This document shows positions 1 to 45,654 of a DNA stretch of 45,654 nt, piece by piece. Both the position numbers and the translations under genes were made by a program. The notes below the pieces were generated by a model. The model did not search any database and was not told the DNA's origin. It was given only the letters and a program-made list of their open reading frames with translations. Numbering within the stretch: the stretch's first letter is position 1; every line of letters begins with the position of its first letter. Origin of the DNA: an uncultured Clostridia bacterium (GTDB lineage Bacteria; Bacillota; Clostridia; Oscillospirales; Oscillospiraceae); contig CANBCW010000009.1 of assembly GCA_947367115.1 (NCBI GenBank), positions 1-45,654 on the forward strand, given 5' to 3'.

Positions 1-49
1 AGCCCGGAGCGTGGGAGCGTAGCGACTATGGCAGGGGAGGCCGGAGGCC

Positions 50-77
50 GGGGGCGGCAGCCCCCCTCTACTTGATA
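50..77 (+). other. Candidate rolling-circle double-strand origin (hairpin plus nick site)
   Basis: A GC hairpin (GGGGGC, loop GGCA, GCCCCC; 50-65) is followed five bases later by CTTGATA at 71-77. CTTG^ATA is the nick sequence used by the phiX174/pC194 class of rolling-circle initiators, and a hairpin next to the nick is usual for such origins. It lies 34 bases before the ATG of an HUH replication protein. The role as an origin is inferred from motif and position. Confidence 0.5.
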
Positions 78-110
78 CTAGGACATTATTCCGTCAGGGC
101 GCACAGAGCC

Positions 111-869
111 ATGAGTAAGAATGTCCATGAAATCACACATAATGGGCTGATTTACAGCTACCCAGACGGAAGCACAGACGTGCTCGTCTGCTCTGCTCCC
201 ATCTTCCGGGAACCGGGGTGGGAGCTGTCCGGCTGGGGCGAGGATCACACGAAGTGTGTACCGAGCCCCCGGGAGAAGGGGAAGAAGGCCGAGGGGGCCG
301 ATATGGTGCGCTCCATGCGCCGGGCCCGGGCGAAGCTCCGGCGGCTGGCCTTGGCCAACGGCTTCGACTTCTTCGTGACGCTGACCCTTGACCCGGCGAA
401 AATCGACCGCTACGACGGCGCCGCCGTCGTGAAGGCCTTGGGCCGCTGGTGTGATAACATGGTGCGGCGGCATGGCCTGCGGTATATCCTTGTGCCGGAA
501 CGGCACAAGGATGGGGCCTACCACTTCCACGGCTTCATGGCTGGCGAGGGCCTAAAGGCCATCGACAGCGGCGTGAAGTGGGAGGGCCGCCCGGTGTACA
601 ATCTGCCACAATGGGGCTATGGGTTCACCACCGCCCAGCGGCTGTATGGTGACTATCACGCCGCAGTGGGGTATTGCTGTAAGTACATCGGCAAGCAGGA
701 CGGCGAGCGGCCCTTGGGCCGCTGGTATTACAGCGGCGGTGACCTCCGGGAGCCGGAAAAGGTCTACTGCGATTTGGAGTACCGAGATATCGAAAACGCC
801 GTGGAATTTGCAATTCCCGGCGCAAAAATGAAAGTTTCAAGACAAAATGGAGGAAAAACACATGATTAA
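111..869 (+). CDS. HUH-type rolling-circle replication initiator (Rep)
   Basis: About 252 aa. It carries the three motifs of HUH endonucleases in order: FFVTLTLDP (motif I), YHFHGF (the metal-binding His-hydrophobic-His motif II) and YCCKYIGK (motif III, with the nicking tyrosine and following lysine). Proteins of this kind nick one strand at an origin and stay covalently attached while host polymerase displaces it; they occur in small plasmids, ssDNA phages and integrated relatives. An in-frame TTG at 72 would extend it by 13 residues but lies inside the candidate nick site, so the ATG at 111 is preferred, although no strong ribosome site precedes either. The coding sequence is much richer in GC than the chromosome after 2 kb. 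It is followed closely by a Spo0A-like gene and a recombinase on the same strand, which look like one transcription unit. Confidence 0.8.
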   Translation: MSKNVHEITHNGLIYSYPDGSTDVLVCSAPIFREPGWELSGWGEDHTKCVPSPREKGKKAEGADMVRSMRRARAKLRRLALANGFDFFVTLTLDPAKIDRYDGAAVVKALGRWCDNMVRRHGLRYILVPERHKDGAYHFHGFMAGEGLKAIDSGVKWEGRPVYNLPQWGYGFTTAQRLYGDYHAAVGYCCKYIGKQDGERPLGRWYYSGGDLREPEKVYCDLEYRDIENAVEFAIPGAKMKVSRQNGGKTHD

Positions 870-1203
870 CGCTCAAAAACTGGACAACTGCTTTCTGGCC
901 TGCGGCCTTCGGGAGAACATGACAGGCACCGACTACGCCCGGCGGGCGGTGATGATGTACCGCCCGGACATGAGAATGACGAAAGAGCTGTACCCGGCAA
1001 TTGCCGCCGCAGTCAATACCACACCCGGAGCGGTTGAGCGGGCTATTCGTCACGCCATCGAAACCGGGTTCGACCGGTGCGGGTACAATGACGAGGTGAT
1101 GACCATGTTCGGGAATACCATCAATCCGGACACAGGCAAGCCCACCAACGGCGAATTTGTGGCCCGGATGGCCCGGCTGTGCCGGGAGGGGCAGGACGTA
1201 TGA
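862..1203 (+). CDS. Stand-alone Spo0A C-terminal-type DNA-binding protein
   Basis: About 113 aa, starting at the ATG at 862 with GGAGG at 849-853. From the middle to the end it closely follows the sporulation-initiation effector domain of Spo0A: a YARRAVMM segment, LYPAIA...NTTPGAVERAIRHAIE (the recognition-helix region) and the distal GKPTNGEF motif that is almost invariant in Spo0A. There is no receiver domain, so no aspartate to phosphorylate; only about 20 residues precede the DNA-binding fold. It could bind 0A-box-like sites and interfere with, or sense, the host sporulation switch, or regulate its own element; this is inference. It sits between rep and the recombinase and its stop overlaps the next start (ATGA), which suggests translational coupling. 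Identification of the domain is strong, function unknown. Confidence 0.82.
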   Translation: MINAQKLDNCFLACGLRENMTGTDYARRAVMMYRPDMRMTKELYPAIAAAVNTTPGAVERAIRHAIETGFDRCGYNDEVMTMFGNTINPDTGKPTNGEFVARMARLCREGQDV

Positions 1204-1730
1204 GAACGGAATACCTGATAGACAGAGAGGTCGAGCAAGTGCTCGACCTCTTGACGTTTGACAACAGACTGTTGGCAAGATTGCTCCTGCATACCGGGCT
1301 CCGGGTGGGGGATGCCCTGCGGCTTAAGCCGGAGCAGTTGCGGCCCAACTTCTGGATCACCGAGCAGAAAACCGGGAAGCGGCGGCAAGTGGGGATCCCG
1401 GAGCCCCTGCTTTCCGATCTCCGATCGGCAGCAGGGGCGGCGTGGGTGTTCCCGGGAGCCGACCCCGCAAAGCCCCGGACACGTCAAGCACTGTGGAAGG
1501 ATGTGAAGCGGGCGGCCCGGGCCTGTCGGTTAACTGCCAACGCCGCCCCGCACAGCCTGCGCAAAGTTTACGCCGTGGAGCTCCTGCGGAAGTACGGCGA
1601 CATTGACCGGGTGCGCCGGGCACTGAACCACGGCGGCGTGGAGGTCACGCTGATTTACGCCATGGCAGACCAGCGGCTCAACGCCCGGGGCCAACGCCGC
1701 CGGAGCGGGCCGGGCCGGAAAAAGTCTTGA
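1200..1730 (+). CDS. Minimal tyrosine recombinase/integrase (catalytic domain only)
   Basis: 176 aa from the ATG at 1200 (GGGAGG at 1184-1189; ATGA overlap with the Spo0A-like gene). The tyrosine-recombinase catalytic set is present in order: Arg in HTGLRVGDAL, Lys in KTGKRR, HSLR (His-x-x-Arg), His in LNHGG and the nucleophile Tyr in TLIYA. It is about half the usual integrase length: the N-terminal core-binding SAM-like domain is absent, and the protein begins directly at the catalytic fold. A basic tail (RRRSGPGRKK) ends it. It probably integrates, excises or resolves multimers of the rolling-circle element at the left edge of the window. High GC matches rep and differs from the chromosomal Xer-like gene that follows. 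Confidence 0.8.
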   Translation: MRTEYLIDREVEQVLDLLTFDNRLLARLLLHTGLRVGDALRLKPEQLRPNFWITEQKTGKRRQVGIPEPLLSDLRSAAGAAWVFPGADPAKPRTRQALWKDVKRAARACRLTANAAPHSLRKVYAVELLRKYGDIDRVRRALNHGGVEVTLIYAMADQRLNARGQRRRSGPGRKKS

Positions 1731-1755
1731 CAAATGCGCCCGCTTCTGATAGTAT
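1727..1755 (+). promoter_or_regulatory. Strong sigma-A-type promoter facing out of the element
   Basis: TTGACA (1727-1732), a 17-bp spacer and TAGTAT (1750-1755) preceded by TG in extended -10 position. It overlaps the end of the tyrosine recombinase gene and points rightward into the intergenic stretch and the Xer-like gene at 2008. Confidence 0.6.
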
Positions 1756-1906
1756 CATGTCGAGGGAGGTGGAAGCACCTCGCCAAACGAAACAAAACCA
1801 TTATTTTGGTGCGAGCGAGCACGTTCCCGAAGCCGCCGGAGGTGGCGAGGGGACAGTGCAACGGTTCGCTGGGGAGCGGCCCCAGCGATTTTATTGCGAA
1901 CCAGCG

Positions 1907-1936
1907 AACGCAACAAAATAAAAATTTTGTTGCGTT
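1907..1936. repeat. Perfect 13-bp inverted repeat with 4-bp spacer
   Basis: Left arm AACGCAACAAAAT, spacer AAAA, right arm its exact reverse complement. The right arm contains the -35 box of the promoter for the Xer-like gene, so it may be an operator. It also fits a tyrosine-recombinase core site or a hairpin. No T-tract follows, so a simple terminator is less likely. Confidence 0.6.
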
Positions 1937-1958
1937 ATTAGTTTATATGTGATATAAT
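1930..1958 (+). promoter_or_regulatory. Promoter of the Xer-like recombinase
   Basis: TTGCGT (1930-1935), 17-bp spacer, TATAAT (1953-1958). The start codon is 50 bp downstream with AGGAGG at 1991-1996. Confidence 0.65.
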
Positions 1959-2007
1959 ATGGTCATGGGGAAGCTCAACATGGGTTTACAAGGAGGTTTA
2001 TTATGAT

Positions 2008-3018
2008 ATGCAGCGGTATTACGATTGTCCACAGATCCTGCGGGATTTTCTGACCTACCATGAGACTATTAAAGGTCAGTCACAGCTTACCATTGGCGAA
2101 TACTATCTGGATCTAAGAATGTTTTTGCGCTTTATGAAACTGATGCGCAGCGATATGCCGATACACACGCGGTTGGATGATATTCCCATCAAGGATATTG
2201 ACATTCATTTCATTGCAGGGATCACTACGTCGGATGTGTTCGATTTCCTTTCGTACCTGGCAAGTGACCGAACTGCCAATCCGGATGCCAAAGCGCCCGA
2301 ATATGGGATCTCGGCCAGCTCTCGTGCCAGAAAGCTGTCCTCCATCAAATCCTTCTTTAAGTATCTGACTGTGCGAACCAAGCAATTACAGGAAAACCCT
2401 GTGGCAGATCTGGAGTATCCAAAGCTGCGCAAAAGCCTGCCGAAATATCTGACTATGGAGCAATCAGCGGCGCTGCTGCAGGCGGTTTCTGGCCCCAATG
2501 CCAAGCGGGATTATGCGATCTTGATGCTGTTTCTGAATTGCGGCATTCGGCGCAGCGAGCTGGTCGGATTAAACGTTACCGATGTTTACGAGGATCGTAT
2601 CCGCGTGGTCGGCAAAGGTAATAAAGAACGCTTCGTCTATTTCGGCACTCCCTGCCGGAAAGCCATTGATGCTTACCTTCTCGAACGCAACAAAAAAATA
2701 CTGTCTGATAACCGGGCGCTGTTTGGCTCACGCAACGGAAACCGCATCAGCGTTGAAGCTGTTCACCGGCTGGTCAAAAAGGCTCTGTTGCAGGCCGGAT
2801 TAGACCCTAATCAGTTTTCTGCTCATAAATTGCGTCATACTGCTGCAACCATGATGCTCTCCGGCGGTGTGGATGTAAAGACGGTTCAGGAAGTTTTAGG
2901 ACATGAAAATCTGAATACGACCCAAATTTACACCCATATTGAGAACACTGAGCTAAAAATTGCCGCGGAAGCTAATCCCCTTTCCAAGCTGGATTTCGCT
3001 GGAGAAAATGAAGATTGA
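2008..3018 (+). CDS. XerC/XerD-like tyrosine recombinase
   Basis: 336 aa with the full two-domain plan. The N-terminal core-binding domain (roughly 1-120) has the GQSQLTIGEYYLDLRMFL pattern, and the C-terminal catalytic domain has Arg in NCGIRRSEL, Lys in VVGKGNKER, HKLRHTAATMML, GHENLNTTQ and the nucleophile Tyr in QIYTH. This is the layout of chromosomal Xer proteins that resolve chromosome dimers at dif; integrases of mobile elements look similar, and no dif-like site could be assigned, so the exact role is open. The ATG at 2008 is 11 bases after AGGAGG; an ATG at 2003 is closer but opens only a 16-codon frame. Composition is that of the chromosome, unlike the integrase immediately upstream. 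A bidirectional terminator separates it from radA. Confidence 0.8.
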   Translation: MQRYYDCPQILRDFLTYHETIKGQSQLTIGEYYLDLRMFLRFMKLMRSDMPIHTRLDDIPIKDIDIHFIAGITTSDVFDFLSYLASDRTANPDAKAPEYGISASSRARKLSSIKSFFKYLTVRTKQLQENPVADLEYPKLRKSLPKYLTMEQSAALLQAVSGPNAKRDYAILMLFLNCGIRRSELVGLNVTDVYEDRIRVVGKGNKERFVYFGTPCRKAIDAYLLERNKKILSDNRALFGSRNGNRISVEAVHRLVKKALLQAGLDPNQFSAHKLRHTAATMMLSGGVDVKTVQEVLGHENLNTTQIYTHIENTELKIAAEANPLSKLDFAGENED

Positions 3019-3034
3019 CCCCTTCCCTGCTATA

Positions 3035-3067
3035 AAAATGACGTGTCCGGTTTGGGCACGTCATTTT
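3035..3067. terminator. Bidirectional terminator between the Xer-like gene and radA
   Basis: 11-bp perfect stem AAAATGACGTG (3035-3045)/CACGTCATTTT (3057-3067) with A-rich and T-rich flanks, between two convergent genes. Confidence 0.75.
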
Positions 3068-3076
3068 CTGATATAT

Positions 3077-4438
3077 TCACAGAGCTGTTTCGATGGCTTC
3101 CCGGAGGTTTCTGACTCGGTAGACATTCAAACCGTTCGGTATTTCCAACTTTTCCGAAGTATTTTTAGGAATAATGCACTTTTTAAATCCCAATCTTGAA
3201 ACTTCTGCCAAGCGTTGATTCATGTGGGATACGGAGCGGATCTCCCCTGTCAATCCTACCTCTCCAATGGCAGCAAGGTCATCAGCAATGGGCTGATCCC
3301 GGTAAGAGGATGCCACAGCCAGCACCACCGGTAGATCCGCGCCAGGCTCATCCAGCCGCAGGCCGCCGATGACATTGATATAGGCGTCAAAAACGTTCAG
3401 CTTCATGCCTGCGCGCTTTTCAGCCACAGCCATAAGCAGAACCGCGCGGTTGAAATCAAAGCCGTCCGCAGCCCGCCTGGGCACGTTGAAAGTGGTCTTA
3501 GCCACGAGCGCCTGAACTTCTGCCAGCACAGGGCGGGTTCCCTCCATAACGCAGGCAACGCATGTGCCGGAGGCTCCCTCCGGGCGGCCAGCCAGAAGTA
3601 TTTGTGACGGATTAGGGACTTCGATCAGACCGCAGTCCATCATCTCAAAAACGCCGATTTCATTGGTGGAACCAAAGCGGTTCTTAGCGGCCCGAAGCAG
3701 CCGGTAGCTGGAATTTTGATCACCTTCAAAGTACAGGACGCAGTCCACCATGTGCTCCAGCACCTTGGGGCCGGCAATGTTGCCATCCTTGTTGATATGG
3801 CCCACCACAAAAACTGTCACGCCCTGACTTTTGGACAGGTGCATCATGGACATGGTGCAATCCTTCACCTGAGAAATGCTGCCAGGTGAGGACTCGTTTT
3901 CCTCGTTGTAAAGTGTCTGGATGGAGTCCACGATCAGAATATCCGGCCTAATCTCATCCACGGCTTCCAGAACATCGGATAACCGGGTTTCAGACAGAAT
4001 GAAAAGCTGTTCGGGGGCTACTCCAAGGCGCACAGCACGCAGTTTTAGCTGGCGCTCACTTTCCTCACCGGATATATAAAGAACGCTTCTGCCTTGACAC
4101 AGGCTGTTGCAGATCTGCAACAGAAGGGTTGACTTGCCGATTCCCGGCGCGCCCCCTACCAGCACAAGACTGCCCGCGACGGCACCGCCGCCCAGGACCC
4201 GATCCAGCTCCCCCATCCCGGTGGAAAATCGGATCTCCGTGTCTGTATCCACCTGGTCGATCCGCTGTGGTCTGCGGCTCACGCCAACGGGTGCGGCCTT
4301 TGCCCTGCCTGCCGCGACAGGCTTTTCAATATGCTCTTCCAATGTGTTCCATGCGCCGCAGCCGGGACAGCGACCCACCCATTTCGGTGTTTCATTGCCG
4401 CAGGCGGTGCAGAAGTAAACGGTTTTCGCTTTGGCCAT
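3077..4438 (-). CDS. radA: DNA repair protein RadA (Sms)
   Basis: 453 aa. It starts at the ATG at 4438, after AAGGAG and giving MAKAKTVYF; the longer frame has no ribosome site. Domains: an N-terminal C4 zinc finger (CTACG...CPGC, residues ~9-27), a RecA-like ATPase with Walker A GGAPGIGKST (~90-105), the RadA-specific KNRFG motif, and a C-terminal Lon-protease-like domain without protease activity. RadA is a hexameric branch-migration helicase acting on recombination intermediates and helps recombinational repair and transformation. In Firmicutes it often lies near clpC or disA; here it stands alone between an Xer-like gene and a surface protein. It has its own strong promoter. Confidence 0.95.
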   Translation of the reverse strand: MAKAKTVYFCTACGNETPKWVGRCPGCGAWNTLEEHIEKPVAAGRAKAAPVGVSRRPQRIDQVDTDTEIRFSTGMGELDRVLGGGAVAGSLVLVGGAPGIGKSTLLLQICNSLCQGRSVLYISGEESERQLKLRAVRLGVAPEQLFILSETRLSDVLEAVDEIRPDILIVDSIQTLYNEENESSPGSISQVKDCTMSMMHLSKSQGVTVFVVGHINKDGNIAGPKVLEHMVDCVLYFEGDQNSSYRLLRAAKNRFGSTNEIGVFEMMDCGLIEVPNPSQILLAGRPEGASGTCVACVMEGTRPVLAEVQALVAKTTFNVPRRAADGFDFNRAVLLMAVAEKRAGMKLNVFDAYINVIGGLRLDEPGADLPVVLAVASSYRDQPIADDLAAIGEVGLTGEIRSVSHMNQRLAEVSRLGFKKCIIPKNTSEKLEIPNGLNVYRVRNLREAIETAL

Positions 4439-4475
4439 GGTGGTATTTCTCCTTGCCTCATTCCAATTTGGTGTT

Positions 4476-4504
4476 ATTATACCAGTAAAAAGAAATGTGG
4501 TCAA
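4476..4504 (-). promoter_or_regulatory. radA promoter
   Basis: On the minus strand TTGACC (4504-4499), 17-bp spacer, TATAAT (4481-4476) with TG before it (extended -10). The radA ATG is 37 bp downstream. Confidence 0.7.
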
Positions 4505-4575
4505 GTGTTTGAAAACGCAGTTGGAAGATAAATTGTTGTTGACGAAATTATTGGCGCACGGAAAAAGACAAATAA

Positions 4576-4601
4576 AACCGCCCCACTTTTGTGGGGCGGT
4601 T
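4576..4601 (-). terminator. Terminator of the surface-protein gene
   Basis: Perfect 11-bp stem AACCGCCCCAC/GTGGGGCGGTT with TTTT/AAAA loop, followed on the minus strand by a T-rich run. It lies 21 bp past the stop at 4622. Confidence 0.8.
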
Positions 4602-4621
4602 CGGTCAGTTAAATCAGAAGA

Positions 4622-6181
4622 TCAGAATTCCTTCTTCTTCAGGACAACAACGCCAGCGGTGGCAGCCATCATGGCAACGACCAGACCAGCAACGCTCATG
4701 TCGCCAGTGCCGGGGTTCTCCTCACCGGGGTTCTCGCCTTCACCGGGGTTCTCCTCGGTAACGACAGTGATCTCATCAGCGAGGGTGTTGCGCAGCTGCA
4801 GGGTCACGTTATCATTCTTGGCGTAAATACCAACAGCGGCGGTGACATTCAGCTTATCGCCGACCTGAATAGCCCAAGAGCCATCCTCGTTCTTGTCAAC
4901 AACAGCCTTGTAGATCTGGATGGTGTTGGTGCCATCGGTCACGGTGATGTTGGGGCTGGTGTAGGCGCCGTCGTTATCAAAGACTTCGGTAACGGTCACG
5001 CCGGACAGCTTGACATAGGTGCAGACATCGGCAGTAGTCAGAGCATCGATGGTGGTTTCCTTAGCGGGCAGCTCCTGTGCGGTATAATCAGCCACATAGG
5101 TGCTGTTATTGAGCTGAGGCAGACCATTGTATGCACCCTTGGTGCCGGTAGCAGTGATGGTGTAGCCCAAGGTCAGATCAGCGGGGGTATCGCTGGTGCG
5201 GACGCAGATACCGCCAGTGGCATCCTGAATGTAAACATTCTTGCCGCCCTCGATGCATACAACAACACCCTTAACGGTGAATTCTGTGCCGTCCTCGCCA
5301 GCCAGAGCGGTAGCGATATCAACGATGGTGGGCTCCTCAGGCTCTTCCTCCTCGTTGGCAACAACTTCAACAGAAACAGTGCCAGCCTCAGCGTCGAAGG
5401 TAACGGTCACGGTGCTGACGGCCTCAACGGTAAACTTATAGTTATTACCGTTATCACCCCAGGAGGTGTCCCAGTTGCCAATATTGACCTTCAGCTCATA
5501 ATCAGCCGCAGGAACATTCTCGTAAACCTTGGTGTACAAGCCGTCCTCGCCCTTGGTCATCAGGCCGCTCTCATTCAGAGGAGCCCAGTTACCAAAGATC
5601 TCGGTGCTGCCGGTAACGTAGTAGTTGGTGGTCACTTCGGGCTCATCCCCGCCAGACTCAGCCTCATTGTAGTACACCTTGATGGACTTCCAGTAGAAGG
5701 TGTAGCCCAGATCATGCTCCATGTAGAAGTAGGTGTAGGTGTTCGCATCAGGAGTGATGGTATAGGTCTTTTCACCGGCTACGGTGGACAGCTTGGTGCT
5801 GTAGTCAGTGCCCTTCGCTTCGTTGCCAAAGTTGAAAATTACAGCATCAGCATTGGCGTAGGTAACATCCTTGGAATCGCTGTAGGTCAACTCAATCTTG
5901 GTGATTCCGCCAGGGAAAGCGTCGGTGTTCCAGAGCATAGAAGTATTGCCATTCTTGTCTCTTACCTGGATGCCGTCGCCGTAGTTGCCCAGCTGGATCC
6001 ACTCAACGCCAACACCATCAACGGTATTGCTGCCTGCGGAGTAAGATTGGGATGCCAGACCCAGAGAGTCGACAGTAAATTCGACATACTTCTCAGTCGT
6101 GGCAGAAGCGCCCAGGGGCAGCAGAGCCAGAACCAAGGTCAGGCACAGAGCAATGCTCAGGATCTTACTGATCTTCTTCAT
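4622..6181 (-). CDS. Sortase-anchored modular surface protein
   Basis: 519 aa, exported. Residues 1-27 are a signal peptide (MKKISK, hydrophobic core, ASA cleavage). The protein then shows an N-terminal beta-rich domain (~28-175), a segment from ~182 beginning NYYVTGSTEIFGNW that resembles the X25/starch-binding beta-sandwich modules of amylases and pullulanases, and an OB-fold-like domain (~285-475) with KGVVVCIEGGKNVYIQD, as seen in YhcR/DUF5689-type proteins. A Glu/Pro/Gly spacer leads to NPGTGD, a membrane helix and KKKEF, which is a sortase sorting signal of the LPXTG type with NP in place of LP. No catalytic domain is seen, so binding of a glycan or another surface ligand is the likely role. 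GGAGGAAA precedes the start; a weak leader hairpin lies at 6207-6227. Confidence 0.7.
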   Translation of the reverse strand: MKKISKILSIALCLTLVLALLPLGASATTEKYVEFTVDSLGLASQSYSAGSNTVDGVGVEWIQLGNYGDGIQVRDKNGNTSMLWNTDAFPGGITKIELTYSDSKDVTYANADAVIFNFGNEAKGTDYSTKLSTVAGEKTYTITPDANTYTYFYMEHDLGYTFYWKSIKVYYNEAESGGDEPEVTTNYYVTGSTEIFGNWAPLNESGLMTKGEDGLYTKVYENVPAADYELKVNIGNWDTSWGDNGNNYKFTVEAVSTVTVTFDAEAGTVSVEVVANEEEEPEEPTIVDIATALAGEDGTEFTVKGVVVCIEGGKNVYIQDATGGICVRTSDTPADLTLGYTITATGTKGAYNGLPQLNNSTYVADYTAQELPAKETTIDALTTADVCTYVKLSGVTVTEVFDNDGAYTSPNITVTDGTNTIQIYKAVVDKNEDGSWAIQVGDKLNVTAAVGIYAKNDNVTLQLRNTLADEITVVTEENPGEGENPGEENPGTGDMSVAGLVVAMMAATAGVVVLKKKEF

Positions 6182-6306
6182 TATGTATTTCCTCCTTTGT
6201 TATGATGGAGCGGGTATCCCCTGCTCCAAAGCAATTTTTTGCTTAACAATAAAATATCATTTTTACCGAAAAAAAGCAATACCAATTTATCCATTTTTCG
6301 CAGATT

Positions 6307-7026
6307 TTACATATCTAAAATGTCCGCGGCTGACAGACTGAGGGTGGATGCGATGACGCAGGCGATCTTTTTCTGATATGCTTCGCTCTGAAGCAGAGCA
6401 TCCTCCTCCAGATTGGAAATAAATCCGCACTCCACCAGAATCCCCGGCCTGCTGATATGCTGCATGAGATAAATGCCGTCCGAGGCCTTACAACGGCGCT
6501 TGCTGCCCGGATTCAGCGTATTGATAAACGTTCCCTGGAGCTTTTCTGCCAGCGCCCGGCTGGTGTCATCGTCGGCGTAAAAGACCTGCGCGCCGCTGTA
6601 CCGTCCGTCCGGGAAGGTATTCTGATGGATGCTGACCAACACCCCATTTTCCGTTTCATTGACCAGCTTGACCCGCTGCTTCAGATCGGATACCTTCTGT
6701 GCCGCGATGGTATTGCCTTCCGTATAGATCGATGTATCCGTGGTGCGGATCATTAAGGTTTCATACCCCAGAAAATGCAGGAGATCGTTCAGGCGCAGGG
6801 CAATCTCCAGATTAAACTGACTTTCCAGTACGCCGGAACATGAGGTTGCTCCGCCATCAATGCCGCCATGGCCGGGATCAATAACGATGCAAGTTCGATC
6901 GGTGATGGGGGCGTTTTCCACCATGACTGTCACCGCGCCGCTTCCAAAGTGTGCAATGCATAAACACCCAACAAGTACCGCCGCATAGATCGGAAAGAAT
7001 TTCGTAATGGGAATACGCTTCTTCAT
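6307..7026 (-). CDS. cwlD: N-acetylmuramoyl-L-alanine amidase, CwlD type
   Basis: 239 aa from the ATG at 7026; the upstream extension is not preceded by a ribosome site. An N-terminal membrane anchor (IYAAVLVGCLCIAHFG) precedes an Amidase_3 domain: DPGHGGIDGG gives the first zinc His, LESQFNLE the Glu, SIHQN the second His, and ILVECGFISN the catalytic Glu. Length and architecture match B. subtilis CwlD (237 aa), which with PdaA makes the muramic-delta-lactam of spore cortex peptidoglycan. The neighbouring cotJ coat genes, transcribed away from it, fit a sporulation role. A vegetative amidase of the same family cannot be excluded. Confidence 0.75.
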   Translation of the reverse strand: MKKRIPITKFFPIYAAVLVGCLCIAHFGSGAVTVMVENAPITDRTCIVIDPGHGGIDGGATSCSGVLESQFNLEIALRLNDLLHFLGYETLMIRTTDTSIYTEGNTIAAQKVSDLKQRVKLVNETENGVLVSIHQNTFPDGRYSGAQVFYADDDTSRALAEKLQGTFINTLNPGSKRRCKASDGIYLMQHISRPGILVECGFISNLEEDALLQSEAYQKKIACVIASTLSLSAADILDM

Positions 7027-7069
7027 GGACAACACCTCGATGAACTCTATGCACCAAAGTGTCCCTAAT

Positions 7070-7098
7070 GAACATCCTGACAAACACTGGCATAGTAT
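7070..7098 (+). promoter_or_regulatory. Candidate sigma-E promoter of cotJ
   Basis: CATAGTAT at 7091-7098 resembles the sigma-E -10 (CATACANT); a weaker GAACATC lies 13-14 bp upstream. The TTG start of cotJAB is 49 bp downstream. cotJ is sigma-E dependent in Bacillus. An inverted repeat GGAAC-GACA-GTTCC (7104-7117) lies in the leader. Confidence 0.35.
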
Positions 7099-7146
7099 GA
7101 CGTGGAACGACAGTTCCAAATCCTTTTAGGATCGGAGGAATGATCA

Positions 7147-7590
7147 TTGGACAACAACAAAAATGAACGACAGGGCGGCGAGGGACGATTACCCTCCATG
7201 GCTCCCCTTGCCAATCCCTATGTTCCGTTCCAGCTTGAGAACCCACCAATGTATGAAGCACGGATGGGGTTGGTTCGGGGAACCTTGTTCCCGGGCCTGG
7301 ATCTCCCCTTCATGGGTATGGTCAATAAAAATGAGCGGAACATTACCCCAAGAACCGAGCTACAGACACTGGCCTTTGCCATTCAGGAATTGGCACTGTA
7401 TCTGGACACCCACCGGGATGATCAGGAAGCCCTGGAAATGTATCAGGCTTACCAGAAGATGTACCATCAGGGCATGATGGAATATGCTCGCCAGTACGGC
7501 CCTCTGAACCATCGCACGCCATCGGAGGGGGAATACCGCTGGCTTGATGATCCCTGGCCCTGGGAATACTGCGCGAACAAGGAGGACTGA
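7147..7590 (+). CDS. cotJAB: Fused CotJA-CotJB spore coat protein
   Basis: 147 aa starting at TTG (7147), 8 bases after GGAGG. Residues ~20-60 are CotJA-like (YVPFQLENPPMY, GLVRGTLFPGLDLPF). Residues ~65-145 are CotJB-like (ELALYLDTHRDDQEAL, YGPL, and DDPWPWEY at the end). In most spore formers these are two separate proteins of about 80-90 aa; here one continuous frame without internal stop carries both. CotJA and CotJB help place CotJC in the inner coat. cotJC follows after 2 bp with its own GGAGGA at 7581-7586, so the locus is one operon. Confidence 0.8.
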   Translation: MDNNKNERQGGEGRLPSMAPLANPYVPFQLENPPMYEARMGLVRGTLFPGLDLPFMGMVNKNERNITPRTELQTLAFAIQELALYLDTHRDDQEALEMYQAYQKMYHQGMMEYARQYGPLNHRTPSEGEYRWLDDPWPWEYCANKED

Positions 7591-7973
7591 CCATGTTTGT
7601 TTATGACAAAAAGCTTCAATACCCAGTAAAGATTGCCAAGCCCAATCCGCGTCTGGCTTCCATCATCATCTCCCAGTACGGCGGCCCGGATGGAGAGTTG
7701 GGGGCATCGCTGCGTTATCTGTCACAGCGGTATGCCATGCCCTTCGATGAGCTTAAGGGACTTCTAACGGATATCGGTACGGAAGAACTGGGGCATCTTG
7801 AGATGATCGGTGCCATCGTTCATCAGCTGACACGAAATCTAAAGGACGACCAGTACCGTGATCCCGCATTTGCTCCCTACTTTGTGGATCACACTGCGGG
7901 GGTCTACCCTACCGCAGCCTCAGGTTTCCCCTGGAGCGCCGCGAGCATGCAGGTCAAGGGCGACCCCATCGCA

Positions 7974-8023
7974 GATTTGACAGAAGATCTTGCAGCAGAT
8001 GCCGCGACGATACAAGAGCAACC
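7974..8023. other. attL of the cotJC element
   Basis: Left junction: cotJC sequence up to TTGCAGCA, crossover GA at 7998-7999, then the 24-bp element arm 8000-8023 ending GAGCAACC. This arm is an imperfect reverse complement of the arm at 17438-17461. Confidence 0.75.
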
Positions 8024-8043
8024 CATATTCCGGAGAAGAAAAA

Positions 8044-8099
8044 ATCACCCCCGATACGGCTTAACCCCCATTGGGGACAAGCGATATCGGGGGGTGGTT
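8044..8099 (-). terminator. Terminator at the left end of the element
   Basis: Long hairpin whose core pairs CCCCCGATA (8048-8056) with TATCGGGGG (8085-8093), with an inner CCCC/GGGG stem. On the minus strand it is followed by GATTTTTTC, so it ends the leftward cargo operon and shields cotJC from antisense transcription. Confidence 0.7.
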
Positions 8100-8154
8100 T
8101 TCCTAAAGTGTCAGATGACACTTTGAAATGTTATAATTCTTCCGCTTTTTTGAG

Positions 8155-8586
8155 TTATGTACCGTTCATTTTTCTTAAAGTTTCCTTGATTGCACGCAAA
8201 GCCTCTTTAGGCACCGATCGATTCAGCGTTGCCTGTTCCATCGGACAATAGCCTGTATTGGTTCTGTTGCGTATCATTTCTACCATGCGATCAAATGACA
8301 CATCGATCTCATAGCTTTTCAAAAGCTCCAACGCAGGAGCGCTGATAACAGATGCGTAAAGCTCTTTCACTCCCAGAAGTACGTAGAGGAATGCCGCCGC
8401 TTTGCCTACTACCTTATCAGCCGCACAGCTTCCCTTGTAGTTTTCTCCGGAATCCAACAAATTTAAAAGCGGTTTGACGCCGCGTTCATAGCTGGAGAAA
8501 ACGGTATCGCCCTTGATCAGCACACAGGTGAAGCCGCCCTCGGCAAGAGTTTCCTTTGCCTTGGCAATATCGCTGCTATTTTGCAT
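8155..8586 (-). CDS. DUF1893 family protein
   Basis: 143 aa from the ATG at 8586, preceded by AAGGAAG; an alternative TTG at 8607 lacks a ribosome site. The diagnostic segment of the DUF1893 family is clear: a GDTVFSS strand, then LLDSGENYKGSCAADKVVGK and AAAFLYVLLGVKELYA. Family members are small soluble proteins of unknown function, sometimes linked to nucleotide or redox chemistry; nothing here settles it. It is the last gene of the leftward cargo operon and its ribosome site overlaps the end of the aldo/keto reductase gene. Confidence 0.7.
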   Translation of the reverse strand: MQNSSDIAKAKETLAEGGFTCVLIKGDTVFSSYERGVKPLLNLLDSGENYKGSCAADKVVGKAAAFLYVLLGVKELYASVISAPALELLKSYEIDVSFDRMVEMIRNRTNTGYCPMEQATLNRSVPKEALRAIKETLRKMNGT

Positions 8587-8596
8587 ACGCACTTCC

Positions 8597-9718
8597 TTAT
8601 TGCTCAAATTCCTCGGCTACCGTTTCAAGCAGCTCACGGATATTCAAATGCTGTGGGCAAATCCCCTCGCATCGTCCGCATTTGATACAGTCGCTTGCTT
8701 TGCCGCCGTTTTTGGTGTGAATTTGATTATAGTAATACCCCGTGTTCCAATTGTTGAATATCTTTTTGGCATTCAGACAGGCAAACAGGTCGGGAATGGA
8801 GATCCCCTTGGAACAAACCTCGGTGCAATAACGGCAGGCCGTGCAGGAAACAGCACCCAAATTTCTAAAGATATCGCAAACCTTTTTAACTGCCTCACTC
8901 TCCTGTGTGTTGAGCGGCTGAAAATCCTTCATGTAGCTGATGTTATCGTTCATCATCTCCATATTTCCCATACCGGAAAAAACCATCATAACGCCCTCCT
9001 GCCCTGCGGCAAAGCGGATGGCATAGCTGGCGTTGGAGCCGCCGTGCAGCTCGTCAAACACCTTTTGCGCCTCATCCGGCAGATTAACAAGGCTGCCGCC
9101 CTTGACGGGTTCCATCACGATAGCGGGTTTTTGGTACTTCCTGCAGACCTCCAGACATTTACGAGCTTCGACGGATGCATCTTCAAAGTCGACATAGTTG
9201 AGCTGGATCTGCACCACCTCAACCTGCGGATATTCTGTCAGAATACGGTCAAGCACGGCGGCCTTATCGTGGAAAGAGATGCCGAGATGCTTGATCTTCC
9301 CCTCTTTAAGAAGCTCAAGCGCCGTTTCGTAGGCACGAAGGGATTTGTATTTCTCGAAGATCGTAGCATCCTGGGCGTGCATTAAGTAAAAGTCAAAGTA
9401 ATCAACGCCGCAGGCCTCAAGCTGACTCTCGAAAAGAGGACGAATATCCTCAGTCTTTGTGAAGTGGTTTGAAGACAGCTTATTCGTCAGAATATAAGTC
9501 TCGCGGGGATATCTTGATGTTAAACATTCCTTCAGGGCGATCTCGCTCTTGCCGTTCAGGTATCCGTGGGCCGTATCAAAGTAGTTGAAGCCTGCTTCGA
9601 GGAAAGCATCAACCATCTTTTTGGTCTCTACATAGTCCACCTCATCGCCCGCCATTGGCAGACGCATGCAGCCAAAGCCGAAATTCTTTTTTACGTTTTC
9701 AAAATAAGATTTGTTCAT
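8597..9718 (-). CDS. Aldo/keto reductase with C-terminal 4Fe-4S cluster domain
   Basis: 373 aa from the ATG at 9718 (GAAGG upstream). Residues ~1-280 form an aldo/keto reductase TIM barrel: FGFGCMRLPM, NYFDTAHGY (catalytic Asp and Tyr), LTNKLSS (Lys), FYLMHAQD (His). The C-terminal ~90 residues are ferredoxin-like, with CTACRYCTEVC and CIKCGRCEGICPQHLNI, enough cysteines for two 4Fe-4S clusters. Clostridia have many such fusions; they may reduce aldehydes or other carbonyls with NADPH or ferredoxin electrons in the cytoplasm. The substrate cannot be read from sequence. It is cargo of the cotJC element. Confidence 0.85.
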   Translation of the reverse strand: MNKSYFENVKKNFGFGCMRLPMAGDEVDYVETKKMVDAFLEAGFNYFDTAHGYLNGKSEIALKECLTSRYPRETYILTNKLSSNHFTKTEDIRPLFESQLEACGVDYFDFYLMHAQDATIFEKYKSLRAYETALELLKEGKIKHLGISFHDKAAVLDRILTEYPQVEVVQIQLNYVDFEDASVEARKCLEVCRKYQKPAIVMEPVKGGSLVNLPDEAQKVFDELHGGSNASYAIRFAAGQEGVMMVFSGMGNMEMMNDNISYMKDFQPLNTQESEAVKKVCDIFRNLGAVSCTACRYCTEVCSKGISIPDLFACLNAKKIFNNWNTGYYYNQIHTKNGGKASDCIKCGRCEGICPQHLNIRELLETVAEEFEQ

Positions 9719-9743
9719 AATAACCTTCAATTAGTCTCGCAGA

Positions 9744-10079
9744 CTATATGCCGCAAATGGTAAAACACTCATGTTCGCTAAAGCATTCTTCTACCCACGG
9801 CTTCAATTCTTCAATAACATTCGTCCATTGATCGTTTTCTTTCGATTTTGTGATAAGGTTCTTCCATTGCTCTTTGCTTACTTCATTCGGAGCATAATAA
9901 CAAAATGCCGCGATAGCACCAGAAAACAAATCGTAAAGCTGAAGTTTATCAAACACATCAACATGAATGCAAAGAGAATTTTGTAACCAAAACTTATTTC
10001 TAAATCTCCCTTTTTGAAACTCAAAATAACAGGTGCTGCCAGATGTTTTTCTTTCCGCTTTATTGAGAAAATGTTTCAT
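9744..10079 (-). CDS. Hypothetical protein, 111 aa
   Basis: Not recognised. Soluble, aromatic-rich, with a central segment LQLYDLFSGAIAAFCYYAPNEVS that could be one amphipathic or weakly hydrophobic helix, and three cysteines near the C-terminus (EECFSEHECFTICGI). The ATG at 10079 has GGTGAG seven bases upstream, and it sits 6 bp after the stop of ogt, so it is probably translated as part of the same operon. A link to methyltransferase or detoxification cargo is only guilt by location. Confidence 0.5.
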   Translation of the reverse strand: MKHFLNKAERKTSGSTCYFEFQKGRFRNKFWLQNSLCIHVDVFDKLQLYDLFSGAIAAFCYYAPNEVSKEQWKNLITKSKENDQWTNVIEELKPWVEECFSEHECFTICGI

Positions 10080-10085
10080 ATGATC

Positions 10086-10616
10086 TCACCTGCAACTTCT
10101 TATCCCACCATAGCATACATCAATTCCTTCGAGCTTTAACAGTTCAATTTTATTTTCCAATCCGCCGCCGTAGCCTGTAAGATTTCCGTTTGCGCCGACA
10201 ACTCTGTGACAAGGAATGATGATGCAGATCGGGTTCCAGCCTACCGCGCCGCCGACAGCCTGCGCGGACATTTTTGCCATTCCTCGGCTTTTTGCGATCA
10301 TTTTGGCAATGTCGTTGTAGGTCAGCGTTTTTCCGTATTCAATCGTATTCATAATATCCGAGACTTCTTTCCGAAAAGGCGTCAGGTTGTTTATTTTGTA
10401 TTTCGGCGTAAAATCCGGCACCTTGCCGCTAAAATACATATCGAGCCATCTGCACGTTTCCCGGAATATGGGCAGCACTTTTTTCTCGCCGTTTGTCTTG
10501 TGCTTTGATGAATCCTTGGAGCCTTCAAACCATAATCCAGTTAAGTTTTCACCGTCGCTGTTCATAATCATATCCGAAAACTGCGCAGGCGTTGTGTATG
10601 TGTAGGTATAAGTCAT
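10086..10616 (-). CDS. ogt: Methylated-DNA--protein-cysteine methyltransferase
   Basis: 176 aa. It has the alkyl-acceptor motif IIPCHRVVGANG followed by LTGYGGGLENK, the signature of Ogt/MGMT proteins that remove O6-alkyl groups from guanine onto the active-site Cys in a single suicidal turnover. A helix-turn-helix-like segment (TLTYNDIAKMIAKSRGMAKM) precedes it and inserts an arginine finger in the DNA groove. Length matches Ogt of Firmicutes (~165-180 aa). It lies 12 bp after the EamA transporter gene in the cargo operon. Confidence 0.9.
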   Translation of the reverse strand: MTYTYTYTTPAQFSDMIMNSDGENLTGLWFEGSKDSSKHKTNGEKKVLPIFRETCRWLDMYFSGKVPDFTPKYKINNLTPFRKEVSDIMNTIEYGKTLTYNDIAKMIAKSRGMAKMSAQAVGGAVGWNPICIIIPCHRVVGANGNLTGYGGGLENKIELLKLEGIDVCYGGIRSCR

Positions 10617-10628
10617 ATTTTTCTCCGC

Positions 10629-11495
10629 TTATCTGAAAATCGTCATTAAAAGCGTTCCGGCGACCATGAGTGCAAGTCCGAGGGCAGATTTTTTTGTTAG
10701 TTTTTCCTTAAACATCACATAGGAAAATGCAACGGTCACGAGAACGCTCAGCTTGTCAATCGGAACGACCACACTGACGATCCCCTCCTGAATCGCATAG
10801 TAATAGCAAAGCCAGGATGCACCGGTGGCGAGGCCCGAAAGAGATATGAAAATTAATTCCTTCTTGTCTATGTATTTCAGCTGCTTTTGCTTTCCTTTGA
10901 CAAACACGATGAGCCAAGCCATAACGAGAACAACTCCTGTGCGAATAGCGGTGCCGAGATTGGATTCCACGCCTGAAATACCGACTTTTGCAAGAATCGA
11001 AGTCAGCGCGGCAAATACCGCCGACAGTACGGCATAGATGATCCAGGACCTGCCCTCCGCTTTGCTTTGCACATCTTTCTTCTCGATCATCACCAGAATA
11101 CCAACGGCAAGAATCACGGTAGACAACAGCTTGACCCAAAGATTTGCGGTTTCCCCAAAACAGAGAATGGCAAGCAGTACTGCCAGCACGGTACTGGATT
11201 TATCGATAGGAACGACCTTGTTGATATCGCCCATAGACAGCGCCTTAAAATAGCAGAGCCAGGAAGCACCTGTTGCAAGGCCGGACAAAATCAGAAAGAT
11301 CAGGGATCTTGTTTCGATCTGTGGTACGGTACTTTGTGACCCAACGACCAGCACCATAATCCAGGAAAAGATCAGCACAACAACGGTACGCAGTGCCGTT
11401 GCCAGATCCGAGTCTGTTTTTTTAATTCCGCATTTTGCAAGGATAGCGGTCAGCCCCGCGAAAAAAGCTGACATTACGGCGGCTATGATCCACAC
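10629..11495 (-). CDS. EamA family (DMT) transporter
   Basis: 288 aa with two EamA repeats of about five membrane helices each; both repeats begin alike (WIIAAVMSAFFAGLTAILAK and WIIYAVLSAVFAALTSILAK) and share a SGLATGASWLCYFKA-type helix. Members export amino acids, drugs or other small metabolites; the substrate is not predictable. The start is set at GTG 11495: AAGGAGG lies at the right distance (11510-11504), while the upstream ATG at 11519 falls inside the -10 box of the promoter and would not be transcribed. It is the first gene of the leftward cargo operon (EamA, ogt, hypothetical, aldo/keto reductase, DUF1893). Confidence 0.8.
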   Translation of the reverse strand: MWIIAAVMSAFFAGLTAILAKCGIKKTDSDLATALRTVVVLIFSWIMVLVVGSQSTVPQIETRSLIFLILSGLATGASWLCYFKALSMGDINKVVPIDKSSTVLAVLLAILCFGETANLWVKLLSTVILAVGILVMIEKKDVQSKAEGRSWIIYAVLSAVFAALTSILAKVGISGVESNLGTAIRTGVVLVMAWLIVFVKGKQKQLKYIDKKELIFISLSGLATGASWLCYYYAIQEGIVSVVVPIDKLSVLVTVAFSYVMFKEKLTKKSALGLALMVAGTLLMTIFR

Positions 11496-11517
11496 TGTCC
11501 AATCCTCCTTTTTGATC

Positions 11518-11546
11518 ATTATACCGCTCTTTTACAAATAATTCAA
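11518..11546 (-). promoter_or_regulatory. Promoter of the EamA-ogt-AKR operon
   Basis: Minus strand TTGAAT (11546-11541), 17-bp spacer, TATAAT (11523-11518). Its position rules out the ATG at 11519 and supports the GTG at 11495. Confidence 0.7.
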
Positions 11547-11557
11547 TATATTGGAAT

Positions 11558-11584
11558 AAAAGCGTCGCACAATGCGACGCTTTT
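11558..11584 (-). terminator. Terminator of the MarR-MATE operon
   Basis: Perfect 12-bp stem AAAAGCGTCGCA/TGCGACGCTTTT with a 3-nt loop, just past the MATE stop at 11590, followed by T-rich sequence on the minus strand. Confidence 0.8.
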
Positions 11585-11589
11585 ATTGA

Positions 11590-12927
11590 TCAATAATGAT
11601 ATTTCTTCCGCTTTCCGAGCAGAAATGCAAGAGATACGAACACGCCTAAAATCTCGCTGCCGGCCAGCGAATACCACACGCCGTCAAGCTCCCAAATCAG
11701 CGGCATCACAATAATGCAAATGACAGGCAGAACCAGCGCGCGCATAAAGGAAATAGCGGCGGATACGGCTCCGTCATTGAGGGCCGTGAAGAAGCAGGAG
11801 GTATATATGTTGAACCACATCACAAGGAAGGGCGTAGCGCAAATCATAAAAGCACGAGCTGTCATATCCAAAAGCTCCGCATCGTACCCGACGAACACCG
11901 AAGCAATCGGGCGCGCAAGCATCATCGCCAATGCAGTAAGCACCGCTGCGGCAGAGCCGAGCATGATCAGGCTTCTTTTCAGCACATTCTTCATTTCCTT
12001 GAAATTCTGTGCGCCATAGTGATAACCCATAATAGGAGAACTGCCCTGAGAGTATCCATTGAACACGCCAAGGAAGACAAATGCCGCATACATCACAACA
12101 CCGTAAGCCGCCACACCGTCTTCGCCTGCATACTTCATTAGCTGAAGATTGTACAGAATACCTGTGATCGATGCGGACACACTGGACATCATTTCGGATG
12201 CACCGTTGCCGCAAGCAAGGAGCATCGGCTTGAGCTCAAAATTCGTTTTGGTAAAACGAAGTGCTGACTTGTTCTTCTTGCTAAGAAACCATAGAAACGG
12301 AATAACACCGGCAACACATTGGCTCAGTCCGGTTGCAAATGCTGCACCCGCTATTCCCATCGGAAGCACTGCCATGAGCACATAGTCCAAAATCATGTTG
12401 GACACACCGGCTGCTATCACAACTCCCAGTGCCAGCTTCGGCTTTTCGGCAACGATCAAATAGCTTTGGAACGTATACTGCGCCTGTAACGCCGTGTTGA
12501 AAAGCAAACAAATGGTGCCGTAGGTCATCACGTCACCAATCATGGCTTCCGTCGCGCCGAACAGGTAAGCAACCGGACGAAGAACGGCGATACCGACCAC
12601 CGTAAAGAAAATACTTGTCCCAAGCATAAGATACATCATCATGGTGAAGTACCGTCTTGCTTTCGGAATATCGCCCTCACCCAAGGTTTTCGCCACCAGT
12701 GCACTGCCGCCGACGCCGAGCATAGCGCCGACACCGCCGATGATCTGCAAAAAAGGGATAATCAGATTGACAGATGCAAAGGCTGTTTTACCAACAATAT
12801 TGGAGATAAAAAAGCCATCAACCATACCATAGATGGATGTGAATATCATCATGCAGATGGAGGGCAAGGTAAACCGAAGCAATCTGCTGTAGGTAAAATG
12901 ATCGGATAATTGAATTTGCTGTTTCAT
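11590..12927 (-). CDS. MATE family multidrug/cation antiporter (first copy)
   Basis: 445 aa, about 12 membrane helices in two MatE halves. Typical segments: PSICMMIFTSIYGMVDGFFI near the N-terminus, GGSALVAKTLGEGD, and NGYSQGSSPIMGYHYGAQNF in the second half. MATE proteins use sodium or proton gradients to expel cationic drugs and metabolites. The ATG overlaps the stop of the cytidylate-kinase-like gene (ATGA), so the two are translationally coupled under the MarR-controlled promoter. It is distinct in sequence from the second MATE gene of the element. Confidence 0.88.
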   Translation of the reverse strand: MKQQIQLSDHFTYSRLLRFTLPSICMMIFTSIYGMVDGFFISNIVGKTAFASVNLIIPFLQIIGGVGAMLGVGGSALVAKTLGEGDIPKARRYFTMMMYLMLGTSIFFTVVGIAVLRPVAYLFGATEAMIGDVMTYGTICLLFNTALQAQYTFQSYLIVAEKPKLALGVVIAAGVSNMILDYVLMAVLPMGIAGAAFATGLSQCVAGVIPFLWFLSKKNKSALRFTKTNFELKPMLLACGNGASEMMSSVSASITGILYNLQLMKYAGEDGVAAYGVVMYAAFVFLGVFNGYSQGSSPIMGYHYGAQNFKEMKNVLKRSLIMLGSAAAVLTALAMMLARPIASVFVGYDAELLDMTARAFMICATPFLVMWFNIYTSCFFTALNDGAVSAAISFMRALVLPVICIIVMPLIWELDGVWYSLAGSEILGVFVSLAFLLGKRKKYHY

Positions 12928-13544
12928 TCTTTTCTCCCAAACCAGCGCTGTGCAAAATCTGCCACAGCAGGCACTAATTCTTTAATTTTCCAATCGGTTG
13001 TGTTAACGGTTAGATGGTAAGCATCACGCTGTCCCCATACAGAGCCGCCTATGAACTCTCTTGTTTGAGAACGTACCTTGTCGATCTGCTTCATTTTGCG
13101 GACAAGTTCTTTTTCTGTAAGGCGCTCGCCTTCGGGCATACGCTCAATGCAGCGTTTCACTTTGGAACTTGTATCTGCACAGACAAAGATATTGAAAGGC
13201 TGATATTCCTGCAGGATAACATCCGCATTTCGGCCTACGATAATGCAGTCCTTTCCCAACGCGGCGATCTGTTCAATGACTTTCTTTTGCTCCAAAAGCA
13301 GATTGATCTTGGAAGACTGGATGTATGCGGAAGAAGCAAGCGTTCCTCCGAATGTAATGACCTGATTCTGCCAGCCGTGGTTGGAAAGGGAGTTTTCTAC
13401 ATAGTGTTCATCCATGCCGCTGTTTTTGGCAACGGCAGAGATAATCTCACTGTCGTAATAGTCAAAGCCTGTCAGGTCGGCAAGGCGTTTGCCAAGCTCT
13501 CTGCCGCCCGAACCAAATTCGCGGCTTATCGTAATAATTTTCAT
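12924..13544 (-). CDS. Cytidylate-kinase-like family protein
   Basis: 206 aa. The P-loop is ISREFGSGGRELGKRLA at residues ~6-22, the SREFGSGG form typical of the cytidylate-kinase-like family (PF13189) rather than housekeeping Cmk. Later segments CIIVGRNADVIL and FVCADTSSKVKRC fit the kinase core. Substrate unknown: family members are often beside transport or regulatory genes in Clostridia. ATGA overlaps join it to the marR gene upstream and the MATE gene downstream, so all three are one tightly coupled unit. Confidence 0.8.
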   Translation of the reverse strand: MKIITISREFGSGGRELGKRLADLTGFDYYDSEIISAVAKNSGMDEHYVENSLSNHGWQNQVITFGGTLASSAYIQSSKINLLLEQKKVIEQIAALGKDCIIVGRNADVILQEYQPFNIFVCADTSSKVKRCIERMPEGERLTEKELVRKMKQIDKVRSQTREFIGGSVWGQRDAYHLTVNTTDWKIKELVPAVADFAQRWFGRKE

Positions 13545-13993
13545 AAATTCTCTCCTTGTAATTTCTCTGTTTCTTCCCGCAGGGAAACAGTCAATCTCGT
13601 TGTCATTTCAAGATAGGTTTCTAATTCTTCACGGCTGAGGGCTGAATACGCACGGGATTCCGCCTCAATCAGCGGTGCGATAGTAACTTCTGCAAGTGCA
13701 GTTCCTTTCTCAGTAAGCAGGATCTTCTTTTGGTTACGCGTGCCGGGGATGACTTCCAGTTCCACATAGCCGTTTTGGGAAAGGCTTGTTATAGCAGTGT
13801 TCACCGTCTGCTTGGCGAAAAAACATTGGCGGCACAGCTCCTGCTGTGTGATCACATCGTGTGATGCGTAAACATTATACAACACCCACATAGCCGTGTC
13901 GGAAAGACCAAATTTCAAAGCGACATTATGATAGATAAATTCCTGTTCTTTTCTTTGCTGCTCGATCTGCTCAATGTAATCGGTTATTTTCAT
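13541..13993 (-). CDS. MarR family transcriptional regulator
   Basis: 150 aa from the ATG at 13993 with GGAGGT upstream; longer frames run through the promoter. It has a winged helix-turn-helix: HDVITQQELCRQCFFAKQTVNTAITSLSQNGYVELE with the wing IPGTRNQKKILLTEKG, flanked by helices for dimerisation. It probably represses its own operon, since two palindromes of the same core (AGTCCG/CGGACT) overlap the promoter just upstream. Inducer likely a substrate of the adjacent MATE pumps. Confidence 0.88.
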   Translation of the reverse strand: MKITDYIEQIEQQRKEQEFIYHNVALKFGLSDTAMWVLYNVYASHDVITQQELCRQCFFAKQTVNTAITSLSQNGYVELEVIPGTRNQKKILLTEKGTALAEVTIAPLIEAESRAYSALSREELETYLEMTTRLTVSLREETEKLQGENL

Positions 13994-14012
13994 GTTTACC
14001 TCCAAACGCAAG

Positions 14013-14038
14013 ACAAGAGTCCGTAGGCGGACACTTGT
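14013..14038. promoter_or_regulatory. MarR operator, downstream copy
   Basis: Imperfect palindrome ACAAGAGTCCG-TAGG-CGGACACTTGT, 10 of 11 positions symmetric, between the promoter and the marR start. Confidence 0.6.
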
Positions 14039-14041
14039 AGT

Positions 14042-14070
14042 ATTATAGTCCGATAACGGACTCTTGTCAA
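14042..14070 (-). promoter_or_regulatory. marR operon promoter with embedded operator
   Basis: Minus strand TTGACA (14070-14065), 17-bp spacer, TATAAT (14047-14042): perfect consensus. The spacer holds the palindrome AGTCCG-ATAA-CGGACT (14047-14062), the same core as the operator at 14013-14038, so a bound MarR dimer would block RNA polymerase. Confidence 0.75.
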
Positions 14071-14095
14071 TGGATTTTAGAAATGAACTTTTATC

Positions 14096-14124
14096 TTGAA
14101 AATTTCCAAAAGGAATGATATAAT
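14096..14124 (+). promoter_or_regulatory. Promoter of the second MATE gene
   Basis: TTGAAA (14096-14101), 17-bp spacer, TATAAT (14119-14124) with TG in extended -10 position. Predicted transcript start is near 14131. Confidence 0.7.
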
Positions 14125-14141
14125 ATGCATAGTGAGTAGCC

Positions 14142-14181
14142 AAAAGGCGTAAGTCCAACTTTCGATGGACTTACGCCTTTT
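14142..14181 (+). terminator. Leader hairpin, possible attenuator
   Basis: Perfect 16-bp stem starting AAAAGGCGTAAGTCCA (14142-14157) with an 8-nt loop and its complement at 14166-14181, ending in TTTT. It lies between the promoter at 14096 and the ribosome site of the MATE gene, so it is transcribed only as part of that leader. No known riboswitch class was recognised. Confidence 0.6.
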
Positions 14182-14203
14182 CTGCGTTTTAGGAGGAATT
14201 TAA

Positions 14204-15589
14204 ATGGAAAATATCAAACAAAACAAAATGGCAACCGAGCCTGTCAAGAAACTATTTTGGAAGATGGGTTTGCCGATGATCATATCCATGGTCTTGCAGG
14301 CCCTTTACAACGTCGTTGACAGTATTTTCGTTGCCAATATGGAAGGCACCGGTGCGCTTGCAAACGAAGCACTCACGATTGCGTTCCCGATTCAAATCAT
14401 GATCATAGCCATCGGTGTTGGAACAGGCGTGGGCTTGAATGCTTTGCTTTCCATGAGCCTTGGCGAAAAGAACGGAGAAAAGGTTAACACCGTGGCAGGA
14501 AACGGTATCTTCCTTTGTCTTGTCATTTACGCCGTATTTCTCTTGTTTGGCCTGTTCCTTGCCAAGTGGTTTATCGGTCTGTTTACCGATAACGCTGCTG
14601 TTCTGACGATGGGAACGAATTATCTTCGCATTTGCACCTGCTTTTCGCTCGGTGCGATAGGCTTTAATATTTACGAGCGTTTTCTGCAGGCAACTGGCAA
14701 GACCGTTTGCTCTACGATTGCCCAGATTTCGGGGGCAGTTGCCAATATCGTACTTGACTATGTATTTATCTTTCCGCTTGATATGGGCGTTGAAGGTGCA
14801 GCTTGGGCAACGATCATTGGTCAGTTTATCTCAATGTTCGTTGCAATGGCATTCCATTATTTTAGTAATAAAGAGATTGGCGGCAGCCCTAAATATATCA
14901 AACCGAACGGTGCGATTATCAAGGCGGTTTACAGGATCGGTGCTTCCGCTGCTTTGATGCAGGCTTTCCTGTCGGTGATGATGGCGGGAGTAAACGCCAT
15001 ACTCGGAAGCGCAAACGTCGATTCCACCATTCTGGTCGGCTCATTTGGTATCTACTACAAAATTCAGCAGATTGCCTTGTTTTCCGCGTTTGGTCTGTCC
15101 AACACAATGATTACGGTTCTTTCCTTCAACTATGGTATGAAGAACAAAGAAAGAGCAGAAGCATGTGTAAAATGCGGCATTATCGATACCCTTATTACAA
15201 CGCTTGCACTGACGGTACTGTTTGAGATAATTGCAAAACCTCTGTCAATGCTATTCTCCTTGTCGGGCGGTGCATCTGCGGCTCTTGTGGATGTGTGCGC
15301 TATGGCAACAAGAATTGCCAGCCTTGGGTATATCTTTATGGGATTCACAGTTGCCGTGCAAGGTGTTTTGCAGGCACTTGGATATGCAGGTAAGCCTTTA
15401 CTGCTCTCCTTCTTCCGCTTGATTTTATTTGTTTTCCCGATTGCCTATCTGTTCACCTTATCGACAAACGTACTGAACCTGGTTTGGTGGACCTTCCCGA
15501 TTGCCGAAGCGCTGACCTGCATTTTTGCATATATCTTCTTAAAAAACGTAATGAAGAATAAAATTGATACGATTTCTACCGGTAAATGA
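14204..15589 (+). CDS. MATE family multidrug/cation antiporter (second copy)
   Basis: 461 aa, about 12 membrane helices. It begins KLFWKMGLPMIISMVLQALYN, with the VVDSIFVANMEG segment and GVGTGVGLNALLSMSLGE typical of NorM/MepA-like MATE proteins. AGGAGG at 14192-14197 serves the ATG at 14204. It is divergent from the marR operon and has its own promoter and a long leader hairpin, which suggests separate control. Presence of two unlike MATE pumps in a 9-kb element points to a protective cargo. Confidence 0.88.
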   Translation: MENIKQNKMATEPVKKLFWKMGLPMIISMVLQALYNVVDSIFVANMEGTGALANEALTIAFPIQIMIIAIGVGTGVGLNALLSMSLGEKNGEKVNTVAGNGIFLCLVIYAVFLLFGLFLAKWFIGLFTDNAAVLTMGTNYLRICTCFSLGAIGFNIYERFLQATGKTVCSTIAQISGAVANIVLDYVFIFPLDMGVEGAAWATIIGQFISMFVAMAFHYFSNKEIGGSPKYIKPNGAIIKAVYRIGASAALMQAFLSVMMAGVNAILGSANVDSTILVGSFGIYYKIQQIALFSAFGLSNTMITVLSFNYGMKNKERAEACVKCGIIDTLITTLALTVLFEIIAKPLSMLFSLSGGASAALVDVCAMATRIASLGYIFMGFTVAVQGVLQALGYAGKPLLLSFFRLILFVFPIAYLFTLSTNVLNLVWWTFPIAEALTCIFAYIFLKNVMKNKIDTISTGK

Positions 15590-15594
15590 TTGTT

Positions 15595-15617
15595 AGGGCT
15601 GATGAAAAATCAGCCCT
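15595..15617 (+). terminator. Terminator after the second MATE gene
   Basis: 9-bp stem AGGGCTGAT/ATCAGCCCT with a GAAAA loop; moderate T content downstream. Confidence 0.65.
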
Positions 15618-15673
15618 GAAATGTTTATTAGCAAATAACATCCCCCCTTTCATCTTGTCGGTACGCTACTGGC

Positions 15674-15704
15674 GGAATAGCGGACTTGCCGCTGTTCATA
15701 TAGT
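15674..15704 (+). promoter_or_regulatory. Candidate sigma-E-like promoter of the recombinase operon
   Basis: CATATAGT (15697-15704) differs by one base from the sigma-E -10 CATACANT; GGAATAG (15674-15680) lies 16 bp upstream, a little wide for sigma-E. No good sigma-A promoter is seen between the MATE terminator and the small ORF. A short hairpin AGCGG-ACTTG-CCGCT (15679-15693) overlaps the spacer. Weak evidence by sequence alone. Confidence 0.3.
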
Positions 15705-15731
15705 GTAGTACCAACTGGAAAGGAGTAGATT

Positions 15732-15884
15732 ATGGCAGAAAACGAAAAAACTACAATCGTTTGTAAAAGTGTTTTCAAAAGCGGCGAAAGCACTACCACG
15801 GATCGAGAATTCACAGACAAGTGGATCGAACTGGTCAATACTTTGGAAAAAGGCAAAGGTGCTGCCTTTCCCGAAAACACATGA
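15732..15884 (+). CDS. 50-aa protein coupled to the recombinase; candidate excision factor
   Basis: The 50-codon frame begins MAENEKTTIVCKSVF and ends GAAFPENT, with AAAGGAG seven bases before the ATG. Its stop overlaps the recombinase start (ATGA). It contains a beta-strand-like TTIVCKSVFKSG stretch and a helix TDREFTDKWIELVNTLEK. Small proteins encoded next to clostridial serine recombinases include TnpW-type proteins, which it loosely resembles, and the recombination directionality factors needed for skin excision. Either is plausible; the role is an inference from position and size. Confidence 0.6.
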   Translation: MAENEKTTIVCKSVFKSGESTTTDREFTDKWIELVNTLEKGKGAAFPENT

Positions 15885-17437
15885 CAAAAGCAGCTATTTA
15901 TTGCCGCTTATCCGAAGAAGATCGAAACAAGCAAGAAGAGACCGACGATTCAGGCAGCATCCAAAACCAAAAGGCAATGCTGGTGCAATACGCGGCTTCT
16001 CAGGGGTGGGAAATTTACTGTATTTACAGCGACGATGACTATGCCGGTGCGGACAGGCGCCGGCCGGAATTCAACCGTCTGCTGCAGGACGCGGAAGCGA
16101 AAAAGTTTGATATTGTCCTCTGCAAGACGCAATCCCGGTTCACCCGTGAACTGGAGCTGGTGGAAAAGTACATCCACGGTTTGTTCCCAGTATGGGGCAT
16201 CCGCTTTATCAGTATCGTGGACAATGCCGATACCGCCAACAAGGGCAACAAAAAGTCCCGCCAGATCAACGGCCTTGTGAACGAGTGGTACCTGGAGGAT
16301 ATGTCCGACAACATCCGCAGCGTTCTTAAAAACCGGCGGGAAAATGGTTTCCATATCGGTGCCTTTGCCCTTTATGGGTACAAAAAGGATCCCGACCAAA
16401 AGGGGCATCTGATCATCGACGAGGAAGCCGCCGCCGTCGTCCGCGAGGTGTTCACCCTCTTCTCCCAAGGCTACGGCAAGACTGCGATCGCCCGTATGCT
16501 CAACGACAGGGGCATCCCCAATCCAACCGAATACAAGCGTCTGAAAGGACTGCGCTACAAACAGCCAACCGCCAAGAACAGCACCCTTTGGAAGTACTGT
16601 GCGATTTCCAATATGCTGACGAACGAAATTTATATTGGCAACATGGTGCAGGGTAAGTACGGCAGTATTTCCTATAAGACCAAGCAGAACAAGCCCCGCC
16701 CCAAAGAAAAATGGTACGTCGTTGAGGGAACGCACGAACCCATCATCGACCGCGAACTTTGGGACAGAGTGCAGAAGATGGTGCAAGCGCGGGCGAAGCC
16801 TTTTGACGTTGGCACTATCGGTCTGTTTGCAAGGAAAGCCCGCTGTGCCAATTGTGGATATGTGATGCGTTCCTCCAAGAATCGTGGCAAGCATTATCTG
16901 CAATGCTCTAACCGTCACGTGGCGAAGGATGCCTGCATCGGCTCCTTTATCTCGGTTGACAAGCTGGAGCAGATGGTAATTGATGAGCTGAAGCGACTTT
17001 CCGCGGAGTATCTGAACAAGGACGATTTGGAAAGGAAGATCGCATTCGCGGGCAACCTGCAATCGCAGAAAGACAGTATTCTCAAAAATATTGCTTCCTA
17101 TGAGAAGCGTGTTGCGGAACTGTCTAAAGGTATTCGGGAACTGTACATGGATAAAGTCAAGGGTCTGATCAGCGGTGCTGACTATGCAGAGATGTCCAAG
17201 GGCTTTCTCGATGACCGTGCCCGCCTTGAAAAACTGATTTCGATTGGACGCAGACAGATTGAAGAAATCGATGTACAAATCGAAGTCGGAGATAATCGTC
17301 GGGAGATTACCCAGCGTTACACAAACCTCAAACACCTGAACCGGGAGATGGTTGAGATTCTTATCGACTACATTTCCGTGGGCAAGAGAATCAAAGGAAC
17401 AAGAGAGGTTCCAATCACGATTCATTGGGCGTTTTGA
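15881..17437 (+). CDS. Large serine recombinase of the cotJC element
   Basis: 518 aa from the ATG at 15881. Resolvase-type catalytic domain (~1-150): AAIYCRLSEED with the nucleophile Ser near residue 10, and TQSRFTREL with catalytic arginines. A Recombinase domain (~165-270) follows (FALYGYKKDP, EVFTLFSQGYGKTAIARMLN), then a zinc ribbon with CANCGYVMRS...CSNRH...C (~325-360), a coiled coil (~390-470) and a C-terminal tail. This is the SpoIVCA/TnpX/phiC31 class that joins attL and attR when helped by a directionality factor. The stop codon at 17437 abuts the predicted attP arm. Being at one end of an element that splits a sporulation gene, it is the analogue of SpoIVCA of the sigK skin element. 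Confidence 0.93.
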   Translation: MTKAAIYCRLSEEDRNKQEETDDSGSIQNQKAMLVQYAASQGWEIYCIYSDDDYAGADRRRPEFNRLLQDAEAKKFDIVLCKTQSRFTRELELVEKYIHGLFPVWGIRFISIVDNADTANKGNKKSRQINGLVNEWYLEDMSDNIRSVLKNRRENGFHIGAFALYGYKKDPDQKGHLIIDEEAAAVVREVFTLFSQGYGKTAIARMLNDRGIPNPTEYKRLKGLRYKQPTAKNSTLWKYCAISNMLTNEIYIGNMVQGKYGSISYKTKQNKPRPKEKWYVVEGTHEPIIDRELWDRVQKMVQARAKPFDVGTIGLFARKARCANCGYVMRSSKNRGKHYLQCSNRHVAKDACIGSFISVDKLEQMVIDELKRLSAEYLNKDDLERKIAFAGNLQSQKDSILKNIASYEKRVAELSKGIRELYMDKVKGLISGADYAEMSKGFLDDRARLEKLISIGRRQIEEIDVQIEVGDNRREITQRYTNLKHLNREMVEILIDYISVGKRIKGTREVPITIHWAF

Positions 17438-17487
17438 GGTTGCACTTTTGACGTTGCAGCAGAACAGAAGGCTCGCGTCACATACGA
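17438..17487. other. attR of the cotJC element
   Basis: Right junction: 24-bp element arm 17438-17461 beginning GGTTGCAC and ending TTGCAGCA, crossover GA 17462-17463, then cotJC sequence. The arm mirrors 8000-8023. Confidence 0.75.
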
Positions 17488-17653
17488 TAACATCCTGCGG
17501 CTGTCCGATGACCCGGATGTGAACGATGTGATCAAATTCCTGCGGGAGCGGGAGATCGTCCACTTCCAGCGCTTCGGAGAAGCCATGCAGCTTTTACGCG
17601 AAAAGCTCAACCAAAAGAACGTCTATTTTATGAATCCGGCATTTGATATTTAA
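17462..17653 (+). pseudogene. cotJC: cotJC, detached 3' part
   Basis: 63 codons plus stop, read EQKARVTYDNILRLSDDPDV through REREIVHFQRFGE to MNPAFDI. No start or ribosome site of its own. It continues CotJC exactly where the 5' part at 7593-7997 stops, and supplies metal ligands E136 and H169 of the restored protein. The 33-residue spacing between them equals that of E148 and H181 in L. plantarum manganese catalase. The frame is open with no decay, which argues that the gene is kept under selection and is restored by excision. Confidence 0.92.
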
Positions 17654-17654
17654 A

Positions 17655-17687
17655 AAAGTGGCTGCCGCGTACTGCGGCAGCCACTTT
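17655..17687. terminator. Bidirectional terminator of cotJC and asnA
   Basis: Perfect 14-bp stem AAAGTGGCTGCCGC/GCGGCAGCCACTTT with loop GTACT, between convergent cotJC and asnA. It is the native cotJ terminator on the far side of the element. Confidence 0.8.
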
Positions 17688-17692
17688 ACCTA

Positions 17693-18700
17693 TTACAGCA
17701 GGGGAATTCCGGCCTTTTCACATTCGTCCATGGTGTTCTGATCCCAGACGCTGGACTGAACCTCGCCAATGTGGGCGCATCCCATCATCAGCATACTCAA
17801 GCGGGACTGACCGATACCGCCGCCGATGGTCAGGGGCAGCTCATCGTTTAGAAGCATCTTATGGAACGGCAGCTCCCGGCGGTCATCACAGCCAGCCAGC
17901 GTAAGCTGACGGTCAAGGGATTCCGCGTCGACACGAATGCCCATGGAGGAGATCTCCAGCGCACGGCCCAGAACATCGTCCCAGAAGAAAATATCGCAGT
18001 TCAGGTTCCAGTCATCGTAGTCCGGCGCGCGGCCGTCATGGGGCTTGCCGGAACGGAGCTTACCGCCAATCTGCATGATACAGGCGGTGGGGTTCTCCTT
18101 CACGAAGGCATCTTCACGCTCGTGGCCAGTCATGTTGGGATACATGTATTCCAGCTCCTGAGTCGTAACAAAGGCCACTTCCCTACTCAAATTCACACGG
18201 AGCTGCGGGTAACGCACATGAAGCCGGTCATTGGTATTGCAAATGGCACCGACAATGGCACGGACAATCAGCTTCAGGTAGTCCAAATTGCGGTTTTCCC
18301 GGGTAATAACTTTTTCCCAGTCCCACTGGTCGACGTAAATCGAGTGAACATTGTCCAGATCCTCGTCACGCCGAATTGCGTTCATATCGGTGTACAGACC
18401 GTTTCCAACGCCAAAATGATACCGCTTCAGTGCGAGCCGTTTCCATTTTGCCAGAGAATGAACCACCTGAGCATCGTTGCCTACTGCGGGAACATCAAAG
18501 GAAACAGGCCGCTCGTAGCCGTTCAGATTATCGTTCAGACCGGAATCGGCTGTAACGAAAAGCGGTGCGGAAACACGCTTCAGATTCAACGCGCCAGAAA
18601 ATTCATCCTGAAAGGTCTGCTTGATAAAAGCAATGGCACGCTGGGTATCGTATTCGTCCAGCACAGGCTTGTAGCCCTCCGGTATGTAAATTTTGTTCAT
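17693..18700 (-). CDS. asnA: Aspartate--ammonia ligase
   Basis: 335 aa from the ATG at 18700 (AAAGGA upstream); the longer frame overlaps the promoter. Sequence is AsnA throughout: FIKQTFQDEFSGALNL, SGLNDNLNGYERPVSFD, YVDQWDWEKVI (ATP/aspartate site of the class II synthetase-like fold), MQIGGKLRSGKPHDGRAPDYDDW and GGGIGQSRLSMLMM. The enzyme forms asparagine from aspartate and ammonia with ATP hydrolysed to AMP, in the cytoplasm. Length matches the family (~330 aa). Confidence 0.95.
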   Translation of the reverse strand: MNKIYIPEGYKPVLDEYDTQRAIAFIKQTFQDEFSGALNLKRVSAPLFVTADSGLNDNLNGYERPVSFDVPAVGNDAQVVHSLAKWKRLALKRYHFGVGNGLYTDMNAIRRDEDLDNVHSIYVDQWDWEKVITRENRNLDYLKLIVRAIVGAICNTNDRLHVRYPQLRVNLSREVAFVTTQELEYMYPNMTGHEREDAFVKENPTACIMQIGGKLRSGKPHDGRAPDYDDWNLNCDIFFWDDVLGRALEISSMGIRVDAESLDRQLTLAGCDDRRELPFHKMLLNDELPLTIGGGIGQSRLSMLMMGCAHIGEVQSSVWDQNTMDECEKAGIPLL

Positions 18701-18742
18701 GGTAAGTCGCCGTCCTTTCGCTTTGCATGGATCACAGGCTAT

Positions 18743-18770
18743 ATTGTAACGCATTTTTCAGAAAAATCAA
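18743..18770 (-). promoter_or_regulatory. asnA promoter
   Basis: Minus strand TTGATT (18770-18765), 16-bp spacer, TACAAT (18748-18743), 42 bp before the asnA ATG. Confidence 0.5.
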
Positions 18771-18812
18771 GACATACAAGTGTCCACAAGAGCCGCACAG
18801 ACGTATTTTTTA

Positions 18813-18841
18813 TTGATTTACTCCGGTAAATATGGTAAGAT
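18813..18841 (+). promoter_or_regulatory. Promoter of the YdjG-H-I-like cluster
   Basis: TTGATT (18813-18818), 17-bp spacer, TAAGAT (18836-18841) preceded by TG. Ribosome site GAGGAGGG follows. Match to consensus is moderate. Confidence 0.45.
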
Positions 18842-18863
18842 AATGTTATGAGGAGGGATTTGA

Positions 18864-19949
18864 ATGCCAAACACACAAAACGTACTGGAATACAAATGCC
18901 CATGCTGCGGTGCAGGATTGAAATTCAGCAGTGCAGACCAAAAGTTATCCTGCGAGTATTGTGATAATACTTTTGAGCTGGAAGCGGTTCAGGAATATAA
19001 CGACTCACTCAATAAGACCGATACGCAGGAGTTCGATTGGGATGAGCAGCAGAACGCCGAATGGACTGCTGAAGAGCAGGGACAGATGCGCTCTTACATC
19101 TGCAACTCCTGCGGTGGTGAGATCATAACCGACGGCACCACAGCTGCTACCTTCTGCCCCTACTGTGAAAATCCGACGGTGCTTCCCGGCAATGTATCCG
19201 GGGGGCTGCGTCCGGATGCGGTTATTCCGTTTAAAACCACCAAGGAAGACGCTCAAAAAGCCTTCCTGAAGCTATGCCACGGCAAGCCACTGCTTCCCAA
19301 GGATTTCACCAGCAAAAACCGACTTGAAAAAATCTCCGGTGTGTATGTTCCCTTCTGGCTGTATGAATGCACCGGCAATATGGACGGCCAGTATCAAGCT
19401 ACCCGCGTTCACCGCTGGTCGGACGCACATTATATCTATACAAAAACCGATTATTTTATGCTTGGCCGAAGTGCCGAAGCACAATTCACCGGTATCCCGA
19501 TGGATGGCTCCAGCAAAATGGATGACACCATTATGGAATCCATCGAACCCTTTGATATGAGGGATGCCGTAGACTTCAATACCGCATATCTTTCGGGCTT
19601 TTTGGCAGATAAATATGATGTTGAATCAAAAGCGGGTGAAGAGCGGATTCGCCAGCGGGTCGGCAACACGCTTGATGATCTGCTGAGTGATACATTTATG
19701 GGGTATGCTTCTGTGATCCCCACCTCCAAGCAGCTTCGCGTCAACCATAGCAAGGCCAAATATGTACTGCTTCCTGTTTGGATGCTGCACACCAGGTATC
19801 AGGATCAAACGTATGTATTTGCCATGAATGGACAGACAGGAAAAATGACCGGAACACTGCCGATCTGTAAGAAGCGTCAGTGGAGCTGGTTTGCCGGTGT
19901 TGCAGCAGGTGTCGCGCTGATCATCAGCCTTCTTCAGATGATCGTATAA
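18864..19949 (+). CDS. Zinc-ribbon membrane protein, YdjG-like
   Basis: 361 aa. Two zinc ribbons open it: CPCCGAGL...CEYCDNTFE (~11-35) and CNSCGGEI...CPYCENPTVLPG (~80-105). A large conserved cytoplasmic region follows (VIPFKTTKEDAQKAF, KISGVYVPFWLYEC, YVLLPVWMLHTRY), then one C-terminal membrane helix (WFAGVAAGVALIISLLQMIV). The same order of zinc ribbon protein, TPM protein and SPFH protein is seen in ydjG-ydjH-ydjI beside pspA of B. subtilis, so it probably takes part in a membrane-stress assembly. No pspA is visible here. Confidence 0.7.
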   Translation: MPNTQNVLEYKCPCCGAGLKFSSADQKLSCEYCDNTFELEAVQEYNDSLNKTDTQEFDWDEQQNAEWTAEEQGQMRSYICNSCGGEIITDGTTAATFCPYCENPTVLPGNVSGGLRPDAVIPFKTTKEDAQKAFLKLCHGKPLLPKDFTSKNRLEKISGVYVPFWLYECTGNMDGQYQATRVHRWSDAHYIYTKTDYFMLGRSAEAQFTGIPMDGSSKMDDTIMESIEPFDMRDAVDFNTAYLSGFLADKYDVESKAGEERIRQRVGNTLDDLLSDTFMGYASVIPTSKQLRVNHSKAKYVLLPVWMLHTRYQDQTYVFAMNGQTGKMTGTLPICKKRQWSWFAGVAAGVALIISLLQMIV

Positions 19950-19962
19950 GGGGGCGGTACAT

Positions 19963-20739
19963 ATGAAAAAACTGACTTCTTTAATCTTCACCTTCCTGCT
20001 TATCCTTAGCCTGACTTCCCCTGCCTTTGCCGCTGGCGGCCTGCCGAAAATCGCGGATGAAGCCGGCCTTCTGACTACCTATGAAGAGGAAAAACTGGAA
20101 GAACGCGCTCAAATACTTGCGGACAAATATCACATCGATGTGGTGATCCTTACCGTGGATTCGTTGAACGGCAGGAACATTACAGCCTATGCAGACGATT
20201 ATTTCGACTATAACGGCTACGGCATTGGCAGCAATCATTCCGGTGTTCTGCTGATGCTGTCTATGGAATACCGTGACTGGGCTATTTCCACCTGCGGCGA
20301 TGGTATCAAGGCTCTGACCGACTATGGTCAGGAGCAGATCATGGACGATGTTCTGGACTATCTGGGGAATGATGAATACTACGAGGGCTTTCGTGCTTAT
20401 CTTGAGCTGCTGGACGTATATTTTGAAGCCTACGAAAACGGTGAACCCATCGACAAAAGCAGAAACATCGTGTTTGATCTTTTGATTGCGATTGGTATCG
20501 GCGCCTTAGCAGGTTTTATCACCATTACAGTGATGAAATCAGGCATGAAAACTGTAAAGCCCCAGCGCGGAGCCCAGTCCTACGTCACGCAAAATTCCTA
20601 TAAGCTGCGGCACCAACGGGATTTGTACCTATACAGCAAGACTTCTCGTACCCGGAAGGAAAGCAGCTCCTCCGGCGGCAGTTCCACCCACCGCAGCAGC
20701 TCCGGCCGCAGTCACGGCGGCAGCAGAGGCAAATTCTAA
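19963..20739 (+). CDS. TPM-domain membrane protein, YdjH-like
   Basis: 258 aa. Signal peptide 1-23 (ending PAFAAGG). TPM domain (~25-160): KIADEAGLLTTYEEEKLEERAQ, DVVILTVDSLNG, GVLLMLSMEYRDWAISTCGDG. A membrane helix near 170-190 (LLIAIGIGALAGFITITVM), then a cytoplasmic tail of Ser/Gly/Arg low complexity ending GRSHGGSRGKF. TPM domains lie outside the membrane and are linked to photosystem repair in plants and to envelope stress in bacteria. It lies 13 bp after the zinc-ribbon gene in the same operon. Confidence 0.75.
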   Translation: MKKLTSLIFTFLLILSLTSPAFAAGGLPKIADEAGLLTTYEEEKLEERAQILADKYHIDVVILTVDSLNGRNITAYADDYFDYNGYGIGSNHSGVLLMLSMEYRDWAISTCGDGIKALTDYGQEQIMDDVLDYLGNDEYYEGFRAYLELLDVYFEAYENGEPIDKSRNIVFDLLIAIGIGALAGFITITVMKSGMKTVKPQRGAQSYVTQNSYKLRHQRDLYLYSKTSRTRKESSSSGGSSTHRSSSGRSHGGSRGKF

Positions 20740-20772
20740 AACCAATTATAATACATAAAGGAGAAATGAAAA

Positions 20773-22074
20773 ATGGGACTTATTAAAGCAGCACTGGGAT
20801 CCGTATCCACCGTCTTGGGCGATCAGTGGAGAGAGTATTTCTACTGCGACTCCATGAGCACAAACGTTCTGGTATCCAAGGGCACCAAGCGTGTCAGCAG
20901 CAAATCCAGCAACACCAAGGGTTCTGACAACGTCATTTCCAACGGCGCGGTCATCGCAGTCAACGAAGGACAGTGCATGATGATCGTCGAGCAGGGACAG
21001 ATCGTGGAATTTGCCGCCGAGGCAGGCGAATTCACCTGGGATTCCTCCACGGAATCCACCATTTTCTACGGTGGCTTTGGACAGGGACTGAAGGGCAGCT
21101 GGGAAAACTTCAAGCGGCGTTTTACCTTCGGAGGCGATACAGGCAAGGATCAGAGAGTCTACTTCTTCAACACGAAGGAGATCATGGGCAACAAATACGG
21201 CACCCCCAATCCCCTGTCCGTGCGCATTGTTGATAAGAACATCGGTCTGGATCGTCTCATCGACCTGCGCTGCAACGGCGAATATTCCTATAAGATCAGT
21301 GACCCCATGCTGTTCTATAAAAATGTGTGCGGTAATGTGACCGATACTTATACCCGTGACAATCTGGATTCTCAACTCAAATCTGAGTTCATCACTGCCT
21401 TGACCCCGGCCTTTGCTAAGCTATCCTGTCAGGGTGTTGCGGTTCATGAACTGTTGGGTCATACTCTGGACATCTCCGATGCGATCAATGATACCCTTTC
21501 CGACCGTTGGAGCGGCCTGCGCGGCATCAGCGTAGTATCCGTAGGCGTGAACCCCTCCGTTGCCCCCGAGGATCTGAAGAAGATCAAGGAGCTGCAGGAT
21601 GCAGCCACCCTGCGCGATCCCAGCATGGCCGCAGCGACCATCACCGGTGCTCAGGCAGAGGCTATGAAGACCGCGGCCGGCAATAAGGCGGGTGCTATGA
21701 TGGGCTTTATGGGCATGAACATGGCACAGATGGCTGGCGGCATGGATGCCAACACCTTATATCAAATGGGGCAGCAGCGCAGCAGCGTGGCTCCCTCCCC
21801 TGCCCCTGCCAACCACGGCTGGAAGTGCAGCTGCGGCGCAGAGAACACCGGCAAATTCTGCACGGAGTGCGGAGCACCGCAGGTGACCGGCTGGACCTGT
21901 TCCTGCGGCAGTGTCAACAAGGGAAAGTTCTGCCCCCAGTGCGGTGCCAAAAAGCCCGCAGAAGCGCCCCTGTACCGCTGCGACAAGTGCGGCTGGGAGC
22001 CGGAAGATCCCAAGAATCCCCCCAAGTTCTGCCCCGAATGCGGTGACAAGTTCAACGAGAGCGATATCCACTAA
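20773..22074 (+). CDS. SPFH-domain protein with C-terminal zinc ribbons, YdjI-like
   Basis: 433 aa. N-terminal SPFH (virion core protein/YdjI type) domain ~1-290, with GAVIAVNEGQCMMIVEQGQIVEF and SGLRGISVVSVGVN-type strands. A Met/Ala-rich linker follows (~300-330), then three short zinc ribbons: WKCSCGAENTGKFCTECGA, WTCSCGSVNKGKFCPQCGA and a last CDKCGW...CPECGDKF. SPFH proteins form cage-like membrane scaffolds; YdjI recruits PspA to the membrane in B. subtilis. AAAGGAG precedes the ATG. No PspA homologue is seen in this window, so its partner is elsewhere or different. Confidence 0.8.
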   Translation: MGLIKAALGSVSTVLGDQWREYFYCDSMSTNVLVSKGTKRVSSKSSNTKGSDNVISNGAVIAVNEGQCMMIVEQGQIVEFAAEAGEFTWDSSTESTIFYGGFGQGLKGSWENFKRRFTFGGDTGKDQRVYFFNTKEIMGNKYGTPNPLSVRIVDKNIGLDRLIDLRCNGEYSYKISDPMLFYKNVCGNVTDTYTRDNLDSQLKSEFITALTPAFAKLSCQGVAVHELLGHTLDISDAINDTLSDRWSGLRGISVVSVGVNPSVAPEDLKKIKELQDAATLRDPSMAAATITGAQAEAMKTAAGNKAGAMMGFMGMNMAQMAGGMDANTLYQMGQQRSSVAPSPAPANHGWKCSCGAENTGKFCTECGAPQVTGWTCSCGSVNKGKFCPQCGAKKPAEAPLYRCDKCGWEPEDPKNPPKFCPECGDKFNESDIH

Positions 22075-22103
22075 AAGCTGGCTTTGCAGCAGGAGGTCTG
22101 ACT

Positions 22104-22367
22104 ATGGACAAGGAAAAAATGCCTAGAAGCACCCGGGAACGCGTTGCTGATGTGATGATCGTAATTGTTGCCGTGCTAGGTTTGGCAGCAGTCATCCTTC
22201 ATATATGCGGAATCATCACGGATCTGGCTAACGATTGCATTTCTGCTGTATTTTGGATTGTCATCTCGGTCAGCTTATTTCTTCAAAAGCGTAAGGTCTT
22301 AGGTATCTTTGGGTGTATAGTTGTAGTTTTAAGTTTTATATCGATCTTCTTAGAGATTTTGGGTTAA
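22104..22367 (+). CDS. Small three-helix membrane protein
   Basis: 87 aa, not recognised. A charged N-terminus (MDKEKMPRSTRERVAD) is followed by three hydrophobic helices (MIVIVAVLGLAAVILHI; ISAVFWIVISVSLFL; LGIFGCIVVVLSFISIFL). AGGAGG at 22091-22096 and position 29 bp after the SPFH gene make it the likely fourth gene of the operon. It could anchor the SPFH/zinc-ribbon assembly, by position only. Confidence 0.6.
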   Translation: MDKEKMPRSTRERVADVMIVIVAVLGLAAVILHICGIITDLANDCISAVFWIVISVSLFLQKRKVLGIFGCIVVVLSFISIFLEILG

Positions 22368-22379
22368 TGCTTTGATCAA

Positions 22380-22409
22380 AACGGCGCGGTCCGATCGGAC
22401 CGCGCCGTT
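22380..22409. terminator. Bidirectional terminator, 30-bp perfect palindrome
   Basis: The palindrome starts AACGGCGCGGTCC and is symmetric around GATC. It is flanked by AAA and TTT, between the convergent small membrane gene and the purine permease gene. Confidence 0.8.
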
Positions 22410-22422
22410 ATTTCTATGTAGA

Positions 22423-23880
22423 TCACACCGCCAGGAAGAATTTCACAAGGAACAGCGCGGAAATGGCATAGGTCAGAATGGAAACATCCTTCGCCTTACC
22501 GCTGAACACCTTGATTACGGTGTATGCGATGAGACCCAGGCCAATGCCGTGGCCGATGGAGCCGGAAATGGGCATGGCGATCAGCATCAGGCAGACGGGG
22601 ACCATCTGATCCATATCCGTAAAGTCCACATTTTTCAGACCCTGCAGCATCAGAACGCCTACGTAGATCAGCGCCGAAGAGGTGGCCGCCGCGGGAATGA
22701 TGGATGCAATGGGCGCAATGAACATACAGGCCAGGAACAAGATGCCGGTGGTCAGCGCCGTCAGGCCGGTACGGCCGCCTGCCTCCACACCGGAAGCAGA
22801 TTCCACAAAGGTGGTGACGGTGGATGTGCCGGTACAGGCACCGGCGATGGTGCCGATGGCGTCAGAAAGCAGCGCTTCCTTCATCTGCGGCATATTGCCC
22901 TTTTCATCCACCATGCCGGCCCGGGAGGCAGTTCCGACCAGCGTGCCGATGGTATCGAACATATCGATCACACAGAAGGTGATGACCAAAGTAATGACCG
23001 TGAACCAGCCGATTTCAACAAAGCCCTGGAAATTGAATTTGAACAGCGTCGTGTCCACCATATCACCGAAGGGCGGCAGGAAGGATGCGCTTGCCAGCGA
23101 CGCGAAGGGATTGACACCGAGGAAGATCCACTCCCCTGCCCAGTAGATCACCGAGGCGGCCAGCATACCGATCAGCACAGAACCCTTGATGTTCTTTTTT
23201 GACAGGGCGATGATCACAAACAGGCCGACGAACATGGTCACTACCGTTAAGATCATGGTGCCGTAGCTGGCTCCGGCAGCGGTCATTTCATCTTTCAGCA
23301 CAGAAGGCGTCAGCGCCGCGAAGAAATCGCCCATCACATTGAAGGAAGTCAAACCGTCCGCACTGTAAACGGAGGCATTGGAGCCCAGGCCAATGTTCAT
23401 CAGCATCAGGCCGATGGCCGGAGAAATGCCCAGACGAATGCCCAGAGGAATGGATTCGACGATCTTCTCGCGGATGTTGAAGATGGACAGGATAACAAAT
23501 ACGATGCCCTCCAGCAGAATGATGATCATAGCCGCCTGGAAGGAGGCCACATAAGTCATGCCAGTCAGGCCAACAATGTTCGCAACCACCACCGCGAAAA
23601 AGCTGTTCAGTCCCATACCTGGTGCCAACGCAAAGGGTTTATTGGCAATGAACGCCATGCAGAACATGCCGATGGCGGAGGCAATGCAGGTGGCCATGAA
23701 CACGCCGTTCCAAAGAGCGCTGAGATCCTCAGTACCGTTGGCACCAAAGCCGAAATTAGTCAGAAGATTGGGGTTCAGCGCAATAATATAGGCCATGGTC
23801 ATAAAGGTCGTGATGCCTGCAATAATCTCAGTTTTAACAGTCGTTTTGTTCGCTGATAATTTAAAAAGCTTTTCAAACAT
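22423..23880 (-). CDS. NCS2 family purine permease (PbuG/AdeQ-like)
   Basis: 485 aa, about 12-14 membrane helices. It has the AzgA-type segments EIIAGITTFMTMAYIIALNP, FALAPGMGLNSFFA and DMFDTIGTLVGTASRAG, and a TSTVTTFVESASGVEAGGRTG loop. These transport hypoxanthine, guanine or adenine with protons. Only 38 bp separate it from ispA, with no purine riboswitch or promoter in between, so it is probably the last gene of the asp23-ispA operon or has an unseen promoter inside ispA. Confidence 0.9.
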   Translation of the reverse strand: MFEKLFKLSANKTTVKTEIIAGITTFMTMAYIIALNPNLLTNFGFGANGTEDLSALWNGVFMATCIASAIGMFCMAFIANKPFALAPGMGLNSFFAVVVANIVGLTGMTYVASFQAAMIIILLEGIVFVILSIFNIREKIVESIPLGIRLGISPAIGLMLMNIGLGSNASVYSADGLTSFNVMGDFFAALTPSVLKDEMTAAGASYGTMILTVVTMFVGLFVIIALSKKNIKGSVLIGMLAASVIYWAGEWIFLGVNPFASLASASFLPPFGDMVDTTLFKFNFQGFVEIGWFTVITLVITFCVIDMFDTIGTLVGTASRAGMVDEKGNMPQMKEALLSDAIGTIAGACTGTSTVTTFVESASGVEAGGRTGLTALTTGILFLACMFIAPIASIIPAAATSSALIYVGVLMLQGLKNVDFTDMDQMVPVCLMLIAMPISGSIGHGIGLGLIAYTVIKVFSGKAKDVSILTYAISALFLVKFFLAV

Positions 23881-23918
23881 TCCGTTTTTCTCTCTTTCTA
23901 TCTTTCCGTGATGTAACG

Positions 23919-24770
23919 TTATACAGTGCGGTCAGTCAGGCTAACGGCAAGGGACTTCATATATGCCGTATCCTCAAAGGCGGACAGTGCTTCGATGGCA
24001 ACGTGCGTGTAACGCTGCACCAGTTCTTCACATTTTTCCAGGCCGTACAAACGGACAAAGGTGTTCTTGCCTGCGTCCGTACCGACCCCCTTGCCCATTT
24101 CTTCCTGCGTGCCGATCACATCCAGCATGTCATCCCGAATCTGGAATGCCATGCCCAGCGCTCCGGCAAAGCGGCCTGCAGCAGCGATCTGTTCCTCAGA
24201 GCCGCCGCCGGCAATAACACCGGTGACACAGGCGGCATTGATCAGCGCGCCGGTCTTGCGGGTCTGGATATCGATGACCTCCTGTTCGGTCAGCAGACGC
24301 TCCTCACTCATGATATCCAGCACCTGACCGCCTACCATTCCAAGGGAACCGGCACATTCCGCAAGGACAGCGATCCCCTCCGCATTTCCGGCAGTAGACG
24401 CAACACAGAAGGCATCCGTCAGCAGGGCATCGCCTGCCAGAATGGCCATCGCTTCGCCATAGACCTTATGGTTGGTGGGTCTGCCCCGGCGGAAGTCGTC
24501 ATTATCCATACTGGGAAGATCATCGTGGATCAGGCTGTAAGTATGGATCATCTCAATGGCGGCGGCAAAGGGAGCGGCTTTGTGCCAGTCCGCGCCGCAC
24601 ATCCGGCAAAACTCAAAAGCGAACACCGGGCGCAGCCGCTTGCCGCCTGCAAGCAGACTGTACTCCATGGCTTCAAACAGTTTGGCTTGAGGTTCCTTAT
24701 GGAAACGGGAATACCAGTCTGTCAGATAGCTCTCGATGTATGCCTTATATTCCTGTGTTCGGTCATTCAT
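23919..24770 (-). CDS. ispA: Polyprenyl (farnesyl) diphosphate synthase
   Basis: 283 aa. First Asp-rich motif in HDDLPSMDNDDFRRG, second in FQIRDDMLD; GGKRLRPVFAFE at the substrate-entry helix. This is the short-chain synthase joining isopentenyl and dimethylallyl diphosphate into farnesyl diphosphate, the precursor for undecaprenyl carriers and quinones. The ATG at 24770 overlaps the xseB stop by 8 bp, a common arrangement in Firmicutes (xseA-xseB-ispA). Confidence 0.93.
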   Translation of the reverse strand: MNDRTQEYKAYIESYLTDWYSRFHKEPQAKLFEAMEYSLLAGGKRLRPVFAFEFCRMCGADWHKAAPFAAAIEMIHTYSLIHDDLPSMDNDDFRRGRPTNHKVYGEAMAILAGDALLTDAFCVASTAGNAEGIAVLAECAGSLGMVGGQVLDIMSEERLLTEQEVIDIQTRKTGALINAACVTGVIAGGGSEEQIAAAGRFAGALGMAFQIRDDMLDVIGTQEEMGKGVGTDAGKNTFVRLYGLEKCEELVQRYTHVAIEALSAFEDTAYMKSLAVSLTDRTV

Positions 24771-24993
24771 TGGGCATTTCCTCCAGAACCGGGCTGCCGT
24801 CAGCAGCGGTCATGACCTTCTGCACCTGAAGCTGTGCGTCATCAAGGAGCTTTCCGCAGCTTCGCACCAGCTCCGTTCCCTCCTGGAACAGCTTTAGGGA
24901 CTCCTCCAGCGGTACATCGCCCCGCTCCATTGCCCGGACGATCTGCTCAAGGCGCTGCATACTGGCTTCAAAAGTGGCATTTTGCTGGTTCAT
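24763..24993 (-). CDS. xseB: Exodeoxyribonuclease VII small subunit
   Basis: 76 aa, helical, with FEASMQRLEQIVRAMERGDVP followed by LEESLKLFQEGTELVRSC, the pattern of XseB. It pairs with XseA for processive degradation of single-stranded DNA. It overlaps both xseA (upstream) and ispA (downstream) by a few bases. Confidence 0.93.
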   Translation of the reverse strand: MNQQNATFEASMQRLEQIVRAMERGDVPLEESLKLFQEGTELVRSCGKLLDDAQLQVQKVMTAADGSPVLEEMPNE

Positions 24994-26201
24994 AAAGCAT
25001 TCTCCTTTACATCGGTAACAGACGCGGCGATGCGTCCGTCGCTGAGGGATATCTGAATCTGATCGCCGGTGTTGACCTGACGGACGGATCGGATCACAGC
25101 TCCGTCCTCCGCCTGCGTCATGGCATAGCCGCGAGCCAACACCTTCAGGGGGCTCATGGCATCCAGCTTGGCGGTCAGGCCGATGAAGCTCTGTTTTCTG
25201 CGGTCTAACGACCGGGTCTGCGCCGCGACCAGACGTTCCTGCAGCCGTTCCAGATTTTGTCGCTTCTGCTCCAGGTAACCGGTAGGGCTTTGCAGCGCAG
25301 GGCTGGCAGACAGCACATTCAGGTGCCGCCGTGCGGATATCAGCTGGCGGTTCAGTGCCGCGGCCATGGCGGCGGACATAGAATCCAATTGCTGCCGCAG
25401 GGCATCCTGATCCGGCACGGCCAGCTCTGCCGCGTTGGAGGGCGTAGCCGCCCGCAGATCGGCTACGAAATCAGAGATCGTTACATCCGGCTCATGACCC
25501 ACTGCGGAGATCACTGGAATATCAGACCGATAGATGGCATAAGCCACCCGCTCGTCATTAAAGGCCCACAGATCCTCAATAGAGCCACCGCCCCGGCCAA
25601 CGATCAAAAGATCCGCCAAACGGAAGCGGTTCGCGTATTGAACCGCCGCGGCAATCTCACCGGGTGCTTCCACGCCCTGTACCCGGACAGGCAGCAGCAC
25701 AACATGAGAGAGCGGATACCGTTTTTTGAGGATACGCAGCATATCGTGCAGCGCCGCACCGGCAGAGCTGGTTACGATACCAATGGTTCCGGGAAACTTG
25801 GGAATGGGCTTTTTATGAGCCGGATCAAACAAGCCGGCAGCGGCCAGCTTGGCCTTCATCTGCTCAAAGGCTGCATAAAGGTCACCCACACCGTCCATGG
25901 CCATGGCGGTGCAGTAAAGCTGATACGCACCATCCCGCGGGAATACGGAGATCTTGCCCATGGCAATGACCTTCATGCCATTTTCCGGACGGAACCGCAG
26001 CCGGACGGCATTGCCCTTGAACATGACGCATTTCAGGGCAGAAGATTCGTCCTTTAGTGTGAAATAATGGTGCCCCGAAGGATACATCTTATAGTTGCTG
26101 ATCTCACCGCGGACGGCCACCGCATTTAAAAGCGCATCCCGATCCATCTGCACACGGATATATTCATTGACCTGTGTGATCGATAAAACATTCTGTGCCA
26201 T
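24990..26201 (-). CDS. xseA: Exodeoxyribonuclease VII large subunit
   Basis: 403 aa. N-terminal OB fold (~1-100; VRGEISNYKMYPSGHHYFTLKD), then the catalytic domain with GTIGIVTSSAGAALHD, LLIVGRGGGSIEDLWAFNDE and VISAVGHEPDVTISDFVADLRAATPSNAAE, and a C-terminal coiled coil. The start at 26201 overlaps the stop of the TsaD-like gene by one base (TAATG). Confidence 0.95.
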   Translation of the reverse strand: MAQNVLSITQVNEYIRVQMDRDALLNAVAVRGEISNYKMYPSGHHYFTLKDESSALKCVMFKGNAVRLRFRPENGMKVIAMGKISVFPRDGAYQLYCTAMAMDGVGDLYAAFEQMKAKLAAAGLFDPAHKKPIPKFPGTIGIVTSSAGAALHDMLRILKKRYPLSHVVLLPVRVQGVEAPGEIAAAVQYANRFRLADLLIVGRGGGSIEDLWAFNDERVAYAIYRSDIPVISAVGHEPDVTISDFVADLRAATPSNAAELAVPDQDALRQQLDSMSAAMAAALNRQLISARRHLNVLSASPALQSPTGYLEQKRQNLERLQERLVAAQTRSLDRRKQSFIGLTAKLDAMSPLKVLARGYAMTQAEDGAVIRSVRQVNTGDQIQISLSDGRIAASVTDVKENAL

Positions 26202-27127
26202 TACTGAACCTCCTGCGACCGGTGCGCCAAAACGGCAACCCCCATGGCATTGTCCGTTGAATACTGCGGCTGGGCAAACACAGGCTCCAAGGGCGCAAGG
26301 ACACTGCGCAGCATGGAATTGGACGCGACACCGCCGGAGAATACCACCGGCAGCCCAGGATATTCCTTAAGGGCGTTTTCGGTGGCTTTATAGACCGCAG
26401 CAGCCACACAGCGCAAGGCATAAGCGGCCGTTTCCGCCGGATCACCCTGCCTGCCATGGAATTGCTGAACCTTATTCTGCACACCGGACAGAGAGAACTC
26501 CGTCCCTGGGCATTTTACCTTAAACACTTCCCTGCCCTGGGCATTCTGACTGAGCGCATCCAGGTGCTTGCCGGATGGGAACGGAAGTTTCAATAGCTGG
26601 CCGGTGCGGTCGATAAGCTGCCCGGCAGAAATATCGGATGTACCGCCGATGCGTGTACACGTTACATTTCTCCCCTCCGGCCGCACCAGAAGCAGCTCCG
26701 TTGTTCCGCCGGACAGATGCCACGCAAGGTGTTCCCTATCCATCAGATCCAGCCGCCCGGCGCTCCATAAAGATGCGGCCACATGTCCTTGCTGGTGAGA
26801 AACCTCTACCAGCGGTACGTCAAGGGCATCGGCAAGCAGCTTGGCATGGGAATAACCTACCATAAAGCAGGGCATATAGCTGCCCTCCACGGCTCTGGGT
26901 CGTGTACTGACCCCCACTGCTGTGATACGCTCCATCTGCACATGGGAAAACAGCCTGCCGGAAAGCTCCGGCAGGCTTTTGATATGGGCAAATACCGCAT
27001 CGCTCTGGCGCAGACCCAGCTCCCCTTCCTTCACAGGCAGGAGGCGGGATTCATTCACACCATCGTTCCCATCAAAAAAAGCGATAGAAGTGGTGTAATT
27101 ACTGGTATCGAACCCGATAACGCTCAT
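26201..27127 (-). CDS. TsaD/Kae1 paralogue (peptidase M22-like)
   Basis: 308 aa of the ASKHA fold. It retains the Kae1/TsaD metal ligands: HxxxH in VSHQQGHVAA, and the Asp in STDNAMG. Nucleotide-binding strands are FDTSNYTTSIAF, LSGGTTELLLV and VFSGGVASNSML. It is shorter than, and clearly different from, true TsaD (~335 aa, IETSCDET start), so it is probably the clostridial paralogue, not the tRNA t6A enzyme. Sitting between nusB and xseA, it is co-transcribed with housekeeping genes; partner proteins TsaB/TsaE are not in the window. Function unknown. Confidence 0.75.
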   Translation of the reverse strand: MSVIGFDTSNYTTSIAFFDGNDGVNESRLLPVKEGELGLRQSDAVFAHIKSLPELSGRLFSHVQMERITAVGVSTRPRAVEGSYMPCFMVGYSHAKLLADALDVPLVEVSHQQGHVAASLWSAGRLDLMDREHLAWHLSGGTTELLLVRPEGRNVTCTRIGGTSDISAGQLIDRTGQLLKLPFPSGKHLDALSQNAQGREVFKVKCPGTEFSLSGVQNKVQQFHGRQGDPAETAAYALRCVAAAVYKATENALKEYPGLPVVFSGGVASNSMLRSVLAPLEPVFAQPQYSTDNAMGVAVLAHRSQEVQ

Positions 27128-27582
27128 TATGCTTCCTCTGAAGGCAGGCTGCGGGCAAAGGCGCCCAGAATGCCGTTGACGAAGGAACCGGTATCATCGC
27201 CGTCATACTTCTTTGCAAGGCGGACAGCCTCGGATACAGCGACACCGGTGGGCACATCCTCCACATAGAGGATCTCAAAAATGGCAAGCTGCATAATGGC
27301 GCGGGTCAATCGGGAAATACGGCTGATATCCCAGCCGATTGAGTACTTCTGAATTTCCGCGTTCAGATCCTCAGTCCGGTTGGCAACGCCGGAAACAACC
27401 CTATCCAAATACGCCATCTGTGCGCGGCTGGGGCGCTCAGCGTAAACATCATTTTCCTCCGACAGCTTGGCGTAATACTCTTTCGCCAGACGGACGGATA
27501 CGACCTGCTCCGGCTCCTCACCGGTAAAATCGCGGCCATAAATCAGATGAACAGCCAGCTCTCTGGCGTTGGCTCTGGTCAT
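27127..27582 (-). CDS. nusB: Transcription antitermination factor NusB
   Basis: 151 aa, all helical: ARELAVHLIYGRDF at the start, then a middle typical of NusB with LDRVVSGVANRTEDLNAEIQ and ISRLTRAIMQLAIFEILY, ending EAVRLAKKYDGDDTGSFVNGILG. It binds boxA RNA with NusE and supports antitermination of rRNA operons. It follows asp23 by 9 bp and overlaps the next ATG by one base. Confidence 0.93.
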   Translation of the reverse strand: MTRANARELAVHLIYGRDFTGEEPEQVVSVRLAKEYYAKLSEENDVYAERPSRAQMAYLDRVVSGVANRTEDLNAEIQKYSIGWDISRISRLTRAIMQLAIFEILYVEDVPTGVAVSEAVRLAKKYDGDDTGSFVNGILGAFARSLPSEEA

Positions 27583-27591
27583 AGCAGCACC

Positions 27592-27960
27592 TTACTGGCG
27601 GACAATGCCGCAGACGTTGACATTGACGCTGACCACATTAACACCGGTCATGGACTGCAGCGCACCGGAAACAGCCTCCTGAATGGCCTGCGCAACAGCA
27701 ACAACGCTGTGGCCGTAGCAGATGACAACATTGCAGTCGATGGTCAGTTCATCGTTCTCACTGATGGTGACCTTGATGCCCTTGCCCCAGTTCTTTTTGC
27801 CGATGAGCTCGACGATGTCTGCACCGGGCTTGGCGCTCAAACCAACATAACCTTCAATATCTGTCAAAGATTGCATGACAATTGTGGAAATCACATCCTC
27901 AGAAATCATCACGCGACCATTGTCCTGCACCTGAGTAATGTACTGCTTATTCTCAGCCAT
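27592..27960 (-). CDS. Asp23/Gls24 family protein (YqhY/AmaP type)
   Basis: 122 aa. Typical Asp23 pattern: GRVMISEDVISTIVMQSLTDIEGYVGL, then DCNVVICYGHSVVAVAQAIQEAV and TGVNVVSVNVNVCGI. In Firmicutes the copy upstream of nusB is YqhY, linked to the control of fatty acid synthesis. It is the first gene of the long leftward operon. Confidence 0.9.
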   Translation of the reverse strand: MAENKQYITQVQDNGRVMISEDVISTIVMQSLTDIEGYVGLSAKPGADIVELIGKKNWGKGIKVTISENDELTIDCNVVICYGHSVVAVAQAIQEAVSGALQSMTGVNVVSVNVNVCGIVRQ

Positions 27961-28005
27961 GGTTAAATTCCTCCTGTAATATAGCCTTATGGCATATTTT
28001 TAATC

Positions 28006-28034
28006 ATTATACCACGGCGAATGAAAAATTACAA
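28006..28034 (-). promoter_or_regulatory. Promoter of the asp23-nusB-xse-ispA operon
   Basis: Minus strand TTGTAA (28034-28029), 17-bp spacer, TATAAT (28011-28006); the ribosome site AGGAGG lies just before the asp23 ATG at 27960. Confidence 0.65.
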
Positions 28035-28142
28035 CAGATTTTTCTATCATCTGGATTTCCAACGAATCAAAAAATCCGTCGATAGACAACTGTCGTCTTT
28101 TATATTATGATGATGCTACAATCAGAGAAAGGACACAGTGAT

Positions 28143-28676
28143 ATGGATATACGGAAGCAGTCTACACAAGCGGCTATCAGGAAGGCATTCCTGTCTCTTC
28201 GGGCGAAAAAAGCTGTCGAAAAGATCACGGTCAAGGAATTATGCAACCTGGCGCAGATCAACAAATCCACATTTTACTCCCATTATCAGGATATTTATGA
28301 CCTGTCAGAACAGCTGCAGACAGAAACGATCAATTTTATTCTCAGCACCATCACAAGCACGCAGGAAGATTACTGGGCCGACCCGGAACGGTTGACACTT
28401 GCTTTATTTGAAGCCATGAGCACCCACTATACTATGATCGAAACTCTGTTCTCCGGTAAAGAGCGCGGATATCTTGCGGATCGAATCGAAGATAGCTTAA
28501 AAGAACTGCTTTACCGGCGCTATCCCCATTACAGCACTGATCCGGCGAAACAGATTCTGCTGACTTTTTCCATTCAGGGCGGCTATCATGCCTATCAGAA
28601 AAACCAGAGCATCGACCGGCACACGCTGATCAATCACATCGGCACCATATCCCAGCAATTAAAGCCGCTATATTGA
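28143..28676 (+). CDS. TetR/AcrR family regulator
   Basis: 177 aa from the ATG at 28143, with AAAGGA eight bases upstream; ATGs at 28107-28113 lack a ribosome site. N-terminal TetR helix-turn-helix (~8-50): AIRKAFLSLRAKKAVEKITV, then LCNLAQINKSTFYSHYQDIYDL. The C-terminal ligand domain is unlike named families. It faces away from the asp23 operon and converges on spoIIIAH; a small palindromic stretch GACAACTGTC near 28085 could be its operator. Target and ligand unknown. Confidence 0.8.
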   Translation: MDIRKQSTQAAIRKAFLSLRAKKAVEKITVKELCNLAQINKSTFYSHYQDIYDLSEQLQTETINFILSTITSTQEDYWADPERLTLALFEAMSTHYTMIETLFSGKERGYLADRIEDSLKELLYRRYPHYSTDPAKQILLTFSIQGGYHAYQKNQSIDRHTLINHIGTISQQLKPLY

Positions 28677-28679
28677 CAA

Positions 28680-28710
28680 CGAGGTGCGTTCTGTCCCGGA
28701 ACGCACCTCG
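28680..28710. terminator. Bidirectional terminator of tetR and the spoIIIA operon
   Basis: 12-bp perfect stem CGAGGTGCGTTC/GAACGCACCTCG with a 7-nt loop and T-rich flank, between convergent genes. Confidence 0.75.
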
Positions 28711-28718
28711 CACTTCTT

Positions 28719-29276
28719 TTATGGAACCTCAACTACATAGATCTCACTCATGGTAAGATCAGACTGGCTCATGACAACATCCGCGATGAGGGCAACGTCG
28801 GTATCCTGCAAGCCGCCCTCCGGAGATGCAACTGCCACTGAAATCCCTTTTTCGCCCATGTACGCCACGCAGTCCGCGTAGCCCTTGGCAATGACCAGGC
28901 TCTCGATCTGAGCCTCACACAAAGCCGTCTGAACGATTTCCTCAAGCTGAGCCGAAGATGTGGTCACCTCATTTGATTCACCGTAGGCCATCGCCTCTTG
29001 CAGTAAACTGACCGCATTGTCCCGCGCCTGCTGCCGCGAAAGACGCACTGCGGCAAAATAGTCGGTTACGGTTGTCACTTCATCACCGCCGACTTCCACC
29101 AGACTCTCGTCCAGAACCAGCATATCCTCGGACATGACCTTCTGCGCGTCCAATGTATCCGTCAGATCCTTGGTGTTGCCACTTCCGCTATAGAGCCAGT
29201 TCAAATAGATTCCGGCGCAGACAGTTATCAAAACGCCCGCGGCCACCATGTTTTTCTTCCAATTTTTAAGTTTCAT
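28719..29276 (-). CDS. spoIIIAH: Stage III sporulation protein AH
   Basis: 185 aa from the ATG at 29276 (GGAGG 7 bases upstream). One N-terminal membrane helix (NMVAAGVLITVCAGIYLNWLY) and an extracytoplasmic YscJ/FliF-like domain (~85-185). SpoIIIAH binds SpoIIQ across the intermembrane space, joining the mother-cell and forespore halves of the feeding channel. Last gene of the spoIIIA operon. Confidence 0.9.
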   Translation of the reverse strand: MKLKNWKKNMVAAGVLITVCAGIYLNWLYSGSGNTKDLTDTLDAQKVMSEDMLVLDESLVEVGGDEVTTVTDYFAAVRLSRQQARDNAVSLLQEAMAYGESNEVTTSSAQLEEIVQTALCEAQIESLVIAKGYADCVAYMGEKGISVAVASPEGGLQDTDVALIADVVMSQSDLTMSEIYVVEVP

Positions 29277-29290
29277 AAGAATGCCTCCAT

Positions 29291-29791
29291 TCATTTCATT
29301 TTCAAGACTGAGATACGGTTCGTTCCTAGGCCGGTTGCATTAGCAACCGCTTCCACGATCGCCAGACGGACATTGGGATCATCCGCGCCCTGGCATACAA
29401 CGATTGCACCGCGATACTCCGGTGCTACGATCTGCTGCACTAATCCCTGCTGCGCACGATCCGCATTGGTGACGATCACCGTTTCACACCGAACCGACCC
29501 GGAACCGGTGGATGTATCCTGATCCGTTTGATACACCGTCCTCTCCCCGGCCGCGACGGTCAGAAGAACCTTTACTTTCCCGGCTCCCCGAATTTGGGAC
29601 AGGATCTGTGTCAGAGCCTCCGCTTGATCCGTCTGTGAATTGCTGACCACTGTTGCTGTGGTCGGTTCCTGCTGCGTTTCTTCACGATCCGGTAGTGCCA
29701 TCAGGCCAATGCCGATCACCAGCACCAAAATGACATAACGGTATTTTTTGATGAATTCCACTATTTTTGCTCCAATGGCGGTCATGTCCAT
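29291..29791 (-). CDS. spoIIIAG: Stage III sporulation protein AG
   Basis: 166 aa. A membrane helix (YRYVILVLVIGIGLMALPDR, ~19-38) and a ring-building motif domain: ALTQILSQIRGAGKVKVLLTV and a C-terminal YRGAIVVCQGADDPNVRLAIVEAV. SpoIIIAG forms the large ring of the SpoIIIA-SpoIIQ complex in the mother-cell membrane. It overlaps spoIIIAF by about 10 bases. Confidence 0.92.
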   Translation of the reverse strand: MDMTAIGAKIVEFIKKYRYVILVLVIGIGLMALPDREETQQEPTTATVVSNSQTDQAEALTQILSQIRGAGKVKVLLTVAAGERTVYQTDQDTSTGSGSVRCETVIVTNADRAQQGLVQQIVAPEYRGAIVVCQGADDPNVRLAIVEAVANATGLGTNRISVLKMK

Positions 29792-30255
29792 GTCTGACGC
29801 TCCTTATCAATCCCCAGATCATCAGTAATCATTTTTTGCAGCCGCGCCTTGGCATATGGTGATACTTTACCGGAAAGAAGGACGGCGCTCGGTGTGGGAA
29901 TATCACCATCGGACAGTGTAACATCCACCTCCAGTTCCACCTGTAGTGCGGCGGCTTTGTCCAAGATATATGCTTCCGTTTGTGCCTTTATGCTTGCGGC
30001 CAGCGCATCTTTTGTTAGGCTCTCCCCTGCTGCCGCAGCTTGCTCTCCAGCGGCAGAATAGGCTGCCGTAAAATCCGACAAGCCATCTAACCTGATATTT
30101 GCCACAGGCCGAATCACGGTAAAGGCAAGAAAAAGCCCTGCAATTAGCTTTGTCATCGCGCCCTGTGTTCCCTTCTCCCCTATCATGCGAATGACGATTC
30201 CGCAAATCACGGCGGCTCCCATCACGCCCAGCAGATAGGTTTTGATGCCATCCAT
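29782..30255 (-). CDS. spoIIIAF: Stage III sporulation protein AF
   Basis: 157 aa from the ATG at 30255 (AAAGGAG upstream). Two membrane helices near the N-terminus (LLGVMGAAVICGIVIRMI; LIAGLFLAFTVIRPVANI), then a soluble ring-like domain after ~50 with ASIKAQTEAYILDKAAALQ and the C-terminal YAKARLQKMITDDLGI pattern. Start overlaps the spoIIIAE stop by one base. Confidence 0.9.
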   Translation of the reverse strand: MDGIKTYLLGVMGAAVICGIVIRMIGEKGTQGAMTKLIAGLFLAFTVIRPVANIRLDGLSDFTAAYSAAGEQAAAAGESLTKDALAASIKAQTEAYILDKAAALQVELEVDVTLSDGDIPTPSAVLLSGKVSPYAKARLQKMITDDLGIDKERQTWT

Positions 30256-31295
30256 CAGCCCACTCCTTTCAATAAACAAACGGTACTGATCAGCAGAAAC
30301 AAGCAGACTGTCCCTGTCATAGCCAGCAGTAAACCCATAGCCGCAGAGAAGTCCTGGATCATCTCCGTGATCTTTTTGCTTCCAAACACACCGCAGACCG
30401 CCGCTGTCAGCTTCAGCAGCAGATACTGAACGCCAATGCGCAGGAATGGGCCAACCGCAATGGCGAAGATTGCCAGCAGACCGTATACTCCTACCGCACT
30501 TTTTACCACACCTGCGCTGACCAGAACCGCCTCAGATGCATCGGACAATATGCCGCCAACCACAGGAACCATACCGGATATGGTTAGCTTTGTCGCTTTC
30601 AGAGCCGCCTGATCTGCCGTGCCGCTGACAACACCAGTGATACTAATATAGCCCGTAAACACATATAGGATCGTTTTCAGGCACCAGGACACCAGCCATT
30701 TGATAAAATCTCGAAGTTTTTTTAAAATATCTTCCCCCAACGCGCTGTTGGCGACCGCCAATGCCAGAAATACATAGATCATCGGCACCAACACAGCTTC
30801 AATCAAAGACGCCAAAACAGCATCAACGAGCGCTGTTCCTGTGTAGATCGCGGCAGAGCTGGTAATGCCCCCCTGAGATGCCATGGCGGCAGTCATGACC
30901 GGCAGCAGCAGCTTGCCGTATTCGCTGAGTTCCGTAACCGTATCCGATGCCGCAGAAATCATTGTATTGGCACCGCTTAGCAGCAGGCATGCGACTGCAA
31001 TGGTACCGGCAAGCTCTGTGACATGCTTTGTCACACCGGGAAAACTGTTTAAAAGGGATGTCAGCATCATAGCCGCAATCACCGCAAGGCAGATTCCACA
31101 TCCTTTGGAAATCTGCGGTTGGAGTGTTTGCAATGCGGATTTGAAAACATACCATAGTCCCTCTCCAAAGCTCTCTGTGTCTGCCGGCATCAGTTCCTGA
31201 GCGGAATCCGGGGCTGTGGGAGCTGTTAAATCCACAGCATGAACCGGTGTTGCCATCGCGAAAATCAGTATCGTGATCAGGATCAGTTTTTTCAT
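30255..31295 (-). CDS. spoIIIAE: Stage III sporulation protein AE
   Basis: 346 aa from the ATG at 31295 (GGGGGAAG upstream; ATGA overlap with spoIIIAD). Signal-like N-terminus (KKLILITILIFAMATPVHA) and then 7-8 membrane helices, with GKLLLPVMTAAMASQGGITSS and GMVPVVGGILSDASEAVL as family landmarks. It is the multi-spanning core of the SpoIIIA complex, proposed to act in transport or ring assembly. Confidence 0.93.
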   Translation of the reverse strand: MKKLILITILIFAMATPVHAVDLTAPTAPDSAQELMPADTESFGEGLWYVFKSALQTLQPQISKGCGICLAVIAAMMLTSLLNSFPGVTKHVTELAGTIAVACLLLSGANTMISAASDTVTELSEYGKLLLPVMTAAMASQGGITSSAAIYTGTALVDAVLASLIEAVLVPMIYVFLALAVANSALGEDILKKLRDFIKWLVSWCLKTILYVFTGYISITGVVSGTADQAALKATKLTISGMVPVVGGILSDASEAVLVSAGVVKSAVGVYGLLAIFAIAVGPFLRIGVQYLLLKLTAAVCGVFGSKKITEMIQDFSAAMGLLLAMTGTVCLFLLISTVCLLKGVG

Positions 31296-31687
31296 ACTTC
31301 CCCCAGTATCTGCTGTAATAGCTCTATCAGCTGTGTCAACAATGGAATAGCCAGCCACAGGATCACTGCTGCGCTGAGCAGCTGCAGTGCCTTTCCCAGC
31401 GCCGCATTACCTGCATCAGCACAGATCAGGCTTGCAATTTCACCAATGAGGCCAATTCCAGCCGCTTTCAGCAATATCTCCAGCATCGCGCTGTCCAGCT
31501 GTCCAATGGATTGGAGCTGGTGGATAAACTCCACCACAGGCCGTAAATATGACAGTGCCAGCACACATACCATGCAGCACACCGCCAGGGTTAGCAATAG
31601 TCCGGCTTCCTTCCCCTGCCTGCCCAGTGCCAGAACCAAAATCACCGTCAGCAAAACAGCGGCAGCGCCCTGCCAGTAGGCCGTCAT
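31292..31687 (-). CDS. spoIIIAD: Stage III sporulation protein AD
   Basis: 131 aa, about 4 membrane helices with charged loops; LLKAAGIGLIGEIASLICADAG is the diagnostic segment. Its ATG at 31687 overlaps the spoIIIAC stop by one base. With SpoIIIAC it forms small membrane partners of SpoIIIAE and the ATPase SpoIIIAA. Confidence 0.92.
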   Translation of the reverse strand: MTAYWQGAAAVLLTVILVLALGRQGKEAGLLLTLAVCCMVCVLALSYLRPVVEFIHQLQSIGQLDSAMLEILLKAAGIGLIGEIASLICADAGNAALGKALQLLSAAVILWLAIPLLTQLIELLQQILGEV

Positions 31688-31881
31688 CAGAAGCCGAACA
31701 GGCTCTTGACCAAGTCAAAGAGCTCTGAGATTTTCTGCGCTACCATCATCAGTACGACGACCAATCCTGCAAGTGTGGTCATAGTGGCCTGCTCCTCCCG
31801 GCCGGAACGGGATAACACCTGATTTAGAATCGAGATAATGATGCCAATTGCGGCAATCTTAAAGATCAAATCAATATCCAT
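31687..31881 (-). CDS. spoIIIAC: Stage III sporulation protein AC
   Basis: 64 aa from the ATG at 31881; the upstream extension overlaps spoIIIAB. Two membrane helices: IFKIAAIGIIISILNQVLSR, then the GREEQA turn that marks the family, then MTTLAGLVVVLMMVAQKIS. Normal length for SpoIIIAC (~65-68 aa). Confidence 0.92.
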   Translation of the reverse strand: MDIDLIFKIAAIGIIISILNQVLSRSGREEQATMTTLAGLVVVLMMVAQKISELFDLVKSLFGF

Positions 31882-31886
31882 CGGCT

Positions 31887-32399
31887 TTACAAAAATAGAA
31901 TGGCCAGAGCCGATCCGGCACACAGGCCCAATGTCTGATAGCTGCGCAGCCGTACATCACGATCTGTAGAAAGCTCTTCAAGCTCCCGGCGGCACTGCTG
32001 CCGGGCACCCTCAAGACCCTTGAGCTGACCCTGAAGGTCAAATCGTCCAAGGGAACTGCCTAGTAATGTCAAGTTTTTTCGTGCGCGTGTGGGGAGCTTT
32101 GGTGTTTTGGCAATGGCAGCGTTCATGCAGCTGGCAGCATCCGGGGCAATCTGGCTTTCCAGCTCCGATGACAAATTCAGCAAGACACGGCTGATACAGC
32201 CGCCGCTTTCCGCAGCGGCACATCTGCACAGCTCCGGAAGGGGTGTCAAGTGGTACTGCAGCTCACAGCCCATGTAATCCAGCGCGCCAATCAGCTGCCG
32301 TAAAGCGTTTTCTTCCCGGCGATGGGCTGCAGCCATAGAAAAACCCACGCCGCCGCACCCGGCTATGATCAGAACCGCACCGATCAGCTTCAAACTCAT
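31887..32399 (-). CDS. spoIIIAB: Stage III sporulation protein AB
   Basis: 170 aa. N-terminal helix (LIGAVLIIAGCGGVGFSMA), a type II secretion F-like cytoplasmic helical domain (AAHRREENALRQLIGALDYM, YHLTPLPELC) and a C-terminal helix (LGLCAGSALAILFL). It overlaps spoIIIAA by 4 bases (ATGA). Pairs with the ATPase SpoIIIAA in the secretion-like complex. Confidence 0.92.
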   Translation of the reverse strand: MSLKLIGAVLIIAGCGGVGFSMAAAHRREENALRQLIGALDYMGCELQYHLTPLPELCRCAAAESGGCISRVLLNLSSELESQIAPDAASCMNAAIAKTPKLPTRARKNLTLLGSSLGRFDLQGQLKGLEGARQQCRRELEELSTDRDVRLRSYQTLGLCAGSALAILFL

Positions 32400-33229
32400 A
32401 ATTCCATCCTTTCTGCCTTCCAGGACTTGTCCGATTGTAAAACGATCAACGTATCAAACAGATGACTTTTAACCAGCGGCCTGTACACCGGCCTTGCGTA
32501 CAGGTCTTCCTTAGAAGCGGCGTGAGCCGTGGCTAACAGGTTTACTCCACACCATCCTGCTTTGATCAGTGCCTCACAGTCATGTTCGGAAGTGATCTCG
32601 TCTACCGCGATGGTGGCAGGCCCCATGGTGCGAACCAGCATTTCAATTCCCTGCGCTTTTCCGCATCCGCCTAGAATATCCGTCCTGTTGCCGGATGGAA
32701 AACCGGGTGGAAACAGTTCGCCGCGCTCGTCCACCACGGCAATGCTTCCGTTTCCTGCGCCGGAACGCTGGCGGATCAGATCGCGGAGGAGTGTAGTCTT
32801 ACCACTGCCGGGACTTCCGATAATCAGAATAGAGCCCGAACCGTATTGTATTTTCCGGGCGATTCCGTCGAAATCACGAGCGATCCGAATACAAAGCGAT
32901 GTCACCTGGCGCATTCCAGTCATATCCCCCTGCTGCACCACAGCCTGTCCGCAAAGGCCGATGCGGTGACCCCCGGGAGCGGTTATGTACCCCTGTGCCG
33001 CACTGGCCGCAGACCACGGTGAATACCGGGAGGCGGTATTCACAACGTAATTCAGATCCTCCGCACTGACGCTCCGTTTCAATCGTATAGTTCCATTGCT
33101 TCGAACCAATTCCGGCGGCAGCCCCATGCGCAGCCGCAGCTCCTGAAGGGTGTCTTGACCCAGCTCGTCCACCTCAGACCGGCACCATATAGGTAGGATC
33201 GCAAGCAACTCTTTCCATGCGCATCTCAT
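32396..33229 (-). CDS. spoIIIAA: Stage III sporulation protein AA (secretion-type ATPase)
   Basis: 277 aa from the ATG at 33229, which lies 9 bases after AGGAG; TTG/ATG at 33238/33235 are too near the ribosome site. Walker A GSPGSGKTTLL (~140), Walker B IAVVDERGELFP, and TMGPATIAVDEITSEHDCEA as in type II/IV secretion ATPases. It powers the channel that keeps the engulfed forespore active. First gene of the complete eight-gene operon, probably mother-cell (sigma-E) transcribed. Confidence 0.94.
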   Translation of the reverse strand: MRCAWKELLAILPIWCRSEVDELGQDTLQELRLRMGLPPELVRSNGTIRLKRSVSAEDLNYVVNTASRYSPWSAASAAQGYITAPGGHRIGLCGQAVVQQGDMTGMRQVTSLCIRIARDFDGIARKIQYGSGSILIIGSPGSGKTTLLRDLIRQRSGAGNGSIAVVDERGELFPPGFPSGNRTDILGGCGKAQGIEMLVRTMGPATIAVDEITSEHDCEALIKAGWCGVNLLATAHAASKEDLYARPVYRPLVKSHLFDTLIVLQSDKSWKAERMEL

Positions 33230-33248
33230 TTGCATCAACTCCTATGGA

Positions 33249-33276
33249 AGACTATGCGGCAACGCACGGTAATACC
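33249..33276 (-). promoter_or_regulatory. Candidate sigma-E promoter of the spoIIIA operon
   Basis: Minus strand GGTATTA (33276-33270), 13-bp spacer, CATAGTCT (33256-33249), 20 bases before the spoIIIAA ATG and just after the coaX terminator. The -10 shares CATAGT with the cotJ candidate at 7091. spoIIIA is a known sigma-E target. Confidence 0.4.
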
Positions 33277-33293
33277 ACAGTACAGGTATAAAA

Positions 33294-33320
33294 AATCGGC
33301 AGCCATTATGGCTGCCGATT
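33294..33320 (-). terminator. coaX terminator
   Basis: 12-bp perfect stem AATCGGCAGCCA/TGGCTGCCGATT with a 3-nt loop; on the minus strand followed by a TTTTT run. It isolates coaX from the spoIIIA operon. Confidence 0.85.
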
Positions 33321-33331
33321 CGACAAGAAGT

Positions 33332-34108
33332 TTAACGTTTATTCTTTTTATAAATGATATTGAGGCCTTTCAGAAGCAAATCCTTCTCTAAGATGATCTT
33401 CCGTTTGCAAAGAGGGGTAATGAACTGCGCCATACCGCCGGTAGCAATCAACGTACACTGATGACCCAGTTCTTCTTCCATGCGTTCCACAAGTCCGTCG
33501 ATCATTGCTGCACTGCCAAACATCATGCCGCTGCGCATGGCATCAACGGTATTTTTTCCAATGACCTGCTTGGGCTGATCCAGGCTAATGCCGGGGAGCT
33601 GAGCTGCGCGGCTGGTCAAGGCATCCAAAGATACCCTCACGCCGGGGAAGATCACACCGCCCATATAAATGTTATCAGGCTCCACGACTTCAATGGTAGT
33701 AGCTGTCCCCATGTCCATCAAGATCATGGGTGCCTGATACTCGGCCAGTGCGGCAACGGCAATGACAATTCGGTCACTACCCACCTGAGAAGGAACATCT
33801 ACATGGATGTTGATCCCGGTTTTCAGACCGGGACCGACGACCATAGGCTGTTTTCCGATAACCTTGATAACACCGGTCTTAACGGAGTTGAATACCGGAG
33901 GAACAACGGAAGAAATAATACAGTCGGATATCTCTGTGATTTTTGCACCAAAGGCTTCAATCATATTTTTGATCTCCACACCGTACTGATCCGAAGTTCG
34001 GGTACGGTCAGTGGCAATGCGCGCTTTAAAAAGGATCTCATCCTCACGAATACCGCCGATGACGATGTTCGTATTACCAATATCTATAGCCAGAAGCATC
34101 CGTTTCAT
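33332..34108 (-). CDS. coaX: Type III pantothenate kinase
   Basis: 258 aa. ASKHA fold with LLAIDIGNTNIVIGG at the start, QVGSDRIVIAVAAL, MDMGTATTIEVVE and GGVIFPGVRVSLDAL, all CoaX landmarks. Phosphorylates pantothenate, the first step to coenzyme A; unlike type I/II kinases it is not inhibited by CoA and needs a monovalent cation. Its ATG overlaps the stop of the ECF S component (ATGA), coupling uptake and phosphorylation. Confidence 0.95.
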   Translation of the reverse strand: MKRMLLAIDIGNTNIVIGGIREDEILFKARIATDRTRTSDQYGVEIKNMIEAFGAKITEISDCIISSVVPPVFNSVKTGVIKVIGKQPMVVGPGLKTGINIHVDVPSQVGSDRIVIAVAALAEYQAPMILMDMGTATTIEVVEPDNIYMGGVIFPGVRVSLDALTSRAAQLPGISLDQPKQVIGKNTVDAMRSGMMFGSAAMIDGLVERMEEELGHQCTLIATGGMAQFITPLCKRKIILEKDLLLKGLNIIYKKNKR

Positions 34109-34713
34109 CTCCCAAATGATACAAATTTGCTCAAGACTCTGCCCACCAGACCCACCACGGCAGTGGCGGCAAACATCTCCACAACTGCGTTGATGCCCAC
34201 GAAGGCGCAGATAAATACGATCACATTCCGTCCGCCGATCAAATGCTGTATATACTCGGTGCTGCCAAACAGCAAAACCAATGCCAGCATAAACAGTGCC
34301 GTATTCAACAGCGCCGCGCAGAACCCGGTTACGAAATTCGCGACAGTTGTATTGGTCAGCTTACGAACCCAAATGAAGATATAGCCGGACAGAAGGCCTG
34401 CCAGCAGTCTGGGTACAAACCGTTGAATAAAGGCCAGAACCGGGCTGATTTCAAACAGGATCACGCCCATGGCACTGGTGCCGCCCACACCGATACACTG
34501 CAGAAAACTGGTGATTCCAAACATGCCGCCAAGAAACATTCCCCCCTTTGGCCCCAGGGTGATCGCCGCGATACCCACAGGGATCATATTCAGGGAAATC
34601 GCCAGAGGGCCAATATTCAAATACCCCAGAGGCGTAAACGACATGACCAGCAAAATCGCGCTGAGCATAGCCAGTGTGACCATTTGACTTGTGTCAAAGG
34701 ACTTCTTTTTCAT
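34105..34713 (-). CDS. ECF transporter S component, probably for pantothenate
   Basis: 202 aa from the ATG at 34713 (AGGAGG nine bases upstream). About six membrane helices: MVTLAMLSAILLVMSF, LAISLNMIPVGIAAITLGPKGG, then FLGGMFGITSFLQCI and more. S components bind the vitamin and share a common energising module encoded elsewhere. Overlap with coaX and divergent coaBC next to it suggest pantothenate or a related CoA precursor (PanT). Substrate assignment is by context. Confidence 0.75.
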   Translation of the reverse strand: MKKKSFDTSQMVTLAMLSAILLVMSFTPLGYLNIGPLAISLNMIPVGIAAITLGPKGGMFLGGMFGITSFLQCIGVGGTSAMGVILFEISPVLAFIQRFVPRLLAGLLSGYIFIWVRKLTNTTVANFVTGFCAALLNTALFMLALVLLFGSTEYIQHLIGGRNVIVFICAFVGINAVVEMFAATAVVGLVGRVLSKFVSFGR

Positions 34714-34788
34714 ATTCAATTACCTCCTGCTGCCGTTCCTCCTATGAGGATACAGCGCAATATTAGCGGTCAAACAACCGCAGGGTAC

Positions 34789-34816
34789 ATTATAGCAGAA
34801 AAATCAAAGATTACAA
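34789..34816 (-). promoter_or_regulatory. Promoter of the ECF-coaX operon
   Basis: Minus strand TTGTAA (34816-34811), 16-bp spacer, TATAAT (34794-34789). The leader of about 70 bases holds a hairpin GCGGT-CAAACA-ACCGC. No known riboswitch recognised. Confidence 0.5.
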
Positions 34817-34830
34817 GATAATTTGAACAC

Positions 34831-34859
34831 TTTACATGCAGGGAAATCGGGGTTATAAT
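34831..34859 (+). promoter_or_regulatory. coaBC promoter
   Basis: TTTACA (34831-34836), 17-bp spacer, TATAAT (34854-34859), 30 bp before the ATG with CGGAGG. Confidence 0.7.
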
Positions 34860-34888
34860 AGTTGCATTAAGAAATCGGAGGAAACGCT

Positions 34889-36085
34889 ATGCTGAAAGGA
34901 AAGACTATTCTGCTTGGTGTCACCGGAGGAATCGCAGCATATAAGGCAGCGGCGCTGGCCTCTGCCCTGGTCAAGCAGCACGCAGCGGTAGAGGTTGTCA
35001 TGACCCAAAATGCCACCCAATTCATTACGCCCCTGACCTTTGAGGAACTCACCGGGCGGCGTACTATGGTGAACACCTTCGACCGAAACTTCACGCATCA
35101 GGTGGAGCATATCTCTCTTGCACAACGAACGGATTTGGTGATCATCGCTCCGGCTACCGCCAATGTATGCGCGAAGCTTGCTCATGGAATCGCAGATGAT
35201 ATGCTGACTACAACAGTACTCGCGTGCAAATGCCCAAAGCTGATCGCACCGGCTATGAATACGAATATGTATGAAAATCCTATGACACAGGATAATTTGA
35301 ACACACTGCGTCATTACGGATGGGAAGTGATTGAACCCGCCAGCGGACGGCTTGCCTGTGGTGCGGTTGGCAAGGGCAAACTGCCGGAGCCGGAGGAGCT
35401 GATCCAGCACATTCTCAGGCATATCGCATTACCACACGATCTGGCTGGGAAGCGTGTGCTGGTTACAGCCGGTCCAACGCGGGAAGCGCTGGATCCCGTC
35501 CGGTATCTGACCAACCACTCCACCGGAAAAATGGGCTATGCAATTGCGAAAATGGCCATGCTTCGTGGCGCGGATGTCACTCTGATTTCCGGCCCGACAT
35601 CGATCCAGCCACCGCCTTTTGTAAATGTGGTAAATGTGGTGTCAGCGCAGGAAATGTTTGAAAGCGTAGCCGCTCACGCACCGCAGGCAGATTTTATATT
35701 CAAAGCCGCTGCGGTAGCGGACTACTCCCCTGCCGCGTATTCCGAAGATAAAATTAAGAAGCAGGACGGCGATATGTCCATTCCTCTGAGCCGGACACAG
35801 GATATCCTGAAATACTTGGGCGAGCACCGTGTTCCAGGGCAGATTATTTGCGGTTTCTCTATGGAAACTCAAAACATGGTGGAAAACAGCCGAGTAAAGC
35901 TTGCAAAGAAGGGTGTGGACATGATCTGCGCCAATAATCTCAAGCAGGATGGTGCCGGATTTGGGGTAGATACCAATATCATTACCCTGATCACCGCAGA
36001 AAATACGGCGCAGCTTCCTCTCTTGTCCAAAGAAGCCACCGCCAGCGCCATATTGGATGCGGCAGTTAAGCTGCTTCTGAAATAA
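34889..36085 (+). CDS. coaBC: Bifunctional phosphopantothenoylcysteine decarboxylase/synthase
   Basis: 398 aa. CoaC flavoprotein half (1-185): LGVTGGIAAYKAAALAS, the active His in HQVEHISLA, PAMNTNMYENP and ASGRLACGAVGKGK. CoaB half (~190-398): VLVTAGPTREALDPVRYLTN, HSTGKMGYAIA, KAAAVADYSP and KIKKQ. It catalyses steps 2 and 3 of CoA synthesis: addition of cysteine to 4'-phosphopantothenate and FMN-dependent decarboxylation. Divergent from coaX and the pantothenate-type transporter. Confidence 0.96.
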   Translation: MLKGKTILLGVTGGIAAYKAAALASALVKQHAAVEVVMTQNATQFITPLTFEELTGRRTMVNTFDRNFTHQVEHISLAQRTDLVIIAPATANVCAKLAHGIADDMLTTTVLACKCPKLIAPAMNTNMYENPMTQDNLNTLRHYGWEVIEPASGRLACGAVGKGKLPEPEELIQHILRHIALPHDLAGKRVLVTAGPTREALDPVRYLTNHSTGKMGYAIAKMAMLRGADVTLISGPTSIQPPPFVNVVNVVSAQEMFESVAAHAPQADFIFKAAAVADYSPAAYSEDKIKKQDGDMSIPLSRTQDILKYLGEHRVPGQIICGFSMETQNMVENSRVKLAKKGVDMICANNLKQDGAGFGVDTNIITLITAENTAQLPLLSKEATASAILDAAVKLLLK

Positions 36086-36090
36086 GCAAC

Positions 36091-36119
36091 ATGCAGTCAC
36101 GGCTGAGCCGTGACTGCAT
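36091..36119. terminator. Bidirectional terminator after coaBC
   Basis: Hairpin ATGCAGTCACGGCT (36091-36104) with its complement up to 36119 and a minimal loop, between convergent coaBC and the GLUG-repeat gene. Confidence 0.75.
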
Positions 36120-36122
36120 TCT

Positions 36123-38765
36123 TTATGCTTCCGCGCTGGCTTCCGATTCTTTTTTGGCAGCCGGCTTTGTCTTTTTTCTCCAGACGACATATACGCCCAC
36201 CGCCGAGATCATAATCACTGCCACTGCCGCGATCAGAATCCAGGGAAGCTCCATTCCTTCCACGCGTGCCAGGGCAATACCATCATCGCCGCATTCCAGC
36301 GGCACAACAACATAACTGCCGTCAACTGTGAATTCCGTTTCCTCCCAGCTTCCGCTGTGAGAGTGGACATAAACGTTCAGATTCTTTACGTCCACGCCAT
36401 CAGGGATCAAATACCGTGCCGCGGTAGTATGCACGCAGTCATAAATCTCAAACGTCCAGCTTTCCAGCACCGCTTCCTTTCCTGATACGGAAGGCTTTGA
36501 GCAGGAGCTGGTCAGGGAAATGGACGAGTCAGGCTTGAAATCGCCGATCACCAACAATAGCGGCTTGCCGCTGCGGGCTTCCGTGGAAGTGATCGCAGAC
36601 GAATGACTGATATAGGACAGCTCAAAAGCCAGATCAAACAAAACGCATTCAAGATCCGTATCCTCAAGTCCATCCCACTGGCCGATATATCCCGCCAGTT
36701 CAGGCACTTCCGGGATCAGATGTGCCTCCATGGCTGTCCCTGGGGTTAATTCAAAATCCTTGCGGCTTCCATCATCAAAAAGGAAGGTCACCGTTACCGT
36801 CTTAAACAGTTCCGGAATACTGTCCGTCTCCAGCATTTCCTGCAGCGGCATTGACTGCGCTTGGGCATCATAGCTGATGCCATCAATGGCTCCAGGATCC
36901 CCGCCTGTTCTGACATAGCGGTTGCGAAGGATCGGCTGCTGTACGTCGGTATGGTCCTCCTCCGCGAAGCCAAGGATCGCGCCCACTCGTTCCGTGCCGG
37001 AAATGGCTACCATTGTTACGCAATCCGTAACCACGGTGCCGCTGCCCGCGATACCGCCCACATACATATCGCCGGAAATGGCGCATTTGGCATAACAGGA
37101 GCGAATATAGCCCAGGCTTTGCCCGGAAATTCCACCGGTATAATCCCCGCCAGTCAAAGAAGCGGAGGCGGCGCACTCCTTGATCAGTCCCATAGACTGC
37201 CAACCGACTATGCCGCCCGCATTCTGTTTTTTTGCAGTGACCGTGCCGGAATTCATGCAGCTCAGCACGACACTGCGAACCTGCCCCAATGCGTTAAGCG
37301 TGGTATCGCCACTGATGGACACATCATCCTCGGGATCCAGATCATTTTCTAATGCCATAGCTCCCGCGATACCGCCCACATTCAAATCGCCCAGAATGTC
37401 GCCGTGATTGATACATGCCTCGATTTTGCTGGTCAGATCCTCAGCCGTGTCCGCATCGGACACATCCAGCACGGAGCCGCCCAGGTTCTCCTCGCCGCTC
37501 TCCAGAATTCCGCTGATCACATCCATCTGATCCGCGATGGCCTGCATATCGTTTTCCAGGTCGGAAGACGTCTCCTTGACAGCCTGGTACAGCTTTCGTG
37601 TGGTACTGTCGATACCGGAAATGCTGCTTGACAGGGTCTGGACAGCCGCGGCATAGGTATCCAGATCGTAGATCTGCGGATCCTTCAGATCCAGCGTAAG
37701 CACATCCAGTGCCCCTTCCGCATTGGAAACATGGTTTTCCAACACCGTAATATATGCCCGGATAGCGGCTGTATTGCTCTTGGAATTCATAGCCGCGCGG
37801 TCGATCAAGTCAGACAAAACGACCGTTTCCGCCTCCAGAATCTGAAGCGTATCCGTTTCGTAGCGGAGCAGGATGGAAGGCTCCATATGCCCAACGATAC
37901 CACCGACTTCCTTCCGTCCGGAAATGGCACCATAGTTTTCACAATCCACCAGATAACCGGTATGACTGCCAGCAACACCGCCGACATTATAGCCCATATG
38001 CCTGTAGCCCACCGTGCCGCGGTTGACACAGCCGCGGATCGTGCCGCTGCTGGAGCCTGCAATGCCACCGATATCCGTCACGGTATTGGCGGACTCCGTG
38101 CCGGTGATGGTGCCGATGGTAATGTCAGAAATATTCACGCTGTTTTGCTGGGGTGTGGTATTGACTGAAGCAGCATTTTCACATTGACGGATCACACCCG
38201 CATTTTCACCGGCCATTCCGCCGATAAAATGGTTGCCGTAGATCTCGCCCTCCGTATCGCAGTCCTCGATGACACCACTGACGGTATTGATGCCCGCAAT
38301 TCCGCCGATACGGTCGCTTCCCGAAACCTGCCCGGTAAAACTGCACCCGGAAATAACACCGGCATTACTGCCCGCGATACCGCCCACGGTGCTGCGGCTG
38401 CCCTGGGGCGTTACAGCTCCCACGACATGAAGATCGCGTACAACGGAAGTGTGTGTCAGATAGCGGAACAGTCCCTGCTCAGAACCGCTGACCGAAATCT
38501 CAAGTCCGGAAATCGTATGTCCATTTCCCAAAAACGTACCGCAGAAAATGGGGATCCCCGCAAAATCCGCGCCGGTCAGGTCGATATCTGCCGAAAGGGA
38601 TACCGTCAGATCCACACTGTAGCTGTCCAGCCGGCAGTTTTCCGCAAATGCAAGGAACTCTTCCAGATCAGAAATGATGAGATCCACCTCATCCTCCGCC
38701 AACGCAGGCACGGCGGCACTGAGCAGCAGCACAACGCAAAGAAACACACAGAGCAGTTTACGCAT
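36123..38765 (-). CDS. GLUG-repeat surface protein with C-terminal membrane anchor
   Basis: 880 aa from the ATG at 38765 (AGGAGG upstream; overlaps the MMPL stop by 8 bases). Signal peptide 1-25 (LLSAAVPALA). Residues ~40-320 and ~470-640 carry many GLUG-type units with VGGIAG/GGIAGSNAG cores spaced ~25-30 residues, a beta-helix-like fold. Between them (~330-450) is a long helical, coiled-coil-like stretch (ISGIDSTTRKLYQAVKE, DMQAIADQMDVISGIL). A beta-rich region follows, then a membrane helix near the end (LPWILIAAVAVIMISAVGVYVVW) and a basic tail. Adhesion or a partner of the exporter encoded just upstream are possible; no enzyme motif is seen. Confidence 0.7.
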   Translation of the reverse strand: MRKLLCVFLCVVLLLSAAVPALAEDEVDLIISDLEEFLAFAENCRLDSYSVDLTVSLSADIDLTGADFAGIPIFCGTFLGNGHTISGLEISVSGSEQGLFRYLTHTSVVRDLHVVGAVTPQGSRSTVGGIAGSNAGVISGCSFTGQVSGSDRIGGIAGINTVSGVIEDCDTEGEIYGNHFIGGMAGENAGVIRQCENAASVNTTPQQNSVNISDITIGTITGTESANTVTDIGGIAGSSSGTIRGCVNRGTVGYRHMGYNVGGVAGSHTGYLVDCENYGAISGRKEVGGIVGHMEPSILLRYETDTLQILEAETVVLSDLIDRAAMNSKSNTAAIRAYITVLENHVSNAEGALDVLTLDLKDPQIYDLDTYAAAVQTLSSSISGIDSTTRKLYQAVKETSSDLENDMQAIADQMDVISGILESGEENLGGSVLDVSDADTAEDLTSKIEACINHGDILGDLNVGGIAGAMALENDLDPEDDVSISGDTTLNALGQVRSVVLSCMNSGTVTAKKQNAGGIVGWQSMGLIKECAASASLTGGDYTGGISGQSLGYIRSCYAKCAISGDMYVGGIAGSGTVVTDCVTMVAISGTERVGAILGFAEEDHTDVQQPILRNRYVRTGGDPGAIDGISYDAQAQSMPLQEMLETDSIPELFKTVTVTFLFDDGSRKDFELTPGTAMEAHLIPEVPELAGYIGQWDGLEDTDLECVLFDLAFELSYISHSSAITSTEARSGKPLLLVIGDFKPDSSISLTSSCSKPSVSGKEAVLESWTFEIYDCVHTTAARYLIPDGVDVKNLNVYVHSHSGSWEETEFTVDGSYVVVPLECGDDGIALARVEGMELPWILIAAVAVIMISAVGVYVVWRKKTKPAAKKESEASAEA

Positions 38766-41196
38766 CTTCCTGACCTCCTTCCTCCGTGACCTGACCGCCG
38801 GTAGAGACTGACGCATTCAACTGACCGTGGACGACGCCATTGATATCCGCGTCCACGATACCGGAAATATAGCCTCGGATATGACCCTCAACCCGAACCG
38901 TGCCGGTGGCAGACCTCGTCTTAGGCTGAGCTGATTTAAATTTAAAGCTGGTGCGTTCGATGATCGAATCGCCCAAAACTAGAACAGAAGGCAGCACGAA
39001 CAGAACCAGAATAATAGAAATAATGGTTCCCCGGCCAATGCAATTGCCCAGAATGGAAATGACCGGCTGCGCAGACATATTTCCGATCAGAATACCGGCC
39101 GATGCCAGGATCGTTCCGGAGGTAAAGACAGTGGGGAACGAGGCGTTCAGGGCGTGGATGATCGCCTCTTTATGCGGCATATGCGCCTTCAGCTCCTGAT
39201 AATGGCTGGAAATAACAATGGCATAGTCGATATTGGCTCCCATCTGGATGGCCTGCACGATCAAGTAGCCCAGGAAATACAGCGGCGTATCGGTCAATGT
39301 CGGGAACGAGAAATTGATCCAGATGCTGCCCTGGATAACGACGATCAGCAGCATGGGCAGAGCCACAGATTTGAAGGTAAACAGCAGCACCACGATGACG
39401 AAAAACCCGGACAGAATCGAGATCAGCAGGTTATCTTTCACAAAGGAGGACGAAAGATCCCGGGAGCTGGTAGAGTTGCCTACCACATAGTAGTCGCCTT
39501 CATAATAGTTTCCGATCATGGCACGCATTTCATCCAGGAAGGCGAAGGTCTCATCGCTTTCCTCAGACAGATTCAGATAGACCACCAATCGGCTGTACTT
39601 CTCATTCTGAAGCTGAGCCTGAGCCATTTCCAACTGATCAAACAGTTCATTAATGGTCTGCATATCCTCGCCGGAAAAATTGATATTATGGTTCTGGAGC
39701 TGTTCTTTGATGTAAATGAAAATATCGAACAGCGGGATCTGGTATTCATCGATACCGCTCAGAATCTGGCCGTATTGGTCGTATTCCGCCGCATAGGCAG
39801 TATACAGCAATTGGACGACCTCATAATCCATACCAACCAATTCCGAAAGCTCCCTGGGGGTCAGCGCGTCTGTCAGCTTATAGCCATCCATTGCCTCAAT
39901 GCCGGAAAGCCCCATGGTGCTCTTTACCTCGCTGCGCTGGTTCAGTTCGCTCAAAATGGCGGCCTCAGCCTCATAATCGCCGCTGGGCAGCACCACGGCC
40001 ACCATATTATTGGTGTCGAAGGTATCTGTAATCTTGAAATAGGCGGTCTGCTGCTCAGACATTTTGGAGGTCTTCATATTGGTATAGCTGTAAGTAAAGG
40101 GACACTGACTGGAAAGCCAGTAGGCACCCACAAGCAGGATCACGAACAGAACCGGCAGCACACGCCGGGTCTTGACTGCAAATTTACCGGCGAATGTGAT
40201 GTTGGGTAGGAGCTTTTTATGTTTGGTCTTATCGATCAGAGGGCTGAACAGCACAAGAAGACCGGGCATCAGCGTAAAGACGGACAGCAGGCTCAGCAGA
40301 ATGGATTTGATCAGCACGACGGCCATATCCATACCGATGCCGAATTCCATAAAGCCCAGCGCCGCCAGACCGCTGACGGTTGTAAGAGAAGATGCGCTGA
40401 TCTCAGGGATCGACTTGCTAAGCGCGATCACTGCCGCGTCCCGTGCGTTTCTGGTCTCATGCTCGTCGGAGAAGCGGTGGCACAAAATAATGGCGTAATC
40501 AATAGCCAACGCAAGCTGCAGCACCACTGCTACGGAATCAGAAATGAAGCTGATCTTTCCAACCATGAAATTTGTGCCCATATTCAGCAGCGCCGCTGCA
40601 CCGAAGGTGATCAAAAGCACCGGAACCTCGAGATAGGCACGGCTGGTCAAGGTCAGCACAACGATAATGATGATCACCGCTACCACCAGAATGATGGTCA
40701 TCTCCTGCTGTAAGAGTGCATTTTCATCGTATCCTACCATTGAATAGATGGAGGTGTCGTATCCAGACAGCAGTTTCTTGATCTCGTCCATTGCCCGCAG
40801 GCTGCTCTCGTCAAAATTTCCACCATCAAAGCTGATATCATACAAAGCGGAGGCATCCGTATAATGGTCGGATGTCTCGTCAAAGGTAACCATCTCTACC
40901 CCATCGATCTGGGCCAGAGAATTGGACAGCTCCTCGGCGGTGGCATATGTGATATTGGAAACCATGATCTGAGCGGTACCGAAGGTCGTAAAATTCTCAT
41001 TCATGGCAACCAATCCCTGACGGGTCTCCGTATCCTCTGGCAGATAGACTGTCACATCATTTTCGACCTCTACCCAGCTCATTGAGAAAATACAGAAAAT
41101 AAAGGCGAAAATGTAAAGCAGAAAGAACATCGTCCGCTTGTCTACAATAAATTCGGCCATTTTTTCAATAAAACTGCCCTTTTTTGGGCCTACCAT
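38758..41196 (-). CDS. MMPL/RND-family exporter
   Basis: 812 aa from the ATG at 41196 (GGGAGGAG upstream; the longer frame crosses the promoter). Two halves, each with an extracellular domain and about six membrane helices. First half: VYLPEDTETRQGLVAMNE loop, then MTIILVVAVIIIIVVLTLTS; second: SILSGFFVIVVLLFTFKSV, GANIDYAIVISSHYQE. The paired ALAIDYAIILCHRFSDE and GANIDYAIVI motifs hold the Asp-Tyr pairs that carry protons in MMPL pumps. MMPL proteins export lipids or amphiphilic compounds. The C-terminal ~45 residues form short repeats (VRVEGHIRGYISG, VDADINGVVHGQL) like a polymer-forming beta-helix, unusual for the family. Co-operonic with the GLUG protein. Confidence 0.85.
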   Translation of the reverse strand: MVGPKKGSFIEKMAEFIVDKRTMFFLLYIFAFIFCIFSMSWVEVENDVTVYLPEDTETRQGLVAMNENFTTFGTAQIMVSNITYATAEELSNSLAQIDGVEMVTFDETSDHYTDASALYDISFDGGNFDESSLRAMDEIKKLLSGYDTSIYSMVGYDENALLQQEMTIILVVAVIIIIVVLTLTSRAYLEVPVLLITFGAAALLNMGTNFMVGKISFISDSVAVVLQLALAIDYAIILCHRFSDEHETRNARDAAVIALSKSIPEISASSLTTVSGLAALGFMEFGIGMDMAVVLIKSILLSLLSVFTLMPGLLVLFSPLIDKTKHKKLLPNITFAGKFAVKTRRVLPVLFVILLVGAYWLSSQCPFTYSYTNMKTSKMSEQQTAYFKITDTFDTNNMVAVVLPSGDYEAEAAILSELNQRSEVKSTMGLSGIEAMDGYKLTDALTPRELSELVGMDYEVVQLLYTAYAAEYDQYGQILSGIDEYQIPLFDIFIYIKEQLQNHNINFSGEDMQTINELFDQLEMAQAQLQNEKYSRLVVYLNLSEESDETFAFLDEMRAMIGNYYEGDYYVVGNSTSSRDLSSSFVKDNLLISILSGFFVIVVLLFTFKSVALPMLLIVVIQGSIWINFSFPTLTDTPLYFLGYLIVQAIQMGANIDYAIVISSHYQELKAHMPHKEAIIHALNASFPTVFTSGTILASAGILIGNMSAQPVISILGNCIGRGTIISIILVLFVLPSVLVLGDSIIERTSFKFKSAQPKTRSATGTVRVEGHIRGYISGIVDADINGVVHGQLNASVSTGGQVTEEGGQEDA

Positions 41197-41243
41197 AATA
41201 CATCTCCTCCCGGAAAAGATTTCATAAGAAAAACATACAAATA

Positions 41244-41305
41244 TTGATTTTTGTACATATTCCATTATAATAGAATTACAAAGTTCACGCAATGGGCAAA
41301 TTGCG
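41244..41305. promoter_or_regulatory. Divergent promoters and operator of the MMPL/TetR pair
   Basis: Minus strand: TTGCGT (41292-41287), 17 bp, TATAAT (41269-41264) for the MMPL operon. Plus strand: TTGATT (41244-41249), 16 bp, TATAAT (41266-41271) for tetR. The palindrome CGCAAT-GGGCAA-ATTGCG (41288-41305) overlaps the MMPL -35 and is a likely TetR operator. The two -10 boxes share bases, so the promoters exclude each other. Confidence 0.6.
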
Positions 41306-41361
41306 GTCATATATTCATTTTTGAACACGTTGACAAGATATGTCTGATTTTGGAGGTAAAT

Positions 41362-41937
41362 ATGGCAAAAGCAGAATACCGCAGCGCCATCCGTTCACGC
41401 AAGCTGATCAACGCCGCTCTGGCTGATCTGCTTCAGGAAAAACCATTGGACAAGATCACCGTTACGGATGTGGTCAACCGGGCTCAGATCAACCGCGGAA
41501 CCTTTTACGCCCATTATGCTGATATTCCGGATGTGATTAATCATCTGATCCAGAATACATTTTCAAATATTCGGGAGGTTCTGGCCCAGCAGTCCGGCCC
41601 ATTCACAAACATCTCCCGAGCCCTCGTTCAGTGTATCCAGTCCATTTTGGAGGAAGATCTGGATTTTTACAAGAAGATCATGAATTCCAGCGCCGCCGCT
41701 CTGATGCAGGATCAACTCATAAATGTGGTGCTGGACTACTTGATCCAGCACGAAACGGACTACTTCCGGGGTGACCACGAACAATTTATCCTCATCGTCC
41801 GCTTTTGTGCTGGCGGTCTGAGCAGCCTGTACCACGACTGGTTTGCCGGTAAGCTACCCATCACCCTGACCGAGCTGACCAATAAAGCCGAGGCGCTGCT
41901 GGGCTGGATCATATCCGGCGCGGCGGTAGATTTGTAA
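41362..41937 (+). CDS. TetR/AcrR family regulator of the MMPL operon
   Basis: 191 aa from the ATG at 41362 (GGAGGT at 41352-41357). N-terminal helix-turn-helix: RKLINAALADLLQEKPLDKITVTDVVNR, then AQINRGTFYAHYADIPDV; C-terminal TetR_C-like domain. Divergent from the exporter operon with a palindrome over its promoter, so it probably represses that operon and itself. Similar in form to the TetR at 28143, and both contain INxxTFYxHY. Confidence 0.85.
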   Translation: MAKAEYRSAIRSRKLINAALADLLQEKPLDKITVTDVVNRAQINRGTFYAHYADIPDVINHLIQNTFSNIREVLAQQSGPFTNISRALVQCIQSILEEDLDFYKKIMNSSAAALMQDQLINVVLDYLIQHETDYFRGDHEQFILIVRFCAGGLSSLYHDWFAGKLPITLTELTNKAEALLGWIISGAAVDL

Positions 41938-41941
41938 CGTA

Positions 41942-41975
41942 AATGCCGCACCATCCATACGGATGATGCGGCATT
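41942..41975. terminator. Bidirectional terminator of tetR and ftsK
   Basis: Stem AATGCCGCACCATCC/GGATGATGCGGCATT with one mismatch and a 4-nt loop, between convergent genes. Confidence 0.75.
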
Positions 41976-41981
41976 ATCATA

Positions 41982-44651
41982 TCACTCCGATTCTTCGGAC
42001 TCCGTGTCGTTAAAGGGCAGATCGTCGAAATCCATTTGACTTGCCTGACCGCCCTTCATGGCCTCCCATTGTGCTTTGGTGATCAGGATGGAGCGGGGTT
42101 TGCTGCCCTGGAAGGGGCCTACGATCCCCTTTTCCTCCATCTCATCCACAATTCGCGCCGCGCGGGCATATCCCAGCTTCAGACGCCGCTGGAGCATGGA
42201 AACGGATGCCTGACCGGTCTCCAAAATCACATCCACAGCAGCAGGCAGCATCTCATCGCCACTCATTTCATCCGCGTTGGGCTCGGGATCGGATACAGTC
42301 GATTTACCGCTGCCGGTCTGCACCGCTTTACGCTCAATCTCTTCCATAACGGTCTGATCATAGCTGTTTATGTAATGCTGCTTGACGTAGCTTGCAACGG
42401 CTTCCACTTCCGGATCGCTGACGAAACAGCCCTGAACGCGCAAGGGCTTTCCGCTTCCGATCGGTGCGAACAGCATATCACCGCGGCCTACCAATTTCTC
42501 AGCACCCTGCGTATCCAAAATGATCCGGGACTCCATGGCAGATGCCACAGCGAAAGCAATTCTGGAAGGAATATTCGCTTTCATCAGACCGGTGATCACA
42601 TCCGCGGAGGGCCGCTGGGTGGCAATGATCAAGTGGATACCGGCAGCACGACCCATCTGAGCAATTCGGCAGATGGACTCTTCCACTTCCTTGGCAGCAA
42701 CCAGCATCAAATCCGCCAGCTCATCAATGATAACCACCACTTGAGGCAGCTTTGTACCCTCTTCCTCATTCTCAACGATGGAATTATAGGTCTCCAAATC
42801 ACGGACACCGGCATCAGACATCGCCTTATACCGGCGCATCATTTCTGTAACAGCCCACTGCAGGCTGCCTGCGGCCTTTTTCGGATCGGTAACAACAGGA
42901 ATCAGAAGGTGCGGAATACCGTTGTAAATTCCCAGCTCGACCATCTTAGGATCGACCATGATCAGCTTCACATCATCGGGGCTGGCTTTATACAGCAGGC
43001 TGATGATAATCGAGTTCATGCACACCGATTTACCGGAACCAGTCGTACCGGCGATCAGCATATGCGGCAGCTTTGCGATATTGCCAACGATACAGTTGCC
43101 AGCAATATCCTTACCAACCGCAAAGCTGGATTTGGACTTTGCCTTAGCGAAGTCACTGGAATCGATAACCTCACGCAGCGAAACGGTGGTCACCGCACGG
43201 TTTGGAACCTCAATGCCCACCACGCTGATCTTGCCGGGAACAGCCGCGATTCGAACACCGGACGCGCCAAGACTCAGGGCGATATCATCCGCAACGGTGG
43301 TCAGCTTGTTCAGACGGACTCCCTTCTCCAGCTCCACCTCATAACGTGTCACGCTGGGGCCGCGGGTAACATTGATAATATGCGCTTCGATTTTAAAGCT
43401 TGCCAGCGTCTCGTTCAAGCGGCGGGTATTTTCACGCATTTCAGCAGTTCCGTCCATAGAACCGCTTTTGGCGCGGTTCAGCAGATCAATGGGCGGGAAG
43501 CAGTAGATAGGCTTCTCTGCAGCCTCATTCTGCGCGATCTCCGCGGCAACCTGCGCGGCAGATGCGGCAGCTTCCTTAGCCGTAACCTTGGGAGGGGCAG
43601 ACTCCGCAGGAGCCGGAGGCGCATCCTGAAAATCATCCGGATCCAGCATAGGCATACCGGAGTTCTTATCCACAGTCTCCTCAGGGATCGTTTTTGTGGG
43701 TGCGGGCGGCACTGAGAAGATCGTGGATGCAGGCAGCGTTTCAGGTTCACCGGGAACCGGTGTTTCCGCCGCGGCTACCGGTGTCTCGATATCATCGATC
43801 TGCCGGAGCATATCCTTTGCTTTGGGGCTGAGCACAGTCTTGTGTTTGCGCTTCGGCTCACCATCCAGAGGGATATCGATATTTTTACTCTTTTCTTCTT
43901 TTTTTCGGCGGTGATTCTCCACATATTCAATTCGCTTGGAAGCCAAATGATTGACAACAATGGCGGCAGGCTCCAGCTGCGCTTCCTTTGCCTCGTCACT
44001 TTCCCAGTCGGCTCTGGGGCGGTTTTCAACAGCACGTACAAGACTGGGAATCGTAATCTGCATGGAGCCAAGAAGTGTAAACACAGCGGCAACAAACAAG
44101 ATAATGTAGGAAATGACCTCACCGCACAGCCAGCGAAGCAGTATGGCCACGATGCCGCAGATCAGGCCACCGGTTTTTCCGGTAACACCGCCGGAATACA
44201 ACGCAGCCAAAAATTGAAAGCCCTTGCCGAGATCTCCGGTGTGCAGACCCAGATGGTAGATGCATCCACAGATCAGAACAAAGCTGATCAGGCACACACT
44301 GCGCATGAGAATGGGCCGTTTTGCACTGAATGCATGGATAATGAATAAGTACAGCAGTGCAGGGATCGCAATATAGAAGCTGGCTCGTCCGATCAATCCC
44401 AGCACGAACCCATAAAACAGTTTCACCAATGCACCATCGGGATTAAATAGCATCACCAAAAACAGGACAAAAAGCGCAATGCAAACAGCAGAGGTGATCA
44501 ACCGAAACGGAACCTGAATGCTATCAGCCGCTTTCTTCTCACTTGCCTTAGGTGCGGATTTCCTGGTGCTGGACTTATTGGCCGAAGAAGACTTACGCTT
44601 TGCTTCCGCGGCGGCCTTTTCAGCCTGAGAGGGGCGATTTGTCTGTGCCAT
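41982..44651 (-). CDS. ftsK: DNA translocase FtsK/SpoIIIE
   Basis: 889 aa. A Lys/Ala/Ser-rich N-terminal tail (~1-45) precedes four or five membrane helices (~50-205), then a variable linker (~205-380) rich in Pro/Ala. The motor (~390-800) has Walker A GTTGSGKSVCMN, VIIDELADLMLVA (Walker B) and HLIIATQRPSADVITG. A C-terminal gamma winged-helix domain follows (AVDVILETGQASVSMLQRRLKLGYARAARIVDEM). It pumps chromosomal DNA through the division or sporulation septum; in this organism it may serve as SpoIIIE. Nine bp separate it from the UppP-like gene upstream. Confidence 0.95.
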   Translation of the reverse strand: MAQTNRPSQAEKAAAEAKRKSSSANKSSTRKSAPKASEKKAADSIQVPFRLITSAVCIALFVLFLVMLFNPDGALVKLFYGFVLGLIGRASFYIAIPALLYLFIIHAFSAKRPILMRSVCLISFVLICGCIYHLGLHTGDLGKGFQFLAALYSGGVTGKTGGLICGIVAILLRWLCGEVISYIILFVAAVFTLLGSMQITIPSLVRAVENRPRADWESDEAKEAQLEPAAIVVNHLASKRIEYVENHRRKKEEKSKNIDIPLDGEPKRKHKTVLSPKAKDMLRQIDDIETPVAAAETPVPGEPETLPASTIFSVPPAPTKTIPEETVDKNSGMPMLDPDDFQDAPPAPAESAPPKVTAKEAAASAAQVAAEIAQNEAAEKPIYCFPPIDLLNRAKSGSMDGTAEMRENTRRLNETLASFKIEAHIINVTRGPSVTRYEVELEKGVRLNKLTTVADDIALSLGASGVRIAAVPGKISVVGIEVPNRAVTTVSLREVIDSSDFAKAKSKSSFAVGKDIAGNCIVGNIAKLPHMLIAGTTGSGKSVCMNSIIISLLYKASPDDVKLIMVDPKMVELGIYNGIPHLLIPVVTDPKKAAGSLQWAVTEMMRRYKAMSDAGVRDLETYNSIVENEEEGTKLPQVVVIIDELADLMLVAAKEVEESICRIAQMGRAAGIHLIIATQRPSADVITGLMKANIPSRIAFAVASAMESRIILDTQGAEKLVGRGDMLFAPIGSGKPLRVQGCFVSDPEVEAVASYVKQHYINSYDQTVMEEIERKAVQTGSGKSTVSDPEPNADEMSGDEMLPAAVDVILETGQASVSMLQRRLKLGYARAARIVDEMEEKGIVGPFQGSKPRSILITKAQWEAMKGGQASQMDFDDLPFNDTESEESE

Positions 44652-44660
44652 AAGGTCCTC

Positions 44661-45494
44661 CTATATCATCAGGTAAAGAATAAATGAAAACAACGCCAGA
44701 CCCCAGCTATAATAGCTGAAACCGGTGAAGCCAGCCTTTACGGACAGATAACGCATCAGCATAATCCCCAGCCAGGCACCGCCAAAACTGACAGCAGCCA
44801 GCAGCAGATAAATCAGGAGCGCCACAAAACCAAGGGTCAGCTTCGCTGTAAACACGCCGTAAATATCGAGTATCAGTAACCCCAGCAGCGTCGGAATAGA
44901 CAGAATCAGCGCCGTGTCCAGCGCATAATTCCGATCGAAGCCTCGCGTAGTTCCGGCGCTGATCATCCCACCAGTGCGTGAAAAACCGGGCACGGCGGCC
45001 AATGCACCGCTGAGTCCCATCAGGACACCGTCCAGACGGCTGACAGAACGGCCATCTTTATTCCCCTGACTCATGAGCCGGGGGATAAACAAAAGCACAC
45101 CGTTCAGCACCAGCGTCAGGGAAAGCGGCAAAACACCATTGATCCACTCCCCTGCCCGCTTATAAAACAGCACACTAATCAACAGAGGGATCGTAACCGT
45201 TTTTAAAAGCCGTATATCCAGCAACGCCGCTGGATCCGGCTGCCGATTACGCCGCCGGCGTGACAGTCCGGCAAGGCGCTGCTCATGCATCAGACGCTTG
45301 ATACGCGCTCGGCAGCTCAAGAATACCGCCGTCAGAGCGCCAACACGAATGGACAGCGTCAGCATGACATCTGTCTGCTCAAAGCCGGTCATCAGCTCAT
45401 AGACCATCTGGTGCGGAGGGGCTGAGACACCCAGAAACTCCGTAAAACCGGAAATCAGCGCGTATATCAGCTTATGCAGCAGATCATGAGGCAC
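44661..45494 (-). CDS. Divergent UppP/BacA-like membrane protein
   Basis: 277 aa from GTG at 45494, six bases after GGAGGG; a TTG at 45512 lies before the ribosome site. About eight membrane helices. The undecaprenyl-diphosphatase motifs are present but altered: SGFTEFLGVSAPPH in place of (E/Q)GxTEFLPVSSSGH, and PGFSRTGGM in place of PGxSRSGxT. The first acidic residue of the ExxxE motif is Ser and the last Thr is Met. The Arg of the second motif remains. It may be a paralogue with reduced or different phosphatase activity, or a lipid carrier protein. Probably first gene of the ftsK operon. Confidence 0.7.
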   Translation of the reverse strand: MPHDLLHKLIYALISGFTEFLGVSAPPHQMVYELMTGFEQTDVMLTLSIRVGALTAVFLSCRARIKRLMHEQRLAGLSRRRRNRQPDPAALLDIRLLKTVTIPLLISVLFYKRAGEWINGVLPLSLTLVLNGVLLFIPRLMSQGNKDGRSVSRLDGVLMGLSGALAAVPGFSRTGGMISAGTTRGFDRNYALDTALILSIPTLLGLLILDIYGVFTAKLTLGFVALLIYLLLAAVSFGGAWLGIMLMRYLSVKAGFTGFSYYSWGLALFSFILYLMI

Positions 45495-45654
45495 GGTGTC
45501 CCCTCCCTTCAAAACTATTTCAATTAATCATACCACATTCCGATGAAAATTTCCACCCCGGATTAAAAAATTATTACGGCAAATTGCAATAGCAAGTTGC
45601 AATAGTTTTGACAAGTGACGATCCTTGCAGGGGCGGTTTGTTCTTTCGGAGGGA
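45495..45654. other. Right edge: intergenic with tandem TTGCAATAG repeats
   Basis: No gene. TTGCAATAG occurs at 45584-45592 and 45597-45605, a 13-bp tandem spacing. TTGACA follows at 45608-45613 without a clear -10. CGGAGGGA at the very end looks like a ribosome site for a plus-strand gene beyond the window. GTATGAT on the minus strand near 45525-45531 may be the -10 of the UppP-ftsK promoter. Confidence 0.35.

What the first reader, a model, noticed from the sequence alone, without database searches (positions are those of the whole stretch)
7593..17653. cotJC is split by a skin-like element whose excision restores the gene exactly
Seen: codons 1-135 of cotJC end at 7997 and the remaining 63 codons plus stop lie at 17462-17653. 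Both junctions carry TTGCAGCAGA, and joining them gives a 198-codon frame with family-correct sequence. A large serine recombinase ends 16 bp before the right shared block. Known: sigK in B. subtilis and C. difficile, and spsM and spoVFB in bacilli, are interrupted by elements excised in the mother cell by such enzymes. Inference: cotJC here is repaired the same way during sporulation. I cannot tell from here whether cotJC interruption has been reported before.
Basis: partly seen in the sequence, partly recalled or inferred. Interest (0 to 1): 0.95.

Follow-up and report, generated by a model that had tools for sequence, protein, structure and literature searches.

The report
Spore-coat gene split by excisable elements
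In this bacterium the spore-coat gene cotJC is cut in two by a 9.5-kilobase DNA element that carries its own recombinase and is predicted to be cut out during spore formation, and across many related bacteria the same small gene is broken at six different points, nearly each with its own recombinase lineage, so the gene looks like a docking hub for mobile DNA that likely leaves it only in the dying mother cell.

Summary
cotJC codons 1-135 and the last 63 codons flank a 9,464-bp element; joined at the shared block they give an intact 198-aa CotJC, and no other copy is found in the assembly (88% complete). I place the crossover at the GA of codon 136, the centre of an inverted-repeat attP. There are six crossover codons (31, 53, 62, 65, 136, 175), nearly one recombinase clade per codon; 19 genomes carry two or more insertions, one probably four (five pieces). 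The neighbour asnA and the sporulation gene spoIVA show no such splits. Site-136 recombinases follow a conserved ~50-aa ORF and, in 54 of 76, a sigma-E-type promoter, the logic of the C. difficile skin element. Excision in the mother cell is inferred; no sporulating culture or reads were available. The mechanism class is known (skin, gin, yin); the target, the multi-site hub and the stacking look new. The papers searched list no report of cotJC interruption.

The parts
7147..7590 (+). fused CotJA-CotJB ORF, operon partner of cotJC
   Evidence: Pfam CotJB 2e-25, CotJA 3.8e-13
7593..7999 (+). cotJC 5' part, codons 1-135 plus the GA of codon 136
7990..7999 (.). attL core TTGCAGCAGA; crossover GA at 7998-7999
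   Evidence: only two copies in the window; dyad centre
7998..8031 (.). left end of the element with inverted-repeat arm (GAGCAACC)
   Evidence: attP dyad 16 of 27, background 6.9 +/- 2.3
8155..8607 (-). cargo: TM1506/DUF1893 protein
   Evidence: Pfam 3.1e-46
8597..9730 (-). cargo: aldo/keto reductase with 4Fe-4S domain
   Evidence: Pfam 2.8e-40
9744..10079 (-). cargo: ORF without Pfam match
10086..10616 (-). cargo: 6-O-methylguanine DNA methyltransferase
   Evidence: Pfam 1.6e-28
10629..11519 (-). cargo: EamA-type transporter
   Evidence: Pfam 4.2e-35
11590..12927 (-). cargo: MatE transporter
   Evidence: Pfam 5.7e-37
12924..13544 (-). cargo: cytidylate kinase-like protein
   Evidence: Pfam 6.4e-37
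13541..13999 (-). cargo: MarR-type regulator (ORF may start further upstream)
   Evidence: Pfam 4.7e-10
14204..15589 (+). cargo: second MatE transporter
   Evidence: Pfam 5e-35
15677..15704 (+). sigma-E-type promoter-like sequence, ATA-N17-CATATAGT (function inferred)
   Evidence: same type in 54 of 76 site-136 recombinase loci, shuffled mean 3.0; sequence read
15732..15884 (+). 50-aa ORF, candidate recombination directionality factor (inferred)
   Evidence: found in 76 of 86 site-136 recombinase loci; no Pfam, NCBIfam or PHROG match
15881..17437 (+). large serine recombinase, 518 aa; start overlaps the small ORF
   Evidence: Pfam Resolvase, Recombinase, Zn_ribbon_recom, DUF4368
17430..17463 (.). 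right end of the element with inverted-repeat arm (GGTTGC) and attR core; crossover GA at 17462-17463
17462..17653 (+). cotJC 3' part, codons 136-198 and stop

Best explanation
cotJC is interrupted at codon 136 by a 9,464-bp mobile element that encodes a large serine recombinase next to the junction, and excision at the shared GA dinucleotide would restore the 198-codon gene exactly, most likely in the mother cell during sporulation. Shown: the split, the exact join, the inverted-repeat attP centred on GA, the recombinase, the conserved small ORF and the sigma-E-type promoter-like sequence in front of it. Inferred: the small ORF is the directionality factor; sigma-E switches it on (and here, through the ATGA overlap, also the recombinase) in the mother cell; the element is then cut out and cotJC is expressed for the spore coat, while the forespore keeps the element. 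More widely, cotJC is a repeated docking site in this order: recombinase lineages have settled on six conserved codons, several elements can be stacked in one gene, and the likely reason is that interrupting a mother-cell gene costs little if the element leaves in that terminal cell.
For: Exact join. 54 junction pairs of the window, order relatives and five named loci: the site's dinucleotide is shared in 53, is the best dyad centre in 46, and all 53 joins are free of stops. Of the best 80 site-136 recombinase relatives in named genomes, 75 have a cotJC fragment in the fetched stretch, 74 of them broken at codons 126-140. Tree of 82 recombinases: 6 label changes, the minimum, shuffled 46.3. 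Sigma-E-type promoter in 54 of 76, shuffled mean 3.0, maximum 8; small ORF in 76 of 86. Split parts keep low dN/dS; in three co-diverged loci exon dS is 0.28-0.37 with dN 0.020-0.033. Controls asnA and spoIVA show no such splits. 11 of 13 non-MAG carriers have no intact copy. Contig ends inside cotJC cluster at crossovers, 8 of 12. C. difficile skin uses the same logic (passages of PMC5025042).
Against: No excised junction or circle was seen directly. The promoter pattern was chosen after reading the upstream sequences; it is lacking in 22 of 76 site-136 loci and in 13 of 13, 16 of 16 and 4 of 4 recombinase upstream regions of sites 62, 31 and 65, so timing for those sites is unsupported. No such pattern lies in front of the window's own cotJ operon (6900-7200). 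Low dN/dS may reflect recent insertion, since recombinases move between distant hosts. One of 47 named-genome 3' parts has a stop (L191). Some elements look dead: truncated recombinases in G054 and G094; G157's two pieces are about 675 kb apart. Two of 13 carriers also have an intact second copy, 62-63% identical.
Confidence: 0.82

Rival explanations
1. cotJC is a dispensable safe harbour: elements integrate there only because its conserved codons are a good target, and the split gene is simply dead in carriers.
For: cotJC homologues seem redundant in C. difficile (passage of PMC11222575). Recombinases often use conserved sites inside genes (passages of PMC10083194). Some carriers have another intact copy, and a few elements look unable to leave (G054, G094, G157).
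Against: Reading frames are kept in the 53 tested joins; dN/dS of split parts equals that of intact genes in the genus and stays low in three co-diverged carriers; a mother-cell-type promoter before the recombinase unit would be pointless; most carriers tested have no other copy.
Confidence: 0.08
2. Excision restores cotJC but is not developmental: the element flips in and out at random in growing cells, like phase variation.
For: Contig ends at crossovers, with an intact contig in the same assembly in G038 and G298, suggest that both forms coexist in samples. The yin element of C. botulinum is found integrated or excised within one culture (abstract passage of PMC10747680). Three recombinase clades lack a visible sigma-E-type promoter.
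Against: The sigma-E-type promoter of 54 of 76 site-136 loci; the target is a sporulation gene, while asnA and spoIVA are spared. Contig forks may come from strain mixtures.
Confidence: 0.08
3. Assembly artefact: pieces of unrelated contigs or chimeric joins.
For: The window is from a draft assembly of 157 contigs; 19 of 253 genomes show one piece only.
Against: Splits occur in genomes of one or two contigs (G250, G203, G331, G325, G223) and in non-MAG records; asnA and spoIVA are not so split in the same 99 genomes; the junctions carry att dyads.
Confidence: 0.01

Closest known systems
skin element of C. difficile in sigK (PMC5025042; abstract and passages seen)
   Same: Serine recombinase element inside a mother-cell sporulation gene; a separate factor under sigma-E/SpoIIID (CD1234) gives direction.
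   Different: Target is the sigma factor gene; there recombinase and directionality gene are separate and the recombinase is constitutive. Here the target is a coat enzyme gene and, in the window, small ORF and recombinase overlap.
gin element in gerE of B. cereus ATCC10987 (PMC5595907; abstract and passages seen)
   Same: Element without phage genes inside a small sporulation gene; serine recombinase plus directionality factor; excision during sporulation was shown there.
   Different: Three recombinases in one element, one target site; no multi-site pattern in the passages seen.
yin element in yabG of C. botulinum (PMC10747680; passages seen)
   Same: Prophage-like element in a sporulation gene; integrated and excised forms in one culture.
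   Different: Single case; the paper states that no other element disrupting yabG was found in public spore-former genomes.
Interruption elements of heterocyst cyanobacteria (nifD, hupL, fdxN; PMC4874684; abstract section and passages seen)
   Same: Many elements in genes used by a terminal cell type; one gene (Rivularia nifD) carries four.
   Different: Different phylum and cell type. G243's cotJC, about 600 bp, probably also carries four.
LSR target survey (PMC10083194; passages seen)
   Same: Diverse recombinases converge on single conserved sites inside genes (magnesium chelatase, prolyl isomerase).
   Different: 'Catalase' and 'spore' do not occur in its main text, and 'sporulation' only in a reference title. 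Its DUF4368/TndX-like clade is mostly multi-targeting, whereas the recombinase here has a DUF4368 match at the cut-off and belongs to a clade devoted to one codon.

Membership tests
skin-like sporulation gene-intervening element | insertion inside the reading frame of a sporulation gene, direct core repeats, exact restoration on joining | tested here: met
skin-like sporulation gene-intervening element | element encodes a large serine recombinase next to the att site | tested here: met
skin-like sporulation gene-intervening element | attP with inverted arms around a non-palindromic dinucleotide shared by attL and attR | tested here: met
   GA, dyad 16 of 27
skin-like sporulation gene-intervening element | directionality factor encoded in the element | tested here: inconclusive
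   conserved small ORF in 76 of 86 loci; function untested
skin-like sporulation gene-intervening element | mother-cell (sigma-E) control of recombinase or directionality factor | tested here: inconclusive
   promoter-like sequence in the window and in 54 of 76 relatives; expression untested; consensus recalled
skin-like sporulation gene-intervening element | excision during sporulation | not testable with these tools
   needs cultures or reads; contig forks are only indirect
prophage | phage structural or lysis genes in the element | tested here: not met
   no phage or conjugation family among the cargo ORFs of the window's element; longer elements of relatives not tested
TndX/Tn4451-type multi-target transposon | many unrelated insertion sites | tested here: not met
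   74 of 80 closest relatives lie at one place of one gene; 5 of the other 6 show no cotJC in the fetched stretch
CotJC (Mn catalase family) | Mn catalase domain with ligand motifs, in a cotJ operon | tested here: met
   Pfam; joined protein aligns over 1-184 with the Mn catalase 1jku (ligand roles recalled); CotJA/CotJB upstream

The most novel reading that the evidence does not exclude
cotJC is a general docking hub for sporulation-timed mobile DNA in gut Clostridia: at least six codons of one 600-bp gene, several at or beside its metal-ligand codons, are owned by dedicated recombinase lineages, and carriers rebuild the gene in the mother cell by one to four successive DNA excisions, in the extreme case (G243) from five pieces spread over 69 kb, one of them only a few codons long between two elements.
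Probability: 0.7. Interest if true: 0.93.

Novelty: new variant of a known kind. Interest (0 to 1): 0.88.

Why it matters
Known sporulation interruptions are few and mostly single cases. Here a third of the genomes with a cotJC match in one large order (83 of 253) carry the gene in pieces, so programmed DNA excision may be routine in spore formation by common gut bacteria, including cultured ones (Roseburia faecis M72, Clostridium fessum, Anaerotignum lactatifermentans, Flintibacter muris). It makes an open question testable: why such elements sit in sporulation genes. One gene with many independent insertions gives replicated natural experiments. It also yields recombinases with base-exact att sites, and it warns that annotation would call cotJC missing or broken in many genomes.

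Tried and rejected
Excised circles: the close circular plasmid record OY725852.1 holds the cotJC 3' part, so it is no excised element. Virus contigs: 16 loci with relatives of the recombinase, six with a cotJC fragment; I did not look for a free attP in the others. Phage records: 4 with a match, best identity 41%.

The sister recombinase in G086 (45% identity) lies beside EF-G-like and Fur-like genes (named by eye) and cotJC matches over 1-194 there, so the cotJC specificity belongs to the clade.

sigK as a further control: the TIGR02846 search could not separate sigK from sigE (listing capped); the window genome's two listed matches, on C18 and C7, span 21-226 and 18-226 of 227.

A first promoter pattern found 18 of 73 against 4.7 in shuffles. 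The pattern was chosen after reading the conserved upstream sequences, so it is not a blind test. The canonical crossovers were likewise read off. In 11 compact elements the stricter pattern gave 5 hits in 3 site-31 elements and none in the other 8.

Selection: pooled dN/dS cannot exclude recent insertion, because recombinases move between species.

Counts: I transcribed by hand the match rows (297 genomes asked at 90% completeness or more, the window's own included; 253 with a match). Rows under 50% identity, mostly a 36-40% paralogue, were left out. Result: 130 intact (7 with a slightly short C-terminus; one, G127, with an in-frame stop in its match), 83 split with pieces covering the gene, 4 split with a part missing, 19 one piece, 6 unclear C-terminus, 8 paralogue or weak match only, 3 assembly forks or contig ends. 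22 of 83 got two or more sites by the script; three (G163, G281, G239) are doubtful, leaving 19. One more contig end (G201 at codon 6) was not examined.
Full report
OBSERVATION. The window's cotJC is split exactly as described. The only two copies of TTGCAGCAGA in the window (7990-7999, 17454-17463) are the junction cores, and joining the flanks gives an intact 198-aa CotJC. The upstream ORF is a CotJA-CotJB fusion. The window's genome (2.18 Mb, 157 contigs, 87.8% complete) holds no other match to cotJC. It has spoIVA and two long sigma-E/K-type matches, so the lineage looks able to sporulate (inference).

ANATOMY. The element is 9,464 bp (7998-17461), GC 0.467 against 0.54 and 0.52 in the flanks. 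It carries two MatE transporters, EamA, MarR, an aldo/keto reductase, a methylguanine methyltransferase, a cytidylate kinase-like protein, TM1506 and an unassigned ORF; none is a phage or conjugation family. At the right end lie a sigma-E-type promoter-like sequence (15677-15704), a 50-aa ORF (15732-15884) and the recombinase (15881-17437), whose start overlaps the small ORF. The reconstituted attP has inverted arms GGTTGC...GCAACC centred on GA, which is also shared by attL and attR: dyad 16 of 27, background 6.9 +/- 2.3. GA is the first two bases of codon 136, a glutamate in a stretch that aligns with solved Mn catalases (that this Glu is a metal ligand is recalled).

THE GENE AS A HUB. Searching 99 relatives with the joined protein showed many split copies. 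In an order-wide sample of 297 genomes, 253 match: 130 intact, 83 split with pieces covering the gene, 40 partial or unclear. The splits fall in ten of the order's anonymous families (f1, f6, f10, f13, f16, f18, f19, f20, f23, f26). For 54 junction pairs I located the crossover by shared dinucleotide and attP dyad: codon 31 GG (12 pairs), 53 GA (1), 62 GG (14), 65 GA (4), 136 GA (20), 175 GA (3). The dinucleotide is shared in 53, best-ranked in 46, and all 53 joins are free of stops. The exception (G320 at codon 136) has a one-codon length difference in my coordinates. A further pair, G243 between codons 62 and 65, was set aside because two elements lie there. All six crossovers are at codon positions 1-2 of a Gly, Glu or Asp codon, so the core does not depend on the wobble base (my inference).

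ONE RECOMBINASE CLADE PER SITE, NEARLY. 141 of 165 recombinase ORFs in the fetched loci lie within 700 bp of a junction, 132 of them with the 3' end facing it; this set includes duplicate fetches. A tree of 82 rows (site-136 rows cut to 30, rows under 430 aa and duplicates dropped) needs 6 changes of site label, the minimum, against 46.3 shuffled. Sites 31, 62, 65 and 136 are each one side of a starred branch; the single site-53 row sits among the site-175 rows; the tool warns of long branches. I labelled the G009 recombinase by its crossover (codon 65). Of 13 such genomes with titles that do not say MAG, all 13 are split and 11 lack an intact copy. Blautia sp. An249 has three pieces on one contig; Pseudoflavonifractor sp. 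524-17 probably too (its last piece is weak, E 3e-4, with a stop).

STACKING. 19 genomes carry two or more insertions. In G243 the pieces 1-36, 21-71, 63-137 and 133-186 lie on one contig and strand over 69 kb, with recombinases at the junctions. Its left end at codon 62 and right end at codon 65 do not match each other. Between them lies a single GGNACNGANGA, at 228456, whose downstream arm gives the best dyad (15) of all GA positions in 49 kb for the codon-65 end; for the codon-62 end it scores 10, while other GGNAC positions score up to 12. The five-piece join reads as one CotJC without stops through the conserved region. The fifth piece is therefore likely, not proven.

CONTROLS. asnA next door: 67 of 99 genomes, 70 matches, none in two pieces, one partial (G064). 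spoIVA: 91 of 99 genomes; G004 has two pieces, each at the start of a contig, and G045 and G047 are partial. So neither assembly breaks nor sporulation genes in general explain the pattern; two control genes are a small sample.

REGULATION. The small ORF is found in 76 of 86 site-136 recombinase loci. ATA-N15-18-CATAnnnT, mostly with spacer 17, precedes the recombinase in 54 of 76 dereplicated loci, mostly about 285 bp upstream; shuffled mean 3.0, maximum 8; sites 62, 31 and 65 gave 0 of 13, 0 of 16 and 0 of 4; sites 175 and 53 gave no usable upstream region. By eye, several loci also show a TATAAT-type promoter between small ORF and recombinase. In C. difficile skin the recombinase is constitutive and the directionality factor CD1234 is under sigma-E and SpoIIID. 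I infer the same logic here. That the motif is read by sigma-E rests on the recalled consensus.

SELECTION AND MOBILITY. Codons 137-196: median dN/dS 0.054 in split copies (21 unsaturated of 45 pairs, 10 genomes), 0.047 in intact (67 of 136 pairs, 17 genomes); 5' parts 0.057 and 0.056. In 47 named-genome 3' parts one has a stop (L191) and the median is 0.158. Three loci (L208, L228, L230) have co-diverged recombinase and exon (dS 0.28-0.39) with exon dN 0.020-0.033, which suggests constraint while split; over all 62 unsaturated pairs the two dS values do not correlate (rho 0.19, p 0.13), and other pairs show recent spread of the recombinase between distant hosts.

SIGNS OF EXCISED FORMS. Of 12 contig ends inside cotJC examined, 8 fall within two codons of a crossover (7.7e-5 under an even spread), and in G038 and G298 another contig runs intact through codon 136. 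An assembly graph gives this when both forms coexist; strain mixtures would give it too.

LITERATURE. Ten searches of the held library (those naming cotJ, cotJC or manganese catalase are 6, 9, 29, 70 and 84) listed no report of an interrupted cotJC. Of the papers listed I opened seven, as passages, abstracts or one section; none was read whole, and the other listed papers were not opened. Papers outside that library were not searched.

VERDICT. The class of mechanism is known; the target, the breadth, a recombinase lineage for nearly each codon and the stacking make it a new variant.

Noticed in passing
G157 C1:198614-198805 and C1:873266-873643 (L256, L255): Two cotJC pieces with matching codon-62 att ends lie about 675 kb apart on one strand of a single-contig genome, in an order that a small excision cannot mend; probably a rearrangement.
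   Followed up: partly
OY725852.1 (L290) 3640-5511: A 23.9-kb record called a circular plasmid of Subdoligranulum variabile holds a site-136 recombinase and the cotJC 3' part, so it is probably a chromosomal piece.
   Followed up: yes
L266:1904-2533: The codon-31 element of G144 carries what looks by eye like an Fe/Mn superoxide dismutase gene, inside a Mn catalase gene.
   Followed up: no
L252:4000-5298: The 3.1-kb codon-62 element of the single-contig genome G250 holds a recombinase and what looks by eye like a pyrimidine-nucleoside phosphorylase gene.
   Followed up: no
L036:623-3901; L040:2415-5596: Two tandem recombinase ORFs of the site-136 family at one junction (G019, G058).
   Followed up: no
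window 15678-15693 and loci such as L160, L166: By eye, an inverted repeat (AGCGG-ACTTG-CCGCT) with paired changes lies between the two promoter boxes, and a longer one surrounds the TATAAT box before the recombinase in several loci: possible operators.
   Followed up: no
PMC11222575 (C. difficile R20291, phi027): The paper reports a CotJC-like catalase gene adjacent to prophage phi027; whether phi027 uses a site like those here was not checked.
   Followed up: no
L044:2048-3439; L035:4125-5345: Recombinases at codon 136 in G094 and G054 lack their C-terminal part: probably stuck elements.
   Followed up: no
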